Positions 1-64,000 of a stretch of 64,000 bases of DNA are shown piece by piece. The position numbers were made by a program, and so were the translations under genes. The notes beneath the pieces are model-generated. The model worked only from the letters and a program-made list of their open reading frames with translations, was not told the origin of the DNA and did no database searches. This stretch comes from Phototrophicus methaneseepsis (GTDB taxonomy: Bacteria; Chloroflexota; Anaerolineae; Aggregatilineales; Phototrophicaceae), in contig NZ_CP062983.1 in NCBI RefSeq assembly GCF_015500095.1, forward strand, positions 3,844,001-3,908,000, read 5' to 3'. The first letter of the stretch is position 1, and every line of letters starts with the position of its first letter.

Positions 1-429
1 GTGAGGGATCAACTGGGTAAACAGGATGATTCCCAGGATCAGACTTGCAAAACGAAAGCGGAACCGTGCCAGAACGTAAGCAGCCATAGCCGCAATTGTC
101 GTCGCAAAAACAGCCGTCAAGCTGGAAACAAACAATGAATTGAGCATATAGCGCCCAATTGGGATGAGTGTCACGGCATCGCGATATGTATCCAATGAAA
201 ACTGTGTCGGCAACCACAGCGGTGGCACAGATTGGATCTCGTAATTGGTCTGGAAGGAGCTTTTTACCATCCAATAAATGGGTAGCAGCACATAGACCAG
301 AACAAAGAAGCCCAGCAAAAGCGCGAGAGCAATCGTGCCGATCTGGCTAATACGTTTCGTAAACGTGATGGTCTCTGTCACTTTTGGCTGCTGTTTGCGG
401 ATAGACTGTGTTGTTACTGTCTGCATCAT
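1..429 (-). CDS. carbohydrate ABC transporter permease, MalG-like (partial)
   Basis: Inner-membrane permease of a CUT1-type sugar ABC importer. The frame is open from adjacent ATG codons at 429/426 to the window edge, giving the first 143 residues; the C-terminal half, with the EAA loop that docks the ATPase, lies outside. Visible are a polar N-terminus, a strong membrane segment at about residues 30-52 ending in the YWMVKSSFQ region typical of MalG homologues, a periplasmic loop with the SLDTYRDA-type segment, and a second membrane segment near residues 100-125. It begins 1 nt after the stop of the MalF-like gene, so the two are surely co-transcribed and probably translationally coupled. The substrate is unknown; the neighbouring isomerases suggest a monosaccharide or small oligosaccharide. 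Confidence 0.9.
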   Translation of the reverse strand, partial: MMQTVTTQSIRKQQPKVTETITFTKRISQIGTIALALLLGFFVLVYVLLPIYWMVKSSFQTNYEIQSVPPLWLPTQFSLDTYRDAVTLIPIGRYMLNSLFVSSLTAVFATTIAAMAAYVLARFRFRFASLILGIILFTQLIPH

Positions 430-430
430 C

Positions 431-1330
431 TTAGTCCCCCTTCAACATATAGCGGATGTAAAAGAATGCAATCACGCTCGTGAGGATCAGGATGACCGAA
501 CTCGCCGTCGCGGCATAGTCAAATCGATAGAAAGTAAACGCCTGATCATAGGCGTAAACGCCCAGGATATTGGTTAAGTCTCGCGGGCCACCTCCTGTCA
601 TAACGTAGTTGACTTCAAAGTAGCCAATACCAGAGATTGAAAGCAGCGTCGCAACAACGATGATAATGGGCCGTACCAGTGGGAGTGTAATATCCGTAAA
701 CCGGCGGAAGGCAGATGCACCATCGATCTTGGCGGCTTCGTAAACTTCGCTGGGGATGGATTGCAAACCCGCCAACAGCATCACTGTAACGAAGGGCAGC
801 CCATTCCAGGTACGTACCAGCGAAACAACCAGCATAGGCAGGCTGAACGGCCCGACCGTGTTGGTATCTGTTAAAAAGCCAATATTGGTCTGGATCAAAC
901 CGACATCGCGCAGGACAGCATTAATGGGGCTGAGGTTCGTATTGAGCAGCCACTTCCAGATGCCTGCTGCGATCACAGGGGGGATAAACCAGGGCAGCAA
1001 GAACAGCGTCCGAATGGCAGACCGCCCAAGGAAGTTCTGATTCAACACCTGAGAGGCTAACAGGCCCAGTATGATGACAAAGCCAACGACGATGACGACA
1101 AAGAGAATCGTCTGCACCAACGTTTGCAAGAAAAGCGGCTCAGAGAAGAGCGTTGTAAAATTATCCAGGCCGACAAACGGCGTACCAACACGCCGGATCG
1201 TCAGCAGATTATATTCCTGAAAAGCCATCACCAATGATTGCAGCATGGGCAAAATGCCAAGCAGGACTACCAGGATCAAGGCTGGCGAAACCATCAAATA
1301 ACAAAAGAGATTTTTCCGTGATTCACTCAT
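431..1330 (-). CDS. carbohydrate ABC transporter permease, MalF-like
   Basis: Second inner-membrane permease of the sugar importer, 299 residues. I chose the ATG at 1330 over the upstream start at 1375 because AAGGAC lies about 7 nt before it and because the upstream extension would run through a stem-loop. Six membrane segments are evident, beginning LFCYLMVSPALILVVLL. The EAA loop, VYEAAKIDGASAFRRFTDIT at about residues 205-224, is the conserved contact to the ATPase. It sits between the binding-protein gene and the MalG-like gene, the usual CUT1 order. No ATP-binding subunit is present here, so a shared MsmX/MalK-type ATPase encoded elsewhere is inferred. Confidence 0.93.
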   Translation of the reverse strand: MSESRKNLFCYLMVSPALILVVLLGILPMLQSLVMAFQEYNLLTIRRVGTPFVGLDNFTTLFSEPLFLQTLVQTILFVVIVVGFVIILGLLASQVLNQNFLGRSAIRTLFLLPWFIPPVIAAGIWKWLLNTNLSPINAVLRDVGLIQTNIGFLTDTNTVGPFSLPMLVVSLVRTWNGLPFVTVMLLAGLQSIPSEVYEAAKIDGASAFRRFTDITLPLVRPIIIVVATLLSISGIGYFEVNYVMTGGGPRDLTNILGVYAYDQAFTFYRFDYAATASSVILILTSVIAFFYIRYMLKGD

Positions 1331-1357
1331 AAAAATGTCCTTTTGATGACAAGAAAA

Positions 1358-1395
1358 TTTACCTGGCAAGCACAATTTATGGCCTGCCAGGTAAA
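1358..1395 (-). promoter_or_regulatory. intercistronic stem-loop after sugar-binding-protein gene
   Basis: Perfect 11-bp inverted repeat, TTTACCTGGCA (1358-1368) and TGCCAGGTAAA (1385-1395), between the binding-protein stop and the permease start. No T-run follows on the minus strand. It therefore resembles the mRNA-stabilising or attenuating stem-loops that raise binding-protein levels above permease levels, rather than a full terminator. Confidence 0.6.
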
Positions 1396-1412
1396 TTACC
1401 GAGCTCTAAGGA

Positions 1413-2741
1413 TTAAAGCGCGGACTGATCCATAACTTCTTGCATCTGCTGTTGTGCACGCGTTACAACTTCGTCAATATCCTGTTGCAACACAAGGGTA
1501 TCGTAGAAAAGATCGTAGAGGACTGAGCCACGAGTTTGCGCTGAAATGATAGACCAGCCAGGGGCAGCATGTTGGGATGTGTGTGCATAGTCTATCGTTT
1601 CGACGATGACCCGCTTCCATTCTGCGTCCTGCCAGAAGTCAGCATTCATGACAGCCTTATTCGCGCTGACACGAGCCGTACGCTCTGCAAACTTGAGCAT
1701 ATTTTCATCACGAGCCAGGAACTGAATGAGCTGTAAGGATTCTTCAACGTGCTCTGTGCCCCGCAGCAAACCCCAGTAACCAGCACCGCTGAAGGCAACA
1801 CGGCGTTCCGGCCCCATTGGCGGGATTGCCATCATCCATTGACCATCAAGTTCGGGGTAATCCCGCGTCAGGTCCTGCCCATAGCTATCGCTAACACCAC
1901 CGATCATGGCGAGACGACCATTCTGGAACTCAGCAGCAGGATCATAGCCTTCTTCCATGAAGTTTGGATCAACAACCTGATGCGTCCAGATGAGATCATA
2001 CATCCATTGCAGTGTCTGGCGCATTTCATCATTGTCGATCGTCGCCGTCACACCATCTTCTGTCATGAACTCGCCACCCGCTGCCCAATAGTAAGGGAAC
2101 AACGCCGTCAACGGGGTGGAACTACCAAAGGAAAAGCCCCAACGCTCGACATTACCCGCATCATCGCGGACCGTCAGTGTCTTGGCATATTCAACGATTT
2201 CGTCCCAATTATCGGGGGCCGCTGTCAGGCCATTTTCTTCAAAGATGTCCGTGCGATAAATCATCGGGCGAATATCACCACGCCATGGAATGCCGTAGAA
2301 ATCGCCATTCCAGAACACATCCTGCAAAGCGGCTTCAATAAAGCGCTCGTTCAAATCCGGGAAGTATTCTTCCTGATATTCAGTCAGCGGCATAGGACCG
2401 TACTCATCCCCACCAATTGCGGCATTGGTATACAGCCACCACATATCAGCCGCATCCGGGTGCGCGCCACCAGAAGCAACCAGCAACCACGTCTGACCGG
2501 CGTTATCCCAGCTCAGCGTCTCCAGGGTAACAGGGATACCCGTCTCCGCTGTGAACTCAGCCATGAGTTCTTCCATAAACCGGGCCCATTCAACGGTATC
2601 GCCATAAGGATGTGTCCAGAAAGTAATGCCATTCTGGGCAAAAGTCACAAAACCATTGATAGCATTCAGTGCCAGGGCACTACCCATGCCAAGGCCAGTC
2701 GTCCGTAAGAAATCACGACGAGATAAACCACGCTTAACCAT
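1413..2741 (-). CDS. extracellular sugar-binding protein, family 1, Tat-exported
   Basis: High-affinity solute receptor of the sugar ABC importer, 442 residues, usual for the family-1 binding proteins. The N-terminus carries a twin-arginine signal (SRRDFLRTTGLGMGSALALN, residues 7-26), so export is probably in the folded state. The mature part has the family features: GITFWTHPYGDTVEW near the start, a GRLAMIGG segment in the hinge region, and a tryptophan/tyrosine-rich sugar cleft. No lipobox cysteine follows the signal, so membrane attachment, if any, would be by an uncleaved signal. AAGGAG lies 6 nt before the ATG. The exact sugar cannot be told from sequence. Confidence 0.92.
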   Translation of the reverse strand: MVKRGLSRRDFLRTTGLGMGSALALNAINGFVTFAQNGITFWTHPYGDTVEWARFMEELMAEFTAETGIPVTLETLSWDNAGQTWLLVASGGAHPDAADMWWLYTNAAIGGDEYGPMPLTEYQEEYFPDLNERFIEAALQDVFWNGDFYGIPWRGDIRPMIYRTDIFEENGLTAAPDNWDEIVEYAKTLTVRDDAGNVERWGFSFGSSTPLTALFPYYWAAGGEFMTEDGVTATIDNDEMRQTLQWMYDLIWTHQVVDPNFMEEGYDPAAEFQNGRLAMIGGVSDSYGQDLTRDYPELDGQWMMAIPPMGPERRVAFSGAGYWGLLRGTEHVEESLQLIQFLARDENMLKFAERTARVSANKAVMNADFWQDAEWKRVIVETIDYAHTSQHAAPGWSIISAQTRGSVLYDLFYDTLVLQQDIDEVVTRAQQQMQEVMDQSAL

Positions 2742-2845
2742 TCTAAACTCCTTGTAACGAGAACGTTATTATTTACTAAATAGGTGATCAAACTACTATT
2801 GAATACAGACCGATAAATGCGCTCAATGCACCAGGGTCGCATTCT

Positions 2846-3661
2846 CTAATTTGGAATCAGGGCCCTGAGGTAACGAATACTTTCTTTAATCCACACATCT
2901 TCAAGTTGCAGCGACGCTTCGATTGAACCCTGCCACGGTGTCCAGCATTCCAGGATTGCATTTACATCTTCTAGTCCCTCCTCTTGAATACGGCCAATCA
3001 GCCAGGAAAAATCGAGCTGGCCCTGCCCACACGCACGGCCTTCTACTAAAAAGCCCATGTTGTATGGCTCTCGGAAGATGGCAATATCTTTAACATGGAG
3101 ATTGAACGCCAGAGGAGCCAGTGCATCGAGTACGTGCGCGGTATCTTCATTACAGCTCAAGCTGTTCCCAGGGTCGACACAGCTCCCAATATTTGGGCTA
3201 TCGACAGCACGGATGAGATGAGCCAGCTCACCAACGGGAAAATGATCGTAGTTTTCTAGAGCGAGCAGGATGCCAGCTTTTTCGTAAAGAGGCATGACAG
3301 ATTGGAGTTGCTCAACCGCTTTCGCGAAGCCTGCATCACCGTCAGGTCGTGCAGAATTTGTACGAACCAACTTAGAACCAAACTGCTTAGCAAGCTCCAG
3401 ATAGCGACATAAATTCTCTGGGTCAAGCCCACTGGTCCCCACTTCAATCGTCATACGCCGATCATGCGCAACGGCTCCAAATTCCGCGATGACATCTTCA
3501 GGATAGGCATGGATTGGCAGATTATCAGCAATCTGCACCACCTTTACCCCTAATGAGGTCGCTTTATCCAGTAAGCCCAAGGGCGTCAAAGGCGAGGGTG
3601 GCGGATGTCCAGGTCGACCAGCCAGCCATTGGAATGCCCAGGAACTGATTCCGAGTTGCAT
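2846..3661 (-). CDS. sugar phosphate isomerase/epimerase (TIM barrel)
   Basis: Member of the xylose-isomerase-like TIM-barrel family (AP endonuclease 2 fold), 271 residues. The four expected metal ligands are visible in order: Glu in LALENYD, Asp in SCVDPGN, His in FNLHVKD, and Glu in AILECWTPW. AAAGGA precedes the ATG by 7 nt. It follows a second isomerase by 23 nt and lies 104 bp ahead of the sugar-binding protein on the same strand, so it probably converts the imported sugar or a derivative (hydroxypyruvate-isomerase-like, tagatose-epimerase-like or inosose-related). Family membership is firm, the substrate is not. Confidence 0.85.
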   Translation of the reverse strand: MQLGISSWAFQWLAGRPGHPPPSPLTPLGLLDKATSLGVKVVQIADNLPIHAYPEDVIAEFGAVAHDRRMTIEVGTSGLDPENLCRYLELAKQFGSKLVRTNSARPDGDAGFAKAVEQLQSVMPLYEKAGILLALENYDHFPVGELAHLIRAVDSPNIGSCVDPGNSLSCNEDTAHVLDALAPLAFNLHVKDIAIFREPYNMGFLVEGRACGQGQLDFSWLIGRIQEEGLEDVNAILECWTPWQGSIEASLQLEDVWIKESIRYLRALIPN

Positions 3662-3684
3662 AGGAATTTCCTTTGCTACAGTCC

Positions 3685-4656
3685 CTAATCCAGGCCCAGT
3701 TCTTTATAGAACAGGTCATATGCAGCCATAGCGTTATTGCTGCGGATTGCGGCCCAAAGTTCATCGTGATCGACTTTATCTAGCAGGTTCTTCGCGCGTT
3801 TGATGGAACGGCTCACAGCATTCAGGACCTGGATAGAATCCAGACGGCCCGGCATCACATCACTGACGACCCATCCGTCATAGCCAACCTTCTCGATGTA
3901 GAGCATGTTCTCCACCCAATCCCACCAATTCACACTGCCGGGTACGAGGTCCCAGTCCCAGTTGCGATAGTTATCGTTGATGTGGAAGAGAAAGAGCTTG
4001 CCCGCATGATTCAATTGTGCGATCGAAAGGGACGGCGTTTCAGGCGCATAGAGCGCATGGCCGATGTCAATCGTCACGCCGACGTTATCCAACCCAACCT
4101 GATCACAGACATGGAGTGCAGATGTTGCAGAGCCCATGATGACGCGGGCCCGGGTTTCGTTCGCTTTGTATTCCAGGGAGAGCTTGACATCGCTGCGATG
4201 TTGAGCAGCTTCTCGGATACCTTCGATAAACCAGCCCCAGGCCTGAATATAATCCATCTGGAAGCTGTAATCGTGCCCATCCCCCAGGGGGCAGCACGTC
4301 ACCAAGTTACAGCCCATCTCCACAGAGATATCCATACCGCGCTTTAAATATTCAACAGCCTTAGCGCGCACTTCAGGATTAGGGTGTGTCAGCCCACCCA
4401 TGTGGAACATGGGGTCGCCTTTAATATTGACGTTGACTGTCGAACAAACTAATCCAGCATCATCAAGCAGTTTTTTCGTACAGGCAACATCTTCAAATTC
4501 TTGAGGATAAACGACTTCTACCGCACCCAGGTTCTCTACCTGTGCAGCACGCTGGACCTTCTCCTCCAACGTGTAAGGCGGGCCCCATACCTGGAAGCGA
4601 TCGCGAGTTTGGCCCATAAAGCTCAATATAGCGGCAAATTTGATTTCACTTGTCAT
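3685..4656 (-). CDS. sugar phosphate isomerase/epimerase (TIM barrel)
   Basis: Second xylose-isomerase-like TIM-barrel protein, 323 residues from the ATG at 4656. An upstream start at 4743 would add 29 residues of non-conserved, AT-rich translation. Metal ligands are seen as Glu in LSLEYKAN, Asp in GVTIDIGH and His in LFHINDN. The last ligand position reads Asp (WVVSDVMPGR) rather than the more usual Glu. It is rich in tryptophan near NWDWDLVPGSVNWWDW, a pattern seen in L-rhamnose-isomerase-like and related epimerases. It is the first gene of the catabolic/transport run, downstream of two direct ACATCCTAC repeats that may be the regulator site. Confidence 0.85.
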   Translation of the reverse strand: MTSEIKFAAILSFMGQTRDRFQVWGPPYTLEEKVQRAAQVENLGAVEVVYPQEFEDVACTKKLLDDAGLVCSTVNVNIKGDPMFHMGGLTHPNPEVRAKAVEYLKRGMDISVEMGCNLVTCCPLGDGHDYSFQMDYIQAWGWFIEGIREAAQHRSDVKLSLEYKANETRARVIMGSATSALHVCDQVGLDNVGVTIDIGHALYAPETPSLSIAQLNHAGKLFLFHINDNYRNWDWDLVPGSVNWWDWVENMLYIEKVGYDGWVVSDVMPGRLDSIQVLNAVSRSIKRAKNLLDKVDHDELWAAIRSNNAMAAYDLFYKELGLD

Positions 4657-4761
4657 AGTCGTCTCAATGAATATATCTATGATGAATAAATTACTTATTG
4701 GATATGGCGTGGGCCTAATTGAACTGCAACCCGAAATAATCAAACTTTACAATTCGTTTAA

Positions 4762-4784
4762 ACATCCTACGTCAAACATCCTAC
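4762..4784 (-). promoter_or_regulatory. tandem ACATCCTAC repeats, candidate FCD-regulator operator
   Basis: Two copies of ACATCCTAC at 4762-4770 and 4776-4784, spaced 14 bp start to start, lie about 105 bp upstream of the first isomerase gene. A third copy at 5749-5757 lies 41 bp upstream of the FadR-type regulator gene, in the same orientation. A motif shared only by these two promoter regions suggests the regulator binds both. This is inference from position. Confidence 0.45.
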
Positions 4785-4928
4785 GTATCCAATTTACCCA
4801 CATTTGTTTGTTCTGTCAAGCAATATGCCAGACCAAGTAACCAGGCTATTCTCAATGGGATAAAATGATTTCAAATAGAAATGTGACTGCCGACAATCAC
4901 CCTAGCCCTCTGTAGCTAAAGGACATTC

Positions 4929-5708
4929 TCAATCAAGTTCGGGCGAACGATCACCATCTGCGCCATTTCCAGGGATATTAAGGCTGGTATTTTTCTTCTT
5001 TAAGAACTGATCGCGCCAATACTTGAGGCTGTACGTCACAACATCACGTATTCTGTCGCTGTCACGTGTTTTTAGCACTTCTGCGATTTTCCGATGCCCT
5101 TCGACACCAAACCTAATGACTTCATCCTGCGTATGGGCATCCCGTACTGTATGGAAGAACATTTCCTCCACAGTGTCCGCCAGTAAAATAACCAGTTCAT
5201 TGTGCGTGGCGCGGATGATACTCTGATGAAACTGCAAATCCAACTGAATCAGCAAGTCGTAATCCCGCTCCTCTTTCAACGCTTCTGCTTCCCATGCAGT
5301 AGCAGCAGATTCTATCATCTTAAAGTCTTCTTCTGTGCCGTTGGAGCCAGCCAACTGGCAGTAGCCGACCTCAGTCAGCGTTCTCAGCTCAACAAGATCT
5401 TTCGTTGCATTCGTTTTCAGAAGCATCGCAAAAATAAGAGGGCGCAGGTTGCGGGAGGAAGATTCGCTCGCAATATAAGTACCATCACCACGGCGAACAT
5501 CCACAACGCCAAGTGCATCGAGCATTTTAATCGCTTCTCGCAAACTGTTGCGGCTCACGCCAAACTGTTCCATCAACTCCATCTCTGATGGCAAGCGTTG
5601 GCCGGGTTTAAGTTCATCAGTAATAAGAGCTTGCTTGATAATTTCAATGATGTCATCGACGATGCCACCACGTTTAACTGACTTGAAAGAATTGGGCGTG
5701 TTGGTCAC
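4929..5708 (-). CDS. FadR/GntR-family transcriptional regulator with FCD domain
   Basis: DNA-binding regulator, 259 residues, starting at GTG 5708. The N-terminal winged helix spans about residues 14-75: IIKQALITDELKPGQRLPSE, then FGVSRNSLREAIKMLDALGV, then the wing VVDVRRGDGTYIA. The C-terminal FCD ligand domain spans about 90-235 and keeps the metal-binding pattern with Asp and His in LDLQFHQSI and a late His in EGHRKIAE. Proteins of this type usually sense sugar acids or hexuronates and repress adjacent catabolic genes, which fits the downstream isomerases and transporter. It is probably autoregulated through the ACATCCTAC copy in its own promoter. Confidence 0.9.
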   Translation of the reverse strand: MTNTPNSFKSVKRGGIVDDIIEIIKQALITDELKPGQRLPSEMELMEQFGVSRNSLREAIKMLDALGVVDVRRGDGTYIASESSSRNLRPLIFAMLLKTNATKDLVELRTLTEVGYCQLAGSNGTEEDFKMIESAATAWEAEALKEERDYDLLIQLDLQFHQSIIRATHNELVILLADTVEEMFFHTVRDAHTQDEVIRFGVEGHRKIAEVLKTRDSDRIRDVVTYSLKYWRDQFLKKKNTSLNIPGNGADGDRSPELD

Positions 5709-5748
5709 GGCGGCTATCCCTTCTTCGGATAAGGTAATTAAAGGTTGG

Positions 5749-5757
5749 ACATCCTAC
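5749..5757 (-). promoter_or_regulatory. ACATCCTAC motif upstream of FCD regulator gene
   Basis: Third copy of the motif found twice before the isomerase gene, sitting between the arms of an inverted repeat AAGGTAATT/AATTACCTT (5731-5739 and 5763-5771). The arrangement fits an autoregulatory site for the FadR-type regulator. Confidence 0.4.
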
Positions 5758-5919
5758 TTTTAAATTACCTTGTTTTTTGGATGTGTCAATCTAATAATAG
5801 CAAAAGGCCCCGTGATTAACATAAATAACTCGTACTTATTGCTATAGAAAAGCTGTTACTTGATTGTAAATTAATCAGAGCGTCTCAATTTAGAGCATCA
5901 TAATCCACGATAAAAAGCC

Positions 5920-5963
5920 GAGAAACAAAAACATCCTGGGCACAAATATATGTCCAGGATGCT
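5920..5963 (-). terminator. Rho-independent terminator of the peptide-transport operon
   Basis: On the minus strand an 8-bp stem (CATCCTGG/CCAGGATG, arms 5932-5939 and 5954-5961) is followed by TTTTTGTTT. It lies just after the stop of the spermidine-synthase-like gene. Confidence 0.75.
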
Positions 5964-5987
5964 TGATCAAAGAGCTTAGACACCTAT

Positions 5988-8222
5988 TCAGATTACATAT
6001 TTACGCACAACAAAAAGCATCGCCGTCGCAATGCCATAAGCGAACAGACCAAGCAGCGAAACAGCGCTGTAACCGCCTGTGATCGAAATAATCACAGCCA
6101 AAACTGAGCCTACAACGCTCATCACACCATTTACAGCCCAGGCCGCAGCAACAAGACGATTATCAGATTCCCCCACCAACCGAAGGCCAAAAGGAAACGG
6201 CATGCCCATACACAGGGCTAAGGGGAGCAGCAGTACAGCGACAACGCCCCCACGAACCACCAGGGGCTGGGCGAGCAAAGCCATACTCAATGGCCCCCAG
6301 ACCAGCCGCCACAGGATAAACAACACAACAATCAAGGCCGTAATCAGGTATGGCATACGATCCAGGAGAGACTTTAAATAGCGTTGGCTCAAACCACTAC
6401 CTATGCCGCCCCCTAGCAACAGCGTTGCCAGTACGAGCGTTACTGCAAAGGTAGGATGCCCAAGGAACAAGCGCGTCTCCTGAATAATGTAGACCTCAAT
6501 GGCAATAAAACCGAGGCCCAGCATGGCGAAGTATACGGGCATCGCACGGACAAGCACATTCGATGAGCGCAGCCAGGCCAAGGCATAAAGTACAAGGCAT
6601 ACGGCTGAGATAGCGAGGATGAAGACCGCCAAAGGATGTAACGTCGCAGGAATGCCATATTCAAATTGGAAGAAATACGGTTGGTTATCCGTTGGCGCGC
6701 TGATGTTTGACTCGGACGATTCAACGATGGAATCGAACGTCGCAGTGCCCTGCTCAACAGCATCAAGTGGCGACTGAACATAAACATAAGGCAAGTAGAG
6801 CGGTTCAAAATCAATTTGCCGCGCAATAGCCCCTAACACGAGCGCGTCATCCTCCGTAAACGGTGATTTATGCACCAGTAAGAGCGGTATAGGAGTCTCT
6901 GCATTGGGGTCTAATAGAATGAGCAAATGCTTTAGGGCATCTTGATCGTTCAGGCCTTGATTCTTAAGGGCTGTCATCGCAATCGATACAGCACGCGTCA
7001 GGGTAATCTCATCGTAAAGCTTCAGAGCAATCTGGCCGTCGTCTGATAAACTCGCCAGATATTCCTCGAAGGCTTCGACTGTATAAACAGTATTTTCTGA
7101 GAGCGTATAACCCCCACGCTCTGCGGCCAACGTCACAACCTGAGAGAGATAAATCAGGTCATATTGCGTATCCGAGCGCTGGAGCACACTACGCCCGTCA
7201 TCGGTGATGACCTCCACCATTGGCTGTTTGTAAAGGTTGCCGTTATAGGCCCGGTATTCGTTGACCAGATCCACACTGGCAGGGTTCACTTCAACAGCCG
7301 TAATCTCCCTGGCACCGCTCTGCAATGCGAACCATACATCCAGGCCAGCACCCGGCCCAATGATGAAAACTTTGTCCGGTTGCTCTGTCGCAAAGGGGAA
7401 AAAGCCAATATCCTGCACCAACATCGGGTTTGGCGCATCAGCAGGCATCAATGACGCCGCCCCACCATCCACATAAATCCGCAGCGGATCACCACCCTCA
7501 CCCGGATCAACAAGATCAGTCCGTGCGAAGGCATCCCAGGATGTTTTTAAAATCTGCCCGCCCTCTTGCAGCGCAACCGTAATTGGCTTCTCTGTGGAGA
7601 TCGTCGCCATATCAAGCCGCAGCCAATCCATGCCAATGTTCGAGCCAAAGGCAACAGTCGAAAGCGCAATGCTCGCAATAACCGCAATCAAATACCGTTG
7701 GGAATAAAAGTAAAACCCGGCGACCGCCAGCCCAACAGAAGCCAGCAAGACACCATTAATCGCCCCAAAGGTATTCAAGATGGGAATGACGAGCAGTGCG
7801 CCAAGCCCTGCCCCCAACAAATCCCCCATATAAAGGGTGCGGCTGGCTGCTGAATGCTGGCTAAACAGCGTCGATAACGCGAGCCCAATGAACATATAGG
7901 GGATAATTAACAACGCAAAGAGAATAACCTGGAGGTCATAGGCAGCCATCAATACGGTAAAGATAACCAACACAAGCGTCGAAAGACTTGCGCCAGCCGT
8001 ATAGAGGACAACACGATTTTCCTGCCGCAACCTGCCCCACAAGGCACTGAGGGCAGCCCCCATCCCAATGCCGAAGATGGCAAATGAGATGATAAAAAAG
8101 ACATATGGAGGGAAATAAATCGCAGAAAATAATCGCGTGAGCACCACTTCCAGCATGATGGAGCTGGCAGAAAGCAGCCCAATCCCAATGAGACGTTGAG
8201 AAAATGAAGCCGAGTTTTGCAT
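5988..8222 (-). CDS. membrane spermidine-synthase-like protein
   Basis: Polytopic membrane protein of 744 residues with a soluble spermidine-synthase-type Rossmann domain inserted between two hydrophobic regions. About seven helices lie before residue 210 and seven or more after residue 540. The central domain shows the nucleotide-binding glycine loop VFIIGPGAGLDVWFAL (about 286-301), the acidic EVNPASVDLV after it, and ITDDGRSVLQ further on, as in spermidine synthases and SAM methyltransferases. Such fused proteins are common in Chloroflexota and related phyla, but their product is generally not known to be spermidine. It starts 3 nt after the DppC-like gene, so it belongs to that operon; a role in handling an imported amine or peptide is possible but unproven. 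Confidence 0.8.
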   Translation of the reverse strand: MQNSASFSQRLIGIGLLSASSIMLEVVLTRLFSAIYFPPYVFFIISFAIFGIGMGAALSALWGRLRQENRVVLYTAGASLSTLVLVIFTVLMAAYDLQVILFALLIIPYMFIGLALSTLFSQHSAASRTLYMGDLLGAGLGALLVIPILNTFGAINGVLLASVGLAVAGFYFYSQRYLIAVIASIALSTVAFGSNIGMDWLRLDMATISTEKPITVALQEGGQILKTSWDAFARTDLVDPGEGGDPLRIYVDGGAASLMPADAPNPMLVQDIGFFPFATEQPDKVFIIGPGAGLDVWFALQSGAREITAVEVNPASVDLVNEYRAYNGNLYKQPMVEVITDDGRSVLQRSDTQYDLIYLSQVVTLAAERGGYTLSENTVYTVEAFEEYLASLSDDGQIALKLYDEITLTRAVSIAMTALKNQGLNDQDALKHLLILLDPNAETPIPLLLVHKSPFTEDDALVLGAIARQIDFEPLYLPYVYVQSPLDAVEQGTATFDSIVESSESNISAPTDNQPYFFQFEYGIPATLHPLAVFILAISAVCLVLYALAWLRSSNVLVRAMPVYFAMLGLGFIAIEVYIIQETRLFLGHPTFAVTLVLATLLLGGGIGSGLSQRYLKSLLDRMPYLITALIVVLFILWRLVWGPLSMALLAQPLVVRGGVVAVLLLPLALCMGMPFPFGLRLVGESDNRLVAAAWAVNGVMSVVGSVLAVIISITGGYSAVSLLGLFAYGIATAMLFVVRKYVI

Positions 8223-8225
8223 CGT

Positions 8226-9149
8226 TTAGCGCCGTAGTTTCGGGTCCAATGCATCCCGTAAGCCATCGCCCAGGAAGTTAAAGCCCATTACCGTGAAGAA
8301 GATAGCAAGCCCCGGGAAGACGCCCATCCAGGCAGATTGACGGAAGAAATCACGGCCTTCTGAAAGCATACGCCCCCAACTAGGATCTGGTGGCTGCGTC
8401 CCTAAACCAAAGAAGCTCAACGCCGCCTCAGAGAGGATCGCAAAGGCGAGGCTCAGCGTGATCTCAACGATGATAGGGGATAAAACATTGGGCAAAATAT
8501 GCGTCATGACAATACGAAAATCGCGCGCACCCATAGCCTTAGCGGCAACGATGAATTCTTCATTGCGGATGCCCAGGACGGCACCACGAGCAATACGCGC
8601 AAAAATGGGGATATATACCAAGCCGATTGCCAGCATCGCATTCCCAATACCACGCCCCAACGCGGCCAGAATCGCAATCGCAAGCAAAATCGCCGGGAAG
8701 GCATAAAGCACATCCATGGCACGCATAATAACCTCATCAACGATGCGGTTGCTATACCCGGCAATCAGGCCCAGGGCCGTGCCGACAACGGTCGCCACGC
8801 TCACCGCCACAAAACCGACCTGCAAAGAGACGCGCGCCCCATAAATGACACGCGAGAAGATATCTCTGCCAAAGTCATCCGTCCCCATGGGGTGTGCAAG
8901 TGTGGGCGGTGCAAACCGGACAGCGAAATCCATCGCATTCGGATCATAAGGTGCGACAAATGGACCAAACAGCCCCATAATCAGGACGATAAGCAGCACA
9001 ATGGAGCCAAACACAGCCAGTTTATGCCGGATTAAGCGTCGGAAGGCATCACGCCACAGTGTATTGGTCGGGCCTAATTGGACTGGTTTTTGTTCTTCAC
9101 GCTCGAGCTTTGAAGGGCCTTCGGCCAATGTATCACTATGCATATTCAA
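8226..9149 (-). CDS. peptide/nickel-type ABC transporter permease, DppC-like
   Basis: Inner-membrane permease, 307 residues. The N-terminal OppC_N segment (LWRDAFRRLIRHKLAVFGSI) is followed by the BPD permease domain. The family hallmark DPNAMDF...HPMGTDDFGRDIFSRVIYGA lies at about residues 70-108, and the EAA loop FIVAAKAMGARDFRIVMTHI at about 200-219. The C-terminus has the usual GDGLRDALDPKLRR. Its start overlaps the end of the DppB-like gene by 14 nt, so translation is coupled. No DppD/DppF ATPase genes are in the window. Confidence 0.94.
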   Translation of the reverse strand: MNMHSDTLAEGPSKLEREEQKPVQLGPTNTLWRDAFRRLIRHKLAVFGSIVLLIVLIMGLFGPFVAPYDPNAMDFAVRFAPPTLAHPMGTDDFGRDIFSRVIYGARVSLQVGFVAVSVATVVGTALGLIAGYSNRIVDEVIMRAMDVLYAFPAILLAIAILAALGRGIGNAMLAIGLVYIPIFARIARGAVLGIRNEEFIVAAKAMGARDFRIVMTHILPNVLSPIIVEITLSLAFAILSEAALSFFGLGTQPPDPSWGRMLSEGRDFFRQSAWMGVFPGLAIFFTVMGFNFLGDGLRDALDPKLRR

Positions 9150-10083
9150 TCCGTGGATCTAATACAAAATACAGCAAGTCAATCAAAAGATTTACGATCG
9201 TCACCACGAGCGCAACCACGAAAACGGCACCTTGCAACATGGGATAATCACGTTCCAGCACAGCATTGAGCGCCAAACGCCCCAAGCCAGGCCATGAAAA
9301 GACGACTTCCACAATCACAAGGCCACTGAACAGCGCTGTTATCTGCAAGCCAATAATGGTCACAATATTAATCATAGCATTGCGCATGGCATGCCGGATA
9401 ATCACAGCTCGTTCAGAAAGGCCCTTTGCACGCGCCGTCTGGATGAAGTTCGCATTCAAAATATCCAGCATAGCGCTGCGGATAAACCGCGTTTGAATAG
9501 AAGCGCTGACGAAGCCGGCTGTAAACGCTGGCAAAATAATATGAGCAAGCCAATCGCCCGGATCTTCGGAAAATGGTGTATACCCACCTGGAGGCAAAAC
9601 ACCCAGCGTCAATGAGAAGAAGATCATCAACAAAATGCCCATCCAGAAGGTCGGCACAGAAACGCCAATCTGGCTGAACAAAGTTGCAACAATATCTATT
9701 GCGCTACCCGGCCTGATGGCAGAGATAATGCCAATCGGGAATGCAATCGCTAACCCGATAAACAAAGACACAAAAGCTAATTCAAGAGAGGGACCCACAC
9801 GCCCTAAGAGCTGCGTTGCGACATCCTGCCCATTTAATAAACTCTGCCCAAAGTCCCCTTGAACAATACCCCCTAGCCACGTGAAATACTGCTCGAAGAA
9901 GGGTCGATTCAAGCCTAAACGCTCGCGCAGGCCAGCAACGGATTCATCGCTCGCATAAGGACCAAGAACCACACGAGCCGGGTCGCCAGGGACAATCTGA
10001 ACAATCATAAAAACAACAAATGTGACGCCAAGGATCACAACAACTGCTAGGAAGAGTCTCTGGAGGATATACCGATAATTCAT
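9136..10083 (-). CDS. peptide/nickel-type ABC transporter permease, DppB-like
   Basis: Inner-membrane permease, 315 residues from the ATG at 10083, chosen because AAGGAC lies 6 nt upstream; a start at 10116 would add 11 residues. The N-terminus YILQRLFLAVVVILGVTFVV and the following PGDPARVVLG loop are diagnostic for the DppB/OppB/GsiC family. The EAA loop FIQTARAKGLSERAVIIRHA (about residues 205-224) and the C-terminal YFVLDPRIEY complete it. It pairs with the overlapping DppC-like gene and follows the binding-protein gene. Confidence 0.94.
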   Translation of the reverse strand: MNYRYILQRLFLAVVVILGVTFVVFMIVQIVPGDPARVVLGPYASDESVAGLRERLGLNRPFFEQYFTWLGGIVQGDFGQSLLNGQDVATQLLGRVGPSLELAFVSLFIGLAIAFPIGIISAIRPGSAIDIVATLFSQIGVSVPTFWMGILLMIFFSLTLGVLPPGGYTPFSEDPGDWLAHIILPAFTAGFVSASIQTRFIRSAMLDILNANFIQTARAKGLSERAVIIRHAMRNAMINIVTIIGLQITALFSGLVIVEVVFSWPGLGRLALNAVLERDYPMLQGAVFVVALVVTIVNLLIDLLYFVLDPRIEYA

Positions 10084-10180
10084 ATTGCGTCCTTGTCCAC
10101 GATAGGAAGATAACAATCAAACCAGGTGATATAGCTAGCCTGCCAGAGAGGCTGCATTGCGTATGAAACGCTCCGATAAT

Positions 10181-10211
10181 GTCGTGAGCACCCAGATTGG
10201 ATGCTCACGAC
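10181..10211 (-). promoter_or_regulatory. intercistronic stem-loop after peptide-binding-protein gene
   Basis: Perfect 10-bp stem GTCGTGAGCA/TGCTCACGAC with an 11-nt loop, between the binding-protein stop and the DppB-like start. No T-run follows on the minus strand. It occupies the same position as the stem-loop in the sugar operon and may set the binding-protein to permease ratio. Confidence 0.6.
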
Positions 10212-10256
10212 ACAGACAGTTATTATCAGAAACAGGCCCTATGTTACGGGGACTGC

Positions 10257-11783
10257 TTATTCGCCTTCACCCAGCCATGTGTTCATGTACAGGTTAGCGT
10301 TATCGGAACGCAGGACGTAACCTTCAACATTCGGGCTCATCGCACGGACGAAGGCCGGATTGTAGAAGTAAACATACGGGGCATCGTCGACAAGGATTTG
10401 GTTAGCCTGTTCGTAGATTGCATAGCGTTCGTCAAAGTCGGACATCGTACGACCTTCGTCAACCAGAGCATCGAATTCTGGGTTGCTGTAACCGGTGAAG
10501 TTGAAGACTTCGTCAGTACGATGCTGCAGGTAGTAGTAGTTCTCAACGTCGGTCAGGCCGTTCCAACTGCAGAGGTAGCCATCGAACTGGAAGCTACCTT
10601 CAAGTTCCAGCCATTCAGCCCATTCCGGCGCATTGATGGTCGTGGTGATACCCACCTGTGCCAACTGAGCCTGCAGAACCTGAGCCTGACGGACAGAATC
10701 CTGATAGGTTGAGGTCGGCATCAGTTCCATTTCGAAGCCATCCGGGTAACCTGCTTCTGCCAGCAGTTCGCGGGCCTTATCCAGGTCCTGTTCGTACGGT
10801 GCATAGTCGAAGTACCAGGGACTACTGGTATCAATCGGGCCACCATAGAGCGGCGTGCACAGGCCGAAGTCGCCAGCCGCGCAAATTTCTTCGCGGTTGA
10901 TGGCGTAGGCAATCGCCTGACGAACCAGCTTGTTATCCAGAGGTTCACGCGTCAGGTTCAGGCCCAGATACTTGTAAGCCAGTGCCGGAGCAACCTGAAC
11001 TTCAACGTCCGGGTTTTCCTGCAGTGCTTCAACAGCTTGCGGAGCAATGCTGGTTATGAAGTCGACTTCGCCACCAAGCAGCGCAGCTTCACGAGCAGCA
11101 TCTTCCTGGATGACAGTCACTTCAACAGCATCCAGGTAAGGCAAGCCTTCTTGCCAGTAATTTTCGTTCTTCGCCAGCGTCATGCTGATCGTGCCATCCA
11201 GGTCTTCGACAGTGAAGGGCCCTGTCCCAATGGGGACGACGATCACGCCATTTTCGTCCACGCTGTCGGGATGAACGATAGAGGTACCACGGTTCGTCAG
11301 CAGGATCGGCAGAATCGCGTTCGGCTCAGGGGTGGTGACGGTGACTGTGTATGTATCTACAGCTTCCCAAACAGCATCTGGGCCACCAACGGAGGACACA
11401 CGGCCAGAACCGGTGTCTGGGTTCAGGATGCGGTTCATGGAGAAGACAACCGTATCAGCAGTTAATTCTTCGCCATTAGAGAAGAGCACACCCTCACGAA
11501 GATGGAACGTCCAGGTATTGCCATCTTCAGATTGTTCCCACTCCGTAGCCAACAGAGGCGCAATTTCGATATTGTCATCCATGGTGGTCAGTGATTCAAC
11601 CACATTCGCCAGAACATAGAAGCTGGATACAGTACTGGCTACATGCGGGTCCAGCCCGGTCCATTCGGCATCATGTGCCGCGTGCAAGACGCCGCCAGAA
11701 GTCTGTGCAGAAACGGAAAAACCCATTCCTGTAACAAGGGCGATAACGAGCAAAAGCGGTGCAAATAAAGCAACCTTTTTCAT
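10257..11783 (-). CDS. ABC transporter substrate-binding protein, family 5 (peptide/nickel type)
   Basis: Secreted receptor for the DppBC-type permeases, 508 residues, normal for family 5. A Sec signal MKKVALFAPLLLVIALVTGM ends near SVSAQ; there is no lipobox cysteine. The mature protein has the family signature near residues 75-115 (LLATEWEQSEDGNTWTFHLR, then GVLFSNGEELTADTVVFSMN) and the YLGLNLTREPLDNKLVRQAI segment at about 270. It is the first gene of an operon of binding protein, DppB, DppC and spermidine-synthase-like protein. The ligand could be a peptide, an oligosaccharide or another small molecule, because this family is broad. Confidence 0.92.
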   Translation of the reverse strand: MKKVALFAPLLLVIALVTGMGFSVSAQTSGGVLHAAHDAEWTGLDPHVASTVSSFYVLANVVESLTTMDDNIEIAPLLATEWEQSEDGNTWTFHLREGVLFSNGEELTADTVVFSMNRILNPDTGSGRVSSVGGPDAVWEAVDTYTVTVTTPEPNAILPILLTNRGTSIVHPDSVDENGVIVVPIGTGPFTVEDLDGTISMTLAKNENYWQEGLPYLDAVEVTVIQEDAAREAALLGGEVDFITSIAPQAVEALQENPDVEVQVAPALAYKYLGLNLTREPLDNKLVRQAIAYAINREEICAAGDFGLCTPLYGGPIDTSSPWYFDYAPYEQDLDKARELLAEAGYPDGFEMELMPTSTYQDSVRQAQVLQAQLAQVGITTTINAPEWAEWLELEGSFQFDGYLCSWNGLTDVENYYYLQHRTDEVFNFTGYSNPEFDALVDEGRTMSDFDERYAIYEQANQILVDDAPYVYFYNPAFVRAMSPNVEGYVLRSDNANLYMNTWLGEGE

Positions 11784-12736
11784 GTTTCCCCACTTTCAAT
11801 ATCAAGTCATCAAAATAGAACGAGTCCGTACTTGTTTTATCCCCTACACCTCCCATAGGCCCTAGACTTAAAAAGGCGCTTCACTCATCTAAAAATTCTA
11901 GGAAGTAACTTTTGAAAATATTGCTGAATTTACGTGGTTTTTACTTAATTTTTCGTACGATTTTCATCTTGCACGGTTTTCATTAGGAGAGCTTGACTAA
12001 TTCGTAGCGTGTCATCAAATCGACTTGAGAGCACATTGCATACAACGTAGAACGACCCAACATCTCTTTAAACTTCTTTAGCATAGCCATACAAAATCTG
12101 TAAGCTACCACCAGGCTGACAAGGCAAAAACCATAAACACCACAAGTCAATGTGGCCGATCTGTACCTAGAACATCATACCGAGCAAATACTGATGATTG
12201 TGCGGATTTTACTATCTGGAAGCACATAATCTGGGGTATTGCCAGACGACTGCCTACATCATCCACAAATCCAGATGGATTTTCATTGTTAAAAAGTACC
12301 AAATTATCCCATTTTTTTGTATGGATGATGCAGCTTTACAATTGCCAATGGTAAGCACGCACGCTCAAAAACTGGCAGGCTCCCAGAATATACTGAGTTA
12401 TAAATCATATGTCAAATTCTCTACGACGGCAGGTTGGTTGTATTGACGGTTAACCTTTGTCAATAATGCATAGCACATTATTACGACCTGCAAACATATA
12501 TAACGACTTCAGCCAAGATAGGCGATTATGTGTATCCTCTAAACGCCGACATCCGACAAACTTAGACAAACAATGTGCCTCAAAAGTGTAACGACCTCTC
12601 CTACTTGTATACTAAACACAAAAACGAAGTATCAGCCAGAGTACGCACCTCTCCAACAGATACATTAATTGGAAGATTCTCTCCATCTACGACACAATAA
12701 GCACCTGTGACCCACAGAAACACGAAAGCTATTATC
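11784..12736. other. long intergenic region between divergent genes
   Basis: About 950 bp of AT-rich sequence between the binding-protein gene (minus) and the PLP-enzyme gene (plus). I see no convincing gene, tRNA or riboswitch. Short open frames here have no family features. A small inverted repeat, AATAATG/CATTATT, occurs around 12464-12484. Both promoters must lie in this stretch. Confidence 0.6.
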
Positions 12737-13921
12737 ATGTCAAAAAATCCCCTTCATCCAGCCACCGGCTGCGTGTGGTACGGTGAGGAAACTTACTTAA
12801 TGCAAGGTGCCACCCAGGTGCCCGTCGTCCACAGTGTGTCATATGGTTATGAAGATGTGGATGAGTGGCTGGCTGTCGCCCTTGGCGAAAAACCAGGGCA
12901 CATCTATGGGAGAAATACAAACCCCACCGTCCACGCCTTTGAAGAAAAGGTCCGCCTGCTAGAAGGTGCAGAAGCCGCGACAAGCGCCTCCACGGGAATG
13001 GGAATTATCAGCAGTACGCTCTTTACCCTCCTCTCCCCAGGTCAGCGCGTTGTCTCCGTCAAAGACACCTATGGTGGGACGAACGTTATCTTCACCGAAT
13101 TTCTGCCGCGCTTTAATATCGAAGTAATGCTCTGTGATACAACCGATCACGACCAGATTGAAGCAGAAATTGCAAAAGGCTGTGATGTCGTTTATCTAGA
13201 AAGCCCGACAAATCCCACGACGAAGGTCGTCAATATTGCCCGCCTGAGCAAGGCCGCTCATAAAGTCGGCGCGACAGTCGTCGTCGATAACACCTTTGCC
13301 ACCCCTATCAATCAGAATCCCCTCCAGCTAGGGGCCGATCTCGTGTTGCACAGCGCAACCAAATTCCTGGGTGGGCATGCTGATGCACTCGGTGGTGTCA
13401 TTTGTGGCAGTGCCGGTCTCATCGCACAGATTTACCATTATCGAGAAATTAACGGCGCGACATTACACCCTATGGCCGCCTATTTGCTGCTGCGTGGCAT
13501 GAAAACGCTTGAGCTGCGCATTCGCCAGCAAAACGCCAGCGCACTCAAAATCGCCCAATATCTGGAATCTCACCCAGCGGTGGAACAGGTCTTTTATCCG
13601 GGGTTGGCAACCCATAGCGGCCATGAGATTGCCAGCGAGCAAATGCGGGGCTTCGGGGGCATGATGAGCTTCATGCTTAAGGAAAACACCTTCGATGCGG
13701 TGCGTCGATTTGTGCCACGTTTACAACACGCCCACGCAGCAGCCAACCTGGGCGCGGTAGAAACCATCGTTGGGCCACCTGCCACCACCAGCCATGTCGA
13801 ATGTACACCGGAAGAGCGCGCGGCTATGGGTATCCCTGAAAGTCTGATACGTTATTCTACCGGCATCGAAAATACCGATGATCTCATTGCTGATCTAGAG
13901 CAAGCGCTCGCTATATTTTGA
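12737..13921 (+). CDS. trans-sulfuration PLP enzyme (cystathionine gamma-synthase / methionine gamma-lyase family)
   Basis: Cytoplasmic Cys/Met-metabolism PLP-dependent enzyme, 394 residues from the ATG at 12737 (a GTG at 12707 would add 10 residues). The PLP lysine is in LHSATKFLGGHAD (about residue 203). The GRNTNPTVHAFEEKVRLLEG segment, the YLESPTNPTTKVVNI segment and the C-terminal RYSTGIENTDDLIADLEQAL are all diagnostic. The family covers cystathionine gamma-synthase, the beta and gamma lyases and O-acylhomoserine sulfhydrylases, which cannot be separated safely by eye. It lies 15 bp ahead of an M20 hydrolase, with which it may form a two-gene unit in amino-acid breakdown. Confidence 0.9.
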   Translation: MSKNPLHPATGCVWYGEETYLMQGATQVPVVHSVSYGYEDVDEWLAVALGEKPGHIYGRNTNPTVHAFEEKVRLLEGAEAATSASTGMGIISSTLFTLLSPGQRVVSVKDTYGGTNVIFTEFLPRFNIEVMLCDTTDHDQIEAEIAKGCDVVYLESPTNPTTKVVNIARLSKAAHKVGATVVVDNTFATPINQNPLQLGADLVLHSATKFLGGHADALGGVICGSAGLIAQIYHYREINGATLHPMAAYLLLRGMKTLELRIRQQNASALKIAQYLESHPAVEQVFYPGLATHSGHEIASEQMRGFGGMMSFMLKENTFDAVRRFVPRLQHAHAAANLGAVETIVGPPATTSHVECTPEERAAMGIPESLIRYSTGIENTDDLIADLEQALAIF

Positions 13922-13936
13922 TCGGAATGCGTTGCG

Positions 13937-15094
13937 ATGAAAATTCCAATAGATGAAGCTTATCTCACGAAACAGATCCAAGCATTAGTCCAGATTGATT
14001 CAATTAACCCGGACCTGGAAAAAGGTGCTGCCGGAGAAGGTGCCATAGCCAACTACGTCGCACAAGCCTTGACGGAAATTGGCATCACACCGCAGATACA
14101 AAAAGTCGAAGGTGACCGTAAAAACGTCCTGGGAGTGCTCAAAGGAACAGGTAACGGCAAATCCCTATTACTCAACGCCCACCTCGATACCGTCGGCATC
14201 ACAGGCATGGCAGCTCCATTTTCCGGTACATTGCAAGATGGCAAGATTTATGGTCGCGGTGCGTATGATATGAAAGCCAGTATCGCGGCTATGCTCGCTG
14301 TGATGAAGGGCTTTGTCGAATCAGGCCATCAGCTTGCAGGCGATCTATGGTTCACCACCGTTATAGATGAAGAATATGGCAGTAAAGGCATGGAGCACCT
14401 CGTTAAACATCTCCATACGGATGCTGCTATTCTCACAGAACCCACACAGCTGCGTGTTTGCTGTGCACACCGGGGCTTTGTATGGATTGAAGTCAAAACA
14501 CAGGGGCGGGCCGCGCATGGCAGCCGTTATAATGAAGGCATTGACGCGAATATGCATATGGGCCGGGTCCTGGTTGAGCTTGAAAAACTCTCTCAGGCGC
14601 TCGTGCAGCGCACAGGACATCCATTATTAGGGCCACCCTCAATGCATGCACCGCTGATACAGGGCGGCACCTCACAATCGGTCTACGCTGCCTTTTGTCG
14701 CGTCGAGCTTGAACGCCGCATTTTACCGGGCGAGACGGTAGATGCCGTCGTCACAGAAGTTCAGGCGGTTATCGACAAGTTAGCTGCAGCAGATCCGCAG
14801 TTTCATGCTGATGTCAAAGCCTTATTCAACCGCAACGCTTATGAGATTGCACCCAATGCGCCCATTGTAAAGACTGTGCAGGCCACAGCGCAGCAAGTCC
14901 TCTCAACCACGCCAGAGCTTTATGGCGAAGTATGGTGGATGGATTCCGCCTTATTGGGCGAAGCAGGGATTGATACAGTCATTATAGGGCCATCTGGCGG
15001 GGGCATCCACGCAGACGAAGAATGGGTGGAAGTTGAATCAGTCGTTCAATTAGCGCACATCCTGGCACAATCAGCGATAAGCTATTGTAAGTAA
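13937..15094 (+). CDS. M20 family metallohydrolase (ArgE/DapE/ACY1-like)
   Basis: Zinc-dependent amidohydrolase/deacetylase, 385 residues. Metal ligands appear in order: His and Asp in LLNAHLDTVG, Asp in GRGAYDMKAS, the catalytic Glu pair in VIDEEYGSKG, Glu in AILTEPT, and the last His in GGIHADEEWV. The dimerisation domain lies between about residues 180 and 290. Substrates in this family are N-acyl amino acids or succinyl-diaminopimelate-like compounds. It starts 15 bp after the PLP-enzyme gene, suggesting joint use of acylated or sulfur-containing amino acids. Confidence 0.9.
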   Translation: MKIPIDEAYLTKQIQALVQIDSINPDLEKGAAGEGAIANYVAQALTEIGITPQIQKVEGDRKNVLGVLKGTGNGKSLLLNAHLDTVGITGMAAPFSGTLQDGKIYGRGAYDMKASIAAMLAVMKGFVESGHQLAGDLWFTTVIDEEYGSKGMEHLVKHLHTDAAILTEPTQLRVCCAHRGFVWIEVKTQGRAAHGSRYNEGIDANMHMGRVLVELEKLSQALVQRTGHPLLGPPSMHAPLIQGGTSQSVYAAFCRVELERRILPGETVDAVVTEVQAVIDKLAAADPQFHADVKALFNRNAYEIAPNAPIVKTVQATAQQVLSTTPELYGEVWWMDSALLGEAGIDTVIIGPSGGGIHADEEWVEVESVVQLAHILAQSAISYCK

Positions 15095-15172
15095 TGCCCT
15101 ACGGCATTCAAACCAAAGACCAGAACGCACTTACTCACAAGACGGCCATTGCCTTCTAACGAGTAATTTCTA

Positions 15173-15211
15173 TATGCCCCTGCTGGACCACATACTCAGT
15201 AGGGGCCATAT
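15173..15211. terminator. bidirectional terminator-like hairpin
   Basis: Imperfect inverted repeat TATGCCCCTGCTG / CAGTAGGGGCCATA between the converging M20 gene (plus) and the dockerin gene (minus). The T-runs are weak. Confidence 0.5.
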
Positions 15212-16444
15212 CTAGCTATCTTTGCCGAGATTCATGCTTACGAGCACAAGATCGTTGATGTTAACAATGCCATCATTATTCAAGTCGGCAAATGAGGGCG
15301 CATCGGGCACGCGGATACCAAGATAGCTTGAGACAAGTCCAATATCGGCCATATCCACACGCTCATCATCGTTGACGTCGCCACCCGTCAGCGAGATTGT
15401 TGGCAGCACAACGGACTCTGTGTCAACATCAATTTGCATCACACGCGCCGCATAATGCGCGGCATTGACCCGCACTTCATACAGCCCGGGTTCCAGATCA
15501 ATCGAGAAGGCATCATCCCCTACGATTGTCATAACCTCTACAAAAGCATCACCCGCAATAGCAACCGTGACGGGTACATCTTGCCGTAACAAATGAACCT
15601 GGCCCGACACATTAGATTTGGGCAGCACCGCTGTAGCTGTAGGGTCTAGAATCGGCGAGGACAGCCCTGTTGAGGTATCCGCCGGACGTTCATCGGACTT
15701 TATAATCCCTAATCCTGAAATCACAGTCGGCGTTATTTCAGGCGGCAGTAAGGCAATTTCTGTTGCCTGGGACGTATTTTCTGTTGGAATACTGGTCGGA
15801 TCAAATACCATCGTCGGTGATGGCACGACCTCAACAACTTGCTGTGTTGGCTGTGGCAATACCACATCGACAGTAACTGTAGGCGACGCTTCTGGCATCG
15901 TCACGACCACCTCAGGCGTTGCAGTTATTTCAATCACAACCTGGGTAGGCGTGAACTCTATAGCAGAGTCTACAACACTCGTAGCCACAATCTCTGATAT
16001 CGCTGTTGGCGATGCTTCAATGATTTGCGTGGGCTGTTCTACTGGCAGGCCCTGCGTTGGAGAAGGTTCAATCACAACTGGCTGTGTAGGTGAAGCCTCA
16101 ACTGGCAATACCTCAGTTGGCGGCACCTGCGTTGGTAGAACTTGAGTTGGTGGGATCTCAGTCGGTGGCACCTCGGTTGGTGGCACTTGCGTCGGCGGGA
16201 CTACAGTTGGAGGAATCTGTGTCGGTGGCACCTGTGTTGGAGGAATCTGTGTCGGCGGCGGCAAAGTAGGCTGAATCGGCTGTTCTACTGGAGCACTCCC
16301 AACAGCTTGCGTCGGTTCCACGACTGTTGCAGGATCTATAGGGGCTTCAGGTGTCGTCTGGTTTGCCAACACAAAGTGCGTGCAAGCGATAATGACAATT
16401 GCAAAGATCTTCCACGATCTTGATTTCCAGTTAGACTTTTCCAT
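15212..16444 (-). CDS. secreted threonine/proline-rich dockerin protein (module 1, gene C)
   Basis: Exported protein of 410 residues. After an N-terminal hydrophobic signal (FAIVIIACTHFVLANQ) comes a long stalk of stuttering PPTQ/PPTE units (about 40-125), continuing as a Thr/Pro/Val-rich stretch to about 275. Then comes a beta domain resembling a carboxypeptidase-regulatory fold (VSGQVHLL ... LEPGLYEVRVNAAHY), and a C-terminal type-I dockerin with two calcium loops, GDVNDDERVDMADIGLVSSY and ADLNNDGIVNINDLVLVS. It is the third gene of a minus-strand run after a dockerin protein and a membrane-anchored cohesin protein. The dockerin probably binds that cohesin. Its paralogue is at 26334-27884, which carries an extra domain. 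Confidence 0.82.
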   Translation of the reverse strand: MEKSNWKSRSWKIFAIVIIACTHFVLANQTTPEAPIDPATVVEPTQAVGSAPVEQPIQPTLPPPTQIPPTQVPPTQIPPTVVPPTQVPPTEVPPTEIPPTQVLPTQVPPTEVLPVEASPTQPVVIEPSPTQGLPVEQPTQIIEASPTAISEIVATSVVDSAIEFTPTQVVIEITATPEVVVTMPEASPTVTVDVVLPQPTQQVVEVVPSPTMVFDPTSIPTENTSQATEIALLPPEITPTVISGLGIIKSDERPADTSTGLSSPILDPTATAVLPKSNVSGQVHLLRQDVPVTVAIAGDAFVEVMTIVGDDAFSIDLEPGLYEVRVNAAHYAARVMQIDVDTESVVLPTISLTGGDVNDDERVDMADIGLVSSYLGIRVPDAPSFADLNNDGIVNINDLVLVSMNLGKDS

Positions 16445-16466
16445 GATTAGCCCATCTTACCTTGAT

Positions 16467-16491
16467 GGGTGTGGCCTATTAGACCACACCC
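16467..16491 (-). promoter_or_regulatory. intercistronic hairpin between cohesin and dockerin genes
   Basis: Perfect 8-bp GC-rich stem GGGTGTGG/CCACACCC with a 9-nt loop, between the cohesin-gene stop and the dockerin-gene start. Likely an mRNA processing or attenuation element; there is no long T-run. Confidence 0.5.
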
Positions 16492-16516
16492 AAATTCGTG
16501 CGTTGACTGTTGATGA

Positions 16517-17242
16517 CTAGCGTGATCTGCGTGTGAAGAAGAACAGACCAACAAGACCGACGAGACCAACAATGACAAGTAACAGGGCACCCAGCCACAA
16601 AGCATTGTTCTGTGTATCTTCAGCCGGCTGCGTTGGTGCGGGTTGGGTTGCTTCTACAGTGCTATCCGCAGCCACTGTTGCCTGTTCAGGCGGCGCAACG
16701 GTGACCTCAGAAGATGATCCGTCCCCAATTTGCAGCTGAGCACCCGTAGCAGAGAGGGTGCCATCTTCGAGATCATAAGAAACCACCTCAATGATTTCAG
16801 CAGATGGATCGACATAGCTGCTCACCTGAGCATATGTTACATCCACAGAAGCAGTCCCCTGCTCGCACGTCACCTCAAGTGGTACAGAGTAAAAAATACC
16901 ATCGCCGTTGACGTACTTTGTGCGATCTGTCAGAGCAGAAGCAAGACGTGTATCGTGCTCGTTTAATTCTGCAAAAGCAGAGAAAGCACCTTCTTCATCG
17001 CTTGTTGGCAGGTAATCGCCAGGTTGGCGCTCCGTAATGCGGAGGCAAGTTTCATCAACAGCAATGCCAACATCGACACCACCAACATTGACGCCATTAC
17101 GAACGTAAATTGCCGCATCGACAACATCGCCTTGTTGAGCATTGTCCTGGCTCAGGACGACATCAACAGATGGATTTTCCTGCGCCAGAGCGGTACCAGC
17201 CATCAAACATGTGAGCAATAGCACAAACTTAATAATACGCAT
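16517..17242 (-). CDS. membrane-anchored cohesin-domain protein (module 1, gene B)
   Basis: 241 residues from the ATG at 17242, which has AAGGACTTGT just upstream; the start at 17290 would put an unlikely 16-residue leader before the signal peptide. Layout: Sec signal (MRIIKFVLLLTCLMAGTALA), a cohesin-like beta-sandwich at about 22-170 (SQDNAQQGDVVDAAIYVRNG, then GVDVGIAVDETCLRI), a Thr/Pro/Ala linker, then a C-terminal membrane helix (LWLGALLLVIVGLVGLVGLF) ending in RRSR. The domain would sit outside the membrane as a receptor for dockerins. Its paralogue at 25538-26323 shares GGxDxGxxVDETCL and HDxRxAxALTDRTK patterns. Confidence 0.82.
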   Translation of the reverse strand: MRIIKFVLLLTCLMAGTALAQENPSVDVVLSQDNAQQGDVVDAAIYVRNGVNVGGVDVGIAVDETCLRITERQPGDYLPTSDEEGAFSAFAELNEHDTRLASALTDRTKYVNGDGIFYSVPLEVTCEQGTASVDVTYAQVSSYVDPSAEIIEVVSYDLEDGTLSATGAQLQIGDGSSSEVTVAPPEQATVAADSTVEATQPAPTQPAEDTQNNALWLGALLLVIVGLVGLVGLFFFTRRSR

Positions 17243-17307
17243 ACAAGTCCTTGATTGAGCATTCAATGTGTTGATCGCATTGTAACCCATATACGAATGA
17301 AGAAATG

Positions 17308-17340
17308 ATAAAGGGTAGGCTGATACAGCCTACCCTTTAT
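17308..17340 (-). promoter_or_regulatory. perfect 15-bp hairpin between dockerin and cohesin genes
   Basis: Arms ATAAAGGGTAGGCTG and CAGCCTACCCTTTAT with a 3-nt loop. It sits between the stop of the upstream dockerin gene and the start of the cohesin gene on the minus strand. The A/T ends of the stem make it terminator-like in both directions, so it may allow only partial read-through. Confidence 0.65.
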
Positions 17341-17358
17341 AGACTGAAAAGCTTAGGC

Positions 17359-18399
17359 TTAGCTGCCGGTACCGCAGCTACCGCTGGTCTGGCCAAAGTT
17401 ACGACCAACATGGACGAGGTCAAGAATGTTCAGGATATCATCACCGTTGATGTCTTTGTCATCACCGGGGTTTGTGCTATAGTTCGCGCCGATAGCCGTT
17501 GCGTCGGTGTTGTCGATGTCACCATCGTCATCAGCATCGCCGGCGTTAAGTGTAACGGTACCTGCACTACCAATGATGGTATCAACATCTGTCGCACTGC
17601 CTGTATCACCCAGGTTAATCGTATCGCTGCATGCCAAGTGCCCTGTCATATCTACGGCAGCGCTGATGTTCAGAGTGCCATCAGATGCAGGAGTACCGTC
17701 TTCTGAGTAACGATATGTCACATCCATATTGAAGGTGTTGGTATAGCTAGCTATGTCTGCCACACTGTAGTCTTTATCGCCAAGTGTGAAGTCAATGCTA
17801 TTCGTCGATGAAATTGTCGTAACGTCGCTACGAACTTCCATATCGCCCGATAACCATGCCAGGTCAATGTCAGTCACGGTCACGCTGATATCATTTACAT
17901 CCCGCAGCCAGCCAGACAGCGAAGCACCCTGATTATCAGAGAGGATGAAATCCCCATCTGTCATCACGATATCGATAGAACCATCAGTTGTCAGGTCATC
18001 TTCTGCCGTTAGTAGGAAGGAGCCCAGGGTGAAGTCTTCAACATTCACGATTTCTGAGCCCTGGCGCGATACTGCATAGAGACCACTCAGTGTATTGACG
18101 CCCGTAATGACGCCTGATGTAGCACCTGTCGAAACATCTGCGAATGTACCAGCTGTGTAGCTTGTTGGCTGGGTAGCAACGTCAAAGTCACCTGTCTGGG
18201 TAGTACCAATCTGGAAGCCAAACACATTGTTCAAGGTCGGTACATCATCACATTGAACTGTAATGGTGACATCTTCATCTTCTTTAATTGTCGTTGCGGA
18301 TGCTGTAGCATAGCAACCCGCCACCGGATCGGCACTTGCCGTATAGACCATGCCCACGACCATGATCAGAGCAACGGAAACTAAAAGTTTGCGTGACAT
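17359..18399 (-). CDS. secreted cohesin-like/dockerin protein (module 1, gene A)
   Basis: 346 residues with a Sec signal (LLVSVALIMVVGMVYTASA). An N-terminal beta-rich region begins AGCYATASATTIKEDEDVTI with NVFGFQIGT, which resembles a cohesin-type fold. A C-terminal type-I dockerin lies at about 287-346 with loops GDADDDGDIDNTDATAIG and KDINGDDILNILDLVHVG. A protein with both kinds of domain could form chains or bind the membrane-anchored cohesin encoded next. It is the first gene of the minus-strand run; the 11-bp tandem repeat at 18500-18521 lies about 100 bp upstream. The paralogue at 24491-25462 matches it end to end, best in the dockerin tail (LVHVGRN). Confidence 0.8.
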   Translation of the reverse strand: MSRKLLVSVALIMVVGMVYTASADPVAGCYATASATTIKEDEDVTITVQCDDVPTLNNVFGFQIGTTQTGDFDVATQPTSYTAGTFADVSTGATSGVITGVNTLSGLYAVSRQGSEIVNVEDFTLGSFLLTAEDDLTTDGSIDIVMTDGDFILSDNQGASLSGWLRDVNDISVTVTDIDLAWLSGDMEVRSDVTTISSTNSIDFTLGDKDYSVADIASYTNTFNMDVTYRYSEDGTPASDGTLNISAAVDMTGHLACSDTINLGDTGSATDVDTIIGSAGTVTLNAGDADDDGDIDNTDATAIGANYSTNPGDDKDINGDDILNILDLVHVGRNFGQTSGSCGTGS

Positions 18400-18708
18400 C
18401 GGTTATTTCTTTCCCCACTAAAAGGATAGGTTAGCTTTTGGATTGTCGCTCTCTGCAAAGATGAACGACTATTTCCTTAAGATTAGAAATACTCGTCACA
18501 AATACGTACCAAATACGTACCAAGATACACAGAACTACGTATCAATTGAGGCAAAGTATTAATTTACAATTGGAACATAAAGTAATGAAGCTATAGACAA
18601 CATTTTTAATAGCAGTGAAGCGAGTTTCAGAGAATCTTATATCGTAAACCTAGCACGAAGCCGTGACGTTAGATAACGAAGTATAGGAGAGGAAGCTCAC
18701 AAAGTCGT
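18400..18708. other. divergent promoter region, SARP gene / module 1
   Basis: About 310 bp between the dockerin gene (minus) and the SARP-type regulator gene (plus). The notable content is the 11-bp tandem repeat listed separately. The rest is AT-rich with no coding features. Confidence 0.6.
18500..18521 (-). promoter_or_regulatory. 11-bp tandem direct repeat, candidate SARP operator
   Basis: Two exact head-to-tail copies of AAATACGTACC (on the minus strand GGTACGTATTT), with a third degraded copy (GTGACGAGTATTT) adjoining on the side nearer the dockerin gene. SARP regulators bind short direct repeats with 11-bp or 22-bp spacing near promoter -35 regions. This one is next to a SARP-type gene and upstream of the dockerin operon. 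Function is inferred. Confidence 0.5.
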
Positions 18709-19521
18709 ATGAATACAAAAAACAGCATGCTCACAAATCAGCCGCACATTCGTATCGTCCTGTTTGGTCCACCACAAATTTTTATAAACGGGAAGCCAGG
18801 TTATCTTAAACGTCGTAAATCCTATGAGCTCCTTGCGTATCTTGCAGTCAACAAACGCCCCTACTCACGGGAATATCTTGCGAGCTTGCTATGGCCCGAC
18901 GTACCGGATAAAACAGCATCAACAAGGTTACGAAACCTACTCACAGACATTCGATCCGTCATCACAGATGACAACCTGATTTGCGAAGGTGATGTTGTTA
19001 TTCTTGATAACTCTATAGAAGTGGATGTCCAGCAGTTCGAAGCAAGTGCGCAGCCCTTCTACGAAGGCCAAAATCGGGGTTTATCTCCGAATACGCTTCG
19101 TCAGCTTGAGCAAGCAACGCATATCTATACAGATCATTTTCTGAGTGGCTTCAACAGCCGCGACTCAGCGGAGTTTGACGACTGGAAATACATATTTTCA
19201 GAAAAGTATTTCAATATCGTCCTGGGTATGTTCGCAGCTTTAGCCAACCATTACTTTGTGCATTCACAGGCGCAAGAGATGTATAGTGTCGTCCAAAGAT
19301 GGTTATCCTTTGAGCCGCTCTCAGAAGAAGCCCACCGCCTGCTCATCAAGCTTTATCTAAAGCATAACCGCCCGGATAAAGCGCTGCATCAATATCATAT
19401 GCTAGCTCGCATGCTGGAGCGTCAAGAAGGTGTGCAACCACTACCGGAAACAATGGAACTGTATGAAGTTATACGCAGCTTCCGCACAAACACGCATCAT
19501 GCCGTTCACGCAGTAAACTAG
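18709..19521 (+). CDS. SARP-type transcriptional activator (winged helix + BTAD)
   Basis: 270-residue cytoplasmic regulator. Residues about 12-105 form an OmpR-like winged helix of the SARP kind (RIVLFGPPQIFINGKPGYLK, then YELLAYLAVN, then LASLLWPD with ASTRLRNLLTDIRSVI). About 110-260 is the bacterial transcriptional activation domain (DVQQFEASAQPFYEG, then LSGFNSRDSAEFDDW, then RLLIKLYLKHNRPDKALHQY). It lacks the large ATPase/TPR extensions of long SARPs. It is divergent from the module-1 cohesin/dockerin operon and converges with the large surface-protein gene. It is the only regulator gene between the two modules, so it is the natural candidate to control both. Confidence 0.85.
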   Translation: MNTKNSMLTNQPHIRIVLFGPPQIFINGKPGYLKRRKSYELLAYLAVNKRPYSREYLASLLWPDVPDKTASTRLRNLLTDIRSVITDDNLICEGDVVILDNSIEVDVQQFEASAQPFYEGQNRGLSPNTLRQLEQATHIYTDHFLSGFNSRDSAEFDDWKYIFSEKYFNIVLGMFAALANHYFVHSQAQEMYSVVQRWLSFEPLSEEAHRLLIKLYLKHNRPDKALHQYHMLARMLERQEGVQPLPETMELYEVIRSFRTNTHHAVHAVN

Positions 19522-19531
19522 TCAAATAAAA

Positions 19532-19573
19532 TAGAGCCGTTCCCAATCCAGTATATAGGTGAGAACGACTCTA
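19532..19573. terminator. bidirectional terminator between SARP gene and surface-protein gene
   Basis: Stem TAGAGCCGTTC / GAACGACTCTA (one mismatch) with an 18-nt loop in the short gap between two converging genes. AT-rich sequence lies on both sides. Confidence 0.55.
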
Positions 19574-19599
19574 CCTTTGTTGATTTGAATTTCAGCCGC

Positions 19600-22500
19600 T
19601 TAGCTGCGGTTCATCACACCCCACACAAGCATCACGACAACCCCCATGACACTGAAGAAGCTCATAAGGGGCAAACGCCAGCCAGACCATGGGCTTTCGC
19701 CAGTCGATGGGAGCTGATTCACTGAAGAGCCCGTAGAACAGAGTGACGTTCCATAATTATCAGCCATCAGGCAGGCCGTGTTACTGACGCTCGCCCCCTG
19801 CAAAGTCGTCGTAAAGATACTGAAGTTGATACTTTGTCCGGGGTTCAACGCAGGGATCGTCACCGTTACCACTTGCCCCTCAATGTCCGAAGTAACTCCT
19901 TCCGGCACTTCCACGGAGTTGATTCGTAAGTCAGCGTTGACTGTATCCGTAACGACGATATTTGTGCCAGCAGTACCGCCATTATTGGAAACTGTCACGA
20001 TCCATTCCAATTGTTCCCCACTGACACCTGTCTGCCCTGGGACCAGGAAACCTAGCTTACTGATTGCAGGGTCAAAGACATCTATCGAAGCCCCACCACT
20101 TGCTGTCTCGGCAGGTTCTTCATCATCGCTTGTAATGGTATAAACTGCTGTACTGATAACGGTCATATCACCATCTGCATCGCCGATGCCAAACCCAGCA
20201 CTGGCATTTTGCAGGGCCAGGGTCAGGGTCTCATCAAATTCAGCATTTGTATCACCGACAATACTTAATGCAGCAGCAGGAATCGCCACACTCTGCACGG
20301 TTGTGTAATCGCCGGCCGGTATTGTGATCGTCGCAGTGGTTTGAATATAGTCATTATCAGCCAACGTTGCAGTCCCATCTGTCAAAATGAGGTCTACTGT
20401 CGCAGGGCTTGCAATGACCCCACCACTGACCAAGAGCGTCGGCGAGACTATAGCAGATGTCCCGCTGTCCCCTTCCAGGCCAGAAGCCGTTGCCGCACTG
20501 AATTCCACACTAAACGTAACCCCATCATCATTGAGAATCGTATAGGTCGCTGTGGACGTGGTTGCTGTATCACTATTGGCATCGCCAATGCTCAAGCCCG
20601 TACTGGGGTTCTGTAACGCGAGCGACAAGCTCTCATCTGCTTCAACATCGGCATCACCGACAATACTTAGCGCAGCAGCAGGAATCGCCACACTCTGCAC
20701 GGTTGTGTAATCGCCAGCCGGTATCGTGATCGACGCAGCCGTTTGAGCATAATCGCTATCCGCCAGCGTCGCCGTGCCATCTGTCAAAGTGAGGTCCACT
20801 GTCGCAGGACTTGCCAACACACCACCACTGACCAATAATGTCGGTCCTGTCACGGCTGATGACCCACTATCCCCTTCCAGGCCAGAAGCCGTCGCCGCGC
20901 TGAATTCGACATTGAACGTCAGGCTGTCATCATTGAAGATCGTATAGGTCGCTGTGGAAGTCGTCGCGGTATCGCTGTCCGCATCGCCAATAGCGAAACC
21001 CGTACTGGGGTTCTGCAGTGCCAGCGACAAGGTTTCGTCCAGTTCATCCGTCGTATCACCGGTAATACTCAATGCAGTCACAGGGATCGACACACTCTGT
21101 ACTGTCGTATAATCCGCAGCCGGTATGGTGATCGTTGCAGAAGTCTGGCTATAGTCGCTATCCGCCAATGTCGCCGTGCCGTCAGTCAAAGCGAGGTCCA
21201 CAGTTGCAGGACTTGCCAGCACACCACCACTGACCAACAATGTCGGCGCTGTCACAGATGAAGTCCCACTATCCCCTTCCAGGCCAGAAGCCGTCGCCGC
21301 GCTGAATTCGACATTAAAGCTTACGCTGTCGTCATTGAGGATGGTATAGGTTGTGGTCGATATTGTCGTCAGATCATTATTGGCGTCGCCAATGACAACC
21401 CCTGTGCCTATATTTTGAATGCCCAATGTAAAATCTTCATCAGGTTCATCCGTCGTGTCACCGACGATACCCAATGCTGCGACCGGGATAGAGATACTCT
21501 GAACGGTGGTGTAATCCGCAGCCGGGATGGTTACGGTTGCCGAAGTCTGGCTGTAATCACTATCAGCCAGTGTTGCGGTCCCATCTGTGAGTAAAATTTC
21601 CAGCGTGATTGCACTAGCCAGGTTACCACCGCTAACCAATAAAGTCGGCGAAGAAACCGCGCTGGTACCACTATTGCCCTCCACGCTGGATGCCGTTGTA
21701 GCACTGAACTCTACCAGGATAGGATAAGATACCTTTGCGATAAACCCATCATTGAGGCCACCAATATAGGAAGGTGAATAGCCTGGGATTGAACCGGGGC
21801 CATCGCCATCCGGGAAGGTGCCATCATTGCTCGCGCTTATACCAACAATATACACATTCCGGAGGCTATCCATAGCAATGGTATAACCATATTCGTTACC
21901 CGCACCGCCGATGTAGCCAGAGTAAACATAAGCGGTGCCACTAGCGTTAATCATGGTGATGAACGCATCGCCACCACTGGCACCATTTTTTGTCAAATCC
22001 GGGCCACCAACTACAGGGAAAGTCGCCTGAGTCGACGATGTTTGCCCGGTCACATACGCATTGCCATTACTATCCACGACAACGCCGGAGGCAGCATCAA
22101 AACTACTACCGCCCAGGAAGGCTGAATAGACAGTATTCCCAGACGCATCTAGCTTCGCGACAAAGCCATCTCGCGTCCCTCCACCATAAGTGGTATCCAG
22201 GCTGCCAACTGTCGGGAAATTTGTCGATTGCGTCTCACCCGCAACATAAGCGTTGCCGCTGCTATCGACGGCAATACCCAGGCCATTATCTGTGCTAGAA
22301 CCACCTAATGTCGTTAAATAATCCGTCGCATTACCCGCCGCATTGACTTTGGCAACGACGGCGTTTGTGCCGATTTGTCCGGTCACATAAGCACTACCGG
22401 ACGCATCAACAGCGATACCGCGCCCTGTGCCCGAACCGACATTGTATTGATAGACGAAGCCAGTCCCAGCGGCATTTACCTTATGAACGCCGATACTACC

Positions 22501-23775
22501 ACCAATGGAACCCGTCACATACGCATTACCGCTTGCATCAACCGCAATCGCCCGGCCATTTGTCGTCGCAATATAACCCGCGTAATCCAAGCTCGCACCA
22601 GATGCATTGACTTTGGCGACAAAAGCTGTATTCCCTCCAGGATGCGTCAGAACTGGCCCGCCTGTAACCGGGAAAGTCGCTTCACTTGACCCAGTGTGCC
22701 CTGTCACATACGCATTACCGCTTGCATCAACGGCTACAGCATAGCCAATATCACCACCACTACCGCCAATATATCCCGCATAAATAATGGCAGTACCAGC
22801 GGCATTTAACTTCTTGATAAATGCATCACCGCCAAAGTTACCGTTCCACGTCAGATCAGGACCGACTGTCACGGGAAAGTTAGCTTCGTTCGAAGTTGTC
22901 ATTCCTACAATGTAGGCGTTGCCGCTGCTATCAACATCGACCCCATACGCAATATCATTCGCCGTACCACCCACAAAGGAGGCATATATCAAAACGGGAT
23001 CAATTGTAAGCGATAAGCTTTCATCATATTGGCCCAGCACAAAGTGCACCGTCTCACCAGAGATAGCAAAGCGACTTTCAACAACTGTTTCGACACCATC
23101 AACCATTTGATAGCTGTAGGGAGCGCGCATTGTTAGCGTCTGTGAGCCAATGTCCAGTAGCAGGCTGCCCTCCTCTGTTAAGGTAAGGTTCTCTACAGGG
23201 TCAAATGCCAGTTGGATCTGTGAGGGGTCTGCGTATGGGGCAATCTCAAAATCGTACTGTAGTTGTTGAGGATTGCCGTAGAAAATAGCATCAATACCAT
23301 CATAAAGTTGCTGGTACCGCACTTTGCCATAGTGTGCAATGCTTGTGTGCCACTCTTCACGAGAGCCAATAAAATAGCTGCTGATACCTTCTTGAAGCGA
23401 TTCCCCCACTAATGAAGGATGTGGGTTCGCCCCTTCGAAGTTAAGTTGTAAGCCATATCTCCCAGCAGCATGCGCAACAGCATCAAAAGAAGCGTTTGCT
23501 TCTTCCATTTCCAGGGAGAAAACAGCTTGATTTTCAGTTAAGAAGAGCGTATAGCCACTTGTGCGAGCCATATAACGAACTTGATCGTTAACCTGGCCTT
23601 CGTTGGCTTCAAAGTAGATTGGTAGTTGACCGTAAGTGGAAAGGATACGATCAGCGACCAGGTTTGTTTCTTGGTTTAGTATATCTTCTTCAGCCGACAG
23701 CTCAATATAAGAAATTGAACCGAGTAATATTATCGTTAAAATCCCTATAATAAGGCCTTTTTGTGCCCCCACCAT
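19600..23775 (-). CDS. giant surface protein: SBBP propeller repeats, four Calx-beta repeats, DUF11, LPSTG tail
   Basis: 1391 residues. Order: N-terminal hydrophobic signal/anchor (residues 7-25); an SBBP-associated N-domain (YFEANEGQVNDQVRYMAR onward, to about 270); about eight SBBP-type beta-propeller units to about 690, each with GNAYVTG-like cores; four Calx-beta-like repeats of about 130 residues (each starting VEFSAxTAS and ending TYTILNDD or similar); a DUF11-type domain (about 1245-1345); then LPSTG (19699-19713) followed by a hydrophobic helix and a short Arg-containing tail. The tail has the form of a sortase sorting signal, though it could simply be a membrane anchor; no sortase gene is in the window. 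It lies between the two inverted cohesin/dockerin modules and is probably a cell-wall or adhesive component. Confidence 0.85.
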   Translation of the reverse strand: MVGAQKGLIIGILTIILLGSISYIELSAEEDILNQETNLVADRILSTYGQLPIYFEANEGQVNDQVRYMARTSGYTLFLTENQAVFSLEMEEANASFDAVAHAAGRYGLQLNFEGANPHPSLVGESLQEGISSYFIGSREEWHTSIAHYGKVRYQQLYDGIDAIFYGNPQQLQYDFEIAPYADPSQIQLAFDPVENLTLTEEGSLLLDIGSQTLTMRAPYSYQMVDGVETVVESRFAISGETVHFVLGQYDESLSLTIDPVLIYASFVGGTANDIAYGVDVDSSGNAYIVGMTTSNEANFPVTVGPDLTWNGNFGGDAFIKKLNAAGTAIIYAGYIGGSGGDIGYAVAVDASGNAYVTGHTGSSEATFPVTGGPVLTHPGGNTAFVAKVNASGASLDYAGYIATTNGRAIAVDASGNAYVTGSIGGSIGVHKVNAAGTGFVYQYNVGSGTGRGIAVDASGSAYVTGQIGTNAVVAKVNAAGNATDYLTTLGGSSTDNGLGIAVDSSGNAYVAGETQSTNFPTVGSLDTTYGGGTRDGFVAKLDASGNTVYSAFLGGSSFDAASGVVVDSNGNAYVTGQTSSTQATFPVVGGPDLTKNGASGGDAFITMINASGTAYVYSGYIGGAGNEYGYTIAMDSLRNVYIVGISASNDGTFPDGDGPGSIPGYSPSYIGGLNDGFIAKVSYPILVEFSATTASSVEGNSGTSAVSSPTLLVSGGNLASAITLEILLTDGTATLADSDYSQTSATVTIPAADYTTVQSISIPVAALGIVGDTTDEPDEDFTLGIQNIGTGVVIGDANNDLTTISTTTYTILNDDSVSFNVEFSAATASGLEGDSGTSSVTAPTLLVSGGVLASPATVDLALTDGTATLADSDYSQTSATITIPAADYTTVQSVSIPVTALSITGDTTDELDETLSLALQNPSTGFAIGDADSDTATTSTATYTIFNDDSLTFNVEFSAATASGLEGDSGSSAVTGPTLLVSGGVLASPATVDLTLTDGTATLADSDYAQTAASITIPAGDYTTVQSVAIPAAALSIVGDADVEADESLSLALQNPSTGLSIGDANSDTATTSTATYTILNDDGVTFSVEFSAATASGLEGDSGTSAIVSPTLLVSGGVIASPATVDLILTDGTATLADNDYIQTTATITIPAGDYTTVQSVAIPAAALSIVGDTNAEFDETLTLALQNASAGFGIGDADGDMTVISTAVYTITSDDEEPAETASGGASIDVFDPAISKLGFLVPGQTGVSGEQLEWIVTVSNNGGTAGTNIVVTDTVNADLRINSVEVPEGVTSDIEGQVVTVTIPALNPGQSINFSIFTTTLQGASVSNTACLMADNYGTSLCSTGSSVNQLPSTGESPWSGWRLPLMSFFSVMGVVVMLVWGVMNRS
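20100..21720 (-). repeat. four tandem ~390-bp coding repeats (Calx-beta)
   Basis: Internal near-repeats within the giant surface-protein gene. Blocks such as CTGTCGCAGGACTTGCCA and CCCTTCCAGGCCAGAAGCC recur at a spacing of about 390 bp. The second to fourth units are most alike, as expected for recent intragenic duplication. Confidence 0.8.
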
Positions 23776-24490
23776 CTTTGACTCCCCTTAGCAAGAGATG
23801 ATCTCGCTATTTAGCTAACGAGCTCAACGCTGAAAATAAACCAAGTAACCATCCATTACTGGATATGTGAAAATTATTTAATACTTCCTCAACAGTAATA
23901 GGCTCGATTATAGCGTATTTAACTTGCAGTTCAACAGACTAATTGAAACCAACCTAAAGAATGAGCTTCTACATGGTTTGAAAAAAAGCAAGGCTATGGC
24001 AAATAAACACATCAGGCAGTTATATTTATATAATCCAGTAATATGTACTAACTTGAGATAAGACTATTTTCATATCTATGCATCAATTGCAGAATGCAGT
24101 AAAAAAAGCATAAAATATTTCGTTCTCTATCTGCTTAAGTCAGCCGCAGCATACATCAGCCGACAATCCTATATCGTCCAGCCTAGATCCTAGGATTGTC
24201 GCTGATTATCTATGAAGAGCGACTTCTCAGGAAATCTTCCAATTCACATTGCGAACAAGTATGTGCCCCATTACCTAGCCACCTTCCTACAAAAACCAAA
24301 TCCATATCAAACAAAAAATAGCTAAATTATTAGTAATAATAGTAAAAAATACGTAGATGCACCTAACTCTTTTCATTTAATGAACGCTGCTCACCTCTTA
24401 TATTAGAAGCAACAGATGTCCTTCATACCTTAGATAGGCATACTGTTGATAAATACGGTATAGCTCGACCTTCATATCCGGAGAAGTAAA
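23776..24490. other. long AT-rich intergenic region between surface-protein gene and module 2
   Basis: About 715 bp between divergent genes. It holds both promoters and the long hairpin at 24155-24206. An AAATACGTA match to the 18500 repeat occurs near 24347, but not as a tandem repeat. No gene is supported. Confidence 0.6.
24155..24206. repeat. long inverted repeat / hairpin
   Basis: Arms ATCAGCCGACAATCCTA (24155-24171) and TAGGATTGTCGCTGAT (24191-24206) pair over 16 bp with a single bulged C and a 19-nt loop. It lies in the middle of a non-coding region, away from any gene end, without a T-run. It could be a small mobile-element remnant, a regulatory structure or a small RNA terminator. 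Confidence 0.55.
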
Positions 24491-25462
24491 ATGCAACGTA
24501 AGTTAATCATTCTGAGCATTGTTGTTAGCGTGTTATGTTTTGGCGTAACCATCGTAGGCGCAAGCGATCCACTGGCCGCAGGTTGCTATGTCGATGCGCC
24601 GGCTACAGTTGACGAAGGCTCAACATTTACAGCTACGATTCGGTGCAATTCATTGCTTTCCGTTTTCGGCTTTGAGATTGGCACCGCCCTATCTGGAGAT
24701 GCATCAACGGCAGCCACGACGTTTACACCAGGCACGTTCACCACAGCAGCGTCAGGTGGTGTCGCAGTTGGCAGCAATACCCTCGATGTTTATGCGGTCA
24801 GCCGGATCGGCGTCAACATAGCGACAGGCGACTTTTCACTGGGCAGTTATGACGTCACAGCAGATGTCGGCCTCACATCCAATGGCAGCACCACTGTTGA
24901 TCTAACAACGTTGAAGCTATCGACAATTTTAGGTGTACCCATTCTGGGCATGCTCCAGACGAACCCAGAAGCCGTGGTTACAGTGAACAACATTGACCTC
25001 AGCCTGCTTACAGGCAATGTCAATGTTGCCAGTGACGGCGGCGAGGGCATTTCTTCTATGAATAACGTTGAGATGACGCTCGACGGCGTCAGTTATAGTC
25101 AGGCATCCGTCCCGGCAAACAGTCATGCTTTCACTCTACTCAGCGGTCTTCAATTCCCAGACCTTGATATTGACGTCACCGCCGATATGGAGGGTCATCT
25201 CAATTGTGCGAGGACATATTCGCTCATTGATGGGCCTAATGTAGCAGGGGTAGCTATCGGCACAATCACACTTCTCGCTGGGGATGTGGTCACAGTTAGT
25301 GATTCTGACATTAACATTCAGGACGCAACAGCCATTGGCGCACAATTTGGCAGCAGTTCACCGACTGGAGAAGTCGATATTAACGGCGACGGTCTCGTCG
25401 ATATCTATGACCTTGTGCACGTCGGCCGCAACTACGGTGCATCTGCCGGGAATTGTGCCTAG
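24491..25462 (+). CDS. secreted cohesin-like/dockerin protein (module 2, gene A)
   Basis: 323 residues with a Sec signal (MQRKLIILSIVVSVLCFGVT...GAS). The mature start AAGCYVDAPATVDEGSTFTA and SVFGFEIGT match the module-1 paralogue, as does the C-terminal dockerin (VDINGDGLVDIYDLVHVGRN). The first dockerin loop is degenerate: GDVVTVSDSDINIQDATAIG lacks the Asp-rich calcium pattern kept in module 1 (GDADDDGDIDN). It is the first gene of a plus-strand trio. The start ATG has GGAGAAG 7 nt upstream. It probably partners the membrane cohesin protein encoded next. Confidence 0.8.
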   Translation: MQRKLIILSIVVSVLCFGVTIVGASDPLAAGCYVDAPATVDEGSTFTATIRCNSLLSVFGFEIGTALSGDASTAATTFTPGTFTTAASGGVAVGSNTLDVYAVSRIGVNIATGDFSLGSYDVTADVGLTSNGSTTVDLTTLKLSTILGVPILGMLQTNPEAVVTVNNIDLSLLTGNVNVASDGGEGISSMNNVEMTLDGVSYSQASVPANSHAFTLLSGLQFPDLDIDVTADMEGHLNCARTYSLIDGPNVAGVAIGTITLLAGDVVTVSDSDINIQDATAIGAQFGSSSPTGEVDINGDGLVDIYDLVHVGRNYGASAGNCA

Positions 25463-25471
25463 CTGTTTATG

Positions 25472-25498
25472 AGGATGAGACCGTATGCGCCTCATCCT
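25472..25498 (+). promoter_or_regulatory. intercistronic hairpin between module-2 genes A and B
   Basis: 8-bp stem AGGATGAG/CTCATCCT with an 11-nt loop, 10 nt after the stop of gene A. It occupies the same relative place as the 15-bp hairpin of module 1 although the sequences are unrelated. This also argues that gene B starts downstream at 25538. Confidence 0.5.
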
Positions 25499-25537
25499 TA
25501 CCATCTCTTTGATCAAAAAGTTCTTGAGTATTTCAAT

Positions 25538-26323
25538 ATGCGCAACGACAGCTCCACAATAGTCAGATACGCTTTCAGATGCACCGTGATACTCCTTAGC
25601 CTGACTATAGCCTCTATGGCACAGGCACAATCAACTCCCATCGTCGAAATTAACCTGAGTCAGCCACAGGCTCACCAGGGCGATACAGTCAGTGCTAGCA
25701 TTTATATCCGCAACGCTCAGAATATTGGTGGTGCAGATATTGGCATGATGGTTGACGAAACATGCTTGAAAATCGTAGGCCTTCAGAGAGGAGCCTTTTT
25801 ATCTGGATCAGGTAACGATAGCCTATTTGAAGTTATCAACCAGGTAAACGACCACGATGCACGCTTTGCAGCAGCCCTGACAGATCGCACAAAAGTAGGC
25901 ACAGGGACAGGCAATTTCTATCATATAACCCTGGAAGTCATTTGCGAGCAGGGTATTGCCCCTTTGAATATCACATTCGCTGAACTCAGCGCTTACAAAG
26001 ACCCTTCTGCCAGCGAAATCGAACTCACTGCTTATACGCTCGCCTCGGGTAATTTAGAGATCCACAATACAGAGTTAGAAGTCATTCCAGGGTCGCTTGA
26101 AGTCGAAGAGCTCGGCCTGGAACAAATCAGTGATCGTACAGAACCCGCGTCAGGTGCCACAGAAGAGAAAACCCTCGCTACCAGCCAGAATCCGGCAGAT
26201 TTACATCAGGATACCAACATACTCGCCATCATTGTGCCTCTTTGGTGCACAAGCATGATGCTTATCCTATTAGCTATGTTTGTCGTCAGGCGCAAAAAGC
26301 GGCGGCAGGTTTCAGAGCATTGA
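25538..26323 (+). CDS. membrane-anchored cohesin-domain protein (module 2, gene B)
   Basis: 261 residues from the ATG at 25538; an in-frame ATG at 25469 would place the signal peptide after 23 extra residues and through a hairpin. Layout: signal (FRCTVILLSLTIASMAQAQ), cohesin-like domain at about 30-180 (SQPQAHQGDTVSASIYIRNA, then GADIGMMVDETCLKI, then HDARFAAALTDRTK), a polar Glu/Thr linker, a C-terminal membrane helix (IIVPLWCTSMMLILLAMFVV) and a basic tail RRKKRRQ. Same architecture as 16517-17242. Expected at the outer face of the membrane as a dockerin receptor. Confidence 0.82.
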   Translation: MRNDSSTIVRYAFRCTVILLSLTIASMAQAQSTPIVEINLSQPQAHQGDTVSASIYIRNAQNIGGADIGMMVDETCLKIVGLQRGAFLSGSGNDSLFEVINQVNDHDARFAAALTDRTKVGTGTGNFYHITLEVICEQGIAPLNITFAELSAYKDPSASEIELTAYTLASGNLEIHNTELEVIPGSLEVEELGLEQISDRTEPASGATEEKTLATSQNPADLHQDTNILAIIVPLWCTSMMLILLAMFVVRRKKRRQVSEH

Positions 26324-26333
26324 GTAGCCAGTG

Positions 26334-27884
26334 ATGAACCTGAGAGAAAGCCAAATCGCCAAAACCTATCGCGACATGCGCTGGAACGTCCTGTTTTGTA
26401 TGGGCGCATTACTTGTGGTATGGGTATGTTCTTTCGCATTCGCAGAAGACGGCGCATCAGATGAAAACCTATCCACAACGGAGGTGATACCTCTGACAAT
26501 GACGCTGCAATCAACGCCCGACGTGCCTGTCAGCACGCCAACAGCACTGCCTACAAACGCGCCAACAATAGCCCCAACACTGGCCCCCACGATCCAGCCG
26601 ACGCAAACATCTATTGCGCCAACATTAATACCTACAGAGACAACACTCATTCAGGCAACAGCGACCGTAACCAGCTTACCCACACAAACGGAATCCATCC
26701 CGCAGCCGACGCTGGATAGTCCGGCACTGGACAATCCAGCCATGACACCAACAGCGTTATCAGAGATAGATATCACACCGGTAGCGATCACAGAAGCATT
26801 GACAGAGACGCCGACACAAACATGGGATGGCATTACGCAGCCAACAGCAAGCACAGAAGCAACATCGATACCAACTTCAACACCATTCGTTGATGTGAGT
26901 GGCCTAACACCCACCATGACACTAGATGTCACAACGCCTATCAATCCGGGCATTATGGCGAATGCCGCGCACTTGCCCCTCAATACGACATTTTCATTCA
27001 TGATCACAGCACAAGGATTAACAGACATCAAGTCTCTGGAGTTGGCTTGCCAGGTAGACCCATCCAAATTACGCGGTCGCCTCTCTACAGCGGGGGAATT
27101 ATTCTCAGTCGCCCATGACATCAGCAACGAAAGCGGCTTTATGGAAGATGGCCACTATTCAGTCATGGCGACGCTCCAAGAAGCATCCCCTTCCCTTCAT
27201 GAGACGCGCATCCTATGGATTCTTGATTATGAAACCATCGCTGCTGGACAAACCCAGGTCATGTGCGAGATTGGCATGTACGATGCAGAAAACCAGCCGC
27301 TGCCATTGAGCATGCAGCGCGTCACATTCACACTCAACATTGATTCTGAAACATCGGCGCCACCGACCGAGACCCTGGAACAAATCACAACGATTGAGGC
27401 TACCCCTACCTCTGGCATCACACCCACCATAGAGATCACTCCAACATCCCTACCTGTAGCAACCGTTCCGCCTACGCCAACCGGGATACCATTGTCGCGG
27501 CTGCATGGGCAGATTTTGTCATACAATCCATCTATGGTCGCAAGAATCAGCAGCGCTACAGGAACCCAGGATGTGGTCGTACAGGCGGATGGCAGCTTTA
27601 CGCTGGAACTACCACAAGGGACCTATGAATTAACCGTGACGGCTCCGCAACATCTTCCTCATACGCAATCATTTATCTTGATCGAACCGGATATGTCGCT
27701 TCAGGCCATTATGCTCACAGCCGGGGACCTGGATGGCAATGGCACCATTGATCAGCAGGACCTTGATATCATCCGAGCGTGTTATGGTCAGCTCACGTCA
27801 TCAGCACCGGCAGCGTTTGATCTCAATCAAGACAGCATCATCGATATTTACGACCTTGCTATCATCAGCAGCAACATGTCGTAA
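26334..27884 (+). CDS. secreted Thr/Pro-rich dockerin protein with extra beta domain (module 2, gene C)
   Basis: 516 residues from ATG 26334 (GTG 26331 is possible). A hydrophobic signal at about 18-38 is followed by a Thr/Pro-rich stalk (about 60-200, units such as TPTALPTNAPTIAPTLAPT). Then comes a beta domain of about 130 residues (LNTTFSFMITAQGLTDIKSL onward) that resembles a cohesin and is absent from the module-1 paralogue. A second short Thr/Pro linker, a carboxypeptidase-regulatory-like domain (LHGQILSY ... LPQGTYELTVTAPQHL) and a C-terminal dockerin (GDLDGNGTIDQQDLDIIRAC, FDLNQDSIIDIYDLAIIS) follow. It begins 10 bp after gene B. Probably a stalked scaffold or cell-surface spacer. Confidence 0.82.
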   Translation: MNLRESQIAKTYRDMRWNVLFCMGALLVVWVCSFAFAEDGASDENLSTTEVIPLTMTLQSTPDVPVSTPTALPTNAPTIAPTLAPTIQPTQTSIAPTLIPTETTLIQATATVTSLPTQTESIPQPTLDSPALDNPAMTPTALSEIDITPVAITEALTETPTQTWDGITQPTASTEATSIPTSTPFVDVSGLTPTMTLDVTTPINPGIMANAAHLPLNTTFSFMITAQGLTDIKSLELACQVDPSKLRGRLSTAGELFSVAHDISNESGFMEDGHYSVMATLQEASPSLHETRILWILDYETIAAGQTQVMCEIGMYDAENQPLPLSMQRVTFTLNIDSETSAPPTETLEQITTIEATPTSGITPTIEITPTSLPVATVPPTPTGIPLSRLHGQILSYNPSMVARISSATGTQDVVVQADGSFTLELPQGTYELTVTAPQHLPHTQSFILIEPDMSLQAIMLTAGDLDGNGTIDQQDLDIIRACYGQLTSSAPAAFDLNQDSIIDIYDLAIISSNMS

Positions 27885-27930
27885 ACCTTCTTATCTCTCC
27901 ACTCATAGGGAAGCGGCTTATAAATGCAAA

Positions 27931-27952
27931 AAAGCCAGCATATGCTGGCTTT
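27931..27952. terminator. bidirectional terminator, perfect palindrome
   Basis: AAAGCCAGCAT/ATGCTGGCTTT, an 11-bp self-complementary sequence with flanking A and T runs, between the converging module-2 dockerin gene (plus) and the glycoside-hydrolase-like gene (minus). Confidence 0.75.
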
Positions 27953-27980
27953 GAATCATCATGGCGATAGCAGGATTTTA

Positions 27981-29147
27981 TCAGAACAGGCAGTTTTCGC
28001 GCACTAAATTCGCCATATCGTAAGCAAAACGACGAATCGCATGAATATCGCGTTCCTCTTCCGGCTGGGCACGCCAGATAGCAATCTTCGCGCTGGGAGC
28101 ATCCCACATGGGGACCATTTCAGCACATTCAAGGATGTTGACGCAATATTCTGCTGCCTCAAGAATATCATCGCTTGTTCTGGGCTTTTGCATAAACAAC
28201 GTCGTCTGCTCCACGCGCAGCACATCTTCTACGGCCTGTACAGCGCGGTAAGCATGCCCTTCCTTATTCGCATTGACCAGAATCCGGCTCTCTGTGCGAT
28301 TACGGAAAAAGCCGAATAAAGCAGCAATAACGGAAGGGTCACGGATCGTACCATCAGGATATACGAGGCCGTGAATATCGCCCCAAAAACCTTCGCTAAC
28401 CAGATTAAAGAGATAAAAACCGATATTGTGCTTCTGCAACAATTCCAATTCGACTTCATAAGGATTGGCGCGCCCGACACAGCCCGTTTCAGTGTTCAGG
28501 ATGGGTTTACCCCACTCCTCACCCATAGCCTCAGCAGCTAAGATTGCATTCTCAATTTCGTGACGTGTCGTGAGGTAATCATGGAAGCTGATGACATCCA
28601 CCAGATCATTTGACGATACACAATGAGAGACAGACTCATGCCCAACGGTCATACACCCTTCGGCATCGCATTTGCGGACAATATCGCAAAGTCGGCGGAT
28701 ATAGCGGCGAAGATGATCAAATCGCACCTCGTACTCTTCAGCGGGGCTATGATTCATATAATCGTTGCAGAAAGGCTCGCTGATGACGTCCCACATGAGG
28801 ATGAATGGCTCATCACGGAAGCGATCAATAAACGCACTGGCATAAGCTTCTGCACGAGCATACCAGGCTTTGTCAGGATCACGCCATTCACGGATAAAAT
28901 TGCCATTCCATAATATAGGCATACTGGAAACACTATAGCGCCACGCAGTGCGCATGAATTGATCCAGCATATCAAAATAGCGATCGCCCTCTTTCTCCCA
29001 TGTTTCCATATCCATCCAGAAGCGCAACGCGTTTAATTGCAGCCGCTGGCAATAACCCATCTCTTTTTCTAGCTGTTCAAGTTGACCATCCGGGCTCGGA
29101 TTATGGCACACGCCACGAATATGAGAATAATCATTCAAAGGTTTCAC
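27981..29147 (-). CDS. clan GH-A glycoside hydrolase-like protein
   Basis: 388 residues from the GTG at 29147, chosen because a strong AGGAGG lies 6 nt upstream; longer open frame extends to 29330 but reads as nonsense. It has no signal peptide, so it is cytoplasmic. The TIM-barrel signature is visible: IRGVCHNPSPDGQLEQLEKE and LNALRFWMDMETW near the start, the acid/base Glu in WDVISEPFCND (about residue 150), HDY after strand six, and the nucleophile Glu in ILNTETGCVG (about 232). The usual Asn-Glu-Pro is Ser-Glu-Pro here. Activity (cellulase-, mannanase- or xylosidase-like) cannot be assigned. It is not a dockerin protein, so it is not part of the adjacent modules by sequence. Confidence 0.75.
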   Translation of the reverse strand: MKPLNDYSHIRGVCHNPSPDGQLEQLEKEMGYCQRLQLNALRFWMDMETWEKEGDRYFDMLDQFMRTAWRYSVSSMPILWNGNFIREWRDPDKAWYARAEAYASAFIDRFRDEPFILMWDVISEPFCNDYMNHSPAEEYEVRFDHLRRYIRRLCDIVRKCDAEGCMTVGHESVSHCVSSNDLVDVISFHDYLTTRHEIENAILAAEAMGEEWGKPILNTETGCVGRANPYEVELELLQKHNIGFYLFNLVSEGFWGDIHGLVYPDGTIRDPSVIAALFGFFRNRTESRILVNANKEGHAYRAVQAVEDVLRVEQTTLFMQKPRTSDDILEAAEYCVNILECAEMVPMWDAPSAKIAIWRAQPEEERDIHAIRRFAYDMANLVRENCLF

Positions 29148-29280
29148 ACATAACCTCCTGCAATAACATCTGTTTATCGTCAAAAAAACAACACACAAAT
29201 CGTGGGCGAATGTTACCATGCCCTGAGCAGCTCTCGAAAGTGCCGTTGAGCAGGCCATTGAGGGTGTCATGCGGCCTGTT

Positions 29281-29314
29281 AAAACAAAAACGAGCATCAT
29301 CTGTATGATGACGC
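29281..29314 (-). terminator. terminator of the MarR-type gene
   Basis: On the minus strand a short CATCAT/ATGATG stem is followed by CTCGTTTTTGTTTT. Placed about 65 bp after the MarR stop and before the hydrolase gene. Confidence 0.5.
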
Positions 29315-29378
29315 CCGCTAAATAAAGCATATGTGAAATATCAGGCTACCATGCTACTGGCACAAGTTATGACGCACT

Positions 29379-29840
29379 CTAGGACTGATGCGGTTCCTCT
29401 AGCTGATCCAGCAGAGTTTCCGCAATGGTGCCGAGTACCTCTAGCTGATTCGGGGTCAGGACATCAATAACAAAACGCTGTACAGCCTCATCATAAACCT
29501 GCTTAGCTTGTTCAGCGAGTTCCCGCCCTGCCGCTGTGACGTGAATCACAGTTCCTCGATTATCTTCAATACATTCTTCACGCGTGAGTAAGCCCCGCGT
29601 TTCCATACGCCGCAGTTGATGTGAAAGACGGCTTTTTTCCCACTCCAAGCCACAACGCAAAGCAAGGGCCCTGAGCGGCTCAGGCGATTCTATAAGCGCA
29701 GTGAGTATTTCGTAATCTGCTTCCGACAACCCTGTTTGCTGGGCCAATTCACGGTTCAGCCGCCCCGTAAGACGGGTGCGCATACGCTGATAACTTGACC
29801 AGATGAGGGATTGCTGTTCTGTAAGGATGGCGTTTTTCAT
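29379..29840 (-). CDS. MarR-family transcriptional regulator
   Basis: 153 residues from ATG 29840 (an ATG at 29855 would add five). A winged helix is evident: SEADYEILTALIES, then LRALALRCGLEWEKSRLSHQ as the recognition region, then LRRMETRGLLTREECIEDNR with the wing GTVIHVTAAGRELA. MarR proteins bind palindromes as dimers and release on small ligands or oxidants. It is divergent from two LLM oxidoreductase genes, and two perfect copies of a 14-bp palindrome fill the shared promoter. It therefore very probably represses both itself and those genes. Confidence 0.9.
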   Translation of the reverse strand: MKNAILTEQQSLIWSSYQRMRTRLTGRLNRELAQQTGLSEADYEILTALIESPEPLRALALRCGLEWEKSRLSHQLRRMETRGLLTREECIEDNRGTVIHVTAAGRELAEQAKQVYDEAVQRFVIDVLTPNQLEVLGTIAETLLDQLEEPHQS

Positions 29841-29863
29841 ATAAAGAGTATACATTGACTATG

Positions 29864-29906
29864 GTTGACATGTCAACAATTATGCTATACTGGTTGACAT
29901 GTCAAC
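29864..29906 (+). promoter_or_regulatory. divergent promoter with two identical MarR-type palindromes
   Basis: Perfect palindrome GTTGACATGTCAAC occurs at 29864-29877 and 29893-29906, centres 29 bp apart. Each contains a TTGACA -35 hexamer on both strands; for the plus strand TTGACA at 29865 is followed after 15 bp by TATACT (29886-29891). Repressor binding to both sites would cover the promoters in both directions. Confidence 0.8.
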
Positions 29907-29926
29907 TAAAAGAGGTTACATCGATC

Positions 29927-32200
29927 ATGAACTATGGTCATAACTTGCAATTTGGCACATTCATCACGCCCTCAAACAAAGACCCACAGAACACCGTCTC
30001 GCTCGCAAAACGCAGTGAGGAACTTGGGTATGATTTGGTAACGTTTCAAGATCACCCCTACCAGCCCGCCTTCCTCGACACATGGACGCTCATGTCCTGG
30101 GTCGCCGGGCAGACTGAACGGATACACATTGCGGCCAACGTCCACAATCTACCCCTAAGAGACCCTGCCATACTGGCTCGCTCAGCCGCAAGCCTGGACC
30201 AGCTTTCTAATGGGCGGCTAGATCTCGCATTGGGTGCTGGCGCTTTCTGGGCAGCGATTGAAGCAATGGGCGGACGCAAACTCTCAGCGAGTGAATCTGT
30301 CGACGCGCTTACAGAAGCAATCGCCGTCATCCGCGGATTGCTAGATGTCGGCAGCGGCACACCGTTCAGTTACGATGGTGACTACTATCATCTCAAGGGT
30401 GCGGAACGTGGTCCCCTACCCTTACACGATATTCCTATCTGGCTTGGCGCTTATAAGCCACGCATGCTGCGCTTAATCGGTCAGAAAGCAGATGGCTGGC
30501 TGCCCTCACTCGGATATATGAAGCCAGGGGATTTACAATCCGGGAACCAGATCATCGACAAAGCGGCTAACGAAGCAGGACGAGACCCACGCGAAATCCG
30601 CCGCATGCTCAATATCTCCGGGCAATTCCATGCCGCTCGCGAGGGTCTCCTACAAGGGCCAGCCAGCCAATGGGTTGAGGAACTGCTGCCCCTTATCGTC
30701 GAAGATGGCATCAGCACCTTTATCCTGATGGCAGATGACATGCAGATCATGGAACAATTCGCAGAAGAAGTCGTCCCTGCGCTGCGCGAAGCCGCTTATG
30801 AGGCAATCCCGGAACTGGCTCATGGCGGGGTGCAGATTCGCCGTGCAGAAGCGCGTGCTAAACGCCGCCAGGGCATCGACTATGATCATGTACCTGCCTC
30901 GCTTGCCCACACAGTCATTGAACCTGGCGATATTGATTATGCTCGCGTCAAATCGACATACATGCGTGGCGGCGCACCTGGCATCGTTTTCCAGGTAAAC
31001 AATACAGATGAAGTCATAGACGCACTGGCTTTCGCCCGCAAACACCCCAATTTACCAATGGGGATTCGCAGCGGCGGCCATGGCATTAGTGGCCGCTCAA
31101 CCAACAATGGGGGCATCATCATTGATCTTTCCCATATGAATCAGATTGAAATCCTGGACGAAGCAAGCCGTCGGGTCCGCATTGGGCCAGGCGCACGCTG
31201 GATGGACGTCGCAATAGCATTGGCTCCTTATGGCTGGGGAATGAGTTCAGGTGACTACGGCGGTGTTGGCGTCGGTGGCTTAGCTACAGCCGGGGGGATT
31301 GGCTGGCTTTCCCGCAAGCATGGCCTGACGATTGATCATGTGCGCGCTGTAGAAATGGTCTTAGCAGATGGATCTGTGGTACGTGCAAGTGAAGAGGAAA
31401 ATGCCGATCTATTCTGGGCGGTACGCGGTGCCGGCGGCAACTTCGGCATTGTTACCAGCTTTGAATTTGAAGTTTATGATGTTGGCAACATTGGCTGGGC
31501 ACAATTAGTCTTCGATGCCAGCGATGCAGCAAGCTTCCTGAAACAATGGGGTGCCGCCGTAGAAGCTGCCCCGCGCGACCTGACAAGTTTTCTAATCATG
31601 GGGCCGCCTCGTCGGGGGCAGCCACCTATTGCCCAAGTCCTGGCCGTTGTAGATTCCGACCAACCAGACAAAATCATTAACATACTTCAACCGCTGGCTA
31701 ATATCGCGCCGATGTATGATCAGAATGTCGTCCTGACGCCTTATACAAACATCATAGCCAATGCCCAAAGTGGGTACCACGATGGCTATGGAGAGCCTAT
31801 CGCGCACTCCGGCCTGATTGAACACATCACACCGGAATTTGCCCGTGATGCTGCTCAGTTTATCTATAGTGGTGCGACCTACTTCTTCCAAATTCGTGCT
31901 GTTGGTGGTGCTGTTTCAGATGTCCCCCCGGATGCGACAGCCTACGGGTATCGCTCTGCTAATTTTTCCATTGCCGCGATGGGCGCAAGCCATCGGCAGA
32001 TAGACCCGGCCTGGCGTCAATTATCCAGGCACTTCAAGGGGATGTATCTGAACTTCGAGACGGATCAACATCCTGACCGCCTGCAGGATGCCTTCCCACC
32101 GCAAACGCTGGAAAGACTGCAAGCGCTGAAGCAGCAATACGACCCTGACAACGTCTTCCGCGACAATTTCAACCTCTCACCCATACCGGAAAAGCAGTAA
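29927..32200 (+). CDS. fusion of LLM flavin oxidoreductase and FAD-linked oxidase (BBE type)
   Basis: 757 residues from ATG 29927, with AAAAGAGG upstream. Residues 1-290 are a luciferase-like monooxygenase domain (LVTFQDHPYQPAFLDTWTLM, LDLALGAGAFWAAIEAMGGR), of the type using F420 or FMN. From about 340 an FAD-linked oxidase domain follows: IRSGGHGISGRS holds the His that usually bonds FAD, and YGGVGVGGLATAGGIGWLSR is the second FAD loop. The Cys that forms the second FAD link in berberine-bridge enzymes is absent (SGDYGGV). The C-terminal BBE segment ends YDPDNVFRDNFNLSPI. The two halves would act in tandem on one hydrophobic substrate, perhaps detoxification, but this is inference. Confidence 0.85.
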   Translation: MNYGHNLQFGTFITPSNKDPQNTVSLAKRSEELGYDLVTFQDHPYQPAFLDTWTLMSWVAGQTERIHIAANVHNLPLRDPAILARSAASLDQLSNGRLDLALGAGAFWAAIEAMGGRKLSASESVDALTEAIAVIRGLLDVGSGTPFSYDGDYYHLKGAERGPLPLHDIPIWLGAYKPRMLRLIGQKADGWLPSLGYMKPGDLQSGNQIIDKAANEAGRDPREIRRMLNISGQFHAAREGLLQGPASQWVEELLPLIVEDGISTFILMADDMQIMEQFAEEVVPALREAAYEAIPELAHGGVQIRRAEARAKRRQGIDYDHVPASLAHTVIEPGDIDYARVKSTYMRGGAPGIVFQVNNTDEVIDALAFARKHPNLPMGIRSGGHGISGRSTNNGGIIIDLSHMNQIEILDEASRRVRIGPGARWMDVAIALAPYGWGMSSGDYGGVGVGGLATAGGIGWLSRKHGLTIDHVRAVEMVLADGSVVRASEEENADLFWAVRGAGGNFGIVTSFEFEVYDVGNIGWAQLVFDASDAASFLKQWGAAVEAAPRDLTSFLIMGPPRRGQPPIAQVLAVVDSDQPDKIINILQPLANIAPMYDQNVVLTPYTNIIANAQSGYHDGYGEPIAHSGLIEHITPEFARDAAQFIYSGATYFFQIRAVGGAVSDVPPDATAYGYRSANFSIAAMGASHRQIDPAWRQLSRHFKGMYLNFETDQHPDRLQDAFPPQTLERLQALKQQYDPDNVFRDNFNLSPIPEKQ

Positions 32201-32248
32201 GGATAACCGGGCGACGCAACCATGCGCCCAACTAAGGAGCGTTCTACG

Positions 32249-33154
32249 ATGACAGATTATGGACATGATTTACTATTCGGAGCTTTCGTCACCCCGACTG
32301 TAGAGCCCGTCATGCATGCTGTTGACCTCGCTGTTACGGCAGATCAAGCCGGGTTAGATCTGGTCACATTCCAGGATCACCCCTATCAATCTCGCTTTCA
32401 TGATACCTGGACGCTGATCTCTTATGTGGCATCACGCACCCGGCAGATACACATCAGTGGTAATGTCATCAACTTGCCATTACGTCAGCCAGCTGTACTG
32501 GCTCGGAGCGTGGCAAGCCTTGATTTACTCAGCGGAGGCCGGGTTGAATTAGGCATTGGTGCTGGTGGCTTTTGGGATGCGATTGAAGCCATGAGCGGCA
32601 GGCGGCTGTCGCCGGGGCAATCTATTGACGCCCTGGAAGAAGCCATTGAGATCATCCGCGAAATTTGGGATGCGGATAAAGTTGGCGGCGTACGCGTCAA
32701 AGGCAAGTACTATCAAGTTAATGGCAGCAAACGTGGCCCGGCCCCGGCCCATAAAGTCGGTATATGGGTTGGTGCTTATAAGCCCCGTATCCTGAGAATG
32801 ACCGGACGCGCTGCTGACGGATGGCTCCCTTCCCTCGCCTATCTCCCAGGTGGTGCCTCTGACCTCGCTGAGATGAATCAATACATTGATGAAGGCGCAA
32901 CCGCAGCAGGCCGCAACCCATCTGATATACGGCGGCTGCTCAACATTGGGGGCCAGTTTACACAAAATCGGAGGTCATTCCTCAGCGGCACGCCTCAACA
33001 GTGGGCAGAAGACCTGGCAGAGCTAACGCTCACATATGGCATTAGCGGGTTCATCCTGGCCGCAGATGATGCGCCGACCATTCAGCTTTTTGCCTCAGAA
33101 GTTGCCCCAGCAACGCGTGAGATTGTCAACGCGGCAAGGGTCCGTAGTCGCTAA
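32249..33154 (+). CDS. LLM class flavin-dependent oxidoreductase
   Basis: 301 residues from ATG 32249, preceded by AAGGAG at 9 nt; a start at 32222 would add nine residues. It closely resembles the N-terminal domain of the preceding fusion protein (LVTFQDHPYQSRFHDTWTLI, ELGIGAGGFWDAIEAMSGRR, IWVGAYKPRILRMTGRAADG), so the two are paralogues. It lies 48 bp downstream on the same strand and shares the MarR-controlled promoter. The cofactor is probably F420 or FMN; substrate unknown. Confidence 0.88.
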   Translation: MTDYGHDLLFGAFVTPTVEPVMHAVDLAVTADQAGLDLVTFQDHPYQSRFHDTWTLISYVASRTRQIHISGNVINLPLRQPAVLARSVASLDLLSGGRVELGIGAGGFWDAIEAMSGRRLSPGQSIDALEEAIEIIREIWDADKVGGVRVKGKYYQVNGSKRGPAPAHKVGIWVGAYKPRILRMTGRAADGWLPSLAYLPGGASDLAEMNQYIDEGATAAGRNPSDIRRLLNIGGQFTQNRRSFLSGTPQQWAEDLAELTLTYGISGFILAADDAPTIQLFASEVAPATREIVNAARVRSR

Positions 33155-33498
33155 AAAGTCACCCATACAAATCAACAGAAAGCCATTTCCCTGTGGTTAT
33201 TGGGAAATGGCTTTTTTTATTGATGATCACTCCGGCAGATTTTATGCTCTCAGTAAATATTTTAATTAATGGAAATATGCTTAATAAATTACCCCACATT
33301 AAAAGTGTTTTCATCTGCCTCGATTTCTCCTATTGATGCCCCCTATCTATCTCTTTCTCACCCGCAAAATTACCTGTGCTTATTTGCAATCTATGCATTA
33401 ACCACTCGTGTGGAAATCCACCTGCGACACCGTTAGTATCACAGTACCTTCGTTCACCATTTCACAAGGTATATTATCCGTCTAAAGGAGCCTGTTTC
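33155..33498. other. intergenic region with terminator and leader
   Basis: 344 bp holding the terminator at 33179-33219 and the AT-rich promoter region of the following binding-protein gene. I see no clear Fur box or riboswitch, although the downstream gene looks like a metal- or siderophore-binding protein. Confidence 0.55.
33179..33219 (+). terminator. Rho-independent terminator of the LLM operon
   Basis: 13-bp perfect stem AAAGCCATTTCCC/GGGAAATGGCTTT followed by a run of Ts (CTTTTTTTAT). Confidence 0.9.
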
Positions 33499-35490
33499 AT
33501 GCAACGTCGTTCAACTCTTTTTGCCATGCTAATATTGCTCGCTCTATTCGTGGTGAGCATCACACCCATTGCGGCCCAGGAAGCAGAGGCCTTCCCCGTC
33601 ACAATTGAGCACAAATTTGGTAGTACCACCATTACAGAAGCACCACAGCGCGTGGTTGCTATCGGCTATACAGAGCAGGATTATTTGTTAGCCCTTGGCG
33701 TGACCCCTGTCGCCGTACGCTACTGGTATGGTGATGAAGAAAATGCCATCTTCCCCTGGGCTACGGATTATGTTGAAGGCGAGCCGCCTGTGGTCCTGAA
33801 TATGACCTTTGGAAGCCTCGATTACGAAGAAATCCTGAGCCTGCAGCCGGATCTCATCAGCGCGGTCACAGCCGGTATCAGTCAGGAAGAATACGATCTC
33901 CTATCCGAGATTGCACCAACTATCGCCCAAACAGATGAATACATCGACTTCGGTATGCCCTGGCAAGAAACCATGCGCATCATCGGCGAAGCTGTCGGCC
34001 AGCCAGAAGAAGCAACCGCCATTGTCGAAGAAGTCGAAAACCTGTTTGAAGAGGCACGCGCTGAGAATCCTGAATTTGAAGGCAAGACGGTCGCCGTTGC
34101 TTACTTCCTGGAAGGCGCGTATGGCTTTTACACAGCACAGGATAGCCGTGGCCGCTTCTTCACAGAACTGGGCTTCGACATGCCAGAAGAATTGCTAGAT
34201 GTTGCCGGAGAATCTTTCTATGCTCAAATCAGCGCAGAGCAAGTAGGCTTGCTCGACCAGGACCTCATCGCTGTTCTAAACCTACAATTCATCGAAGGCG
34301 GACAGGAAGCATTAGAAGCTGATCCCCTCTTCGGACAATTGGATGCTGTCCAGGAAGACCGAATCGTCTATCTTGAGGAACAGGCAGAAAACGCACTGGG
34401 TTTCAGTTCACCGTTGAGCCTGGCCTATGCACTTGATGCTGTCCTACCACAGCTAGAAGCCATTTTCGGCGATGCCTCTGAGGATGAAGCAACGGATGAA
34501 GCAACAGATAGCGAAACCGTTTCCGTTACGTGTGAAGAAGGCTTCCGCCTGTTTGAACACCCCTACCTCGGTACAGACCCGGTCTGCATTCCAGATGAAC
34601 CGGAGCGCATCGCCATTCTCGATCTTGCACCGTTGGAAGTTGCACTCACCCAGGGCATTGAGCCTGTCGCCATGTTCGGCTACGGACGCGATCTTATCGC
34701 ACGCAGCAATCCCGATATCACCGTTGATGTCATGGGTCTGACAGCCGAAACAGCGGATGTCGGCAACGCCAGCGCTGTGAATTTTGAAGCGTTGCTCGAA
34801 TCCGATCCCGATTTAATCATCACAACACCCTTTGCAATCTCCCAGGTCGATATATCAACATTTGAAGAGATTGCCCCAACCGTCATCTTTGAAGCGCCGC
34901 TAGAAGTCGGCGAATACCGCAGCAGCATAGAGTTCATGTCCGCAGTGCTGAATACACCAGACCTGGGCGAGACGCTCCTGACGCAGTTGGATGAACGGCT
35001 CGCAGCATTCCAGGAAGCCCTGGGTGACGGAGAAGAACCCACTGAAATATCCCTCGTCCGACTCAGAGATGCCATCGTACTCTGGACAGCTGGCTCTTTC
35101 AGTGATCACTTAATCCATGAAGCAGGCCTGGTACGTCCAGAACAGCAACGCGAATATGATCTCGACTTTGTCGCAGAAAACTCAGGCCGTGTAGGCTTCG
35201 AAATCAGTGAAGAGAATTTACCGTTGATTGATGGTGATAACATCATCGTCTGGACAGCAGCCCAGAGCGCTGACGTGGAAGAAGAAGCTCGCCAGTTGCT
35301 CCCCACCCTACAAGAAGATCCTCTCTGGAACACGCTGGAAGGTGTGCAGAACGATCACCTATTCATCGTGGGTTCACATTGGCAAGGCTTCGGCATCTTT
35401 GAAGCACAAGCCGCTCTCGATGATCTATTCCGCTATGTTGCTGGGGTCGATCCACAAGAAGTTGCGCCGAATCCTTTCCTGAGCGAATAA
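33499..35490 (+). CDS. double-domain siderophore/metal-type substrate-binding protein (two FecB-like domains)
   Basis: 663 residues from ATG 33499, with AAAGGAG 8 nt upstream. Sec signal LFAMLILLALFVVSITPIAA; no lipobox. Two complete periplasmic-binding domains of the iron-siderophore class follow each other. Domain 1 spans about 34-325 (ITEAPQRVVAIGYTEQDYLL, LQPDLISAV). Domain 2 spans about 345-655 (PDEPERIAILDLAPLEVALT, SDPDLIITTPFAIS, LVRLRDAIVLWTAGSFSDHL). They are joined by a DEATDEATDSE linker and are diverged from one another. Family members usually have one domain and act with a membrane permease; no permease or ATPase is adjacent. Ligand could be haem, siderophore or cobalamin. Confidence 0.85.
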   Translation: MQRRSTLFAMLILLALFVVSITPIAAQEAEAFPVTIEHKFGSTTITEAPQRVVAIGYTEQDYLLALGVTPVAVRYWYGDEENAIFPWATDYVEGEPPVVLNMTFGSLDYEEILSLQPDLISAVTAGISQEEYDLLSEIAPTIAQTDEYIDFGMPWQETMRIIGEAVGQPEEATAIVEEVENLFEEARAENPEFEGKTVAVAYFLEGAYGFYTAQDSRGRFFTELGFDMPEELLDVAGESFYAQISAEQVGLLDQDLIAVLNLQFIEGGQEALEADPLFGQLDAVQEDRIVYLEEQAENALGFSSPLSLAYALDAVLPQLEAIFGDASEDEATDEATDSETVSVTCEEGFRLFEHPYLGTDPVCIPDEPERIAILDLAPLEVALTQGIEPVAMFGYGRDLIARSNPDITVDVMGLTAETADVGNASAVNFEALLESDPDLIITTPFAISQVDISTFEEIAPTVIFEAPLEVGEYRSSIEFMSAVLNTPDLGETLLTQLDERLAAFQEALGDGEEPTEISLVRLRDAIVLWTAGSFSDHLIHEAGLVRPEQQREYDLDFVAENSGRVGFEISEENLPLIDGDNIIVWTAAQSADVEEEARQLLPTLQEDPLWNTLEGVQNDHLFIVGSHWQGFGIFEAQAALDDLFRYVAGVDPQEVAPNPFLSE

Positions 35491-35517
35491 CGTCGCCGCA
35501 GATATTAAGGCTTCTAT

Positions 35518-35549
35518 GCTTCTGGCAGGCTTTCACGTCTGCCAGAAGC
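35518..35549. terminator. bidirectional terminator between converging genes
   Basis: Perfect 11-bp stem GCTTCTGGCAG/CTGCCAGAAGC with a 10-nt loop, between the binding-protein gene (plus) and the NTPase gene (minus). Confidence 0.65.
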
Positions 35550-35583
35550 CCCCAAAACACACACTCACTCTATGACAATCAAA

Positions 35584-38235
35584 CTATTCAGACGACGCAC
35601 AATCCCAATCCAGGGTCTCTACGCTTTCGTACATTTCTTCAAGCGTGGCTTCAGCGATGACAGCATAATCTGAGTTCGGGTCCCCCATATCCTGAGTCAT
35701 CGGCTGTGGCGGAAAGAGCATAACTTTCAGAGCCGCTATATTTTGCTGTTCTAAAGCATCTTGAAGTGTTTCCAAGTCGGGTTCCTCTTGATACGCCCAG
35801 TACGGCCCCCAAAACTGATGCAAACACTGCCCAAAATGCAGCGCTTCATCCACCAACTGCTTTTCGTGATACAAAGCGAGCAGTTGGTCAATCACATGGG
35901 TAGAACAGTCGCTATACCAGCGTAGCGTATACGGATCCGGCGGATTTGGATGCCATAGAAAAGTAAAAGCAAAGAAGATACACTTGTTATATGTCGCAAA
36001 GGCATCTTTATATTGGCTCTCTTGCCAATAAGCATCTCCTATAAAGTAATAACCTCTGCTGATCAATTCATTATCTTGTTCCTTCAAGCTTTCGTCTATG
36101 ACTTCCTCACGGGCTTCATCGAAGACCTTGCGAGCATCGTCATAGGCACCCGCTTGCACGTATACTTCACCCAGATATGTAAGCATCCAGGCAGCGTACC
36201 AACTATCATCTTGCTTGATGTATATGTCATATGCTTCTTTATATATTTCTTTTGCGCGCTCAAGGTCCTTGGCATCACCGCTATACAGATAACAGTATCC
36301 AAGAAATTCGAGCAATAAAGCTCGCAAATGCAACTTCTCTTCACTTAGATCTGTTGCACCCAGCTTTAACAGGCTCATGATTGACATCAGGGCGACTTTA
36401 ACTTCTTTCCAATGCTCACCTGCTGGTTTAACTATACCAGCCGGAGGTATTGGGAAAGCATCATGAAATTTCCGTAAACGGGCACCGAGTCTTTCATGTT
36501 CAGCAGTCGTACCGCGCTTATGTTCTAAGGTCCACTCCCATTGTGCGAGCAGATTATTGCAGAGTGGGAAATCAACATAACATCCCCACCAACTAAACGC
36601 TTCAAAGTATTGCGTTGCAAACTCGATCTGCGTCTGCATGAAGGCATTTGAGCTGCTCACCATGCTGGCATGATACAACCACTCCGTTATGAGAAACTGC
36701 CACTCTTCATTTTCAAAATGGTAGAGTTGCTCATAATAAGACAGATCGCTCTGGCTTTCTGCTGATTCATGGATTCTGTTTTGATAGTATTTTTCGGCAA
36801 TGCCATGCAACTGCTCAAAAAGCTTTGGGTCGCGCTCTTCCAGACGCATTGCTTGCAATTCACGCACAAACATGTGAAACCGATAGCGCGGAACTTGATT
36901 CAGCTCGGCGACATTCTCTACAAAAGAATATTGTCTCAGGTTGGCGAAGAGCTGTCTGAGCTTTTTATCGTCATCACTGTCCATCAAGCCCAACTCAGTA
37001 AGCGCAAAACGGGCCATAGGATAATCGAAATAACGAACAATCGAGCAGAAATCAAAGAGAGCAATGAACAATTCATCATGGCGACGCATATCATGCAGCT
37101 GATCCATTAATTGAGCCAGACGCTGCCCTAGGTACTCATCGTTCTTCTGCATCTCTTCGATAGTGGCCGGAGGGAGCTTCTTAAATCCCCTAATGATCGT
37201 GCCAACTGTGTCGCTATCGTTAATATCAATGCCTTCGAAGAGATTCGAGGTCAAGCCCACCATGAGTGGATTACCCGCACTAAACTGATAAATTTGATCA
37301 ATGATCACTTCAGGAACATCAACAGTGCTCAGCCGCTGAACCAAATATTCTTTGGTTTCTTGTCGTGTGAAGTTACCGAGTTTGAACACATGGGCCCGGT
37401 TCTTTATGCTCTCAGGTAAAGCACCGCTGATCGTTCGGGATATCACATGGGCTGTTCTATCCAATTTGAGGAGTAAATCTAGAAACCAATCACCTATCCG
37501 CTGGTCATATAAATAACAATAATCATCGCCGAAGATAGTCAGCTGGCAAGTTGTCTCTAAGCGATTAAATTGCTCAGCAAAGATAGCTGTGTAATCATGA
37601 ACGACTTCCATCACCAAACGCTTGACACGATCTTCTGCATCAGCCAGCTTGCCAAAATTGTAGGTTGTACCACCAGCATGAATCTGTGAATTGGTGATAT
37701 TAAGATAAGAAGCCTGGGTCACATTTTCGGGGGTTGGCTCGCGTTCTAAAACGATATTCACATCACCAGCATTGGATTCCATCCCGGACAGATCAATTTT
37801 GAGCTGCCGGAAAAAACCAATGTATTTATTGTCGCTAACCTCTTCCAGTAGTCGCTTGATTTCACTCTCAAAAGGACCAAATAGCTTTGGATCCTGAACA
37901 GCAAACTCGTGTGCTAGTGCTTCCAGCAAAACACGGAAATCATATAAATTTTGGAGATAAGCTTCTACAGAGGTCCATTCAGCCAGTTGAGAGCTGATAT
38001 GTTCACGGTTATAAAGTGAATACCGATCCAGCTCCAACCAAACAGCAATCCAATTTACTTTATCTTTATATTCTGAATATAGCTTTTTCAGAATCGTTGT
38101 TTTTCCTGTGCCATAAATACTTTCAGTATCACCAAAAAGCGCAACACCCTGATCATTCTCGATCCATTGTCTGAACGCAGACATATATTCCTTGCGTTCT
38201 ATAAAGACTTCTTTCTTTCCAAACGCGGGTTGCAT
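35584..38235 (-). CDS. STAND-type P-loop NTPase with C-terminal TPR superhelix
   Basis: 883 residues from ATG 38235, chosen for GGAGG 5 nt upstream. Walker A is SIYGTGKTTILKK (about 37-49), with Ser in place of the first Gly. Walker B is QLTIFGDDYC (about 235). FSAGNPLMVGL (about 322) is the GxP motif of STAND/NB-ARC proteins. A winged-helix segment lies near 395-470 and TPR-like helices (YCYLYSGDAKDLERAKEIYK, then YLGEVYVQAGAYDDARKVFD) fill 650-800. Between Walker A and B lies a beta-type stretch, LNITNSQIHAGGTTYNFG (about 185), similar to one in its small partner. STAND proteins are signal-gated switches, often in immunity or regulation; no effector domain is recognised. It is about 75 bp downstream of the partner gene, same strand. 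Confidence 0.8.
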   Translation of the reverse strand: MQPAFGKKEVFIERKEYMSAFRQWIENDQGVALFGDTESIYGTGKTTILKKLYSEYKDKVNWIAVWLELDRYSLYNREHISSQLAEWTSVEAYLQNLYDFRVLLEALAHEFAVQDPKLFGPFESEIKRLLEEVSDNKYIGFFRQLKIDLSGMESNAGDVNIVLEREPTPENVTQASYLNITNSQIHAGGTTYNFGKLADAEDRVKRLVMEVVHDYTAIFAEQFNRLETTCQLTIFGDDYCYLYDQRIGDWFLDLLLKLDRTAHVISRTISGALPESIKNRAHVFKLGNFTRQETKEYLVQRLSTVDVPEVIIDQIYQFSAGNPLMVGLTSNLFEGIDINDSDTVGTIIRGFKKLPPATIEEMQKNDEYLGQRLAQLMDQLHDMRRHDELFIALFDFCSIVRYFDYPMARFALTELGLMDSDDDKKLRQLFANLRQYSFVENVAELNQVPRYRFHMFVRELQAMRLEERDPKLFEQLHGIAEKYYQNRIHESAESQSDLSYYEQLYHFENEEWQFLITEWLYHASMVSSSNAFMQTQIEFATQYFEAFSWWGCYVDFPLCNNLLAQWEWTLEHKRGTTAEHERLGARLRKFHDAFPIPPAGIVKPAGEHWKEVKVALMSIMSLLKLGATDLSEEKLHLRALLLEFLGYCYLYSGDAKDLERAKEIYKEAYDIYIKQDDSWYAAWMLTYLGEVYVQAGAYDDARKVFDEAREEVIDESLKEQDNELISRGYYFIGDAYWQESQYKDAFATYNKCIFFAFTFLWHPNPPDPYTLRWYSDCSTHVIDQLLALYHEKQLVDEALHFGQCLHQFWGPYWAYQEEPDLETLQDALEQQNIAALKVMLFPPQPMTQDMGDPNSDYAVIAEATLEEMYESVETLDWDCASSE

Positions 38236-38309
38236 ACCTGCCTCCATGTCATATGGCAATGATACTGAACTATCAGAAATCCAGACGGATGAACATCTGG
38301 AAGCACAAA

Positions 38310-38819
38310 CTAGCTCTCTTCGGAGTCGCCACTAACATCTATATCCGTATTGCCAGTTTGAAGCGTACTATCGTTGACACTACCGCTTATTTTAATGCCT
38401 CGGCTGGTCACGCTTTTGACCTTTCCCTTGATTTTGGTATCCCCAATTACAGCATTCACGCCTGCGACGATGCTGCCTTTTTCAATCTCGATACCACCTA
38501 GATCAATCTCTGTGCCCATATCCTGCTCTGCAAACTCTAGAAGCTCTTTCGCTTGCAAAACGACAACATCACCTTCAGACAGATTGGTTTTTCCGAGATA
38601 TTTTGCTAGCTTCTCTTCATTTTTTTCTGGATCTGCTTGATATTGATCAACAACCATTTCAGCCAAGTCACGGTCCATCACATCTTCACGGCTCAGCTTA
38701 TCTACAATTAGATTCTTAAGAGCGGTATAAGCCTTGGGGACTTCTTCACTTGCGATTTGACCAACGGAGCTTGCTACACCTGTTGCCAGGGCTGTTAATA
38801 TCATTGCCAGCGGATCCAT
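38310..38819 (-). CDS. small partner of STAND NTPase with C-terminal beta/amyloid-like motif
   Basis: 169 residues; AAAGGTGA lies 6 nt before the ATG. The N-terminus MDPLAMILTALATGVASSVG followed by VPKAYTALKNLIVDKL is a helical, moderately hydrophobic segment. It resembles a family of small proteins encoded beside NTPase switches in many bacteria (from memory, not searched). The middle (about 40-110) is charged helix. The C-terminal 60 residues are strand-forming with repeated Gly-Ser-Asn/Asp pattern: IEKGSIVAGVNAVIGDTKIK, then ISGSVNDSTLQTGNTDIDVS. The last unit aligns with a stretch in the NTPase. It could be an effector or adaptor that switches by beta templating. No signal peptide or membrane helix is certain. 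Confidence 0.7.
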   Translation of the reverse strand: MDPLAMILTALATGVASSVGQIASEEVPKAYTALKNLIVDKLSREDVMDRDLAEMVVDQYQADPEKNEEKLAKYLGKTNLSEGDVVVLQAKELLEFAEQDMGTEIDLGGIEIEKGSIVAGVNAVIGDTKIKGKVKSVTSRGIKISGSVNDSTLQTGNTDIDVSGDSEES

Positions 38820-39099
38820 ACTTATTCACCTTTGCACCGAATCAGGTTGAGATGTCAAATAGTCGCTTGCCAAAAAGGAGCAACAGATTGTTAGGACATA
38901 CTATACATATGTTTGGTAGTATATGACAAGAATTTCTTATATCGTTACACGCTTACTGAAAGTAAAGAGCACTATATTTATATTTTGATGTGGTCCTAAT
39001 TGCTTAAGAGTTAGCAGATCAACCCACGATCTTCTATAATAATGTGGGTTAAATAGCCTATATTGGATCTGCATTTGCCTAAATACTAAGGGGCCACAA
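38820..39099. other. divergent promoter region
   Basis: About 280 bp between the STAND-partner gene (minus) and the acetyltransferase gene (plus). AT-rich, with no repeat or structure I can support. Confidence 0.5.
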
Positions 39100-39723
39100 A
39101 TGACCATAAATCAGATTAGTTTACAAGAACTAACTGATCTGAACGACGATCTTTTACTACCCTGGTTAGATTTGTACGAAATCTCATTCCCCCCTAACGA
39201 GAAGGAGTTGGTCTCCTCAAAATTAGGGCTTCTCAAATCAAAAATGGCAGGTGAAAAAAGCAATAAATACATGCTGGCCGCCATTGACCAAGAAAATTCT
39301 CTCGTTGGTCTCGTCAACTATCAAACAACCAAAGATGCCAACAATGCCATACTATGGTATCTTGCTGTTCAGCCTGAGTTGAGAAGTAAAGGGTTCGGGT
39401 CTATTATCTACCGAGAGTTTACACGGAGCTTGAACACAAATAATATTCATGCTCTTTTCTTTGAGGTTGAAATTCCTGAGCTCGCACATACAGCAGAAGA
39501 ACAGGACCTGGCTAGAAGACGTATCGAATTTTATCGCCGTCTTGGCGCAAAAGTACTTACCGGGATTCACTATTTACAGTATATCGGGCCCCATCTTCCG
39601 CCGACTCCTATGCATATCATGGTTCAACCTTTTAACGCCCTGGAAGTACAAGAAATTTTTAACCGTGCTAAGGGGATTTTTGGTGACACACTTGAACAAG
39701 TAAGCGATTTGGACTTAGCCTAA
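39100..39723 (+). CDS. GNAT-family N-acetyltransferase
   Basis: 207 residues, soluble. The GNAT core is at about 45-150: LVGLVNYQTT, then AILWYLAVQPELRSKGFGSI contains the acetyl-CoA loop (Q/R-x-x-G-x-G/A form, here LRSKGFGSI), then RIEFYRRLGAKVL as motif B. An AGEKSNKYMLAAID stretch leads into strand two. The acceptor substrate is unknown. It has its own promoter region and terminator and no operon partner. Confidence 0.85.
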   Translation: MTINQISLQELTDLNDDLLLPWLDLYEISFPPNEKELVSSKLGLLKSKMAGEKSNKYMLAAIDQENSLVGLVNYQTTKDANNAILWYLAVQPELRSKGFGSIIYREFTRSLNTNNIHALFFEVEIPELAHTAEEQDLARRRIEFYRRLGAKVLTGIHYLQYIGPHLPPTPMHIMVQPFNALEVQEIFNRAKGIFGDTLEQVSDLDLA

Positions 39724-39814
39724 AGTAAGATAGTGCAGGTTGAGTGATGTATAGCGTATGGATAGAGGCATAATAGCCCCTTATATAGGTAATCTTAATC
39801 TGCTAATTCAACGC

Positions 39815-39842
39815 AAAAAGCCAGTATAAAGCTGGCTTTTTT
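39815..39842 (+). terminator. Rho-independent terminator of GNAT gene
   Basis: Stem AAAAGCCAG/CTGGCTTTT with a short loop, followed by TTTTTT. Confidence 0.85.
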
Positions 39843-39888
39843 AGTAAATATCCTTAACAGGAACGACAAGTCTCGGTCACGCGCATGT

Positions 39889-39970
39889 ATAACATTCATT
39901 ACGCTAACCGTAACAGACGATGATAGTTTAACGGGCATCGTCCTGCCTACCAACACTGTTTTTGAATGAC
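39889..39970 (+). pseudogene. 3'-end relic of a WD40/PKD paralogue
   Basis: The sequence ending ACTGTTTTTGAATGACCC (stop at 39968-39970) matches the 3' ends of the three intact WD40/PKD genes downstream, and the 50 bp after the stop match their 3' flanks. In frame it reads ITLTVTDDDSLTG...NTVFE, against IMLTVTDNDGLTD...ITVFE in the intact genes. The rest of the gene is missing upstream, so an additional array member once ended here. Confidence 0.75.
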
Positions 39971-40191
39971 CCTATCCCACCGATCAGAGTAAAACTTACC
40001 TATTGATGGCGTATTGTTCCGCCATTAAGTGGACAACTGTTGGCTACTCATCCATTCGGTGTATCCAACAATCAACCTTATGTTAGAAATTACCCTTACG
40101 GTGCTAATATTCATGTATCGATTCTGGTGTTATTGGCGTGGAACCTTAGTTAGATTTTTACTTGGGCCTATCTCAGGGATCATAAAATCAA

Positions 40192-41460
40192 ATGAGAAGA
40201 CAACACATAGTTTTGTCTATAGTGCTTTGCACAATCATGGTACTACTAACCCGTTTGGGGATACTCACAAGCGCCCAAGATTGGTCTCTTCGCGGGGCAG
40301 AAGTTCGATCACTTGATTATAGTCCTGATGGCAACTATCTAGCTATCGGTGGTGGACCCTTTGCGTGTGTTCCACCAGACGAGGGCATAGATATCAGCCC
40401 GTTTGCCATACGAATTATCGATACACAAACGGGAGCTATCCTCCACACCCTTGAGGCCCATCATTGCGCTGTAAGTGCTATAAGTTGGAGTCCTGATGGC
40501 AGTCAGTTAGCCAGCACAGGCGATGATGGCAGAATCTATATATGGAATGGCACGACCGGCGAGATCGCAATGAGACCCCAAGGGACCGATCCACGACCAA
40601 AAGCCGGTATTACGTGGGACCCTGATGGCCATATGGTTGCTGAATTCAGTTTTCAGGATCAGATCGTTCGTATATGGGATTCAACCAGTGGTGAGTTAAT
40701 AGCCATATTACAACATAACAATCCTGATGGACTGATTAACGCTATAGCATGGCGTCCTGATGGAACACAAATCGCAGCAGCAGATCAGAGCGGGTTTTTG
40801 CACATCTGGGATATAACAAATGTTCGCACGACAGGAAATGGAATGTTGTTGGCTACCTACACAAGCTTATCAGCCGCCTCACTTGCATGGCGTTCAGATG
40901 GTCTTCTGGCATTAGGGACGCGTGAAATCCTGATTGTTAATCCAGATACTGGAAATATCGTGAATCAATTCAGTGGACATAGTAATGCCATAATCACTTT
41001 AGCGTGGCATCCCGATGGAATACGGTTGGCAAGTGGAGGCCTGGATGGGATGGTACGCGTCTGGGATACCTCAACCAACACACTTATAACGTCTTTTGAT
41101 TATGGTCCTTATGTAAGAGCTGTAACATGGAGTCCAGATGGCAACACCCTGGCATATGGTGGTGTAGCAAACGAAGACGTAACAATACGCCAAGTTCCAA
41201 CTGCTCATGCTGGCCCAGACCAGACGATAACAGACGCGGATGGTGACGGCGAAGAAATCGTTACTCTCGACGGTTCTAAAAGCAGCGACTCAGATGGAGC
41301 ACTTGTAAACTACAGTTGGACCGAAGATGACGTAGAGATTGCCATAGGCGTTAGCCCACGAGTTGAGCTTGCTGTTGGCATTCATACCATCATGCTGACT
41401 GTAACAGACAATGATGGGTTGACAGACACCGACACAGTTACAATCACTGTTTTTGAATGA
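40192..41460 (+). CDS. secreted WD40-repeat/PKD protein, array copy 1
   Basis: 422 residues with a signal sequence (VLCTIMVLLTRLGILTSAQ). Six or seven WD40 blades follow, seen as recurring SPDGxxLA, WNGTTGEIA, WRPDGTQIA and VRVWDTSTN units, at about 35-335. The C-terminal 85 residues form a PKD-like domain (AHAGPDQTITDADGDGEEIV ... YSWTEDDVEI ... LTVTDNDGLTDTDTVT). Secreted beta-propeller binding protein, partner unknown. It is one of three near-identical copies in tandem with a fourth diverged member. Its first half is almost identical to copy 3. Confidence 0.85.
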   Translation: MRRQHIVLSIVLCTIMVLLTRLGILTSAQDWSLRGAEVRSLDYSPDGNYLAIGGGPFACVPPDEGIDISPFAIRIIDTQTGAILHTLEAHHCAVSAISWSPDGSQLASTGDDGRIYIWNGTTGEIAMRPQGTDPRPKAGITWDPDGHMVAEFSFQDQIVRIWDSTSGELIAILQHNNPDGLINAIAWRPDGTQIAAADQSGFLHIWDITNVRTTGNGMLLATYTSLSAASLAWRSDGLLALGTREILIVNPDTGNIVNQFSGHSNAIITLAWHPDGIRLASGGLDGMVRVWDTSTNTLITSFDYGPYVRAVTWSPDGNTLAYGGVANEDVTIRQVPTAHAGPDQTITDADGDGEEIVTLDGSKSSDSDGALVNYSWTEDDVEIAIGVSPRVELAVGIHTIMLTVTDNDGLTDTDTVTITVFE

Positions 41461-41670
41461 CCCTATCCTATACCCTAATGAACACTTAACGCTTACCTAT
41501 TGAGGGCCTGCTTGTTCTCATTAAGTGACCAATTTCTGGATATCCAGCGATCAACCTTATGTTAGAAACCCAACTTACGGTGCTAATATTCATGTATCGA
41601 TTCTAGTGTTATTGGCGTGGTAACTTAGCCAGATTTTTACTTGAGCCTATCTCAGGGATCATAAAATCAA
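41461..41670 (+). repeat. array spacer repeat (copy 1/2)
   Basis: About 210 bp spacer whose sequence recurs after copy 2 (42946-43100), after copy 3 (45578-45680) and before copy 1 (40020-40191). It includes CAATTTCTGGATATCCAGCG and the leader CTTAGCCAGATTTTTACTTG with CTATCTCAGGGATCATAAAA just before each gene. The homologous spacers would support unequal crossing-over. Confidence 0.85.
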
Positions 41671-42945
41671 ATGAGAAGACAACACATAGTTTTGTCTATA
41701 GTGTTTTGCACAATCGTGATACTACTAACCAGTTTGGGGATACTCACAAGCGCCCAGGATACAGATCCTGGAGTTGGTATGATTCGGACACTCAGCTATA
41801 GTCCTGATGGCAACTATCTAGCCATTGGGGGAGGTCCTTTTAGCTGCAATCCTCTAGATACGACAGCAGACATTAGTCCATTTGCTATAAGGATCATCAA
41901 TACACAAACTGGAGCAGTCATCCATAATCTTGAAGCACATCGTTGTGCGGTTGATACCGTGAGATGGAGTCCTGACAGTAGCCAGTTAGCCAGCACAGGC
42001 GATGATGGCAGAATCTATATATGGAATGGCACGACCGGTGAGATCGCAACGCGCGCTCAAGGGACTAGCTTGCAACAGAAAGCTGGTATTGTATGGCATC
42101 CAGACGGTAATATGGTTGCTGAATTCACTCCTAATGACCGTGCTATTCGCATATGGGATTCAACCAGTGGTACAAACCTAGCTATGTTACAACATGACAA
42201 TAATCAAGGAAAAGGAAAGTTAATCGCCATTGCATGGCATCCTGATGGAACACAAATCGCAGTAGCAGATCAGAGCGGGTTTCTATATATATGGGATGTA
42301 ACGAATGTCCGCACGACAGGAAATGGTGTGTTACTCAATAGCTATTCAGACTTACCAGCCGCCTCCCTTGCGTGGCGTTCAGATGGCCTTCTGGCCTTAG
42401 GTGGTCATGAGATCCTGATTGTTGATCCAGATACGGGAACCATTGCACAACAAGAAAGCGGACATGACAAGGCGATACTCTCCTTAGCGTGGCATCCTGA
42501 TGGGGTAAGGTTGGCTAGTGGAGGCCTGGATGGGATGGTACGCGTCTGGGATACCTCAACCAACACACTTATAACTTCTTTTGATTATGGTCCTTATGTA
42601 TTGGCAGTAGCCTGGAGTCCAGATGGCAATACCCTGGCATATGGTGGTGTAGCAAACGAAGACGTAACAATACGCCAAGTTCCAACTGCTCATGCTGGCC
42701 CAGACCAGACGATAACAGACGCGGATGGTGACGGCGAGGAAATCGTTACTCTCGACGGTTCTAGTAGCAGCGATTCAGATGGGACAGTTGCAAGCTACAG
42801 ATGGACTGAAGATGATGTAGAGATTACCACAAGCGTTAGCCCACAAGTGGAGCTTGCTGTTGGCATTCATACCATCATGCTGACTGTAACAGACAATGAT
42901 GGTTTGACAGACACCGACACAGTTACAATCACTGTTTTTGAATGA
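41671..42945 (+). CDS. secreted WD40-repeat/PKD protein, array copy 2
   Basis: 424 residues, the same layout as copy 1: signal sequence, WD40 propeller, PKD-like tail. It differs mainly in the first two blades (DTDPGVGMIRTLSYSPDGNY; NPLDTTADISPFAIRIINTQ) and in a KGKLIAIAW insertion, and from about codon 165 it is nearly identical to copy 3. The start ATG follows the same leader as in copies 1 and 3, so all three are probably regulated alike. Confidence 0.85.
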   Translation: MRRQHIVLSIVFCTIVILLTSLGILTSAQDTDPGVGMIRTLSYSPDGNYLAIGGGPFSCNPLDTTADISPFAIRIINTQTGAVIHNLEAHRCAVDTVRWSPDSSQLASTGDDGRIYIWNGTTGEIATRAQGTSLQQKAGIVWHPDGNMVAEFTPNDRAIRIWDSTSGTNLAMLQHDNNQGKGKLIAIAWHPDGTQIAVADQSGFLYIWDVTNVRTTGNGVLLNSYSDLPAASLAWRSDGLLALGGHEILIVDPDTGTIAQQESGHDKAILSLAWHPDGVRLASGGLDGMVRVWDTSTNTLITSFDYGPYVLAVAWSPDGNTLAYGGVANEDVTIRQVPTAHAGPDQTITDADGDGEEIVTLDGSSSSDSDGTVASYRWTEDDVEITTSVSPQVELAVGIHTIMLTVTDNDGLTDTDTVTITVFE

Positions 42946-43220
42946 CCCTATCCTATACCTAATGAACACTTAAAGCTTACCTATTGAGGGCCTGCTTGTT
43001 CTCATTAAGTGACCAATTTCTGGATATCCAGCGATCAACCTTATGTTAGAAACCCAACTTACGGTGCTAATATTCATGTATCGATTCTAGTGTTATTGAC
43101 GTGCGACCTTAGCCAGATTTTTACTTCATTGAGCCTATCTCAAGGAGAAGACGACATATGATTTCGTCCATGTCGCTTTGCCCGATTGTCGTCATACTAA
43201 CTGGCCTGGGAACCTAACTG
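42946..43220 (+). pseudogene. array spacer plus 5'-end relic of a further WD40 copy
   Basis: 42946-43100 repeats the array spacer. 43108-43215 then aligns with the leader and first 25 codons of the intact copies: GAGAAGACGACATATGATTT against GAGAAGACAACACATAGCTT, then CGCTTTGCCCGATTGTCGTC against GGCTTTGCACAATCGTGATG. The frame is destroyed and the copy breaks off before the diverged WD40 gene at 43263. Confidence 0.7.
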
Positions 43221-43262
43221 GATCATGTGTTTCAAGCACAACCGTTTAAGAAAGAAAAGAAT

Positions 43263-44234
43263 GTGAAAATCGTTCTTGCCATTGCCTTAGGTATTTGTTT
43301 GTTGACAGGATCGCTTACACGATCCCAAGGGCTACCATTAGGTCAGGATATCGACGGAGCACGTTTGGATTGGCGCCCTGATGACATGATGTTAGCGATC
43401 ACTGATAGTCAGATGGTTGAAATTATTGATTCTACCAATCGCCAGTCCATTAACATTCTGCCCTCTGCGGGTAACTATATCACGGATGTTGAATGGAGTC
43501 CTGATGGAACGAAGCTTGCTATTTCTTCTGACTGCAATATTGAAATCTGGAATCAGCCGTGGGATTCCGCCAACGCACAGTTAGAACGCACGCTTCAAGC
43601 ACCGAATGATTCGCCTATCTCGGGTATTGTGACGCTTAGTTGGCATCCAAGTGGAAACATGTTGCTTGGTGTTAAGCCGGAGTTTGTTCACATTTGGGAT
43701 GTCAGCAATGGACAACTCTTGCGTACTTTCTCTCCCAACCCTACACCCGTGCTAAGTGCATCATGGAGTCCCGACGGTAGCATGATCGCTCTAGGTTATC
43801 TCACAGGAACGATCTTAATAGAAGACCTTTCAACCGGAGCCTTAGAATCATTAGAAATTTATGATCGATATGCTATTCGTTCTCTGGCTTGGAACAACGT
43901 AGATGAATATTTGGCTGCGGGTACAGCTTCTGGCATTATCCAGCTAATGTATTTAGATAATTTCCTTGCAGGTGCAGGCACAATCGAAACAGGTATCGAA
44001 AATATCGTTGCGATGGATTGGCATCCAACAACTAGCCTTTTAGCAACTAGCAGTCCCGATGGAACAGTCGCTATTTGGAATACTGATAACTTGCAGATGG
44101 TCCTTCGAATAGATACCGGCTATCCTATTCCTTCTATTAAGTGGAATTCAAATGGTGACAAGTTGGCCTATAGCAATGGCAATGGTCACGTGAGTATTCT
44201 GCAAATCCCAAGTACCAACACACGTGCCGATTAA
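43263..44234 (+). CDS. secreted WD40-repeat protein, diverged array member
   Basis: 323 residues from the GTG at 43263, which starts directly with a signal peptide (KIVLAIALGICLLTGSLTRS) and has AAGAAAAG upstream; a GTG at 43227 would add 12 residues. WD40 units are clear (VEWSPDGTKLAISS, LSWHPSGNMLLGV, ASWSPDGSMIALGY, MDWHPTTSLLATSS, IKWNSNGDKLAYSN). It lacks the PKD-like tail. It lies between copies 2 and 3 and is preceded by a degraded 5' end of another copy, so it is probably an older, diverged member. Confidence 0.8.
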   Translation: MKIVLAIALGICLLTGSLTRSQGLPLGQDIDGARLDWRPDDMMLAITDSQMVEIIDSTNRQSINILPSAGNYITDVEWSPDGTKLAISSDCNIEIWNQPWDSANAQLERTLQAPNDSPISGIVTLSWHPSGNMLLGVKPEFVHIWDVSNGQLLRTFSPNPTPVLSASWSPDGSMIALGYLTGTILIEDLSTGALESLEIYDRYAIRSLAWNNVDEYLAAGTASGIIQLMYLDNFLAGAGTIETGIENIVAMDWHPTTSLLATSSPDGTVAIWNTDNLQMVLRIDTGYPIPSIKWNSNGDKLAYSNGNGHVSILQIPSTNTRAD

Positions 44235-44308
44235 CGCCTTACTAATTAGCGTGCATCCTTAGCCAGATTTTCACTTCATTGCGCCTATCTCAGGGATCAT
44301 AAAGTAAA

Positions 44309-45577
44309 ATGAGAAGACAACACATAGCTTTGTCCATGTGGCTTTGCACAATCGTGATGCTAATAACCCGTTTGGGGATACTTACAAGCGCCCAAGATTG
44401 GTCTCTTCGCGGGGCAGAAGTTCGATCACTTGATTATAGTCCTGATGGCAACTATCTAGCTATCGGTGGTGGACCCTTTGCGTGTGTTCCACCAGATGAG
44501 GGCATAGATATCAGCCCGTTTGCCATACGAATTATCGATACACAAACGGGAGCTATCCTCCACACCCTTGAGGCCCATCATTGCGCTGTAAGTGCTATAA
44601 GTTGGAGTCCTGATGGCAGTCAGTTAGCCAGCACAGGCGATGATGGCAGAATCTATATATGGAATGGCACGACCGGCGAGATCGCAATGAGACCCCAAGG
44701 GACCGATCCACGACCAAAAGCCGGTATTACGTGGGACCCTGATGGCCATATGGTTGCTGAATTCAGTTTTCAGGATCAGATCGTTCGTATATGGGATTCA
44801 ACAAGTGGTACAAACCTAGCTATGTTACAACATGACAATAATCAAGGTCAGATAACTGCTATAGCATGGCGTCCTGATGGGACACAAATCGCAGCAGCAG
44901 ATCAGAGCGGGTTTCTATATATATGGGATGTAACGAATGTTCGCACGACAGGAAATGGTGTGTTACTCAATAGCTATCCTGACTTACCAGCCGCCTCCCT
45001 TGCATGGCGTTCAGATGGCCTTCTGGCCTTAGGTGGTCATGAGATCCTGATTGTTGATCCAGATACGGGAACCATTGCACACCAAGAAAGCGGACATGAC
45101 AAGGCGATACTCTCCTTAGCGTGGCATCCTGATGGGGTAAGGTTGGCAAGTGGAGGCCTGGATGGGATGGTACGCGTCTGGGACACCTCAACCAACACAC
45201 TTATAACTTCTTTTGATTATGGTCCTTATGTATTGGCAGTAGCCTGGAGCCCGGATGGCAATACCCTGGCATATGGTGGTGTAGCAAACGAAGACGTAAC
45301 GATACACCAGTTGCCAACTGCTCATGCTGGCCCAGACCAGACGATAACAGACGCAGATGGTAGCAGCGAGGAAGTCGTTTCTCTCGACGGTTTTAGTAGC
45401 AGCGATTCAGATGGGACAGTTGCAAGCTACAGATGGACTGAAGATGACGTAGAGATTGCCACAGGCGTTTCACCACAAGTTGAGCTTGCTGTTGGCATTC
45501 ATACCATCATGCTGACCGTAACAGACAATGATGGGTTGACAGACACCGACACAGTTACAATCACTGTTTTCGAATGA
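44309..45577 (+). CDS. secreted WD40-repeat/PKD protein, array copy 3 (mosaic)
   Basis: 422 residues, the same layout as copies 1 and 2. From the mature start to about codon 165 the DNA is almost identical to copy 1 (DWSLRGAEVRSLDYSPDGNY, PPDEGIDISPFAIRIIDTQT). From SGTNLAMLQHDNNQGQ onward it follows copy 2, apart from a short stretch near 44850-44905 that again follows copy 1. The copy is thus a recombinant of its neighbours. Function as for copy 1. Confidence 0.85.
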   Translation: MRRQHIALSMWLCTIVMLITRLGILTSAQDWSLRGAEVRSLDYSPDGNYLAIGGGPFACVPPDEGIDISPFAIRIIDTQTGAILHTLEAHHCAVSAISWSPDGSQLASTGDDGRIYIWNGTTGEIAMRPQGTDPRPKAGITWDPDGHMVAEFSFQDQIVRIWDSTSGTNLAMLQHDNNQGQITAIAWRPDGTQIAAADQSGFLYIWDVTNVRTTGNGVLLNSYPDLPAASLAWRSDGLLALGGHEILIVDPDTGTIAHQESGHDKAILSLAWHPDGVRLASGGLDGMVRVWDTSTNTLITSFDYGPYVLAVAWSPDGNTLAYGGVANEDVTIHQLPTAHAGPDQTITDADGSSEEVVSLDGFSSSDSDGTVASYRWTEDDVEIATGVSPQVELAVGIHTIMLTVTDNDGLTDTDTVTITVFE

Positions 45578-46052
45578 CCCTATCCTATACCCTAATGAAC
45601 ACTTAAAGCTTACCTATTGAGGGCCTGCTTGTTCTCATTAAGTGACCAATTTCTGGATATCCAGCGATCAACCTTATATTCGATAAGCTGCTTTTTTCGT
45701 ACGTAGGTTGGCGCTGAAATTCTGCTGCGGTACGATTCTAGTCGCCACTCGCTAATAGGGACTTTCCATGTCGTGAGCAGCTTATCTAGTCTTTCTGCTT
45801 TGTCGTTACCACACCTGACTAGTAACTCATTATGCCTCAGTAAGCCTCCACCTTATGCACACCCAAGCTCACCTGAAGATTCTACTCTCCATAATTTTTC
45901 TCAGAGCTAGCAGCTTTGAATCGCATCGTTGAAACGTTGTGCTAAATGTCACATTCGCCACATGACATGCGCCATTCACTCTTTGTGACAAATTGAACTA
46001 TCTTTATTGTGTATTCGCTTATCCGAATACTCGAGAGCATTGGAATCGGAAT
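45578..46052. other. intergenic region: spacer repeat, inverted repeat, ArsR promoter
   Basis: Begins with the array spacer repeat to about 45677, then unique sequence. GATAAGCTGCT (45682-45692) and AGCAGCTTATC (45776-45786) are perfect 11-bp inverted repeats 83 bp apart. Near the end an ATGTCA-N11-TGACAT inverted repeat (45946-45968) may be an ArsR-type operator. No gene is supported. Confidence 0.6.
45946..45968 (+). promoter_or_regulatory. inverted repeat upstream of ArsR gene, possible operator
   Basis: ATGTCA (45946-45951) and TGACAT (45963-45968) spaced by 11 bp, about 85 bp before the regulator start. ArsR-family proteins typically bind imperfect inverted repeats near their own promoter. 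A second one, TAGTTT-N6-AAACTA (46392-46409), lies just before the cytochrome gene. Confidence 0.35.
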
Positions 46053-46379
46053 ATGAGCATACCTACACTCGAAGAACTCAGCCTCTTACATACGAACATT
46101 TGCCATGCTATTGGTGATCCCAAACGAATTCTCATTCTCTATACGTTACAAGAATCTCCACTCAATGTGACAGAACTAACTGAAAAGTTGGGAATGCCTC
46201 AGCCAACTGTGTCACGACATTTGGCGATATTGCGAGAGCGATCATTGGTACAGTGCGAAAGGGATGGTACGACAGTGACCTACCATCTCGCAGATGACCG
46301 CATAATCAGCGTATTGAACATTATGCGAAACGTGTTAAGAGACATTGTTGAGGGAGCAGCAGATTCACTAAGCAAATAA
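46053..46379 (+). CDS. ArsR-family transcriptional regulator
   Basis: 108 residues from ATG 46053 (an upstream start at 45993 would add 20 non-conserved residues). The winged helix is clear: ICHAIGDPKRILILYTLQES, then LNVTELTEKLGMPQPTVSRH as the helix-turn-helix, then LAILRERSLVQCERDGTTVT as the wing. Only one Cys is present (in LVQCERDG) apart from that in NICHAIG, so a two-Cys metal site of the classical type is not obvious; a redox or persulfide-sensing role would fit. It lies 40 bp ahead of the octahaem cytochrome gene and probably represses the operon. Confidence 0.88.
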   Translation: MSIPTLEELSLLHTNICHAIGDPKRILILYTLQESPLNVTELTEKLGMPQPTVSRHLAILRERSLVQCERDGTTVTYHLADDRIISVLNIMRNVLRDIVEGAADSLSK

Positions 46380-46419
46380 ATTTCTACAAGTTAGTTTTAG
46401 AACAAACTAGGTTTAAACA

Positions 46420-47874
46420 ATGATTCATCAAAGATTTATTTGGATATTTGGTCTGCTAGGCACAGGGCTGATTGTATTTGGCACTGTGTTTTTTCTGGTT
46501 TCACCATCTACGACTATCGAAGATGATCCCTGGGCAAATGTGCCCATTCGGGTTGATGGGACCGATCATAGTAATCTCATCACGGGTGCCTTGGCGGATA
46601 GCGGGACAACACTTGAAACCGGTCCCGACGTTACGCGGCTGTGCCTGACCTGTCATGAAGATGCCGCCCATGAAGTCATGGATACTGTTCACTGGACATG
46701 GCAATCAGAGCCGATAGAGGTCAGCTGGCGAGACGAGCCCGTTTCAATCGGTAAAGCAAACACACTGAATAACTTCTGTATTGGTATCCAATCAAATGAA
46801 GCAGGTTGTACGCGGTGTCATGCTGGCTATGGATGGTCAGACGATACATTTGATTTCACCACAGAAGACAACACCGACTGCCTCGTGTGCCATGACCAAA
46901 GCGGAACCTACGTTAAAGCGAGTGCGGGTCTACCCGCTGAAGGCGTTGATCTGATTTCTGTTGCCCAAAGTGTGGGCACACCGACCCGAGAGAATTGCGG
47001 GGGTTGTCATTTCAATGGTGGTGGCGGCAACGGTGTGAAACATGGTGATCTCGATGAGAGCCTGTACTTCCCGACTGAGAATGTTGATGTCCACATGGGC
47101 CGCTACGACTTCCTCTGTGTTGACTGCCACGAGACAGAACAGCACCAAATCAGTGGGCGTTCAATATCTGTTAGCGTAGATAACGCTAACCAGGTTGCTT
47201 GCACAGACTGTCATACGGCTGACCTGGTCCATGGTGATGAACGCATCACTGCCCATCTAGATACTGTTGCCTGCCAGACCTGCCACGTTCCAGCGGGCGC
47301 CTTACGTGACGCAACCAAGATGGAGTGGGACTGGTCAACCGCTGGTGACCCAGATCGTGAAGAAAACATCCATGAGTATTTACGCATCAAGGGCAGCTTC
47401 GTATACGAGAGAAATTTCATGCCGGATTACCTGTGGTATGACGGCACTGCTCAGCATTACATCCTAGGTGATGAGATTGACCCGAATGAGGTTGCTTTCA
47501 TCAACAAACTAAACGGCAGCATAGATGATCCCAATTCAATGATCTGGCCGTTCAAAGTGCATGATGCAAACCAGCCCTACGACACTGTCTACAATATCTT
47601 GTTACAGCCGAATACAGTTGGCCCAGAAGGCTATTGGACGCTGTTCGATTGGGATCTTGCCTTGCAGAATGGCGCAGAAGCCGCAGGCATTCCCTACAGT
47701 GGTGAGTACGGCTTCACGCATACACAGATGTTCTGGCCCCAGACCCATATGGTCCAGCCAGCGGAAAATGCACTTCAATGTACTGACTGCCATTCAGATA
47801 ATGGCCGCTTCGACTGGGAAGCCCTAGGCTACATCGGCGATCCGATGACCTGGGGTGGCCGCGACAGTCAATAA
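46420..47874 (+). CDS. octahaem c-type cytochrome, tetrathionate-reductase (OTR) family
   Basis: 484 residues with an uncleaved N-terminal membrane segment (FIWIFGLLGTGLIVFGTVFF). Eight CxxCH haem motifs are present: CLTCH, CTRCH, CLVCH, CGGCH, CVDCH, CTDCH, CQTCH and CTDCH. The start of the mature domain (GPDVTRLCLTCHEDAAHEVM ... DTVHWTW) matches the OTR family, whose best-known member reduces tetrathionate, nitrite and hydroxylamine in vitro. It sits outside the membrane and would exchange electrons with the haem protein encoded next, which overlaps or abuts it. In the YeeE/YedE context sulfur-compound redox is the best guess. Confidence 0.85.
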   Translation: MIHQRFIWIFGLLGTGLIVFGTVFFLVSPSTTIEDDPWANVPIRVDGTDHSNLITGALADSGTTLETGPDVTRLCLTCHEDAAHEVMDTVHWTWQSEPIEVSWRDEPVSIGKANTLNNFCIGIQSNEAGCTRCHAGYGWSDDTFDFTTEDNTDCLVCHDQSGTYVKASAGLPAEGVDLISVAQSVGTPTRENCGGCHFNGGGGNGVKHGDLDESLYFPTENVDVHMGRYDFLCVDCHETEQHQISGRSISVSVDNANQVACTDCHTADLVHGDERITAHLDTVACQTCHVPAGALRDATKMEWDWSTAGDPDREENIHEYLRIKGSFVYERNFMPDYLWYDGTAQHYILGDEIDPNEVAFINKLNGSIDDPNSMIWPFKVHDANQPYDTVYNILLQPNTVGPEGYWTLFDWDLALQNGAEAAGIPYSGEYGFTHTQMFWPQTHMVQPAENALQCTDCHSDNGRFDWEALGYIGDPMTWGGRDSQ

Positions 47875-47884
47875 GGGGTTACTG

Positions 47885-50497
47885 ATGATTCGCTTGAACA
47901 AGACTTTTAGAACCCCAGCCCTACTGACGATTTTCGGTATTGTATTCATCGCCGTCGCTCTTTATCTCATGGCTGGCGCATCCCGTATAGTGGCACAGGA
48001 CAACCCGCTGCATCCGACGTTTGCATTGTTGGATACAGACGGCAATGCTGTCATTGAAACAGGAAATTCTGTTTCTACGATTCAGACATGTGGTAGTTGT
48101 CACGATGCCGACTTCATCGCCAGCCACAGCGTTCATGCTGATGTTGGTCTCAGCCTGATAGGCCGTGATACTTATCGTGACTGGCAAATATCCAACGGTC
48201 TGTATGGCGGCTGGGACCCGATTCACTACGACTACCTATCAGAAGACGATCTCGACTTGGATGGCTGGATTCAGACCTATGGGCTGCGCCATGCAGGTGG
48301 TGGGCCCGTCGCTGATGTCGGTATCGAGATGAACTGCTTCCTCTGCCATCTTGAGCAGCCAAGTAACGAAGCGCGCATCAATGAACTCGTTGCTGGAAAT
48401 TATACCTGGGCCAGTACGGCGACATTAGCCAACACAGGGATTGTGACTGACTCTGACGCGGGTTGGCAGTGGAATGCCGATGCATTCAATGATGATGGCC
48501 AACTGCTTGAGGAATATATCACCGTTAGCAGCCCGAGCAATGCAAACTGTGGCCAATGTCACGGTATTGTTCACGGGAATGCACAAGAGCCACTCGTCTT
48601 TGAGCCTGAGGACACCTCACAGTGGCACACGCTTATCACAGGCCAGCTCTATTCACCACAGCGGATCAGTAACAGTGGCATGAATATCGCCAACAAAGAC
48701 GACATGGCCCGGTCCTGGGATGTGCATGCTGAGCGTGTCGTCAACTGCATCGACTGCCACTACTCGCTCAACAATCCCGTGTTCTTTGTGGAGTCCAACG
48801 CGAGCCGTCCCGAGCACCTGACATTCGATCCGCGCCGTATGGACATCAATGAATTCCTGACACGGCCACTCCACCAGTTTGCTAACGGCGGCTCGGAATA
48901 CGATGAGGTCTTCCCGGCGTTCACACGTTCCACACGGACGTGCACATCATGCCACGATGTCGTATCCACACACAATTGGCTGCCATATGCCGAACGACAC
49001 ACGGAAGCACTGGCTTGTGAAACCTGCCATATTCCAGAGTTGACTGCACCTGCGCTTGAATCTGCTGACTGGACTGTCTTGAATACAGACGGAAGTGCTG
49101 TCTTCACATATCGTGGGATCGAAGGTGAGGATAGTTCTGCCCTGCTAACAGGATACAAGCCCGTTATCCTTCCGCAGGAACAAGGCGATAATGTCGTGCT
49201 GGCGCCGTATAATCTTATAACGAGCTGGTACTGGGTCTACGGCGATTCCCGGCAACCGGTTCCAATGGAAGCCCTGCAAGCAGCCTGGCTAGACAATAGC
49301 GCCTATGCTGAGGATATTATCGCGCTGTTTGATGCCAACGCTGATGGTCGTATCGATGTTGAAGAATTGGTCATCGACAGTGATGAAAAGGCCAATCTAA
49401 TCGCCGAACGATTGGCAGAACAAGGCTATGAAGACGCACAGATCGCGGGGGATGTGGAAGCCTATAGCATCCATCACAATGTCACTTATGGCGAATGGGC
49501 GATCAGTAGCTGCGAAACATGCCACAGCGACGACTCACTACTGGCAGCGCCGATGGTCATCAGCAATCGCACGCCGGGTAGTATAGAGCCTACGTTCATC
49601 AACAGCGACAATGCCAAACTGAACGGCACGCTGAGCATCAATGACAATGGCATGCTTATGTACGATCCGTCATTCGATACGGAGCCTGCCAATTTCTATA
49701 TCATGGGTAAGAGCAATGTGTCGATCATTGATTGGATCGGCGTGCTGCTGTTCTTAGGTTCACTGGCAGGCGTGATGCTCCATGCTGGCTTGCGCTACCT
49801 GGCAGCGCGTCGTGTTTCCGCTCCATCAGAGCCAGAGCTGCGCGAAGTCTACATGTATACAATCTATGAACGGCAATGGCACTGGCTGCAAACGGTGGTC
49901 ATTTTCGGCCTGATCTTTACGGGTCTAGTTATCCACAAGCCAGACATGTTTGGCATGTTCAGCTTCCGATATATCGTGCTAATACATAATGCCCTTGCGA
50001 TCATTCTGGTCATCAATGCGGCGCTGGCGGCCTTCTATCATTTTGTTAGCGGCGAGATTCAGCAATTTTTGCCCAAACCCGTTGGTTTCTTCGACAAGAT
50101 GTTTGCCCAGGCGCGTTATTACCTGTGGGGCATCTTCCACAATGAGCCACATCCGTTCGAGAAGACACGTGATGCCAAGATGAACCCCATCCAGCAGTTG
50201 ACCTACTTCGGCCTGCTGAATGTGCTGCTGCCGTTGCAGGTTCTTACAGGTATCGCCATGTGGGGTGCACAGCAATGGCCGGAAGTCACAGCTAGCCTGG
50301 GCGGCTTACCCTTCTTGGCACCCTTCCACTCGTTGATCGCGTGGTTACTGGCCACTTTCATTGTCGTCCATGTTTATATGACTACAACGGGCCATACCCC
50401 CTTAGCCAATATTAGAGCCATGATTTTCGGCTGGGATGAGGTCGAAACACATGAGGCCGAATCTCACACAACAGAATCAACAGGAGCAACGTCATGA
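47885..50497 (+). CDS. heptahaem cytochrome c fused to cytochrome b561-type membrane domain
   Basis: 870 residues from ATG 47885, with AAGGGG 6 nt upstream. An N-terminal membrane segment (LLTIFGIVFIAVALYLMAGA) is followed by a large extracytoplasmic part with seven CxxCH motifs (CGSCH, CFLCH, CGQCH, CIDCH, CTSCH, CETCH, CETCH). Between haems six and seven is an EF-hand-like loop, LFDANADGRIDVEELVIDSD. From about residue 610 four or five membrane helices with His residues (YERQWHWLQTVVIFGLIFTG, YIVLIHNALAIILVINAAL, FHSLIAWLLATFIVVHVY) form a cytochrome b of the formate-dehydrogenase-gamma/b561 kind. The fusion can link the quinone pool to the octahaem protein. Confidence 0.88.
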   Translation: MIRLNKTFRTPALLTIFGIVFIAVALYLMAGASRIVAQDNPLHPTFALLDTDGNAVIETGNSVSTIQTCGSCHDADFIASHSVHADVGLSLIGRDTYRDWQISNGLYGGWDPIHYDYLSEDDLDLDGWIQTYGLRHAGGGPVADVGIEMNCFLCHLEQPSNEARINELVAGNYTWASTATLANTGIVTDSDAGWQWNADAFNDDGQLLEEYITVSSPSNANCGQCHGIVHGNAQEPLVFEPEDTSQWHTLITGQLYSPQRISNSGMNIANKDDMARSWDVHAERVVNCIDCHYSLNNPVFFVESNASRPEHLTFDPRRMDINEFLTRPLHQFANGGSEYDEVFPAFTRSTRTCTSCHDVVSTHNWLPYAERHTEALACETCHIPELTAPALESADWTVLNTDGSAVFTYRGIEGEDSSALLTGYKPVILPQEQGDNVVLAPYNLITSWYWVYGDSRQPVPMEALQAAWLDNSAYAEDIIALFDANADGRIDVEELVIDSDEKANLIAERLAEQGYEDAQIAGDVEAYSIHHNVTYGEWAISSCETCHSDDSLLAAPMVISNRTPGSIEPTFINSDNAKLNGTLSINDNGMLMYDPSFDTEPANFYIMGKSNVSIIDWIGVLLFLGSLAGVMLHAGLRYLAARRVSAPSEPELREVYMYTIYERQWHWLQTVVIFGLIFTGLVIHKPDMFGMFSFRYIVLIHNALAIILVINAALAAFYHFVSGEIQQFLPKPVGFFDKMFAQARYYLWGIFHNEPHPFEKTRDAKMNPIQQLTYFGLLNVLLPLQVLTGIAMWGAQQWPEVTASLGGLPFLAPFHSLIAWLLATFIVVHVYMTTTGHTPLANIRAMIFGWDEVETHEAESHTTESTGATS

Positions 50498-51072
50498 CGA
50501 CTCTCAATCCGAATATGGAGCGTAATCTGGTGACTGCGGCGAATGATGCAGCCGGGGAGACTCAGGCCAAGCCCTACGTCAATCCGTATTTCGCAGCTAT
50601 CTTGCTGGGCATCGTCCTTTTCCTGGCCTTCTTCATCACGGGGAGTGGTCTGGGTGCATCCGGCGGTCTGAACCGTATCCTGGTTGTTGCAGAAGATTTA
50701 ATCGCACCGGGGCATGTCGACAATGTGCCGTATCTAATCGACATGGCTGGTGGCGATAGGAACCCTCTCGATAACTGGATCGTTTTCCTAACGCTTGGCA
50801 CCGTCATTGGTGGTTTTGTCTCAGGCTGGCGCAACAAGCGCATCAAAGTGGAAACGGTCAAGGGCCCACGCATTACCCGTGAAACACGCTGGTTGATGGC
50901 CTTCATCGGCGGCACGTTGATGGGTTACGGTGCTCGGTTAGCGCGCGGTTGTACATCTGGCCAGGCACTATCTGGTGGCGCAGTATTATCCGTCGGAAGT
51001 TGGGCATTCATGTTTGCTGTTTTCGGTGGTGCCTACGCACTTGCCTATTTTGTCCGCAGACTCTGGTACTAG
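50494..51072 (+). CDS. YeeE/YedE-family sulfur transporter, first half-type
   Basis: 192 residues, overlapping the preceding gene by 4 nt (ATGA). Membrane helices at about 28-50 (YFAAILLGIVLFLAFFITGS), 87-107, 135-155 and 165-188. The conserved Cys motif of the YeeE/TsuA family is in ARGCTSGQALSGGAVLSVGS. This family imports thiosulfate or related sulfur compounds through a chain of Cys residues. It corresponds to one half of the full-length transporters; the next gene supplies the other half. Confidence 0.85.
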   Translation: MTTLNPNMERNLVTAANDAAGETQAKPYVNPYFAAILLGIVLFLAFFITGSGLGASGGLNRILVVAEDLIAPGHVDNVPYLIDMAGGDRNPLDNWIVFLTLGTVIGGFVSGWRNKRIKVETVKGPRITRETRWLMAFIGGTLMGYGARLARGCTSGQALSGGAVLSVGSWAFMFAVFGGAYALAYFVRRLWY

Positions 51073-51084
51073 GGAGGACATAAA

Positions 51085-52317
51085 ATGGCACCCTTCCCAC
51101 TTAATCTTACTGAACTGCTCGGCCACTGGCCATCATATATCGTCTATCTGGTTATCGGTTTCGCCTTTGGCTACGTCCTGGAAATCGCAGGTTTTGGTAA
51201 CTCTAGTAAATTAGCTGCCCAGTTCTACTTTAAAGAAATGACTGTGCTTAAGGTTATGTTCGGCGCAATCATCGTCGCTATGGTACTGATTTTTGGCGCA
51301 ACGGGTCTCGGATTACTGGATTACAACCTGATCTATGTAAACCCAACCTATCTGTGGCCGGGTATCATCGGTGGCTTGATTATGGGCTTCGGCTTCATCA
51401 TTGGTGGCTTTTGCCCTGGGACATCGCTCGTTTCTGCAGCTACTGCCAAGCTCGATGGCATTATGTTCGTGCTCGGTGTGTTCCTGGGTATCTTCCTGTT
51501 TGGCGAGACAGTTGGGCTGTACGAAGATTTCTGGTATTCGTCCTATATGGGGCGCTTCACACTGATGGACCTGTTCAATACGGGTGTCGGTCCGATTGTG
51601 GTGGTCGTTGTGATTGCGGCAATCCTGGCGTTCTTGGGTGCAGAAATGGCCGAGAAATATATCGGTAAGATGCCGTTAGCCCAGTTCGGACGCTGGCGTT
51701 ACAGCGCTGCTGCTGGCATCATCGTGCTGGCATTTGTCGTCTTATTTATTGGCCAGCCAACCAACGCTGACAAATGGGCACGCATGGCCGATGAGCAAGA
51801 AACACGTATTGAAAACCGTGAAATCTACATCCATCCTGGCGAGATCTTGCATCTGATGGAAGATCCTAAGATCACAGTCAAAATGATTGATGTGCGCTCA
51901 GAGACGGACTATAACATCTTCCATGTTCTGGATGCGAAGCACATTCCTGCGGATCAAATTCAATCTTATGTTGGCGAATTCAACCTTGAACCGGCGAACA
52001 CGGTGTTTATGTTGATGTCCAATGACGAGGAAACAGCAACCGAGGCGTGGCGTACCCTGATTGCTGAAAGTGTCCCCAATGTTTATGTGCTTGAGGGTGG
52101 CGTCAATAACTGGGTGAGCATATTCAGTGACAAAGAATTCGTAACCAGCGCGCAAGTGCCTGATCATGCTGCTGACACCCTCGCCTTCGCGTTCCCATCA
52201 GCATTGGGTTCGCGCAGTCCGGCTGCCGATCCAAATCCAGATGTCTATGAACTTGAATATGAATCCAAAGTGGTACTTGAGCTGAAGCGGGGCCCCGCAA
52301 GTGGTGGGTGTGGTTAA
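51085..52317 (+). CDS. YeeE/YedE-family transporter fused to degenerate rhodanese domain
   Basis: 410 residues. The N-terminal 225 residues are a YeeE-type membrane domain with the conserved IGGFCPGTSLVSAATAKLDG motif and six helices (VYLVIGFAFGYVLEIAGFGN first). About 245-365 is a rhodanese-like fold (VKMIDVRSETDYNIFHVLDA). The active-site loop, where a catalytic Cys is normal, reads FMLMSNDEETATEAW, so the sulfurtransferase Cys is missing. The chain ends GPASGGCG, which puts a Cys next to last. A role in passing sulfane sulfur from import to the cytoplasm is likely but would use a different Cys. Confidence 0.85.
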   Translation: MAPFPLNLTELLGHWPSYIVYLVIGFAFGYVLEIAGFGNSSKLAAQFYFKEMTVLKVMFGAIIVAMVLIFGATGLGLLDYNLIYVNPTYLWPGIIGGLIMGFGFIIGGFCPGTSLVSAATAKLDGIMFVLGVFLGIFLFGETVGLYEDFWYSSYMGRFTLMDLFNTGVGPIVVVVVIAAILAFLGAEMAEKYIGKMPLAQFGRWRYSAAAGIIVLAFVVLFIGQPTNADKWARMADEQETRIENREIYIHPGEILHLMEDPKITVKMIDVRSETDYNIFHVLDAKHIPADQIQSYVGEFNLEPANTVFMLMSNDEETATEAWRTLIAESVPNVYVLEGGVNNWVSIFSDKEFVTSAQVPDHAADTLAFAFPSALGSRSPAADPNPDVYELEYESKVVLELKRGPASGGCG

Positions 52318-52352
52318 GTCTTTCATAGTAATCTGAATTTCACAACATTTTG

Positions 52353-52385
52353 GAGAGGCGATATGATATCGTCTCTCTTTTGCTT
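52353..52385 (+). terminator. Rho-independent terminator of the cytochrome/YeeE operon
   Basis: 10-bp stem GAGAGGCGAT/ATCGTCTCTC with one G-T pair, followed by TTTTGCTTTTTT. Confidence 0.85.
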
Positions 52386-52601
52386 TTTTACAAACAGATT
52401 TAGCAGCACTAGGTTGACCTCATATTCTCCCTTGATAGGCTATCTCCCTATGAAGGCATGAGGCCTCTACAAGTTCAACATTAGAATGTCATCTAGGGTA
52501 TCTATAAATTGGAACAGCGAAAAATATAATCGCTGCTCCACCTTATAGATTTTACGTTGTATGCCTTTGAGCGATGCAGATGCACCAGTCCTCTTTTTAA
52601 G

Positions 52602-52621
52602 CAGCTAGCCTAGGCTAGCTG
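52602..52621. repeat. 20-bp perfect palindrome
   Basis: CAGCTAGCCTAGGCTAGCTG reads the same on both strands. It lies about 90 bp beyond the stop of the SH3-protein gene, without a T-run. Possible terminator, protein site or relic of a small element. Confidence 0.6.
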
Positions 52622-52707
52622 AGCAACTCCCATTTGTTCCCTGAGTCTGCACGCTGCGGTTGAAAGTATTCAAAGCTGCTTCACTAGCGTGCTAGAGTAA
52701 CAACCAT

Positions 52708-53985
52708 CTATTTACCATCAACACAGTTGAATGCCGCCAGGAAAGGTTCACTGCGGTTGCCCGCGCTGTCTTCGATAGTAAGCAACCACTCAATCGGGCC
52801 GATAAAGTTTTCTGGACCTAATGTGCAGGAAACATCCCAACCAAGTACACCAGCGCGCATCGTGCCACTAAGCAAACTAGGCGAATCATGAGTGCCTTGC
52901 TCCCAATCGCCAACCGATGCGTAGACAAACTCCGCGTCCAGGCTAATAATGTCGTCGCCATCGGGGTTGATAAACTGCACTGGGCAAGGTTCTTCCGCCA
53001 GATTAGAAACAACGTTGCATTCTTCTACGCCGACAATTATGGGCTTTGTATCGATCAGGGGCGTCAGCGGATTGATTGGCTCTGATAGCAGGCCTAACGG
53101 CAGCGTCTGAACATGATCTGGCTCGTAGAGTTCGACGTGCATGTCGCCAAAAGGATTGCGGTGGTCGTCCAGTGAAATTAGCACATGTGCACCAGCAGGT
53201 GCATAAACAGTGTGTTCGCCATTGCTGACACGGCCCTGACCTGCGAGCAGATCAATCTCCATACGATTAGAATCAGCACGAATATAAGCCGTTGAATCCA
53301 GGGTGATGGTCACGCCGTTGATAATAATCGGCACAGGTGAATCATCCATCTGGATAAGGACACCGCCACATTCGCCTGTATTTAGGAGGAAGCTCTGCAT
53401 AAGGTCGTATAGCGTATCATCAACGTCGGCTTCAGGTAGTATGGTATCTCCGATATCGACACGGCGGTTTGGGATCCATCCAATTTCGCCACCTTCTTGT
53501 ACGATGCGCAGCCAGTTTCCAGTGCAACTACAAGCATTGACGAAAACTTCACTACCTTCAGCCAGGTCGCCCTTAACCGAGAAATGCGAACCAGGGCCCT
53601 CATAAATATCAGTGTCCGTTGTCAGGATACCCATAATGCCAGCGTCGTTACTGCGGACATTTTGCATCTCGACATCGCCGAAGGCAAAAAGGGTCAGGCT
53701 ATCGTTGTCAGGCTGGAGCCTCAACACAGCAATGCCCTCGCCCTCTGTTCTCAATGAGCAAACACCTTCCAGAGACATCTGGTCAAATTCTTGAGCTTCA
53801 GTGCAGTTAACGATGACTTCAACCTCGGACTGGCCATAGCAAACTTCATTTGGGCCTAGCTCATCGCAGGCTCCTAACACACTGCTGATGGCTGCTTCAT
53901 CGGGTACGCTGCACGCCGATTCTTGGGCACCGGTCGGTATAGCAAGCACGAGCGCAACAGCACACACACTCAAAACGACTCTCAT
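52708..53985 (-). CDS. secreted SH3-domain / FecR-like protein
   Basis: 425 residues from ATG 53985, with AGGGAG about 8 nt upstream. Sec signal VVLSVCAVALVLAIPTGAQ. Repeated Cys in the mature N-terminus (ESACSVPDEA, GACDELGP, EVCYG, VNCTEAQ) suggest disulfides. A bacterial SH3 domain is at about 120-175 (TDIYEGPGSHFSVKGDL ... NWLRIV ... IGWIPNRRVDIG). A FecR-like segment is at about 215-275 (VTITLDSTAYIRA ... LLAGQGRVSNGEHTVYAPAG). The C-terminal 120 residues look like an Ig-type beta domain (VGEECNVVSNLAEEPCPVQF). Exported; binding partner unknown. Stands alone. Confidence 0.75.
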   Translation of the reverse strand: MRVVLSVCAVALVLAIPTGAQESACSVPDEAAISSVLGACDELGPNEVCYGQSEVEVIVNCTEAQEFDQMSLEGVCSLRTEGEGIAVLRLQPDNDSLTLFAFGDVEMQNVRSNDAGIMGILTTDTDIYEGPGSHFSVKGDLAEGSEVFVNACSCTGNWLRIVQEGGEIGWIPNRRVDIGDTILPEADVDDTLYDLMQSFLLNTGECGGVLIQMDDSPVPIIINGVTITLDSTAYIRADSNRMEIDLLAGQGRVSNGEHTVYAPAGAHVLISLDDHRNPFGDMHVELYEPDHVQTLPLGLLSEPINPLTPLIDTKPIIVGVEECNVVSNLAEEPCPVQFINPDGDDIISLDAEFVYASVGDWEQGTHDSPSLLSGTMRAGVLGWDVSCTLGPENFIGPIEWLLTIEDSAGNRSEPFLAAFNCVDGK

Positions 53986-54092
53986 GAGCAAAACTCCCTT
54001 CTAAGTTACTGTAAATCACTAAATTCAGTTGCTACCTTTTATGCTCACGGATGCTCGTTTCAGGCTGGCATATCTTTCAAGATGGTCACGTA

Positions 54093-54524
54093 TCACGTGG
54101 CATTAACTGAATGACCAGGCGGCAGGGTAATCTTGTACGGTTCAATCTGCTGATTGCGCAAATCACTCTCCAGGCTTTCGATCTGCATGGTTTCGTATTG
54201 AGATAAGATTTGGTCAGCAGGCTGCACGTAGACTAACGTTTGTTGGGCTTTGTTAGTGAAGAACTCCGTGAAGGAAACACACAGGCCTTCTGCAATCTGA
54301 GGAGGTGATTCTAGATTTGGTGAGTCATCCCCGCGTTCAATGGGACTAACAGCATTGATTGACAGTTCGGTTCGTGATGAGAGCTCGCGAACGAGCAGAT
54401 CAAGCGACTCACAGACAATAGGAATTGTAGGGCCTATATCACTAGGGACTGAACGGTGCACACTATCCTCACTTTTATTACATTCAAAGTGTACGACTTT
54501 CAACAAATAGTGTGACAGTGACAA
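54093..54524 (-). pseudogene. degenerate XRE-family regulator with truncated cupin domain
   Basis: 143-residue frame. SSRTELSINAVSPIERGDDS followed by LESPPQIAEGLCVSFTEFFT corresponds to the conserved helix-turn-helix region of XRE-cupin regulators (typical form: LSxxxLSxIERGxxSPxLxTLxxIAxALxVSxxxFF), but with substitutions at usually fixed positions (Pro in the recognition helix, SPPQ for STLQK). The cupin part starts (IEPYKITLPPGHS) and stops within about 10 residues of its first strand. This looks like a broken gene, with stop and lost 3' half. It lies between the SH3 protein and the tRNA-like repeat. Confidence 0.55.
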
Positions 54525-55148
54525 ATGTCATGAGCCATAAGCAAAATATTGGGGGCTTTCAGCCAAGCGTATTGGAGGGCAATTGAGGTAGCGCCAATTA
54601 GAAATAGAGACTTTATGGCTGTTCTTTGACAGCCACTTTCCTGTTGGGATAAAGCCAGTGACCATGGCTCACCTGACGATGTACGCCAACAACTGATTGC
54701 GAAGATGATGACAATGTTTTTAACTACGATGACTCAGTTCTTGATATCGCTTCACATGGTGATTTTGGCATCGTTCTGAAATTCAACACTTGTGCCGAAC
54801 GAAGTACTAGAGGGAGTAAGTGAGGAAATGAAAAGGGCACAAGCACTCTTGGAAATGCTTGCACCCAGTGCGGGAGCGCCGGGATGTATGCACATAAACA
54901 CATGTAAGCTTTTTTTGAAAAGCAGCATACTAACTTGCTTGTATCTATCTTAAAAATCTGGTCATAAATTGACGAAGGTAACTATATAACATCCATGAAG
55001 GAAAGATCAGGAGTGGGAAACGTGTAAGCCTACGATCACCCTTCAACATACTCCGAACGATCATCATTTAGATGCGCAAGTTTACTGTGACATAGGTTAC
55101 TGCAATTGGCATTCTCTCTTGTTACAATTTGAGTCGTAAGGGGGATCC
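54525..55148. other. intergenic region with decayed tRNA-flank repeat
   Basis: 624 bp with no intact gene. About 54690-54884 is a diverged direct repeat of 60310-60519 (tRNA-Asp flank). A small hairpin GGCTGT/ACAGCC is at 54617-54634. The promoter of the MalT-like gene must lie near the right end. Confidence 0.6.
54690..54884 (+). repeat. decayed copy of the tRNA-Asp 3' end and flank
   Basis: GAGGAAATGAAAA, then a hairpin AAGCACTCTTGGAAATGCTT, then CGGGAGCGCCGGGA (54871-54884) match 60456-60519 in order and orientation. The last 14 bp correspond to the tRNA-Asp 3' end with one mismatch. Upstream, GATTTTGGCATCGTTCTG matches GACTTTGGGATCGTTCTG at 60393-60410. No complete tRNA is present. Confidence 0.75.
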
Positions 55149-57785
55149 ATGCCGTTCCTACTTCGAACAAAAATCCAAATTCCGCCGATACCCAGCCAAC
55201 ACGTTTATCGAGAGCGTTTGGAGCTTGATGCACGGCTTAAGACCGACCAGCAACTGGTGCTGGTCTCGGCACCGGCGGGTTTTGGCAAATCCTCTTTCCT
55301 AATTGAATGGGCGCATCACCTCCGACAGAGTGGCACCCGTGTTGCCTGGTATGCCTTAGATGAACGAGACAATGATCCGGCACGTTTTGGCGCGTATATA
55401 CAGTCTGCCTTCCAACTCGCACATGAGGGTCACTCGTTCGGGGAGCACTTTCCGGAACAAACCGGCCCCCAGGAAGCCATAAGTGCCATCGTCAATTATG
55501 TTGCTGATGAGGCAACGCCTTTTGTTTTTATCATCGACGACTATCATCTTATAACCGAGCCTCAGATTCATGAGGCAGTGGGACTGTTAGCAGATTACAT
55601 GCCACCCAATATGCGTCTGGCGATTGGCACAAGAGCCGACCCACCCCTCCAACTGGCCCGGCTACGAGCCCAGGGCAAGATCGCAGAATTACGCATGGCT
55701 GACCTCCGCTTTAATCCTGAAGAAATATCAAATTGGTTCCAACATGCTTTGGGATGGCTTCCGACAAAAGATCTTCTAATACAGTTGGACGATCTGACAG
55801 AAGGCTGGGCCGCTGTCCTGGCACTGATTATGATGAGCCAGGATCACCCTAATCAAGATCAATTTGCAAACCAACTCGCACACTATTCTTTAGCCCAGCG
55901 ACATATCTTTGACTACCTGATGCAAGAGATTTTTGAAAATCTGCCAGAGACCGTTAGGAATTTTCAACTGGATACGTGCGTCTTGAATCGACTTCATCCG
56001 CTCGTGTGCCGTGTCTTGACGGATAGCGATTCTGCCCCGCGCCTGCTCAATCAATTGGCCACACAAAGCCTGTTTGTAATTCCACTTTCCGATACAGAAC
56101 CGATCTACCGCTATCATCACCTGTTCGAGCAGTTCCTGCGCCAGTATTTGCAGATGCATGATCCAGAACACTTCTTAAAGCAGCAACGGCTGGCAGCCAA
56201 ATGGCATGCGGAACAAGGTCATATTGTGGAAGCAGTCGATCATGCCCTAAGCGCACAGGATTACGATTATGTCGCTAGCCTGATAGAAGAAGAAGCCTGG
56301 CAAGCCCTGACAAATCGTGGCGAGATCGTGACGATTATGCATTGGTTGTCTCACATCCCGGATGAGACGCTGGATCATCATCCTCGTCTTTGCCTCTACT
56401 TCTCGAGAGCGTGTTATCTAACAGGCGACATCAAGATATCAGATGAATACATCACCAGGGCGATGAAACAACTTGACCATACCGAGCTTTCCCTGTCTGA
56501 AGAGCAATCGTTGCGCGCTATCGCCTACAACTATTCGGCGACCCTCGCTGCCTATCGTGGCGAGATCGGAGCAGGCTTGGAATGGATCCGGCAAGCGAAC
56601 AATTTAATCAATCATGTAGAAGGTTTAGACCGCGTCCGAATCGCGAATACAGAAGGTTATTTGCGCTATCTTATTGGTGATGTTCCCCAGGCACGACGTG
56701 CCTATCAAACTGCCCTACAACTCGCGCAGGAAATAGATCATCAGTACTTGACACTCGATGCCCAATATTACTTAGCACAGATTGACCTTTTGGCTGGTGA
56801 TTTGCAGGGGGTGCAAGATCGTTGTCAGTCCATCCTCGCCAAAGCATCCGTCAAAATCGGGCCCTTGAGCATTATCATGTTGCCACTGGTGTTTGTGTAT
56901 TATCAACGTAACCAGATTATCGAAGCAGAAGCACTCGTGCGGGATGCCATTACCCTGGCACGACGCGCCAATATTCCTGATGCGTTATGGTGGGCTTACT
57001 TGCTGTTGGCTGATGTCATGTGGGCTCGTGGAGAATATGATGAAGTTAAAATCTGCCTTGAACAAGCTGTCACCTATTCTCAAGGCTTCGCCAGCCCTGT
57101 GATGGCGTTACGCATCGGCGCAGCCGAAGCGAGGCTTGCGCTGCAAATGAACGATATAGACGCCGCCATAGAATGGGCACAAAAATTCCAGGCGAGCGAG
57201 CCCTCGCGCTATTATCGCGATCAGGAAAATCTGGTTCTGGTGCGGGTCTATCTAGCGCAAGGAAACACCCATTCAGCACTCGCAATTTTAGAAGAAGTCA
57301 TCACGCAGGCACAAGAAGCCGGTCGCCTAAGCAGTGTGATGACAGGCGAACTGCTACGGGCGCTGGCCCAACAGCAAATTTCTGGACCAGATGATCCGAC
57401 GAGCCTGTCATCGCTCGAACACGTACTCCAAATCGCACAAGCACAGGGCGTTGTGCGTCTCTTCCTGGACCTGGGACAACCTGCTCAGCGCCTACTCCAT
57501 ACGGCTGTCATGCGTGACATCTACCCGGACCATGCTCAGCGGTTGTTAGATATTGCTGCCGATGCACAGGCCGTTCAGCATCCGGCGGATGTGCTAACAG
57601 ACCGGGAAATTGAAGTACTGGCACTGATCGCAGAAGGGGCCAGCAATCAAGTCATCGCTAATGAACTCGTCATCAGCCTCGGAACCGTTAAGAGCCATAT
57701 TCACCACATTATGAACAAGCTTGATGCCCAGAATCGCACAGAAGCCGTGAACAAAGCGCGGTCGCTGCACATCCTCGCTGATTAA
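55149..57785 (+). CDS. MalT-type ATP-dependent LuxR-family regulator
   Basis: 878 residues. The N-terminus LLRTKIQIPPIPSQHVYRER and Walker A SAPAGFGKSSFLIEW (about 39-53) with Walker B PFVFIIDDYHLI (about 122-133) form the STAND-type ATPase. A winged-helix/arm region follows, with FEQFLRQYLQMHDPEHFLKQ near 320. A long TPR sensor domain covers about 400-780. The C-terminal LuxR helix-turn-helix is at about 815-875 (LTDREIEVLALIAEGASNQV, then IANELVISLGTVKSHIHHIM). MalT-like proteins bind an inducer and oligomerise on target promoters. The three genes downstream are the likely targets. Confidence 0.92.
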   Translation: MPFLLRTKIQIPPIPSQHVYRERLELDARLKTDQQLVLVSAPAGFGKSSFLIEWAHHLRQSGTRVAWYALDERDNDPARFGAYIQSAFQLAHEGHSFGEHFPEQTGPQEAISAIVNYVADEATPFVFIIDDYHLITEPQIHEAVGLLADYMPPNMRLAIGTRADPPLQLARLRAQGKIAELRMADLRFNPEEISNWFQHALGWLPTKDLLIQLDDLTEGWAAVLALIMMSQDHPNQDQFANQLAHYSLAQRHIFDYLMQEIFENLPETVRNFQLDTCVLNRLHPLVCRVLTDSDSAPRLLNQLATQSLFVIPLSDTEPIYRYHHLFEQFLRQYLQMHDPEHFLKQQRLAAKWHAEQGHIVEAVDHALSAQDYDYVASLIEEEAWQALTNRGEIVTIMHWLSHIPDETLDHHPRLCLYFSRACYLTGDIKISDEYITRAMKQLDHTELSLSEEQSLRAIAYNYSATLAAYRGEIGAGLEWIRQANNLINHVEGLDRVRIANTEGYLRYLIGDVPQARRAYQTALQLAQEIDHQYLTLDAQYYLAQIDLLAGDLQGVQDRCQSILAKASVKIGPLSIIMLPLVFVYYQRNQIIEAEALVRDAITLARRANIPDALWWAYLLLADVMWARGEYDEVKICLEQAVTYSQGFASPVMALRIGAAEARLALQMNDIDAAIEWAQKFQASEPSRYYRDQENLVLVRVYLAQGNTHSALAILEEVITQAQEAGRLSSVMTGELLRALAQQQISGPDDPTSLSSLEHVLQIAQAQGVVRLFLDLGQPAQRLLHTAVMRDIYPDHAQRLLDIAADAQAVQHPADVLTDREIEVLALIAEGASNQVIANELVISLGTVKSHIHHIMNKLDAQNRTEAVNKARSLHILAD

Positions 57786-57817
57786 TCCCTTCAGGCAATA
57801 AACGCTAAATCTAACTT

Positions 57818-57894
57818 CTGGTTGATGACAGCCCCCGGTGGTTTACGACTATCTTCAAGATAGTTGATTACGTAAACGGTTCTTCATCAACCAG
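57818..57894 (+). promoter_or_regulatory. 77-nt three-tier hairpin leader, candidate cis-regulatory RNA
   Basis: Outer stem CTGGTTGATGA (57818-57828) with TCATCAACCAG (57884-57894), 11 perfect pairs. Middle stem GTTTACG (57841-57847) with CGTAAAC (57871-57877). Apical stem ACTATCT with AGATAGT (57848-57864). The 3' arm ends in CCAG, which runs straight into the GGGAG ribosome site of the gene at 57905. Folding would therefore partly cover or crowd that site. It could equally be a terminator-like or protein-binding cruciform. Confidence 0.65.
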
Positions 57895-57904
57895 GGAGTA
57901 AATC

Positions 57905-58432
57905 ATGCTGAAGAATATATTCATCGCTGTCGTCGCGATCGTTGTTACCGGCGGCGTGCTGACCTATGTGCTGGCACAACAACTGACGGATACAGCACGC
58001 ATTAATCGCGTTGCCCACAGCATCGCCAACTTTGACCTGCCAGCAGGCTACCAAGCTGACTATGCGGTCGAAATCCTCGACTACACTATTGCAGCCTACC
58101 AATCAGCAGATGGTCATGGCCATTTGGCTCTGCTACAAGCACCAGCAAACGTCATTCCGAACGAACAGGTCATGCAGGGCTATGTCGCGAACAACGACCA
58201 GCAAACAATGACATGGTCGTCATCGACACTCGTTGGTAGTGAGCAGCATCTTGTCCGAGGCCAGCCAGCGACCGCCATGATCACAGATCGCATCAATAGT
58301 GAAGGCGAAACGTACCGCAGCCTGAATATGGTCTTTGAAGGCGAAAATGGCACTATCTTATTGGTCATCAACCAGCCGCTCACTCAGTGGGATGACGCGA
58401 GCATAGAGGCCTTCATCGCCTCCATCCGATGA
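57905..58432 (+). CDS. membrane-anchored protein of unknown function
   Basis: 175 residues. One N-terminal membrane segment (IFIAVVAIVVTGGVLTYVLA) with a short cytoplasmic MLKN; the rest is outside. No known motif is recognised. FDLPAGYQADYAVEILDYTI and LALLQAPANVIPNEQVMQGY look like a compact alpha/beta domain, with ILLVINQPLTQWDDASIEAF at the end, a pattern seen in small exported proteins that share operons with hydrolases. It follows the hairpin leader and is 9 bp ahead of a pyridoxamine-oxidase-like gene. Function unknown. Confidence 0.75.
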   Translation: MLKNIFIAVVAIVVTGGVLTYVLAQQLTDTARINRVAHSIANFDLPAGYQADYAVEILDYTIAAYQSADGHGHLALLQAPANVIPNEQVMQGYVANNDQQTMTWSSSTLVGSEQHLVRGQPATAMITDRINSEGETYRSLNMVFEGENGTILLVINQPLTQWDDASIEAFIASIR

Positions 58433-58441
58433 GGTGGCACC

Positions 58442-58795
58442 ATGAACAAGACCCTGCGTCAGCGCGTAATGGACCTCTTTCATCAATACGATACCGTGAT
58501 GCTGGTAACGTGTGGACAAGCTGGCCCGCAGATCAGCCAAGTCGCCTACAGACCAGAGGCAATCGATCTGCACCTGTTTGTCCCACACAATTCAGACCAT
58601 CTTTTCAACCTGGAATCACAGTCGGACGTCGTGCTGGTATCACCTGCATGGAAGTTAATGGGAAAAGCCACTCTTGAGCCGAAAACGAGTCATCCAGCGC
58701 TCGAAAACTGGCAACGAGTCGTGAAGGTGACCCCCTACCGTCTGCATGTCCTGGCTAAAGACGGCCAGAACCCGATCGAAACAATCGATTTCTAG
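58442..58795 (+). CDS. pyridoxamine 5'-phosphate oxidase-like flavin-binding protein
   Basis: 117 residues, soluble. Split-barrel fold typical of small FMN- or F420-binding proteins: YDTVMLVTCGQAGPQISQVA as the first strands, LHLFVPHNSDHLFNLESQSD in the middle with VVLVSPAWKLMGKATLEP. The C-terminus is short. It is much smaller than true PdxH (about 210 residues), so vitamin B6 synthesis is unlikely; an F420- or FMN-dependent reductase or binding role is more likely. It is co-transcribed with the genes on either side. Confidence 0.7.
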   Translation: MNKTLRQRVMDLFHQYDTVMLVTCGQAGPQISQVAYRPEAIDLHLFVPHNSDHLFNLESQSDVVLVSPAWKLMGKATLEPKTSHPALENWQRVVKVTPYRLHVLAKDGQNPIETIDF

Positions 58796-58818
58796 ATACC
58801 GAAACTTAAGGAAAAATC

Positions 58819-60150
58819 ATGACAAACACGCTATCCCTTGAACCTCGTGCAAAGGCGAAACAAGCTTCAGCACGCCGCCAACAGCGCCATCCGATTCGCC
58901 GGCTCATAACGGGACTACTCCGTACCGTCGCCTTGCTGATTGTCATCATCAGCGGCCTTCCGATTGTATTGCTCTATTTCGTGACAGCCGTCCCGGTCTT
59001 TTTAGCAGGTATCCTGACTCTGATTGACCTTGGCCTGATCGCCGCCCTGTTCTACTTCGACCAGACGCCTCGGCTGGTCATTAGCAACGTGATTATCTGG
59101 ATATTTGTCTCTATGATAGCGATCGCCTTGTCCCAGCACTTTGCTTCCACACCGCCCATTATGGACGCAAATGGTAAGCCAATTCGCGGCAGCATCGCCA
59201 CTATGGAAGCCGTTGAGCTCAATGGCAGCCAGCAATGGATCACGATCCGTGGCAATGACACGAACAACCCGATTCTGCTATTCCTGGCGGGTGGTCCGGG
59301 GGGTAGTGAATTGGTCATGACTCGGCGTTACCTGGGTGATCTCGAAGCGCATTTCGTCGTCGTGAACTGGGATCAACCAGGGACAGGCAAATCCTATGGT
59401 GCAGTTCCATTTGATGAGCTAACACCAGAGCGCTATGTTGACGATGCTCATGCGCTAGCGCTGTACTTGCGCGAGCGATTCGACAAAGAAAAGATTTACG
59501 TCTTTGGCGAATCCTGGGGCAGCATTATCGGTGTGTGGTTGGTTCAGCAGTACCCGGATTTGTTTTATGCGCTCATCACCACCGGCCAAATGGTCGATCC
59601 TGTTGAAAACGACATTCTCATGTATGATCTCGCCTTTGAACTGCTCACCGAACAAGGGCGCAATGACGATGTTGAGATGCTGCGCCGCAACGGCCCCCCA
59701 CCCTATACCTCTGGTGAACTGCTCGGCAAGTTTGGGGCTATCAATGGCGTTCTCAACAACTATATGGACGCACACGCTCACGGTGAAGGAACACATCACA
59801 ACCTGCTCATCGACTCTTTGGGAGCTCAAGAATATGGACTGGTTGATAAAGTAACCTGGCTACTTGGCTTGGCGAAGACCTTCACGACCGTGTATCCTCA
59901 AATTTATGATGTGGACCTCAGAATGCAAGCGCCACGTTTAGAGATACCCGTGTACATGATTAAGGGTCGATGGGATGTGAATGCACCGAATAGCTTGGCA
60001 GAAGAATACTTCAACCTGCTTGAAGCACCACACAAAGAATGGTTCTGGTTTGAGGATTCTGCCCACACACCAAGTTGGGATGAACCTGCACATTTTACTG
60101 ATGTCATAGTCAATACCGTTCTAGCACAGACGCAACCGGACACCCAGTAA
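58819..60150 (+). CDS. membrane-tethered alpha/beta hydrolase (proline-iminopeptidase-like)
   Basis: 443 residues. Three or four membrane segments at about 30-110 (LLRTVALLIVIISGLPIVLL, VFLAGILTLIDLGLIAALFY, LVISNVIIWIFVSMIAIAL) precede an alpha/beta-hydrolase domain (about 130-440). The oxyanion loop LAGGPGGSE and nucleophile elbow VFGESWGSIIG (Ser about 236) are clear. The acid is likely Asp in IKGRWDVNAP and the base His in FEDSAHTPSW. The GGPGG form and WDQPGTGKS are those of proline iminopeptidases and related epoxide or peptide hydrolases. The membrane part is unusual for this family. It is the last gene of the unit downstream of the MalT-like regulator. Confidence 0.85.
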   Translation: MTNTLSLEPRAKAKQASARRQQRHPIRRLITGLLRTVALLIVIISGLPIVLLYFVTAVPVFLAGILTLIDLGLIAALFYFDQTPRLVISNVIIWIFVSMIAIALSQHFASTPPIMDANGKPIRGSIATMEAVELNGSQQWITIRGNDTNNPILLFLAGGPGGSELVMTRRYLGDLEAHFVVVNWDQPGTGKSYGAVPFDELTPERYVDDAHALALYLRERFDKEKIYVFGESWGSIIGVWLVQQYPDLFYALITTGQMVDPVENDILMYDLAFELLTEQGRNDDVEMLRRNGPPPYTSGELLGKFGAINGVLNNYMDAHAHGEGTHHNLLIDSLGAQEYGLVDKVTWLLGLAKTFTTVYPQIYDVDLRMQAPRLEIPVYMIKGRWDVNAPNSLAEEYFNLLEAPHKEWFWFEDSAHTPSWDEPAHFTDVIVNTVLAQTQPDTQ

Positions 60151-60231
60151 ATCAAGAAGTAGTGCTCTTTTGATGTCTATTGCAAACACCTTGACGCTAC
60201 AGTCGTCGAGAATGTGAGTAGGCCGATATAC

Positions 60232-60266
60232 ATAGCTATTTCTCAGTTGGCTTGAGAAATAGCTAT
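60232..60266 (+). terminator. perfect 14-bp hairpin after alpha/beta hydrolase
   Basis: Arms ATAGCTATTTCTCA and TGAGAAATAGCTAT with a 7-nt loop, about 80 bp after the hydrolase stop. No long T-run follows, so it may be a factor-assisted terminator or an mRNA 3' end. Confidence 0.55.
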
Positions 60267-60464
60267 TCTGACTTATTGGAAACCACTGGAAACAATGTGA
60301 AAGAGTTGGCTCCCCTATCGAAGCCAGGAAGCAACTACTTGCACAAATCATTGACCGATTTTTGTCTACAATATAAAGTCAGCACTATATGGCGACTTTG
60401 GGATCGTTCTGGATAATTCTACTATCGCGCCAGATGAGGTATTGGAGAACATAAGCGAGGAAAT

Positions 60465-60501
60465 GAAAAAGGGTGCAAGCACTCTTGAGATGCTTACACC
60501 C
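60465..60501 (-). terminator. Rho-independent terminator of tRNA-Asp
   Basis: On the minus strand an 11-bp stem GGGTGTAAGCA/TGCTTGCACCC (one mismatch) is followed by TTTTT, starting 5 nt after the tRNA 3' end. Confidence 0.8.
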
Positions 60502-60505
60502 AGAG

Positions 60506-60578
60506 CGGGAGCGACGGGATTCGAACCCGCGATCTCCACCTTGACAGGGTGGCATGTTAACCGCTACACCACGCCCCC
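60506..60578 (-). tRNA. tRNA-Asp (GTC anticodon)
   Basis: On the minus strand the 73-nt sequence folds as a cloverleaf. The acceptor is GGGGGCG with CGCTCCC (one G-T pair). The anticodon stem CCACC/GGTGG has loop CTGTCAA, giving anticodon GTC at 60543-60545. The T-arm is GCGGG-TTCGAAT-CCCGT. The discriminator base is G, as in tRNA-Asp. CCA is not encoded. The gene has its own terminator and lies between the hydrolase unit and the cytochrome lipoprotein gene. Confidence 0.95.
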
Positions 60579-60742
60579 AACTAACTTTGAAAATCATATC
60601 AGCCGCTGTCTGCTCTGTCAAGGATGAGCCCGGAAAACACTGCCTAATTCTCGGAATATTCGCCACTCCGCAATGTGTCGGCTCAGCAACACAAGTAAGC
60701 AGGATCACTGAGCCCTTCCACATAAAGCTTCAAAAGTATAGG

Positions 60743-62245
60743 TCACTCACTCAATGTCATGAGATAAGCAACGAGATCGTATAGATCACTCTGACTAAAT
60801 AAGTCGGCATAAGTCTGTGGCATGACGGATGCAGGAAAGCCCTCGACAATATAATCATCAGGTGAAATGATCGATTGATAAATATAACGTTCGGCAATCT
60901 GGCGAGGAATACGTTCATCTGCCCTTTGAGGCAACCCCAACAGACCAGGACCAACCAGCATATTAGATGAATCCGTATAGTGGCATGTTGAGCAAGCAAA
61001 ACCAGTGCTGTTCATCTCATGAAACAATGCATTCCCATGGTCGACATCGGCCGCCGCTATGAGGTGGGCAATAGCATCGTCTTGAGCCACAGCATTGTTG
61101 TCGCCGATGAGTGTCGTCATATAGGCAACGAGATCAAGAATTTGGGAGTCGGTGAGGATCTCATTGTAGCCTGCGGATAGTTCAGGATGAATCTCAGTAT
61201 CAATGAGGCTCTCGTAAAGATAACTCACCGGATCTTCACCCAGTTCGACAGCACGCTCAGCAATATTGAGCAAGCCAGGGCCAACCAGCGTATCTTCAGA
61301 GTTATCATAATGGCAATCAGAACAAGCCATATCGTCAACGAGAGCTTGCTCGAACAGGGCTTCACCAACCAAAGGAACGCCCCACCCCAACCCCTCCAGG
61401 TCGATAACATATGGCACAGTTGCCGCTAGCGTCGGTTCGACACTTTCTTCGGTGGCTTCGATAGGATCTGTTTCAGTTTCTACTTCAGACATATCGCTTT
61501 CAGATGTAGTAATCGCTGCTTCAGTGCTATCGATCTCAGAAACATCATCCTGTGGTGTCGAAGTTTCCGGAATAGACGTATTTAGTGCTGCATCTTCAGT
61601 TGATACGTCTTCGAGCGTAGGAGGAGCGTCCTCGCTGGCTAAAGCAGGTGGTAAAGAATCTCCCAATGTCATGAGATAGGCCGTAATATCGTAGATCTCA
61701 CTTTCTGAAAAGATTTCAGAGTATGTTTGTGGCATCAGAGATTCAAGATATGTTTCAACGATATAATCATTCGGGTGTGTGATGGAAGCATACAGGTAGC
61801 TCTCAGCAGACATCCCCTCAATGCGTGTCCAGGCATAGGGGCCAATATTAAGTAAACCAGGACCAATCAAGCGCTCCTCGGAATCCGTTCTATGGCAAGT
61901 GCTGCAAGCAAAGCCCGCAGCTGTCATCTGCTGGAACAAAACTTCTCCATTTGCAGCATCAGCCCCTCGCACAGCCTCTGAGACTTCATCCACAGGAGCA
62001 GATTCAGCCTCAGACGTTTGCTCCGTAGGAAAGCTCTCTGTAGAAGTTTCTTCAACCGTTGCATCGACCGTCCCATTTGCTGCAGATACTGCCGGGGTTG
62101 TCGTTTGCATGGTTGGATCTGTCGTCAAAGTCAGTACATCATTGCCTGTTGTACTTGAATCAGACCCTTCGTCTGGCAAAACATCTCCACAAGCAGATAA
62201 CAATACCATACATAGCCATAGCAAAACGATTCGTATTGAACGCAT
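60743..62245 (-). CDS. triple-domain c-type cytochrome lipoprotein
   Basis: 500 residues from ATG 62245, with GAGGAGGG upstream; the start at 62323 would add 26 residues ahead of the signal. The signal ends in the lipobox LLSAC (VLLWLCMVLLSACGD). An acidic Thr/Ser/Glu-rich linker is followed by three haem domains: CSTCHRTDSEERLIGPGLLN, CSDCHYDNSEDTLVGPGLLN, and CSTCHYTDSSNMLVGPGLLG. Domains 1 and 3 have the expected axial Met in SLMPQTYSEIF and SVMPQTYADLF. Domain 2 has no MPQ motif there (HPELSAGYNEI). It resembles electron-shuttle lipoproteins anchored at the outer face of the membrane. It may serve the multihaem system 8 kb away, although it is not linked to it. Confidence 0.85.
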   Translation of the reverse strand: MRSIRIVLLWLCMVLLSACGDVLPDEGSDSSTTGNDVLTLTTDPTMQTTTPAVSAANGTVDATVEETSTESFPTEQTSEAESAPVDEVSEAVRGADAANGEVLFQQMTAAGFACSTCHRTDSEERLIGPGLLNIGPYAWTRIEGMSAESYLYASITHPNDYIVETYLESLMPQTYSEIFSESEIYDITAYLMTLGDSLPPALASEDAPPTLEDVSTEDAALNTSIPETSTPQDDVSEIDSTEAAITTSESDMSEVETETDPIEATEESVEPTLAATVPYVIDLEGLGWGVPLVGEALFEQALVDDMACSDCHYDNSEDTLVGPGLLNIAERAVELGEDPVSYLYESLIDTEIHPELSAGYNEILTDSQILDLVAYMTTLIGDNNAVAQDDAIAHLIAAADVDHGNALFHEMNSTGFACSTCHYTDSSNMLVGPGLLGLPQRADERIPRQIAERYIYQSIISPDDYIVEGFPASVMPQTYADLFSQSDLYDLVAYLMTLSE

Positions 62246-62512
62246 CGTCCCTCCTCGTCTCATAGTCATTGAAAGGTAAAATAGAATAGAGATACTGAAC
62301 TGTGATTGTTCACTTAAATCCAAGTCAAAATTTTTGAGAGTTAAACATAGATAAATGAGTCATTCCATGCATTAGTATAGAATATCACTTGCTGTATAGG
62401 TGCAATGTCATTGGTTAAACTGGGAAATATCGTCTTAATAATTATCTTTTGAAGATCACCTTATAGAAACGTATCGAAAACAGACGCGTCATTTATCGTC
62501 AGGCAATCATTT
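62246..62512. other. divergent promoter region
   Basis: 267 bp between the cytochrome lipoprotein gene (minus) and xylulokinase (plus). It holds both promoters; I see no clear operator or structure. Confidence 0.5.
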
Positions 62513-64000
62513 ATGGACCAATTTATAGGGATTGATATCGGGACTTCCAGTGCGAAGGTGACATTGGTAGATGTAACCACGGGTGTGATAAAAGCGACAA
62601 CCCATGCAGACTACCCTGTTTATCATCCAGAACCAGGCCATGCAGAACAAAATCCAGATGATTGGTGGCATGCAGTGATCGATTGCCTGCGTCAACTACA
62701 ACAAAGTTATTCTCTTAAAGAGGTGGCAGGCATAGGCCTAACAGGCCAGATGCATGGAACTGTTTTCCTGGGCGCTGATAAAAAGCCTGCTTATCCAGCC
62801 ATTATCTGGGCAGATCAGCGTAGTGCACCCATATTACCTCATATTCAGGATGTCATCGGAATAGAGCCATATGTGCGCATAGCTGGCACGCGTCCTGTAG
62901 CAGGATTTATGGTCAGCACGCTGGCCTGGCTGGCACAAAATCAGCCTCAGATACTTGAAAACAGCGCTTACGTTCTGCTGCCTAAAGATTATATTCGCCT
63001 CAAGCTCACAGGTACAATCGGCACAGATATTACAGATGCCTCAGCAACAGGTTTATTCGATGTCTTGCATGAGACGTGGTCCCAAGAAGTCATTAGCAAA
63101 CTAGGGCTACCAGGTGACAAACTCGCGTCCGTTTCGGCATCAGGCCAGGTCATAGGGCGAATAACGCCCCTTGCTGCTGAGGCGTGTGGACTCGCGGCAG
63201 GTATTCCTGTCATCGCTGGCTGTGCAGATCAACCTGCCCAAGCTGTGGCAAATGGCATTGTCAGCACACAAAATGTGTCATTGACTATAGGAAGTGGTGG
63301 TCAAATATTCGTCCCAACCATACTCAGCAACCGCCCTGTACCAGATGCAAGGCTGCATTTTTTTAACCATGCTGTACCTGGGTTTGCTTATGCACTTGGC
63401 GCAATCTTATCCGCTGGATTATCTCTGCATTGGCTGCGGGACCTCTTTGGCCTGGGAGATTACGCCACCTTAGCAGCTGCCGCAGAAACGACCCCACCCG
63501 GTGCGGAAGGGCTTATCTTCCTGCCCTATCTTTATGGTGAACGAACCCCTTATATGGATGCACAGGCACGCGGAGCTTTTATCGGACTGACACATCGTCA
63601 TTCCCAGGCGCACATGGCTCGCGCTGTGATAGAAGGCGTTTGCTTTGCCCTGCGCCAAACGTTGGAAATTGCCCTGAAGCAAAGACAGGATGCAAAACCA
63701 CCCACGCTAATCGGTTCTGGGGGCGCGTTGTCGCAACCGATCTGGCAAACAATTCTGACCGATATTCTAGGACAACCCTTACAAGTCTCTCAAATTCAAG
63801 AGCAGACAAGCACAGGGGCAGCTTTACTCGCCAGCATTGGCACAGGCACATTTGCCGATTTTGACCAGGCAACAGCAGCAATGAGCCGACCCAGCCAGCC
63901 CATTGAACCCAACTTCGCCCACTATGAACGCTATCAAACTCGCTATGAGCAATTCAGCAATTTATACTCAACCCTGAAAGACGACTTTCATAAGCTGGAT
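62513..64000 (+). CDS. xylB: xylulokinase, FGGY family (3' end cut by window)
   Basis: Cytoplasmic sugar kinase that phosphorylates D-xylulose with ATP. The frame is open from ATG 62513 to the window end, 496 codons, so the gene is complete or nearly so for this family (about 480-510 residues). FGGY features: IGIDIGTSSAKVTLVD as phosphate-1 loop; GIGLTGQMHGTVFL and IIWADQRS for sugar binding; LPKDYIRLKLTG; AGCADQPAQAVANGI, where the Asp is the likely catalytic base; and IGSGGALSQPIWQTILTDIL as adenosine motif. It starts a plus-strand run divergent from the cytochrome gene. The first residues and spacing are those of xylulokinases rather than glycerol kinases, but another pentulose or hexulose is possible. 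Confidence 0.85.
   Translation, partial: MDQFIGIDIGTSSAKVTLVDVTTGVIKATTHADYPVYHPEPGHAEQNPDDWWHAVIDCLRQLQQSYSLKEVAGIGLTGQMHGTVFLGADKKPAYPAIIWADQRSAPILPHIQDVIGIEPYVRIAGTRPVAGFMVSTLAWLAQNQPQILENSAYVLLPKDYIRLKLTGTIGTDITDASATGLFDVLHETWSQEVISKLGLPGDKLASVSASGQVIGRITPLAAEACGLAAGIPVIAGCADQPAQAVANGIVSTQNVSLTIGSGGQIFVPTILSNRPVPDARLHFFNHAVPGFAYALGAILSAGLSLHWLRDLFGLGDYATLAAAAETTPPGAEGLIFLPYLYGERTPYMDAQARGAFIGLTHRHSQAHMARAVIEGVCFALRQTLEIALKQRQDAKPPTLIGSGGALSQPIWQTILTDILGQPLQVSQIQEQTSTGAALLASIGTGTFADFDQATAAMSRPSQPIEPNFAHYERYQTRYEQFSNLYSTLKDDFHKLD

What the first reader, a model, noticed from the sequence alone, without database searches (positions are those of the whole stretch)
15212..27884. Two mirrored cohesin/dockerin operons around a SARP gene and an LPSTG surface protein
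15212-18399 (minus) and 24491-27884 (plus) each hold, in transcription order, a secreted cohesin-like/dockerin protein, a membrane-anchored cohesin protein, and a Thr/Pro-stalk dockerin protein. The members are paralogous pair by pair (LVHVGRN in A, VDETCL in B, paired dockerin loops in C). None has a catalytic domain. The inverted symmetry around a regulator and a giant repeat protein suggests a non-cellulosomal surface assembly kit that arose by inverted duplication.
Basis: partly seen in the sequence, partly recalled or inferred. Interest (0 to 1): 0.82.

Follow-up and report, generated by a model that had tools for sequence, protein, structure and literature searches.

The report
Twin enzyme-free cohesin–dockerin surface operons
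A deep-sea filamentous bacterium carries two copies of a three-gene kit built from the snap-together parts of cellulosomes but without enzymes, probably a self-linking protein coat held to its membrane, and relatives hang enzymes on the same parts.

Summary
The genome is very probably Phototrophicus methaneseepsis ZRK33 (same length, 5,631,885 bp). Two operons point away from each other: A = cohesin-like + dockerin; B = cohesin + C-terminal membrane helix; C = Thr/Pro stalk + X-like module + dockerin. C1 lacks it. All four dockerins and the five confident cohesins of the genome lie in these 12.7 kb; none is joined to an enzyme. In 9 of 10 A loci from nine other genomes A is followed by B. 'Inverted duplication' is not supported: trees reject A1 and A2 as sisters, and a relative holds both types on different contigs. 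A SARP gene sits beside operon 1 with an 11-bp repeat array conserved in a second species; operon 2 lacks it. In same-family genomes cohesin-X-dockerin tails are fused to GH44, GH10 and GH5 enzymes, and no ORF with more than two cohesins was found in 12 genomes. Best reading: a membrane-capped chain whose links mostly carry one cohesin and one dockerin. Binding is untested.

The parts
17359..18399 (-). A1: signal-like N-terminus, cohesin-like N domain (about 17863-18309), middle domain, dockerin (17371-17544)
   Evidence: the cohesin assignment of A1 itself is weak
16517..17290 (-). B1: secreted cohesin (16733-17167), linker, C-terminal membrane helix (16538-16594), basic tail
   Evidence: Pfam Cohesin 3e-5, over cut-off; hydropathy
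15212..16444 (-). C1: signal-like N-terminus, Thr/Pro stalk, X-like module (15383-15622), dockerin (15215-15385); no cohesin found
   Evidence: Pfam Dockerin 2.5e-8
24491..25462 (+). A2: signal-like N-terminus, cohesin-like domain (24587-25000), middle domain, dockerin (25277-25459) with off-consensus first loop
25469..26323 (+). B2: cohesin (25643-26077), C-terminal membrane helix (26219-26275), basic tail
   Evidence: Pfam Cohesin 5.8e-6, over cut-off; hydropathy
26331..27884 (+). C2: signal-like N-terminus, Thr/Pro stalk, cohesin (26946-27350), X-like module (27489-27722), dockerin (27720-27881)
   Evidence: Pfam Dockerin 4.2e-6; model and PDB matches; in-session profiles
18709..19521 (+). 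SARP/BTAD-type regulator gene, divergent from operon 1
   Evidence: Pfam BTAD 1.7e-15; 65% identical gene in the same place in G054
18489..18543 (-). 11-bp-phased direct-repeat array, predicted SARP operator
19600..23775 (-). DUF7948/SBBP/DUF11 giant with a C-terminal LPSTG; lies between the operons, membership of the kit not shown
   Evidence: two sortase matches in the genome

Best explanation
Each operon encodes a small, enzyme-free cohesin-dockerin surface assembly. B is the anchor: exported, held by one C-terminal membrane helix, showing one cohesin outwards. A and C are exported and carry a dockerin at the C-terminus; A1, A2 and C2 also carry a cohesin or cohesin-like domain nearer the N-terminus. 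I infer that calcium-loaded dockerins of A and C plug into the cohesin of B, and that the cohesins of A and C2 accept further dockerins, so that a chain grows outwards from the membrane, with the Thr/Pro stalk of C as spacer and C1, which has no cohesin, as an end cap. The SARP next to operon 1 probably switches operon 1 through the 11-bp repeats. Shown by computation: domains (weakly for the A cohesin), predicted topology, gene order, the closed set in the genome, the old paralogy, the conserved repeat array. Inferred: which dockerin binds which cohesin, chain growth, calcium dependence, surface location, SARP control.
For: Cohesin in B: over Pfam cut-off in B1 and B2; 10 of 13 B proteins hit Pfam Cohesin at E 0.01. 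C2 tail: Foldseek best hit CipA cohesin-X-dockerin 3kcp, 1.8e-15; cohesin part Z 13.3, 2.8 A over 136 residues. The A profile hits solved dockerins (4e-4). Genome-wide, 4 dockerin matches and 5 confident cohesin matches all fall in this stretch. Outside this genome A is followed by B on one strand in 9 of 10 loci, with a dockerin gene third in 8 of 10. C-terminal hydrophobic helix in 13 of 13 B proteins and 0 of 11 A proteins. Repeat array 80% identical over its best 50 columns between two species against 50% for the whole intergenic region.
Against: No binding, calcium, localisation or expression data. The A1 model is poor (pLDDT 48); its PDB matches are tied with other beta sandwiches (Z at most 7.8, top row not a cohesin); 0 of 10 A proteins hit Pfam Cohesin; profile comparison of B with A gives only 36%; the profiles that find A1 or A2 contain A-family rows, so they are partly circular. 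Pfam Cohesin is hit by 1 of 8 C tails. The 3kcp match is module by module: rmsd 26 A over the whole, model pTM 0.40. In the PDB search the best stretch of B mostly covers about 45 residues. The first calcium loop of A2 is off-consensus. One weak cohesin match lies elsewhere in the genome (contig position 1751132, E 0.006).
Confidence: 0.55

Rival explanations
1. Docking without a chain: A and C dock singly on the cohesin of B. The cohesin-like domains of A and C are diverged beta sandwiches that bind or display something else.
For: The A cohesin is weak by most tests; C1 has none.
Against: The C2 cohesin is clear by fold; cohesin and dockerin share an ORF in 38 of 60 dockerin ORFs of 12 genomes.
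Confidence: 0.22
2. Reduced cellulosome-like system: this genome keeps the anchoring and adaptor parts of a polysaccharide-degrading complex whose enzymes were lost; the kit is a remnant or now serves adhesion.
For: Same-family genomes fuse cohesin-X-dockerin tails to GH44, GH10 and GH5 enzymes (with 80 and 91).
Against: Two operons with open reading frames and a conserved repeat array argue against decay; A-B order is kept in several genera. The direction of change was not tested.
Confidence: 0.15
3. Structural surface proteins only: cohesin and dockerin folds are used as rigid or calcium-binding spacers in a coat, without cohesin-dockerin pairing.
For: No binding data; off-consensus first loop in A2.
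Against: By reading, seven of eight dockerin loops keep the calcium pattern, and the genome's cohesins and dockerins sit together.
Confidence: 0.08

Closest known systems
Anchoring interaction of the Clostridium thermocellum cellulosome (type II cohesin with the CipA X-dockerin; roles recalled)
   Same: B matches mostly type II cohesins of solved structure; C2 matches CipA cohesin-X-dockerin by sequence profile and fold
   Different: B has a C-terminal membrane helix and no second cohesin; no enzyme carries a dockerin in this genome
Single-cohesin scaffoldins of Acetivibrio cellulolyticus and Pseudobacteroides cellulosolvens (PMC3413522, PMC5590126; passages read)
   Same: Cohesin and dockerin in one chain; 20 scaffoldins of P. 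cellulosolvens have a single cohesin, and two (ScaO, ScaP) join a peptidase module to one cohesin and one dockerin
   Different: There they stand beside scaffoldins with up to 11 cohesins and beside 143 (Acetivibrio) or about 212 dockerin genes; here no ORF with more than two cohesins was found
Cohesin/dockerin proteins of ANME archaea (PMC9012536, passages read) and the Archaeoglobus cohesin (2xdh)
   Same: Surface use proposed without cellulases
   Different: ANME have proteins with up to 5 cohesins; the passages read describe no dockerin / cohesin-membrane / dockerin operon
Ca. Stygibacter (Cloacimonadota) dockerin enzymes and scaffoldin (PMC8542988, passages read)
   Same: Cellulosome-like set outside the clostridia
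   Different: It has a 3,755-aa multi-cohesin scaffoldin

Membership tests
Cellulosome | Cohesin and dockerin modules in one genome | tested here: met
Cellulosome | Scaffoldin with several cohesins | tested here: not met
   One cohesin match per ORF in this genome; at most 2 per ORF, 71 matches in 68 ORFs, over 12 genomes
Cellulosome | Dockerin-bearing enzymes in the same genome | tested here: not met
   0 of 4 dockerin proteins here; met in same-family genomes
Cellulosome | Calcium-dependent cohesin-dockerin binding | not testable with these tools
   needs purified domains
Cohesin family (PF00963), B and C2 | Profile or fold match | tested here: met
   B1, B2 over cut-off; C2 by fold, Z 13.3, but not by Pfam
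Cohesin family (PF00963), A proteins | Profile or fold match | tested here: inconclusive
   0 of 10 by Pfam; 5 of 12 A-like proteins by an in-session iterated profile at E 0.01; cohesins lead Foldseek but are tied in the second look
Dockerin family (PF00404) | Two calcium loops, two helices | tested here: met
   C1, C2 over cut-off, two helices in the C2 model; A by family profile, A2 loop 1 off-consensus
SARP regulators | Winged-helix N domain plus BTAD | tested here: inconclusive
   BTAD 1.7e-15 over cut-off; Trans_reg_C 0.0087, below cut-off
SARP regulators | Binding to 11-bp-spaced direct repeats | tested here: inconclusive
   Array present and conserved; binding not tested

The most novel reading that the evidence does not exclude
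This Chloroflexota family builds scaffoldin-free, chain-link assemblies: most member proteins, enzymes included, carry their own single cohesin, X module and dockerin, so each subunit is both cargo and scaffold and the chain is capped at the membrane by B. This genome runs the enzyme-free minimum of the system in two parallel, separately regulated versions.
Probability: 0.3. Interest if true: 0.85.

Novelty: new variant of a known kind. Interest (0 to 1): 0.62.

Why it matters
Known cellulosomes add dockerin enzymes to scaffolds with several cohesins. A system in which most subunits bring one cohesin and one dockerin would follow another assembly logic, a polymer rather than a rack. The organism is cultured and its set is only six genes, so what cohesins and dockerins do without enzymes becomes testable in one organism.

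Tried and rejected
Recent inverted duplication: rejected by AU tests, though the forks that unite the A1-type rows (90/93) and A2 with its nearest relative (81/81) are below the tool's mark; G110 is a metagenome bin, so its contigs could in principle come from two strains. A shared SARP operator for both operons: upstream of A2 there is one TACGTA and no array. The period-11 score alone is not unique: 98 of about 64,000 overlapping 55-bp windows reach it; the case rests on position and conservation. Spread through the phylum: the B profile matched 3 of 400 genomes including this one, the other two weakly, and at most 6 candidates per genome were scored, so confinement to the order is likely but not shown. 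PF00963 missed B1 in the whole-genome search although hmmscan finds it, so Pfam genome counts are lower bounds; in-session profiles were used instead. The A1 model is too poor to be proof. The Peer 2009 survey is not held; what I say of it is recall.

Rows left out: of the A matches I took the 11 over 90 bits (9 genomes, this one included) and G100 for the gene-order count; a 75-bit N-terminal fragment in G143 (L072, no B match beside it) was left out, and the other rows match only the dockerin end of the profile. In one search the cohesin profile was rebuilt three times from the same loci, so A-family rows entered it. The 12 genomes were chosen among those with matches.
Full report
Where it is. 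The window lies at 3844001-3908000 of a one-contig genome of 5,631,885 bp. That length equals the published genome of Phototrophicus methaneseepsis ZRK33, a filamentous deep-sea Chloroflexota isolate with a cell wall surface layer (PMC8941918, passages read). The main texts of that paper and of PMC11005417 hold no occurrence of cohesin or dockerin (term counts; supplements not searched).

What is there. Six ORFs form two operons with the order A-B-C, one on each strand, pointing away from each other. Between them lie a BTAD/SARP regulator gene and a 1391-aa DUF7948/SBBP/DUF11 protein with LPSTG near its C-terminus. The genome has two sortase matches, so sortase anchoring is possible. The pairs are paralogous at about 40% for A and B; C pairs convincingly only over its last 133 columns.

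B. It is a cohesin with a C-terminal membrane helix: Pfam Cohesin over cut-off in both copies, 10 of 13 B proteins at E 0.01. Its profile finds solved cohesins, the best at 5.5e-12 and mostly type II, though in most rows the best stretch covers only about 45 residues. A C-terminal hydrophobic helix is found in 13 of 13, followed by basic residues.

C. It ends in a dockerin; before it comes a carboxypeptidase-regulatory-like (X-like) module, and in C2 before that a cohesin that Pfam does not report. The model of C2 residues 202-517 (pLDDT 69, pTM 0.40) has as best PDB match the cohesin-X-dockerin end of CipA (3kcp, 1.8e-15). The match is module by module (overall rmsd 26 A). The first domain alone aligns to cohesins at Z up to 13.3, and profile comparison of B with C gives 87%. 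The C profile finds CipA X-dockerins by sequence too. C1 has the X-like module and dockerin but no cohesin match, while the C of G054, the other genome of the genus, has one; its A is 76% identical to A1, so C1 probably lost its cohesin.

A. It has a dockerin tail in which H330, G332, R333 and N334 are invariant in 10 of 10 aligned A proteins, and A aligns with C over the X-dockerin part at 98%. Its N-terminal part is probably a cohesin but the case is weaker. Cohesins lead the Foldseek list of a poor model (E 1.3e-3); an iterated profile finds it in A2 at 2e-11 and in 5 of 12 A-like proteins, not in A1; a broader profile that includes A rows finds A1 at 2.7e-8. Against: Pfam Cohesin hits 0 of 10, profile comparison of B with A gives 36%, and in the second structural look cohesins are tied with other sandwiches. 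A proteins have no C-terminal helix (0 of 11); A2 has one internal hydrophobic stretch.

Calcium loops. By reading (pattern recalled), both loops of A1, C1 and C2 and the second loop of A2 keep the calcium pattern. The first loop of A2 and of its two closest relatives (G110 second copy, G142) carries a two-residue insertion and lacks acidic residues at positions 1 and 3.

A closed set. Profiles of these cohesins and dockerins find in this genome four dockerins (A1, A2, C1, C2) and five cohesins (C2, B1, B2, A2, A1, from 1.3e-41 to 2.7e-8), all in this 12.7 kb, plus one weak cohesin match elsewhere at E 0.006 (consistent). None of the six proteins has a catalytic Pfam family.

Conservation. Of 151 genomes drawn from the order (this one included), 29 match the A profile at E 0.001, mostly over the dockerin only, and 17 match the B profile. 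Matches over 90 bits to A are at 11 places in 9 genomes. With the A-like gene of G100 I examined 12 A loci, two of them the window's own. Among the 10 loci of nine other genomes A is followed by B on the same strand in 9 (the exception is G051, where a dockerin gene follows and B is reversed), and a dockerin gene comes third in 8, counting one C gene of G110 that is broken into two frames; in G149 the contig ends after B. A second form, dockerin protein, then single-cohesin protein, then dockerin protein, stands in 8 further loci (L068, L069, L070, L073-L076, L109); only in L069 did I read a membrane helix in the middle protein.

Age of the pair. In the A tree A1 groups with G054 (96/99) and A2 with the second copy of G110 (81/81, below the tool's mark). 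Forcing A1 and A2 together costs 152 log units (p 8e-63), and B1 with B2 33 units (p 3.8e-4). G110 has one operon of each type on different contigs. The pair is therefore old, and its mirror arrangement is no sign of a local inverted duplication.

Regulation. Between the SARP gene and A1 lies an array of 11-bp direct repeats. In G054, where a 65% identical SARP gene sits in the same place, the array keeps its phase: 80% identity over the best 50 columns against 50% for the whole intergenic region, with peaks at periods 11 and 22 in both. The classical SARP site is 11 bp, a heptamer and a 4-nt spacer (PMC5930380, passages read). Upstream of A2 there is one TACGTA and no array, so I infer that operon 1 is SARP-controlled and operon 2 may not be.

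Relatives add enzymes. I fetched further dockerin loci of relatives. Of 40 dockerin proteins of relatives scanned with Pfam (5, 7, 9, 9, 10; a choice, not all that were found), 12 have a catalytic-type family: GH44 in five (one also GH16), GH10 in three, and one each of GH5, glucose/sorbosone dehydrogenase, S8 peptidase and M12-type peptidase. Nine of these 12 also hold a cohesin by the in-session profile; one GH44 protein and the two peptidases do not. In G144 a GH44 protein has Cohesin (1.3e-7) and Dockerin (6.8e-6) over the Pfam cut-offs.

No scaffoldin seen. In 12 genomes, 71 cohesin matches lie in 68 ORFs, at most two per ORF, and 60 dockerin matches lie in 60 ORFs, of which 38 also hold a cohesin. 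For contrast, Acetivibrio cellulolyticus has 143 dockerin proteins and 41 cohesins in 16 scaffoldins, only some of them with both modules (PMC3413522, passages read). On the other side, 20 scaffoldins of Pseudobacteroides cellulosolvens have a single cohesin, and two join a peptidase to one cohesin and one dockerin (PMC5590126, passages read), so such proteins are not unknown. The 12 genomes were chosen because they had matches, and several are fragmented, so this is no survey.

Interpretation. The simplest model is a membrane-capped chain: the B cohesin at the membrane, dockerins of A and C plugging in, cohesins of A and C2 offering the next socket. The conserved HVGRN end of the A dockerins, absent from C and the enzyme dockerins aligned, suggests two specificities. 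Everything about binding is inferred.

Literature. Searches for cohesin, dockerin or cellulosome with Chloroflexi, Chloroflexota, Anaerolineae or Anaerolineales (12 of 12 listed; 5 of 5; 10 of 23) listed no title or abstract start that describes this system; one paper reports no cohesin or dockerin in its five Anaerolineae genomes and UNI-1 (PMC4877987, passage read). Use of cohesins and dockerins without cellulases is discussed for ANME archaea (PMC9012536, passages read). From recall, the Peer 2009 survey (not held) already notes proteins with both modules, so the parts are not new; the operon, the closed enzyme-free set and the one-cohesin-one-dockerin pattern are what these searches did not show.

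Noticed in passing
18489-18543: 11-bp-phased repeat array between the SARP gene and A1, conserved in a second species of the genus.
   Followed up: yes
40192-45577: Three very similar WD40-like proteins of 422-424 aa with a PKD-like end (starts 40192, 41671, 44309) and a shorter relative at 43227, in tandem (names recalled, no call).
   Followed up: no
46420-52317: Two genes rich in CxxCH haem motifs followed by two YeeE/YedE-like membrane genes, the second with a rhodanese-like end (names recalled, no call).
   Followed up: no
29855-32200: One 781-aa ORF that looks like a luciferase-type monooxygenase fused to a berberine-bridge-type FAD oxidase (names recalled, no call); a lone luciferase-type gene follows at 32222.
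   Followed up: no
33376-35490: A 704-aa ORF that looks like two iron-siderophore binding proteins in one chain (name recalled, no call).
   Followed up: no
L081:9900-11160 (G110): The C gene of this A2-type operon is split into two frames, and an extra B-like gene lies upstream of A.
   Followed up: partly
L117 (G054 contig 41): The other genome of the genus has a second locus with large Ig-like and PKD proteins ending in X-dockerin.
   Followed up: partly
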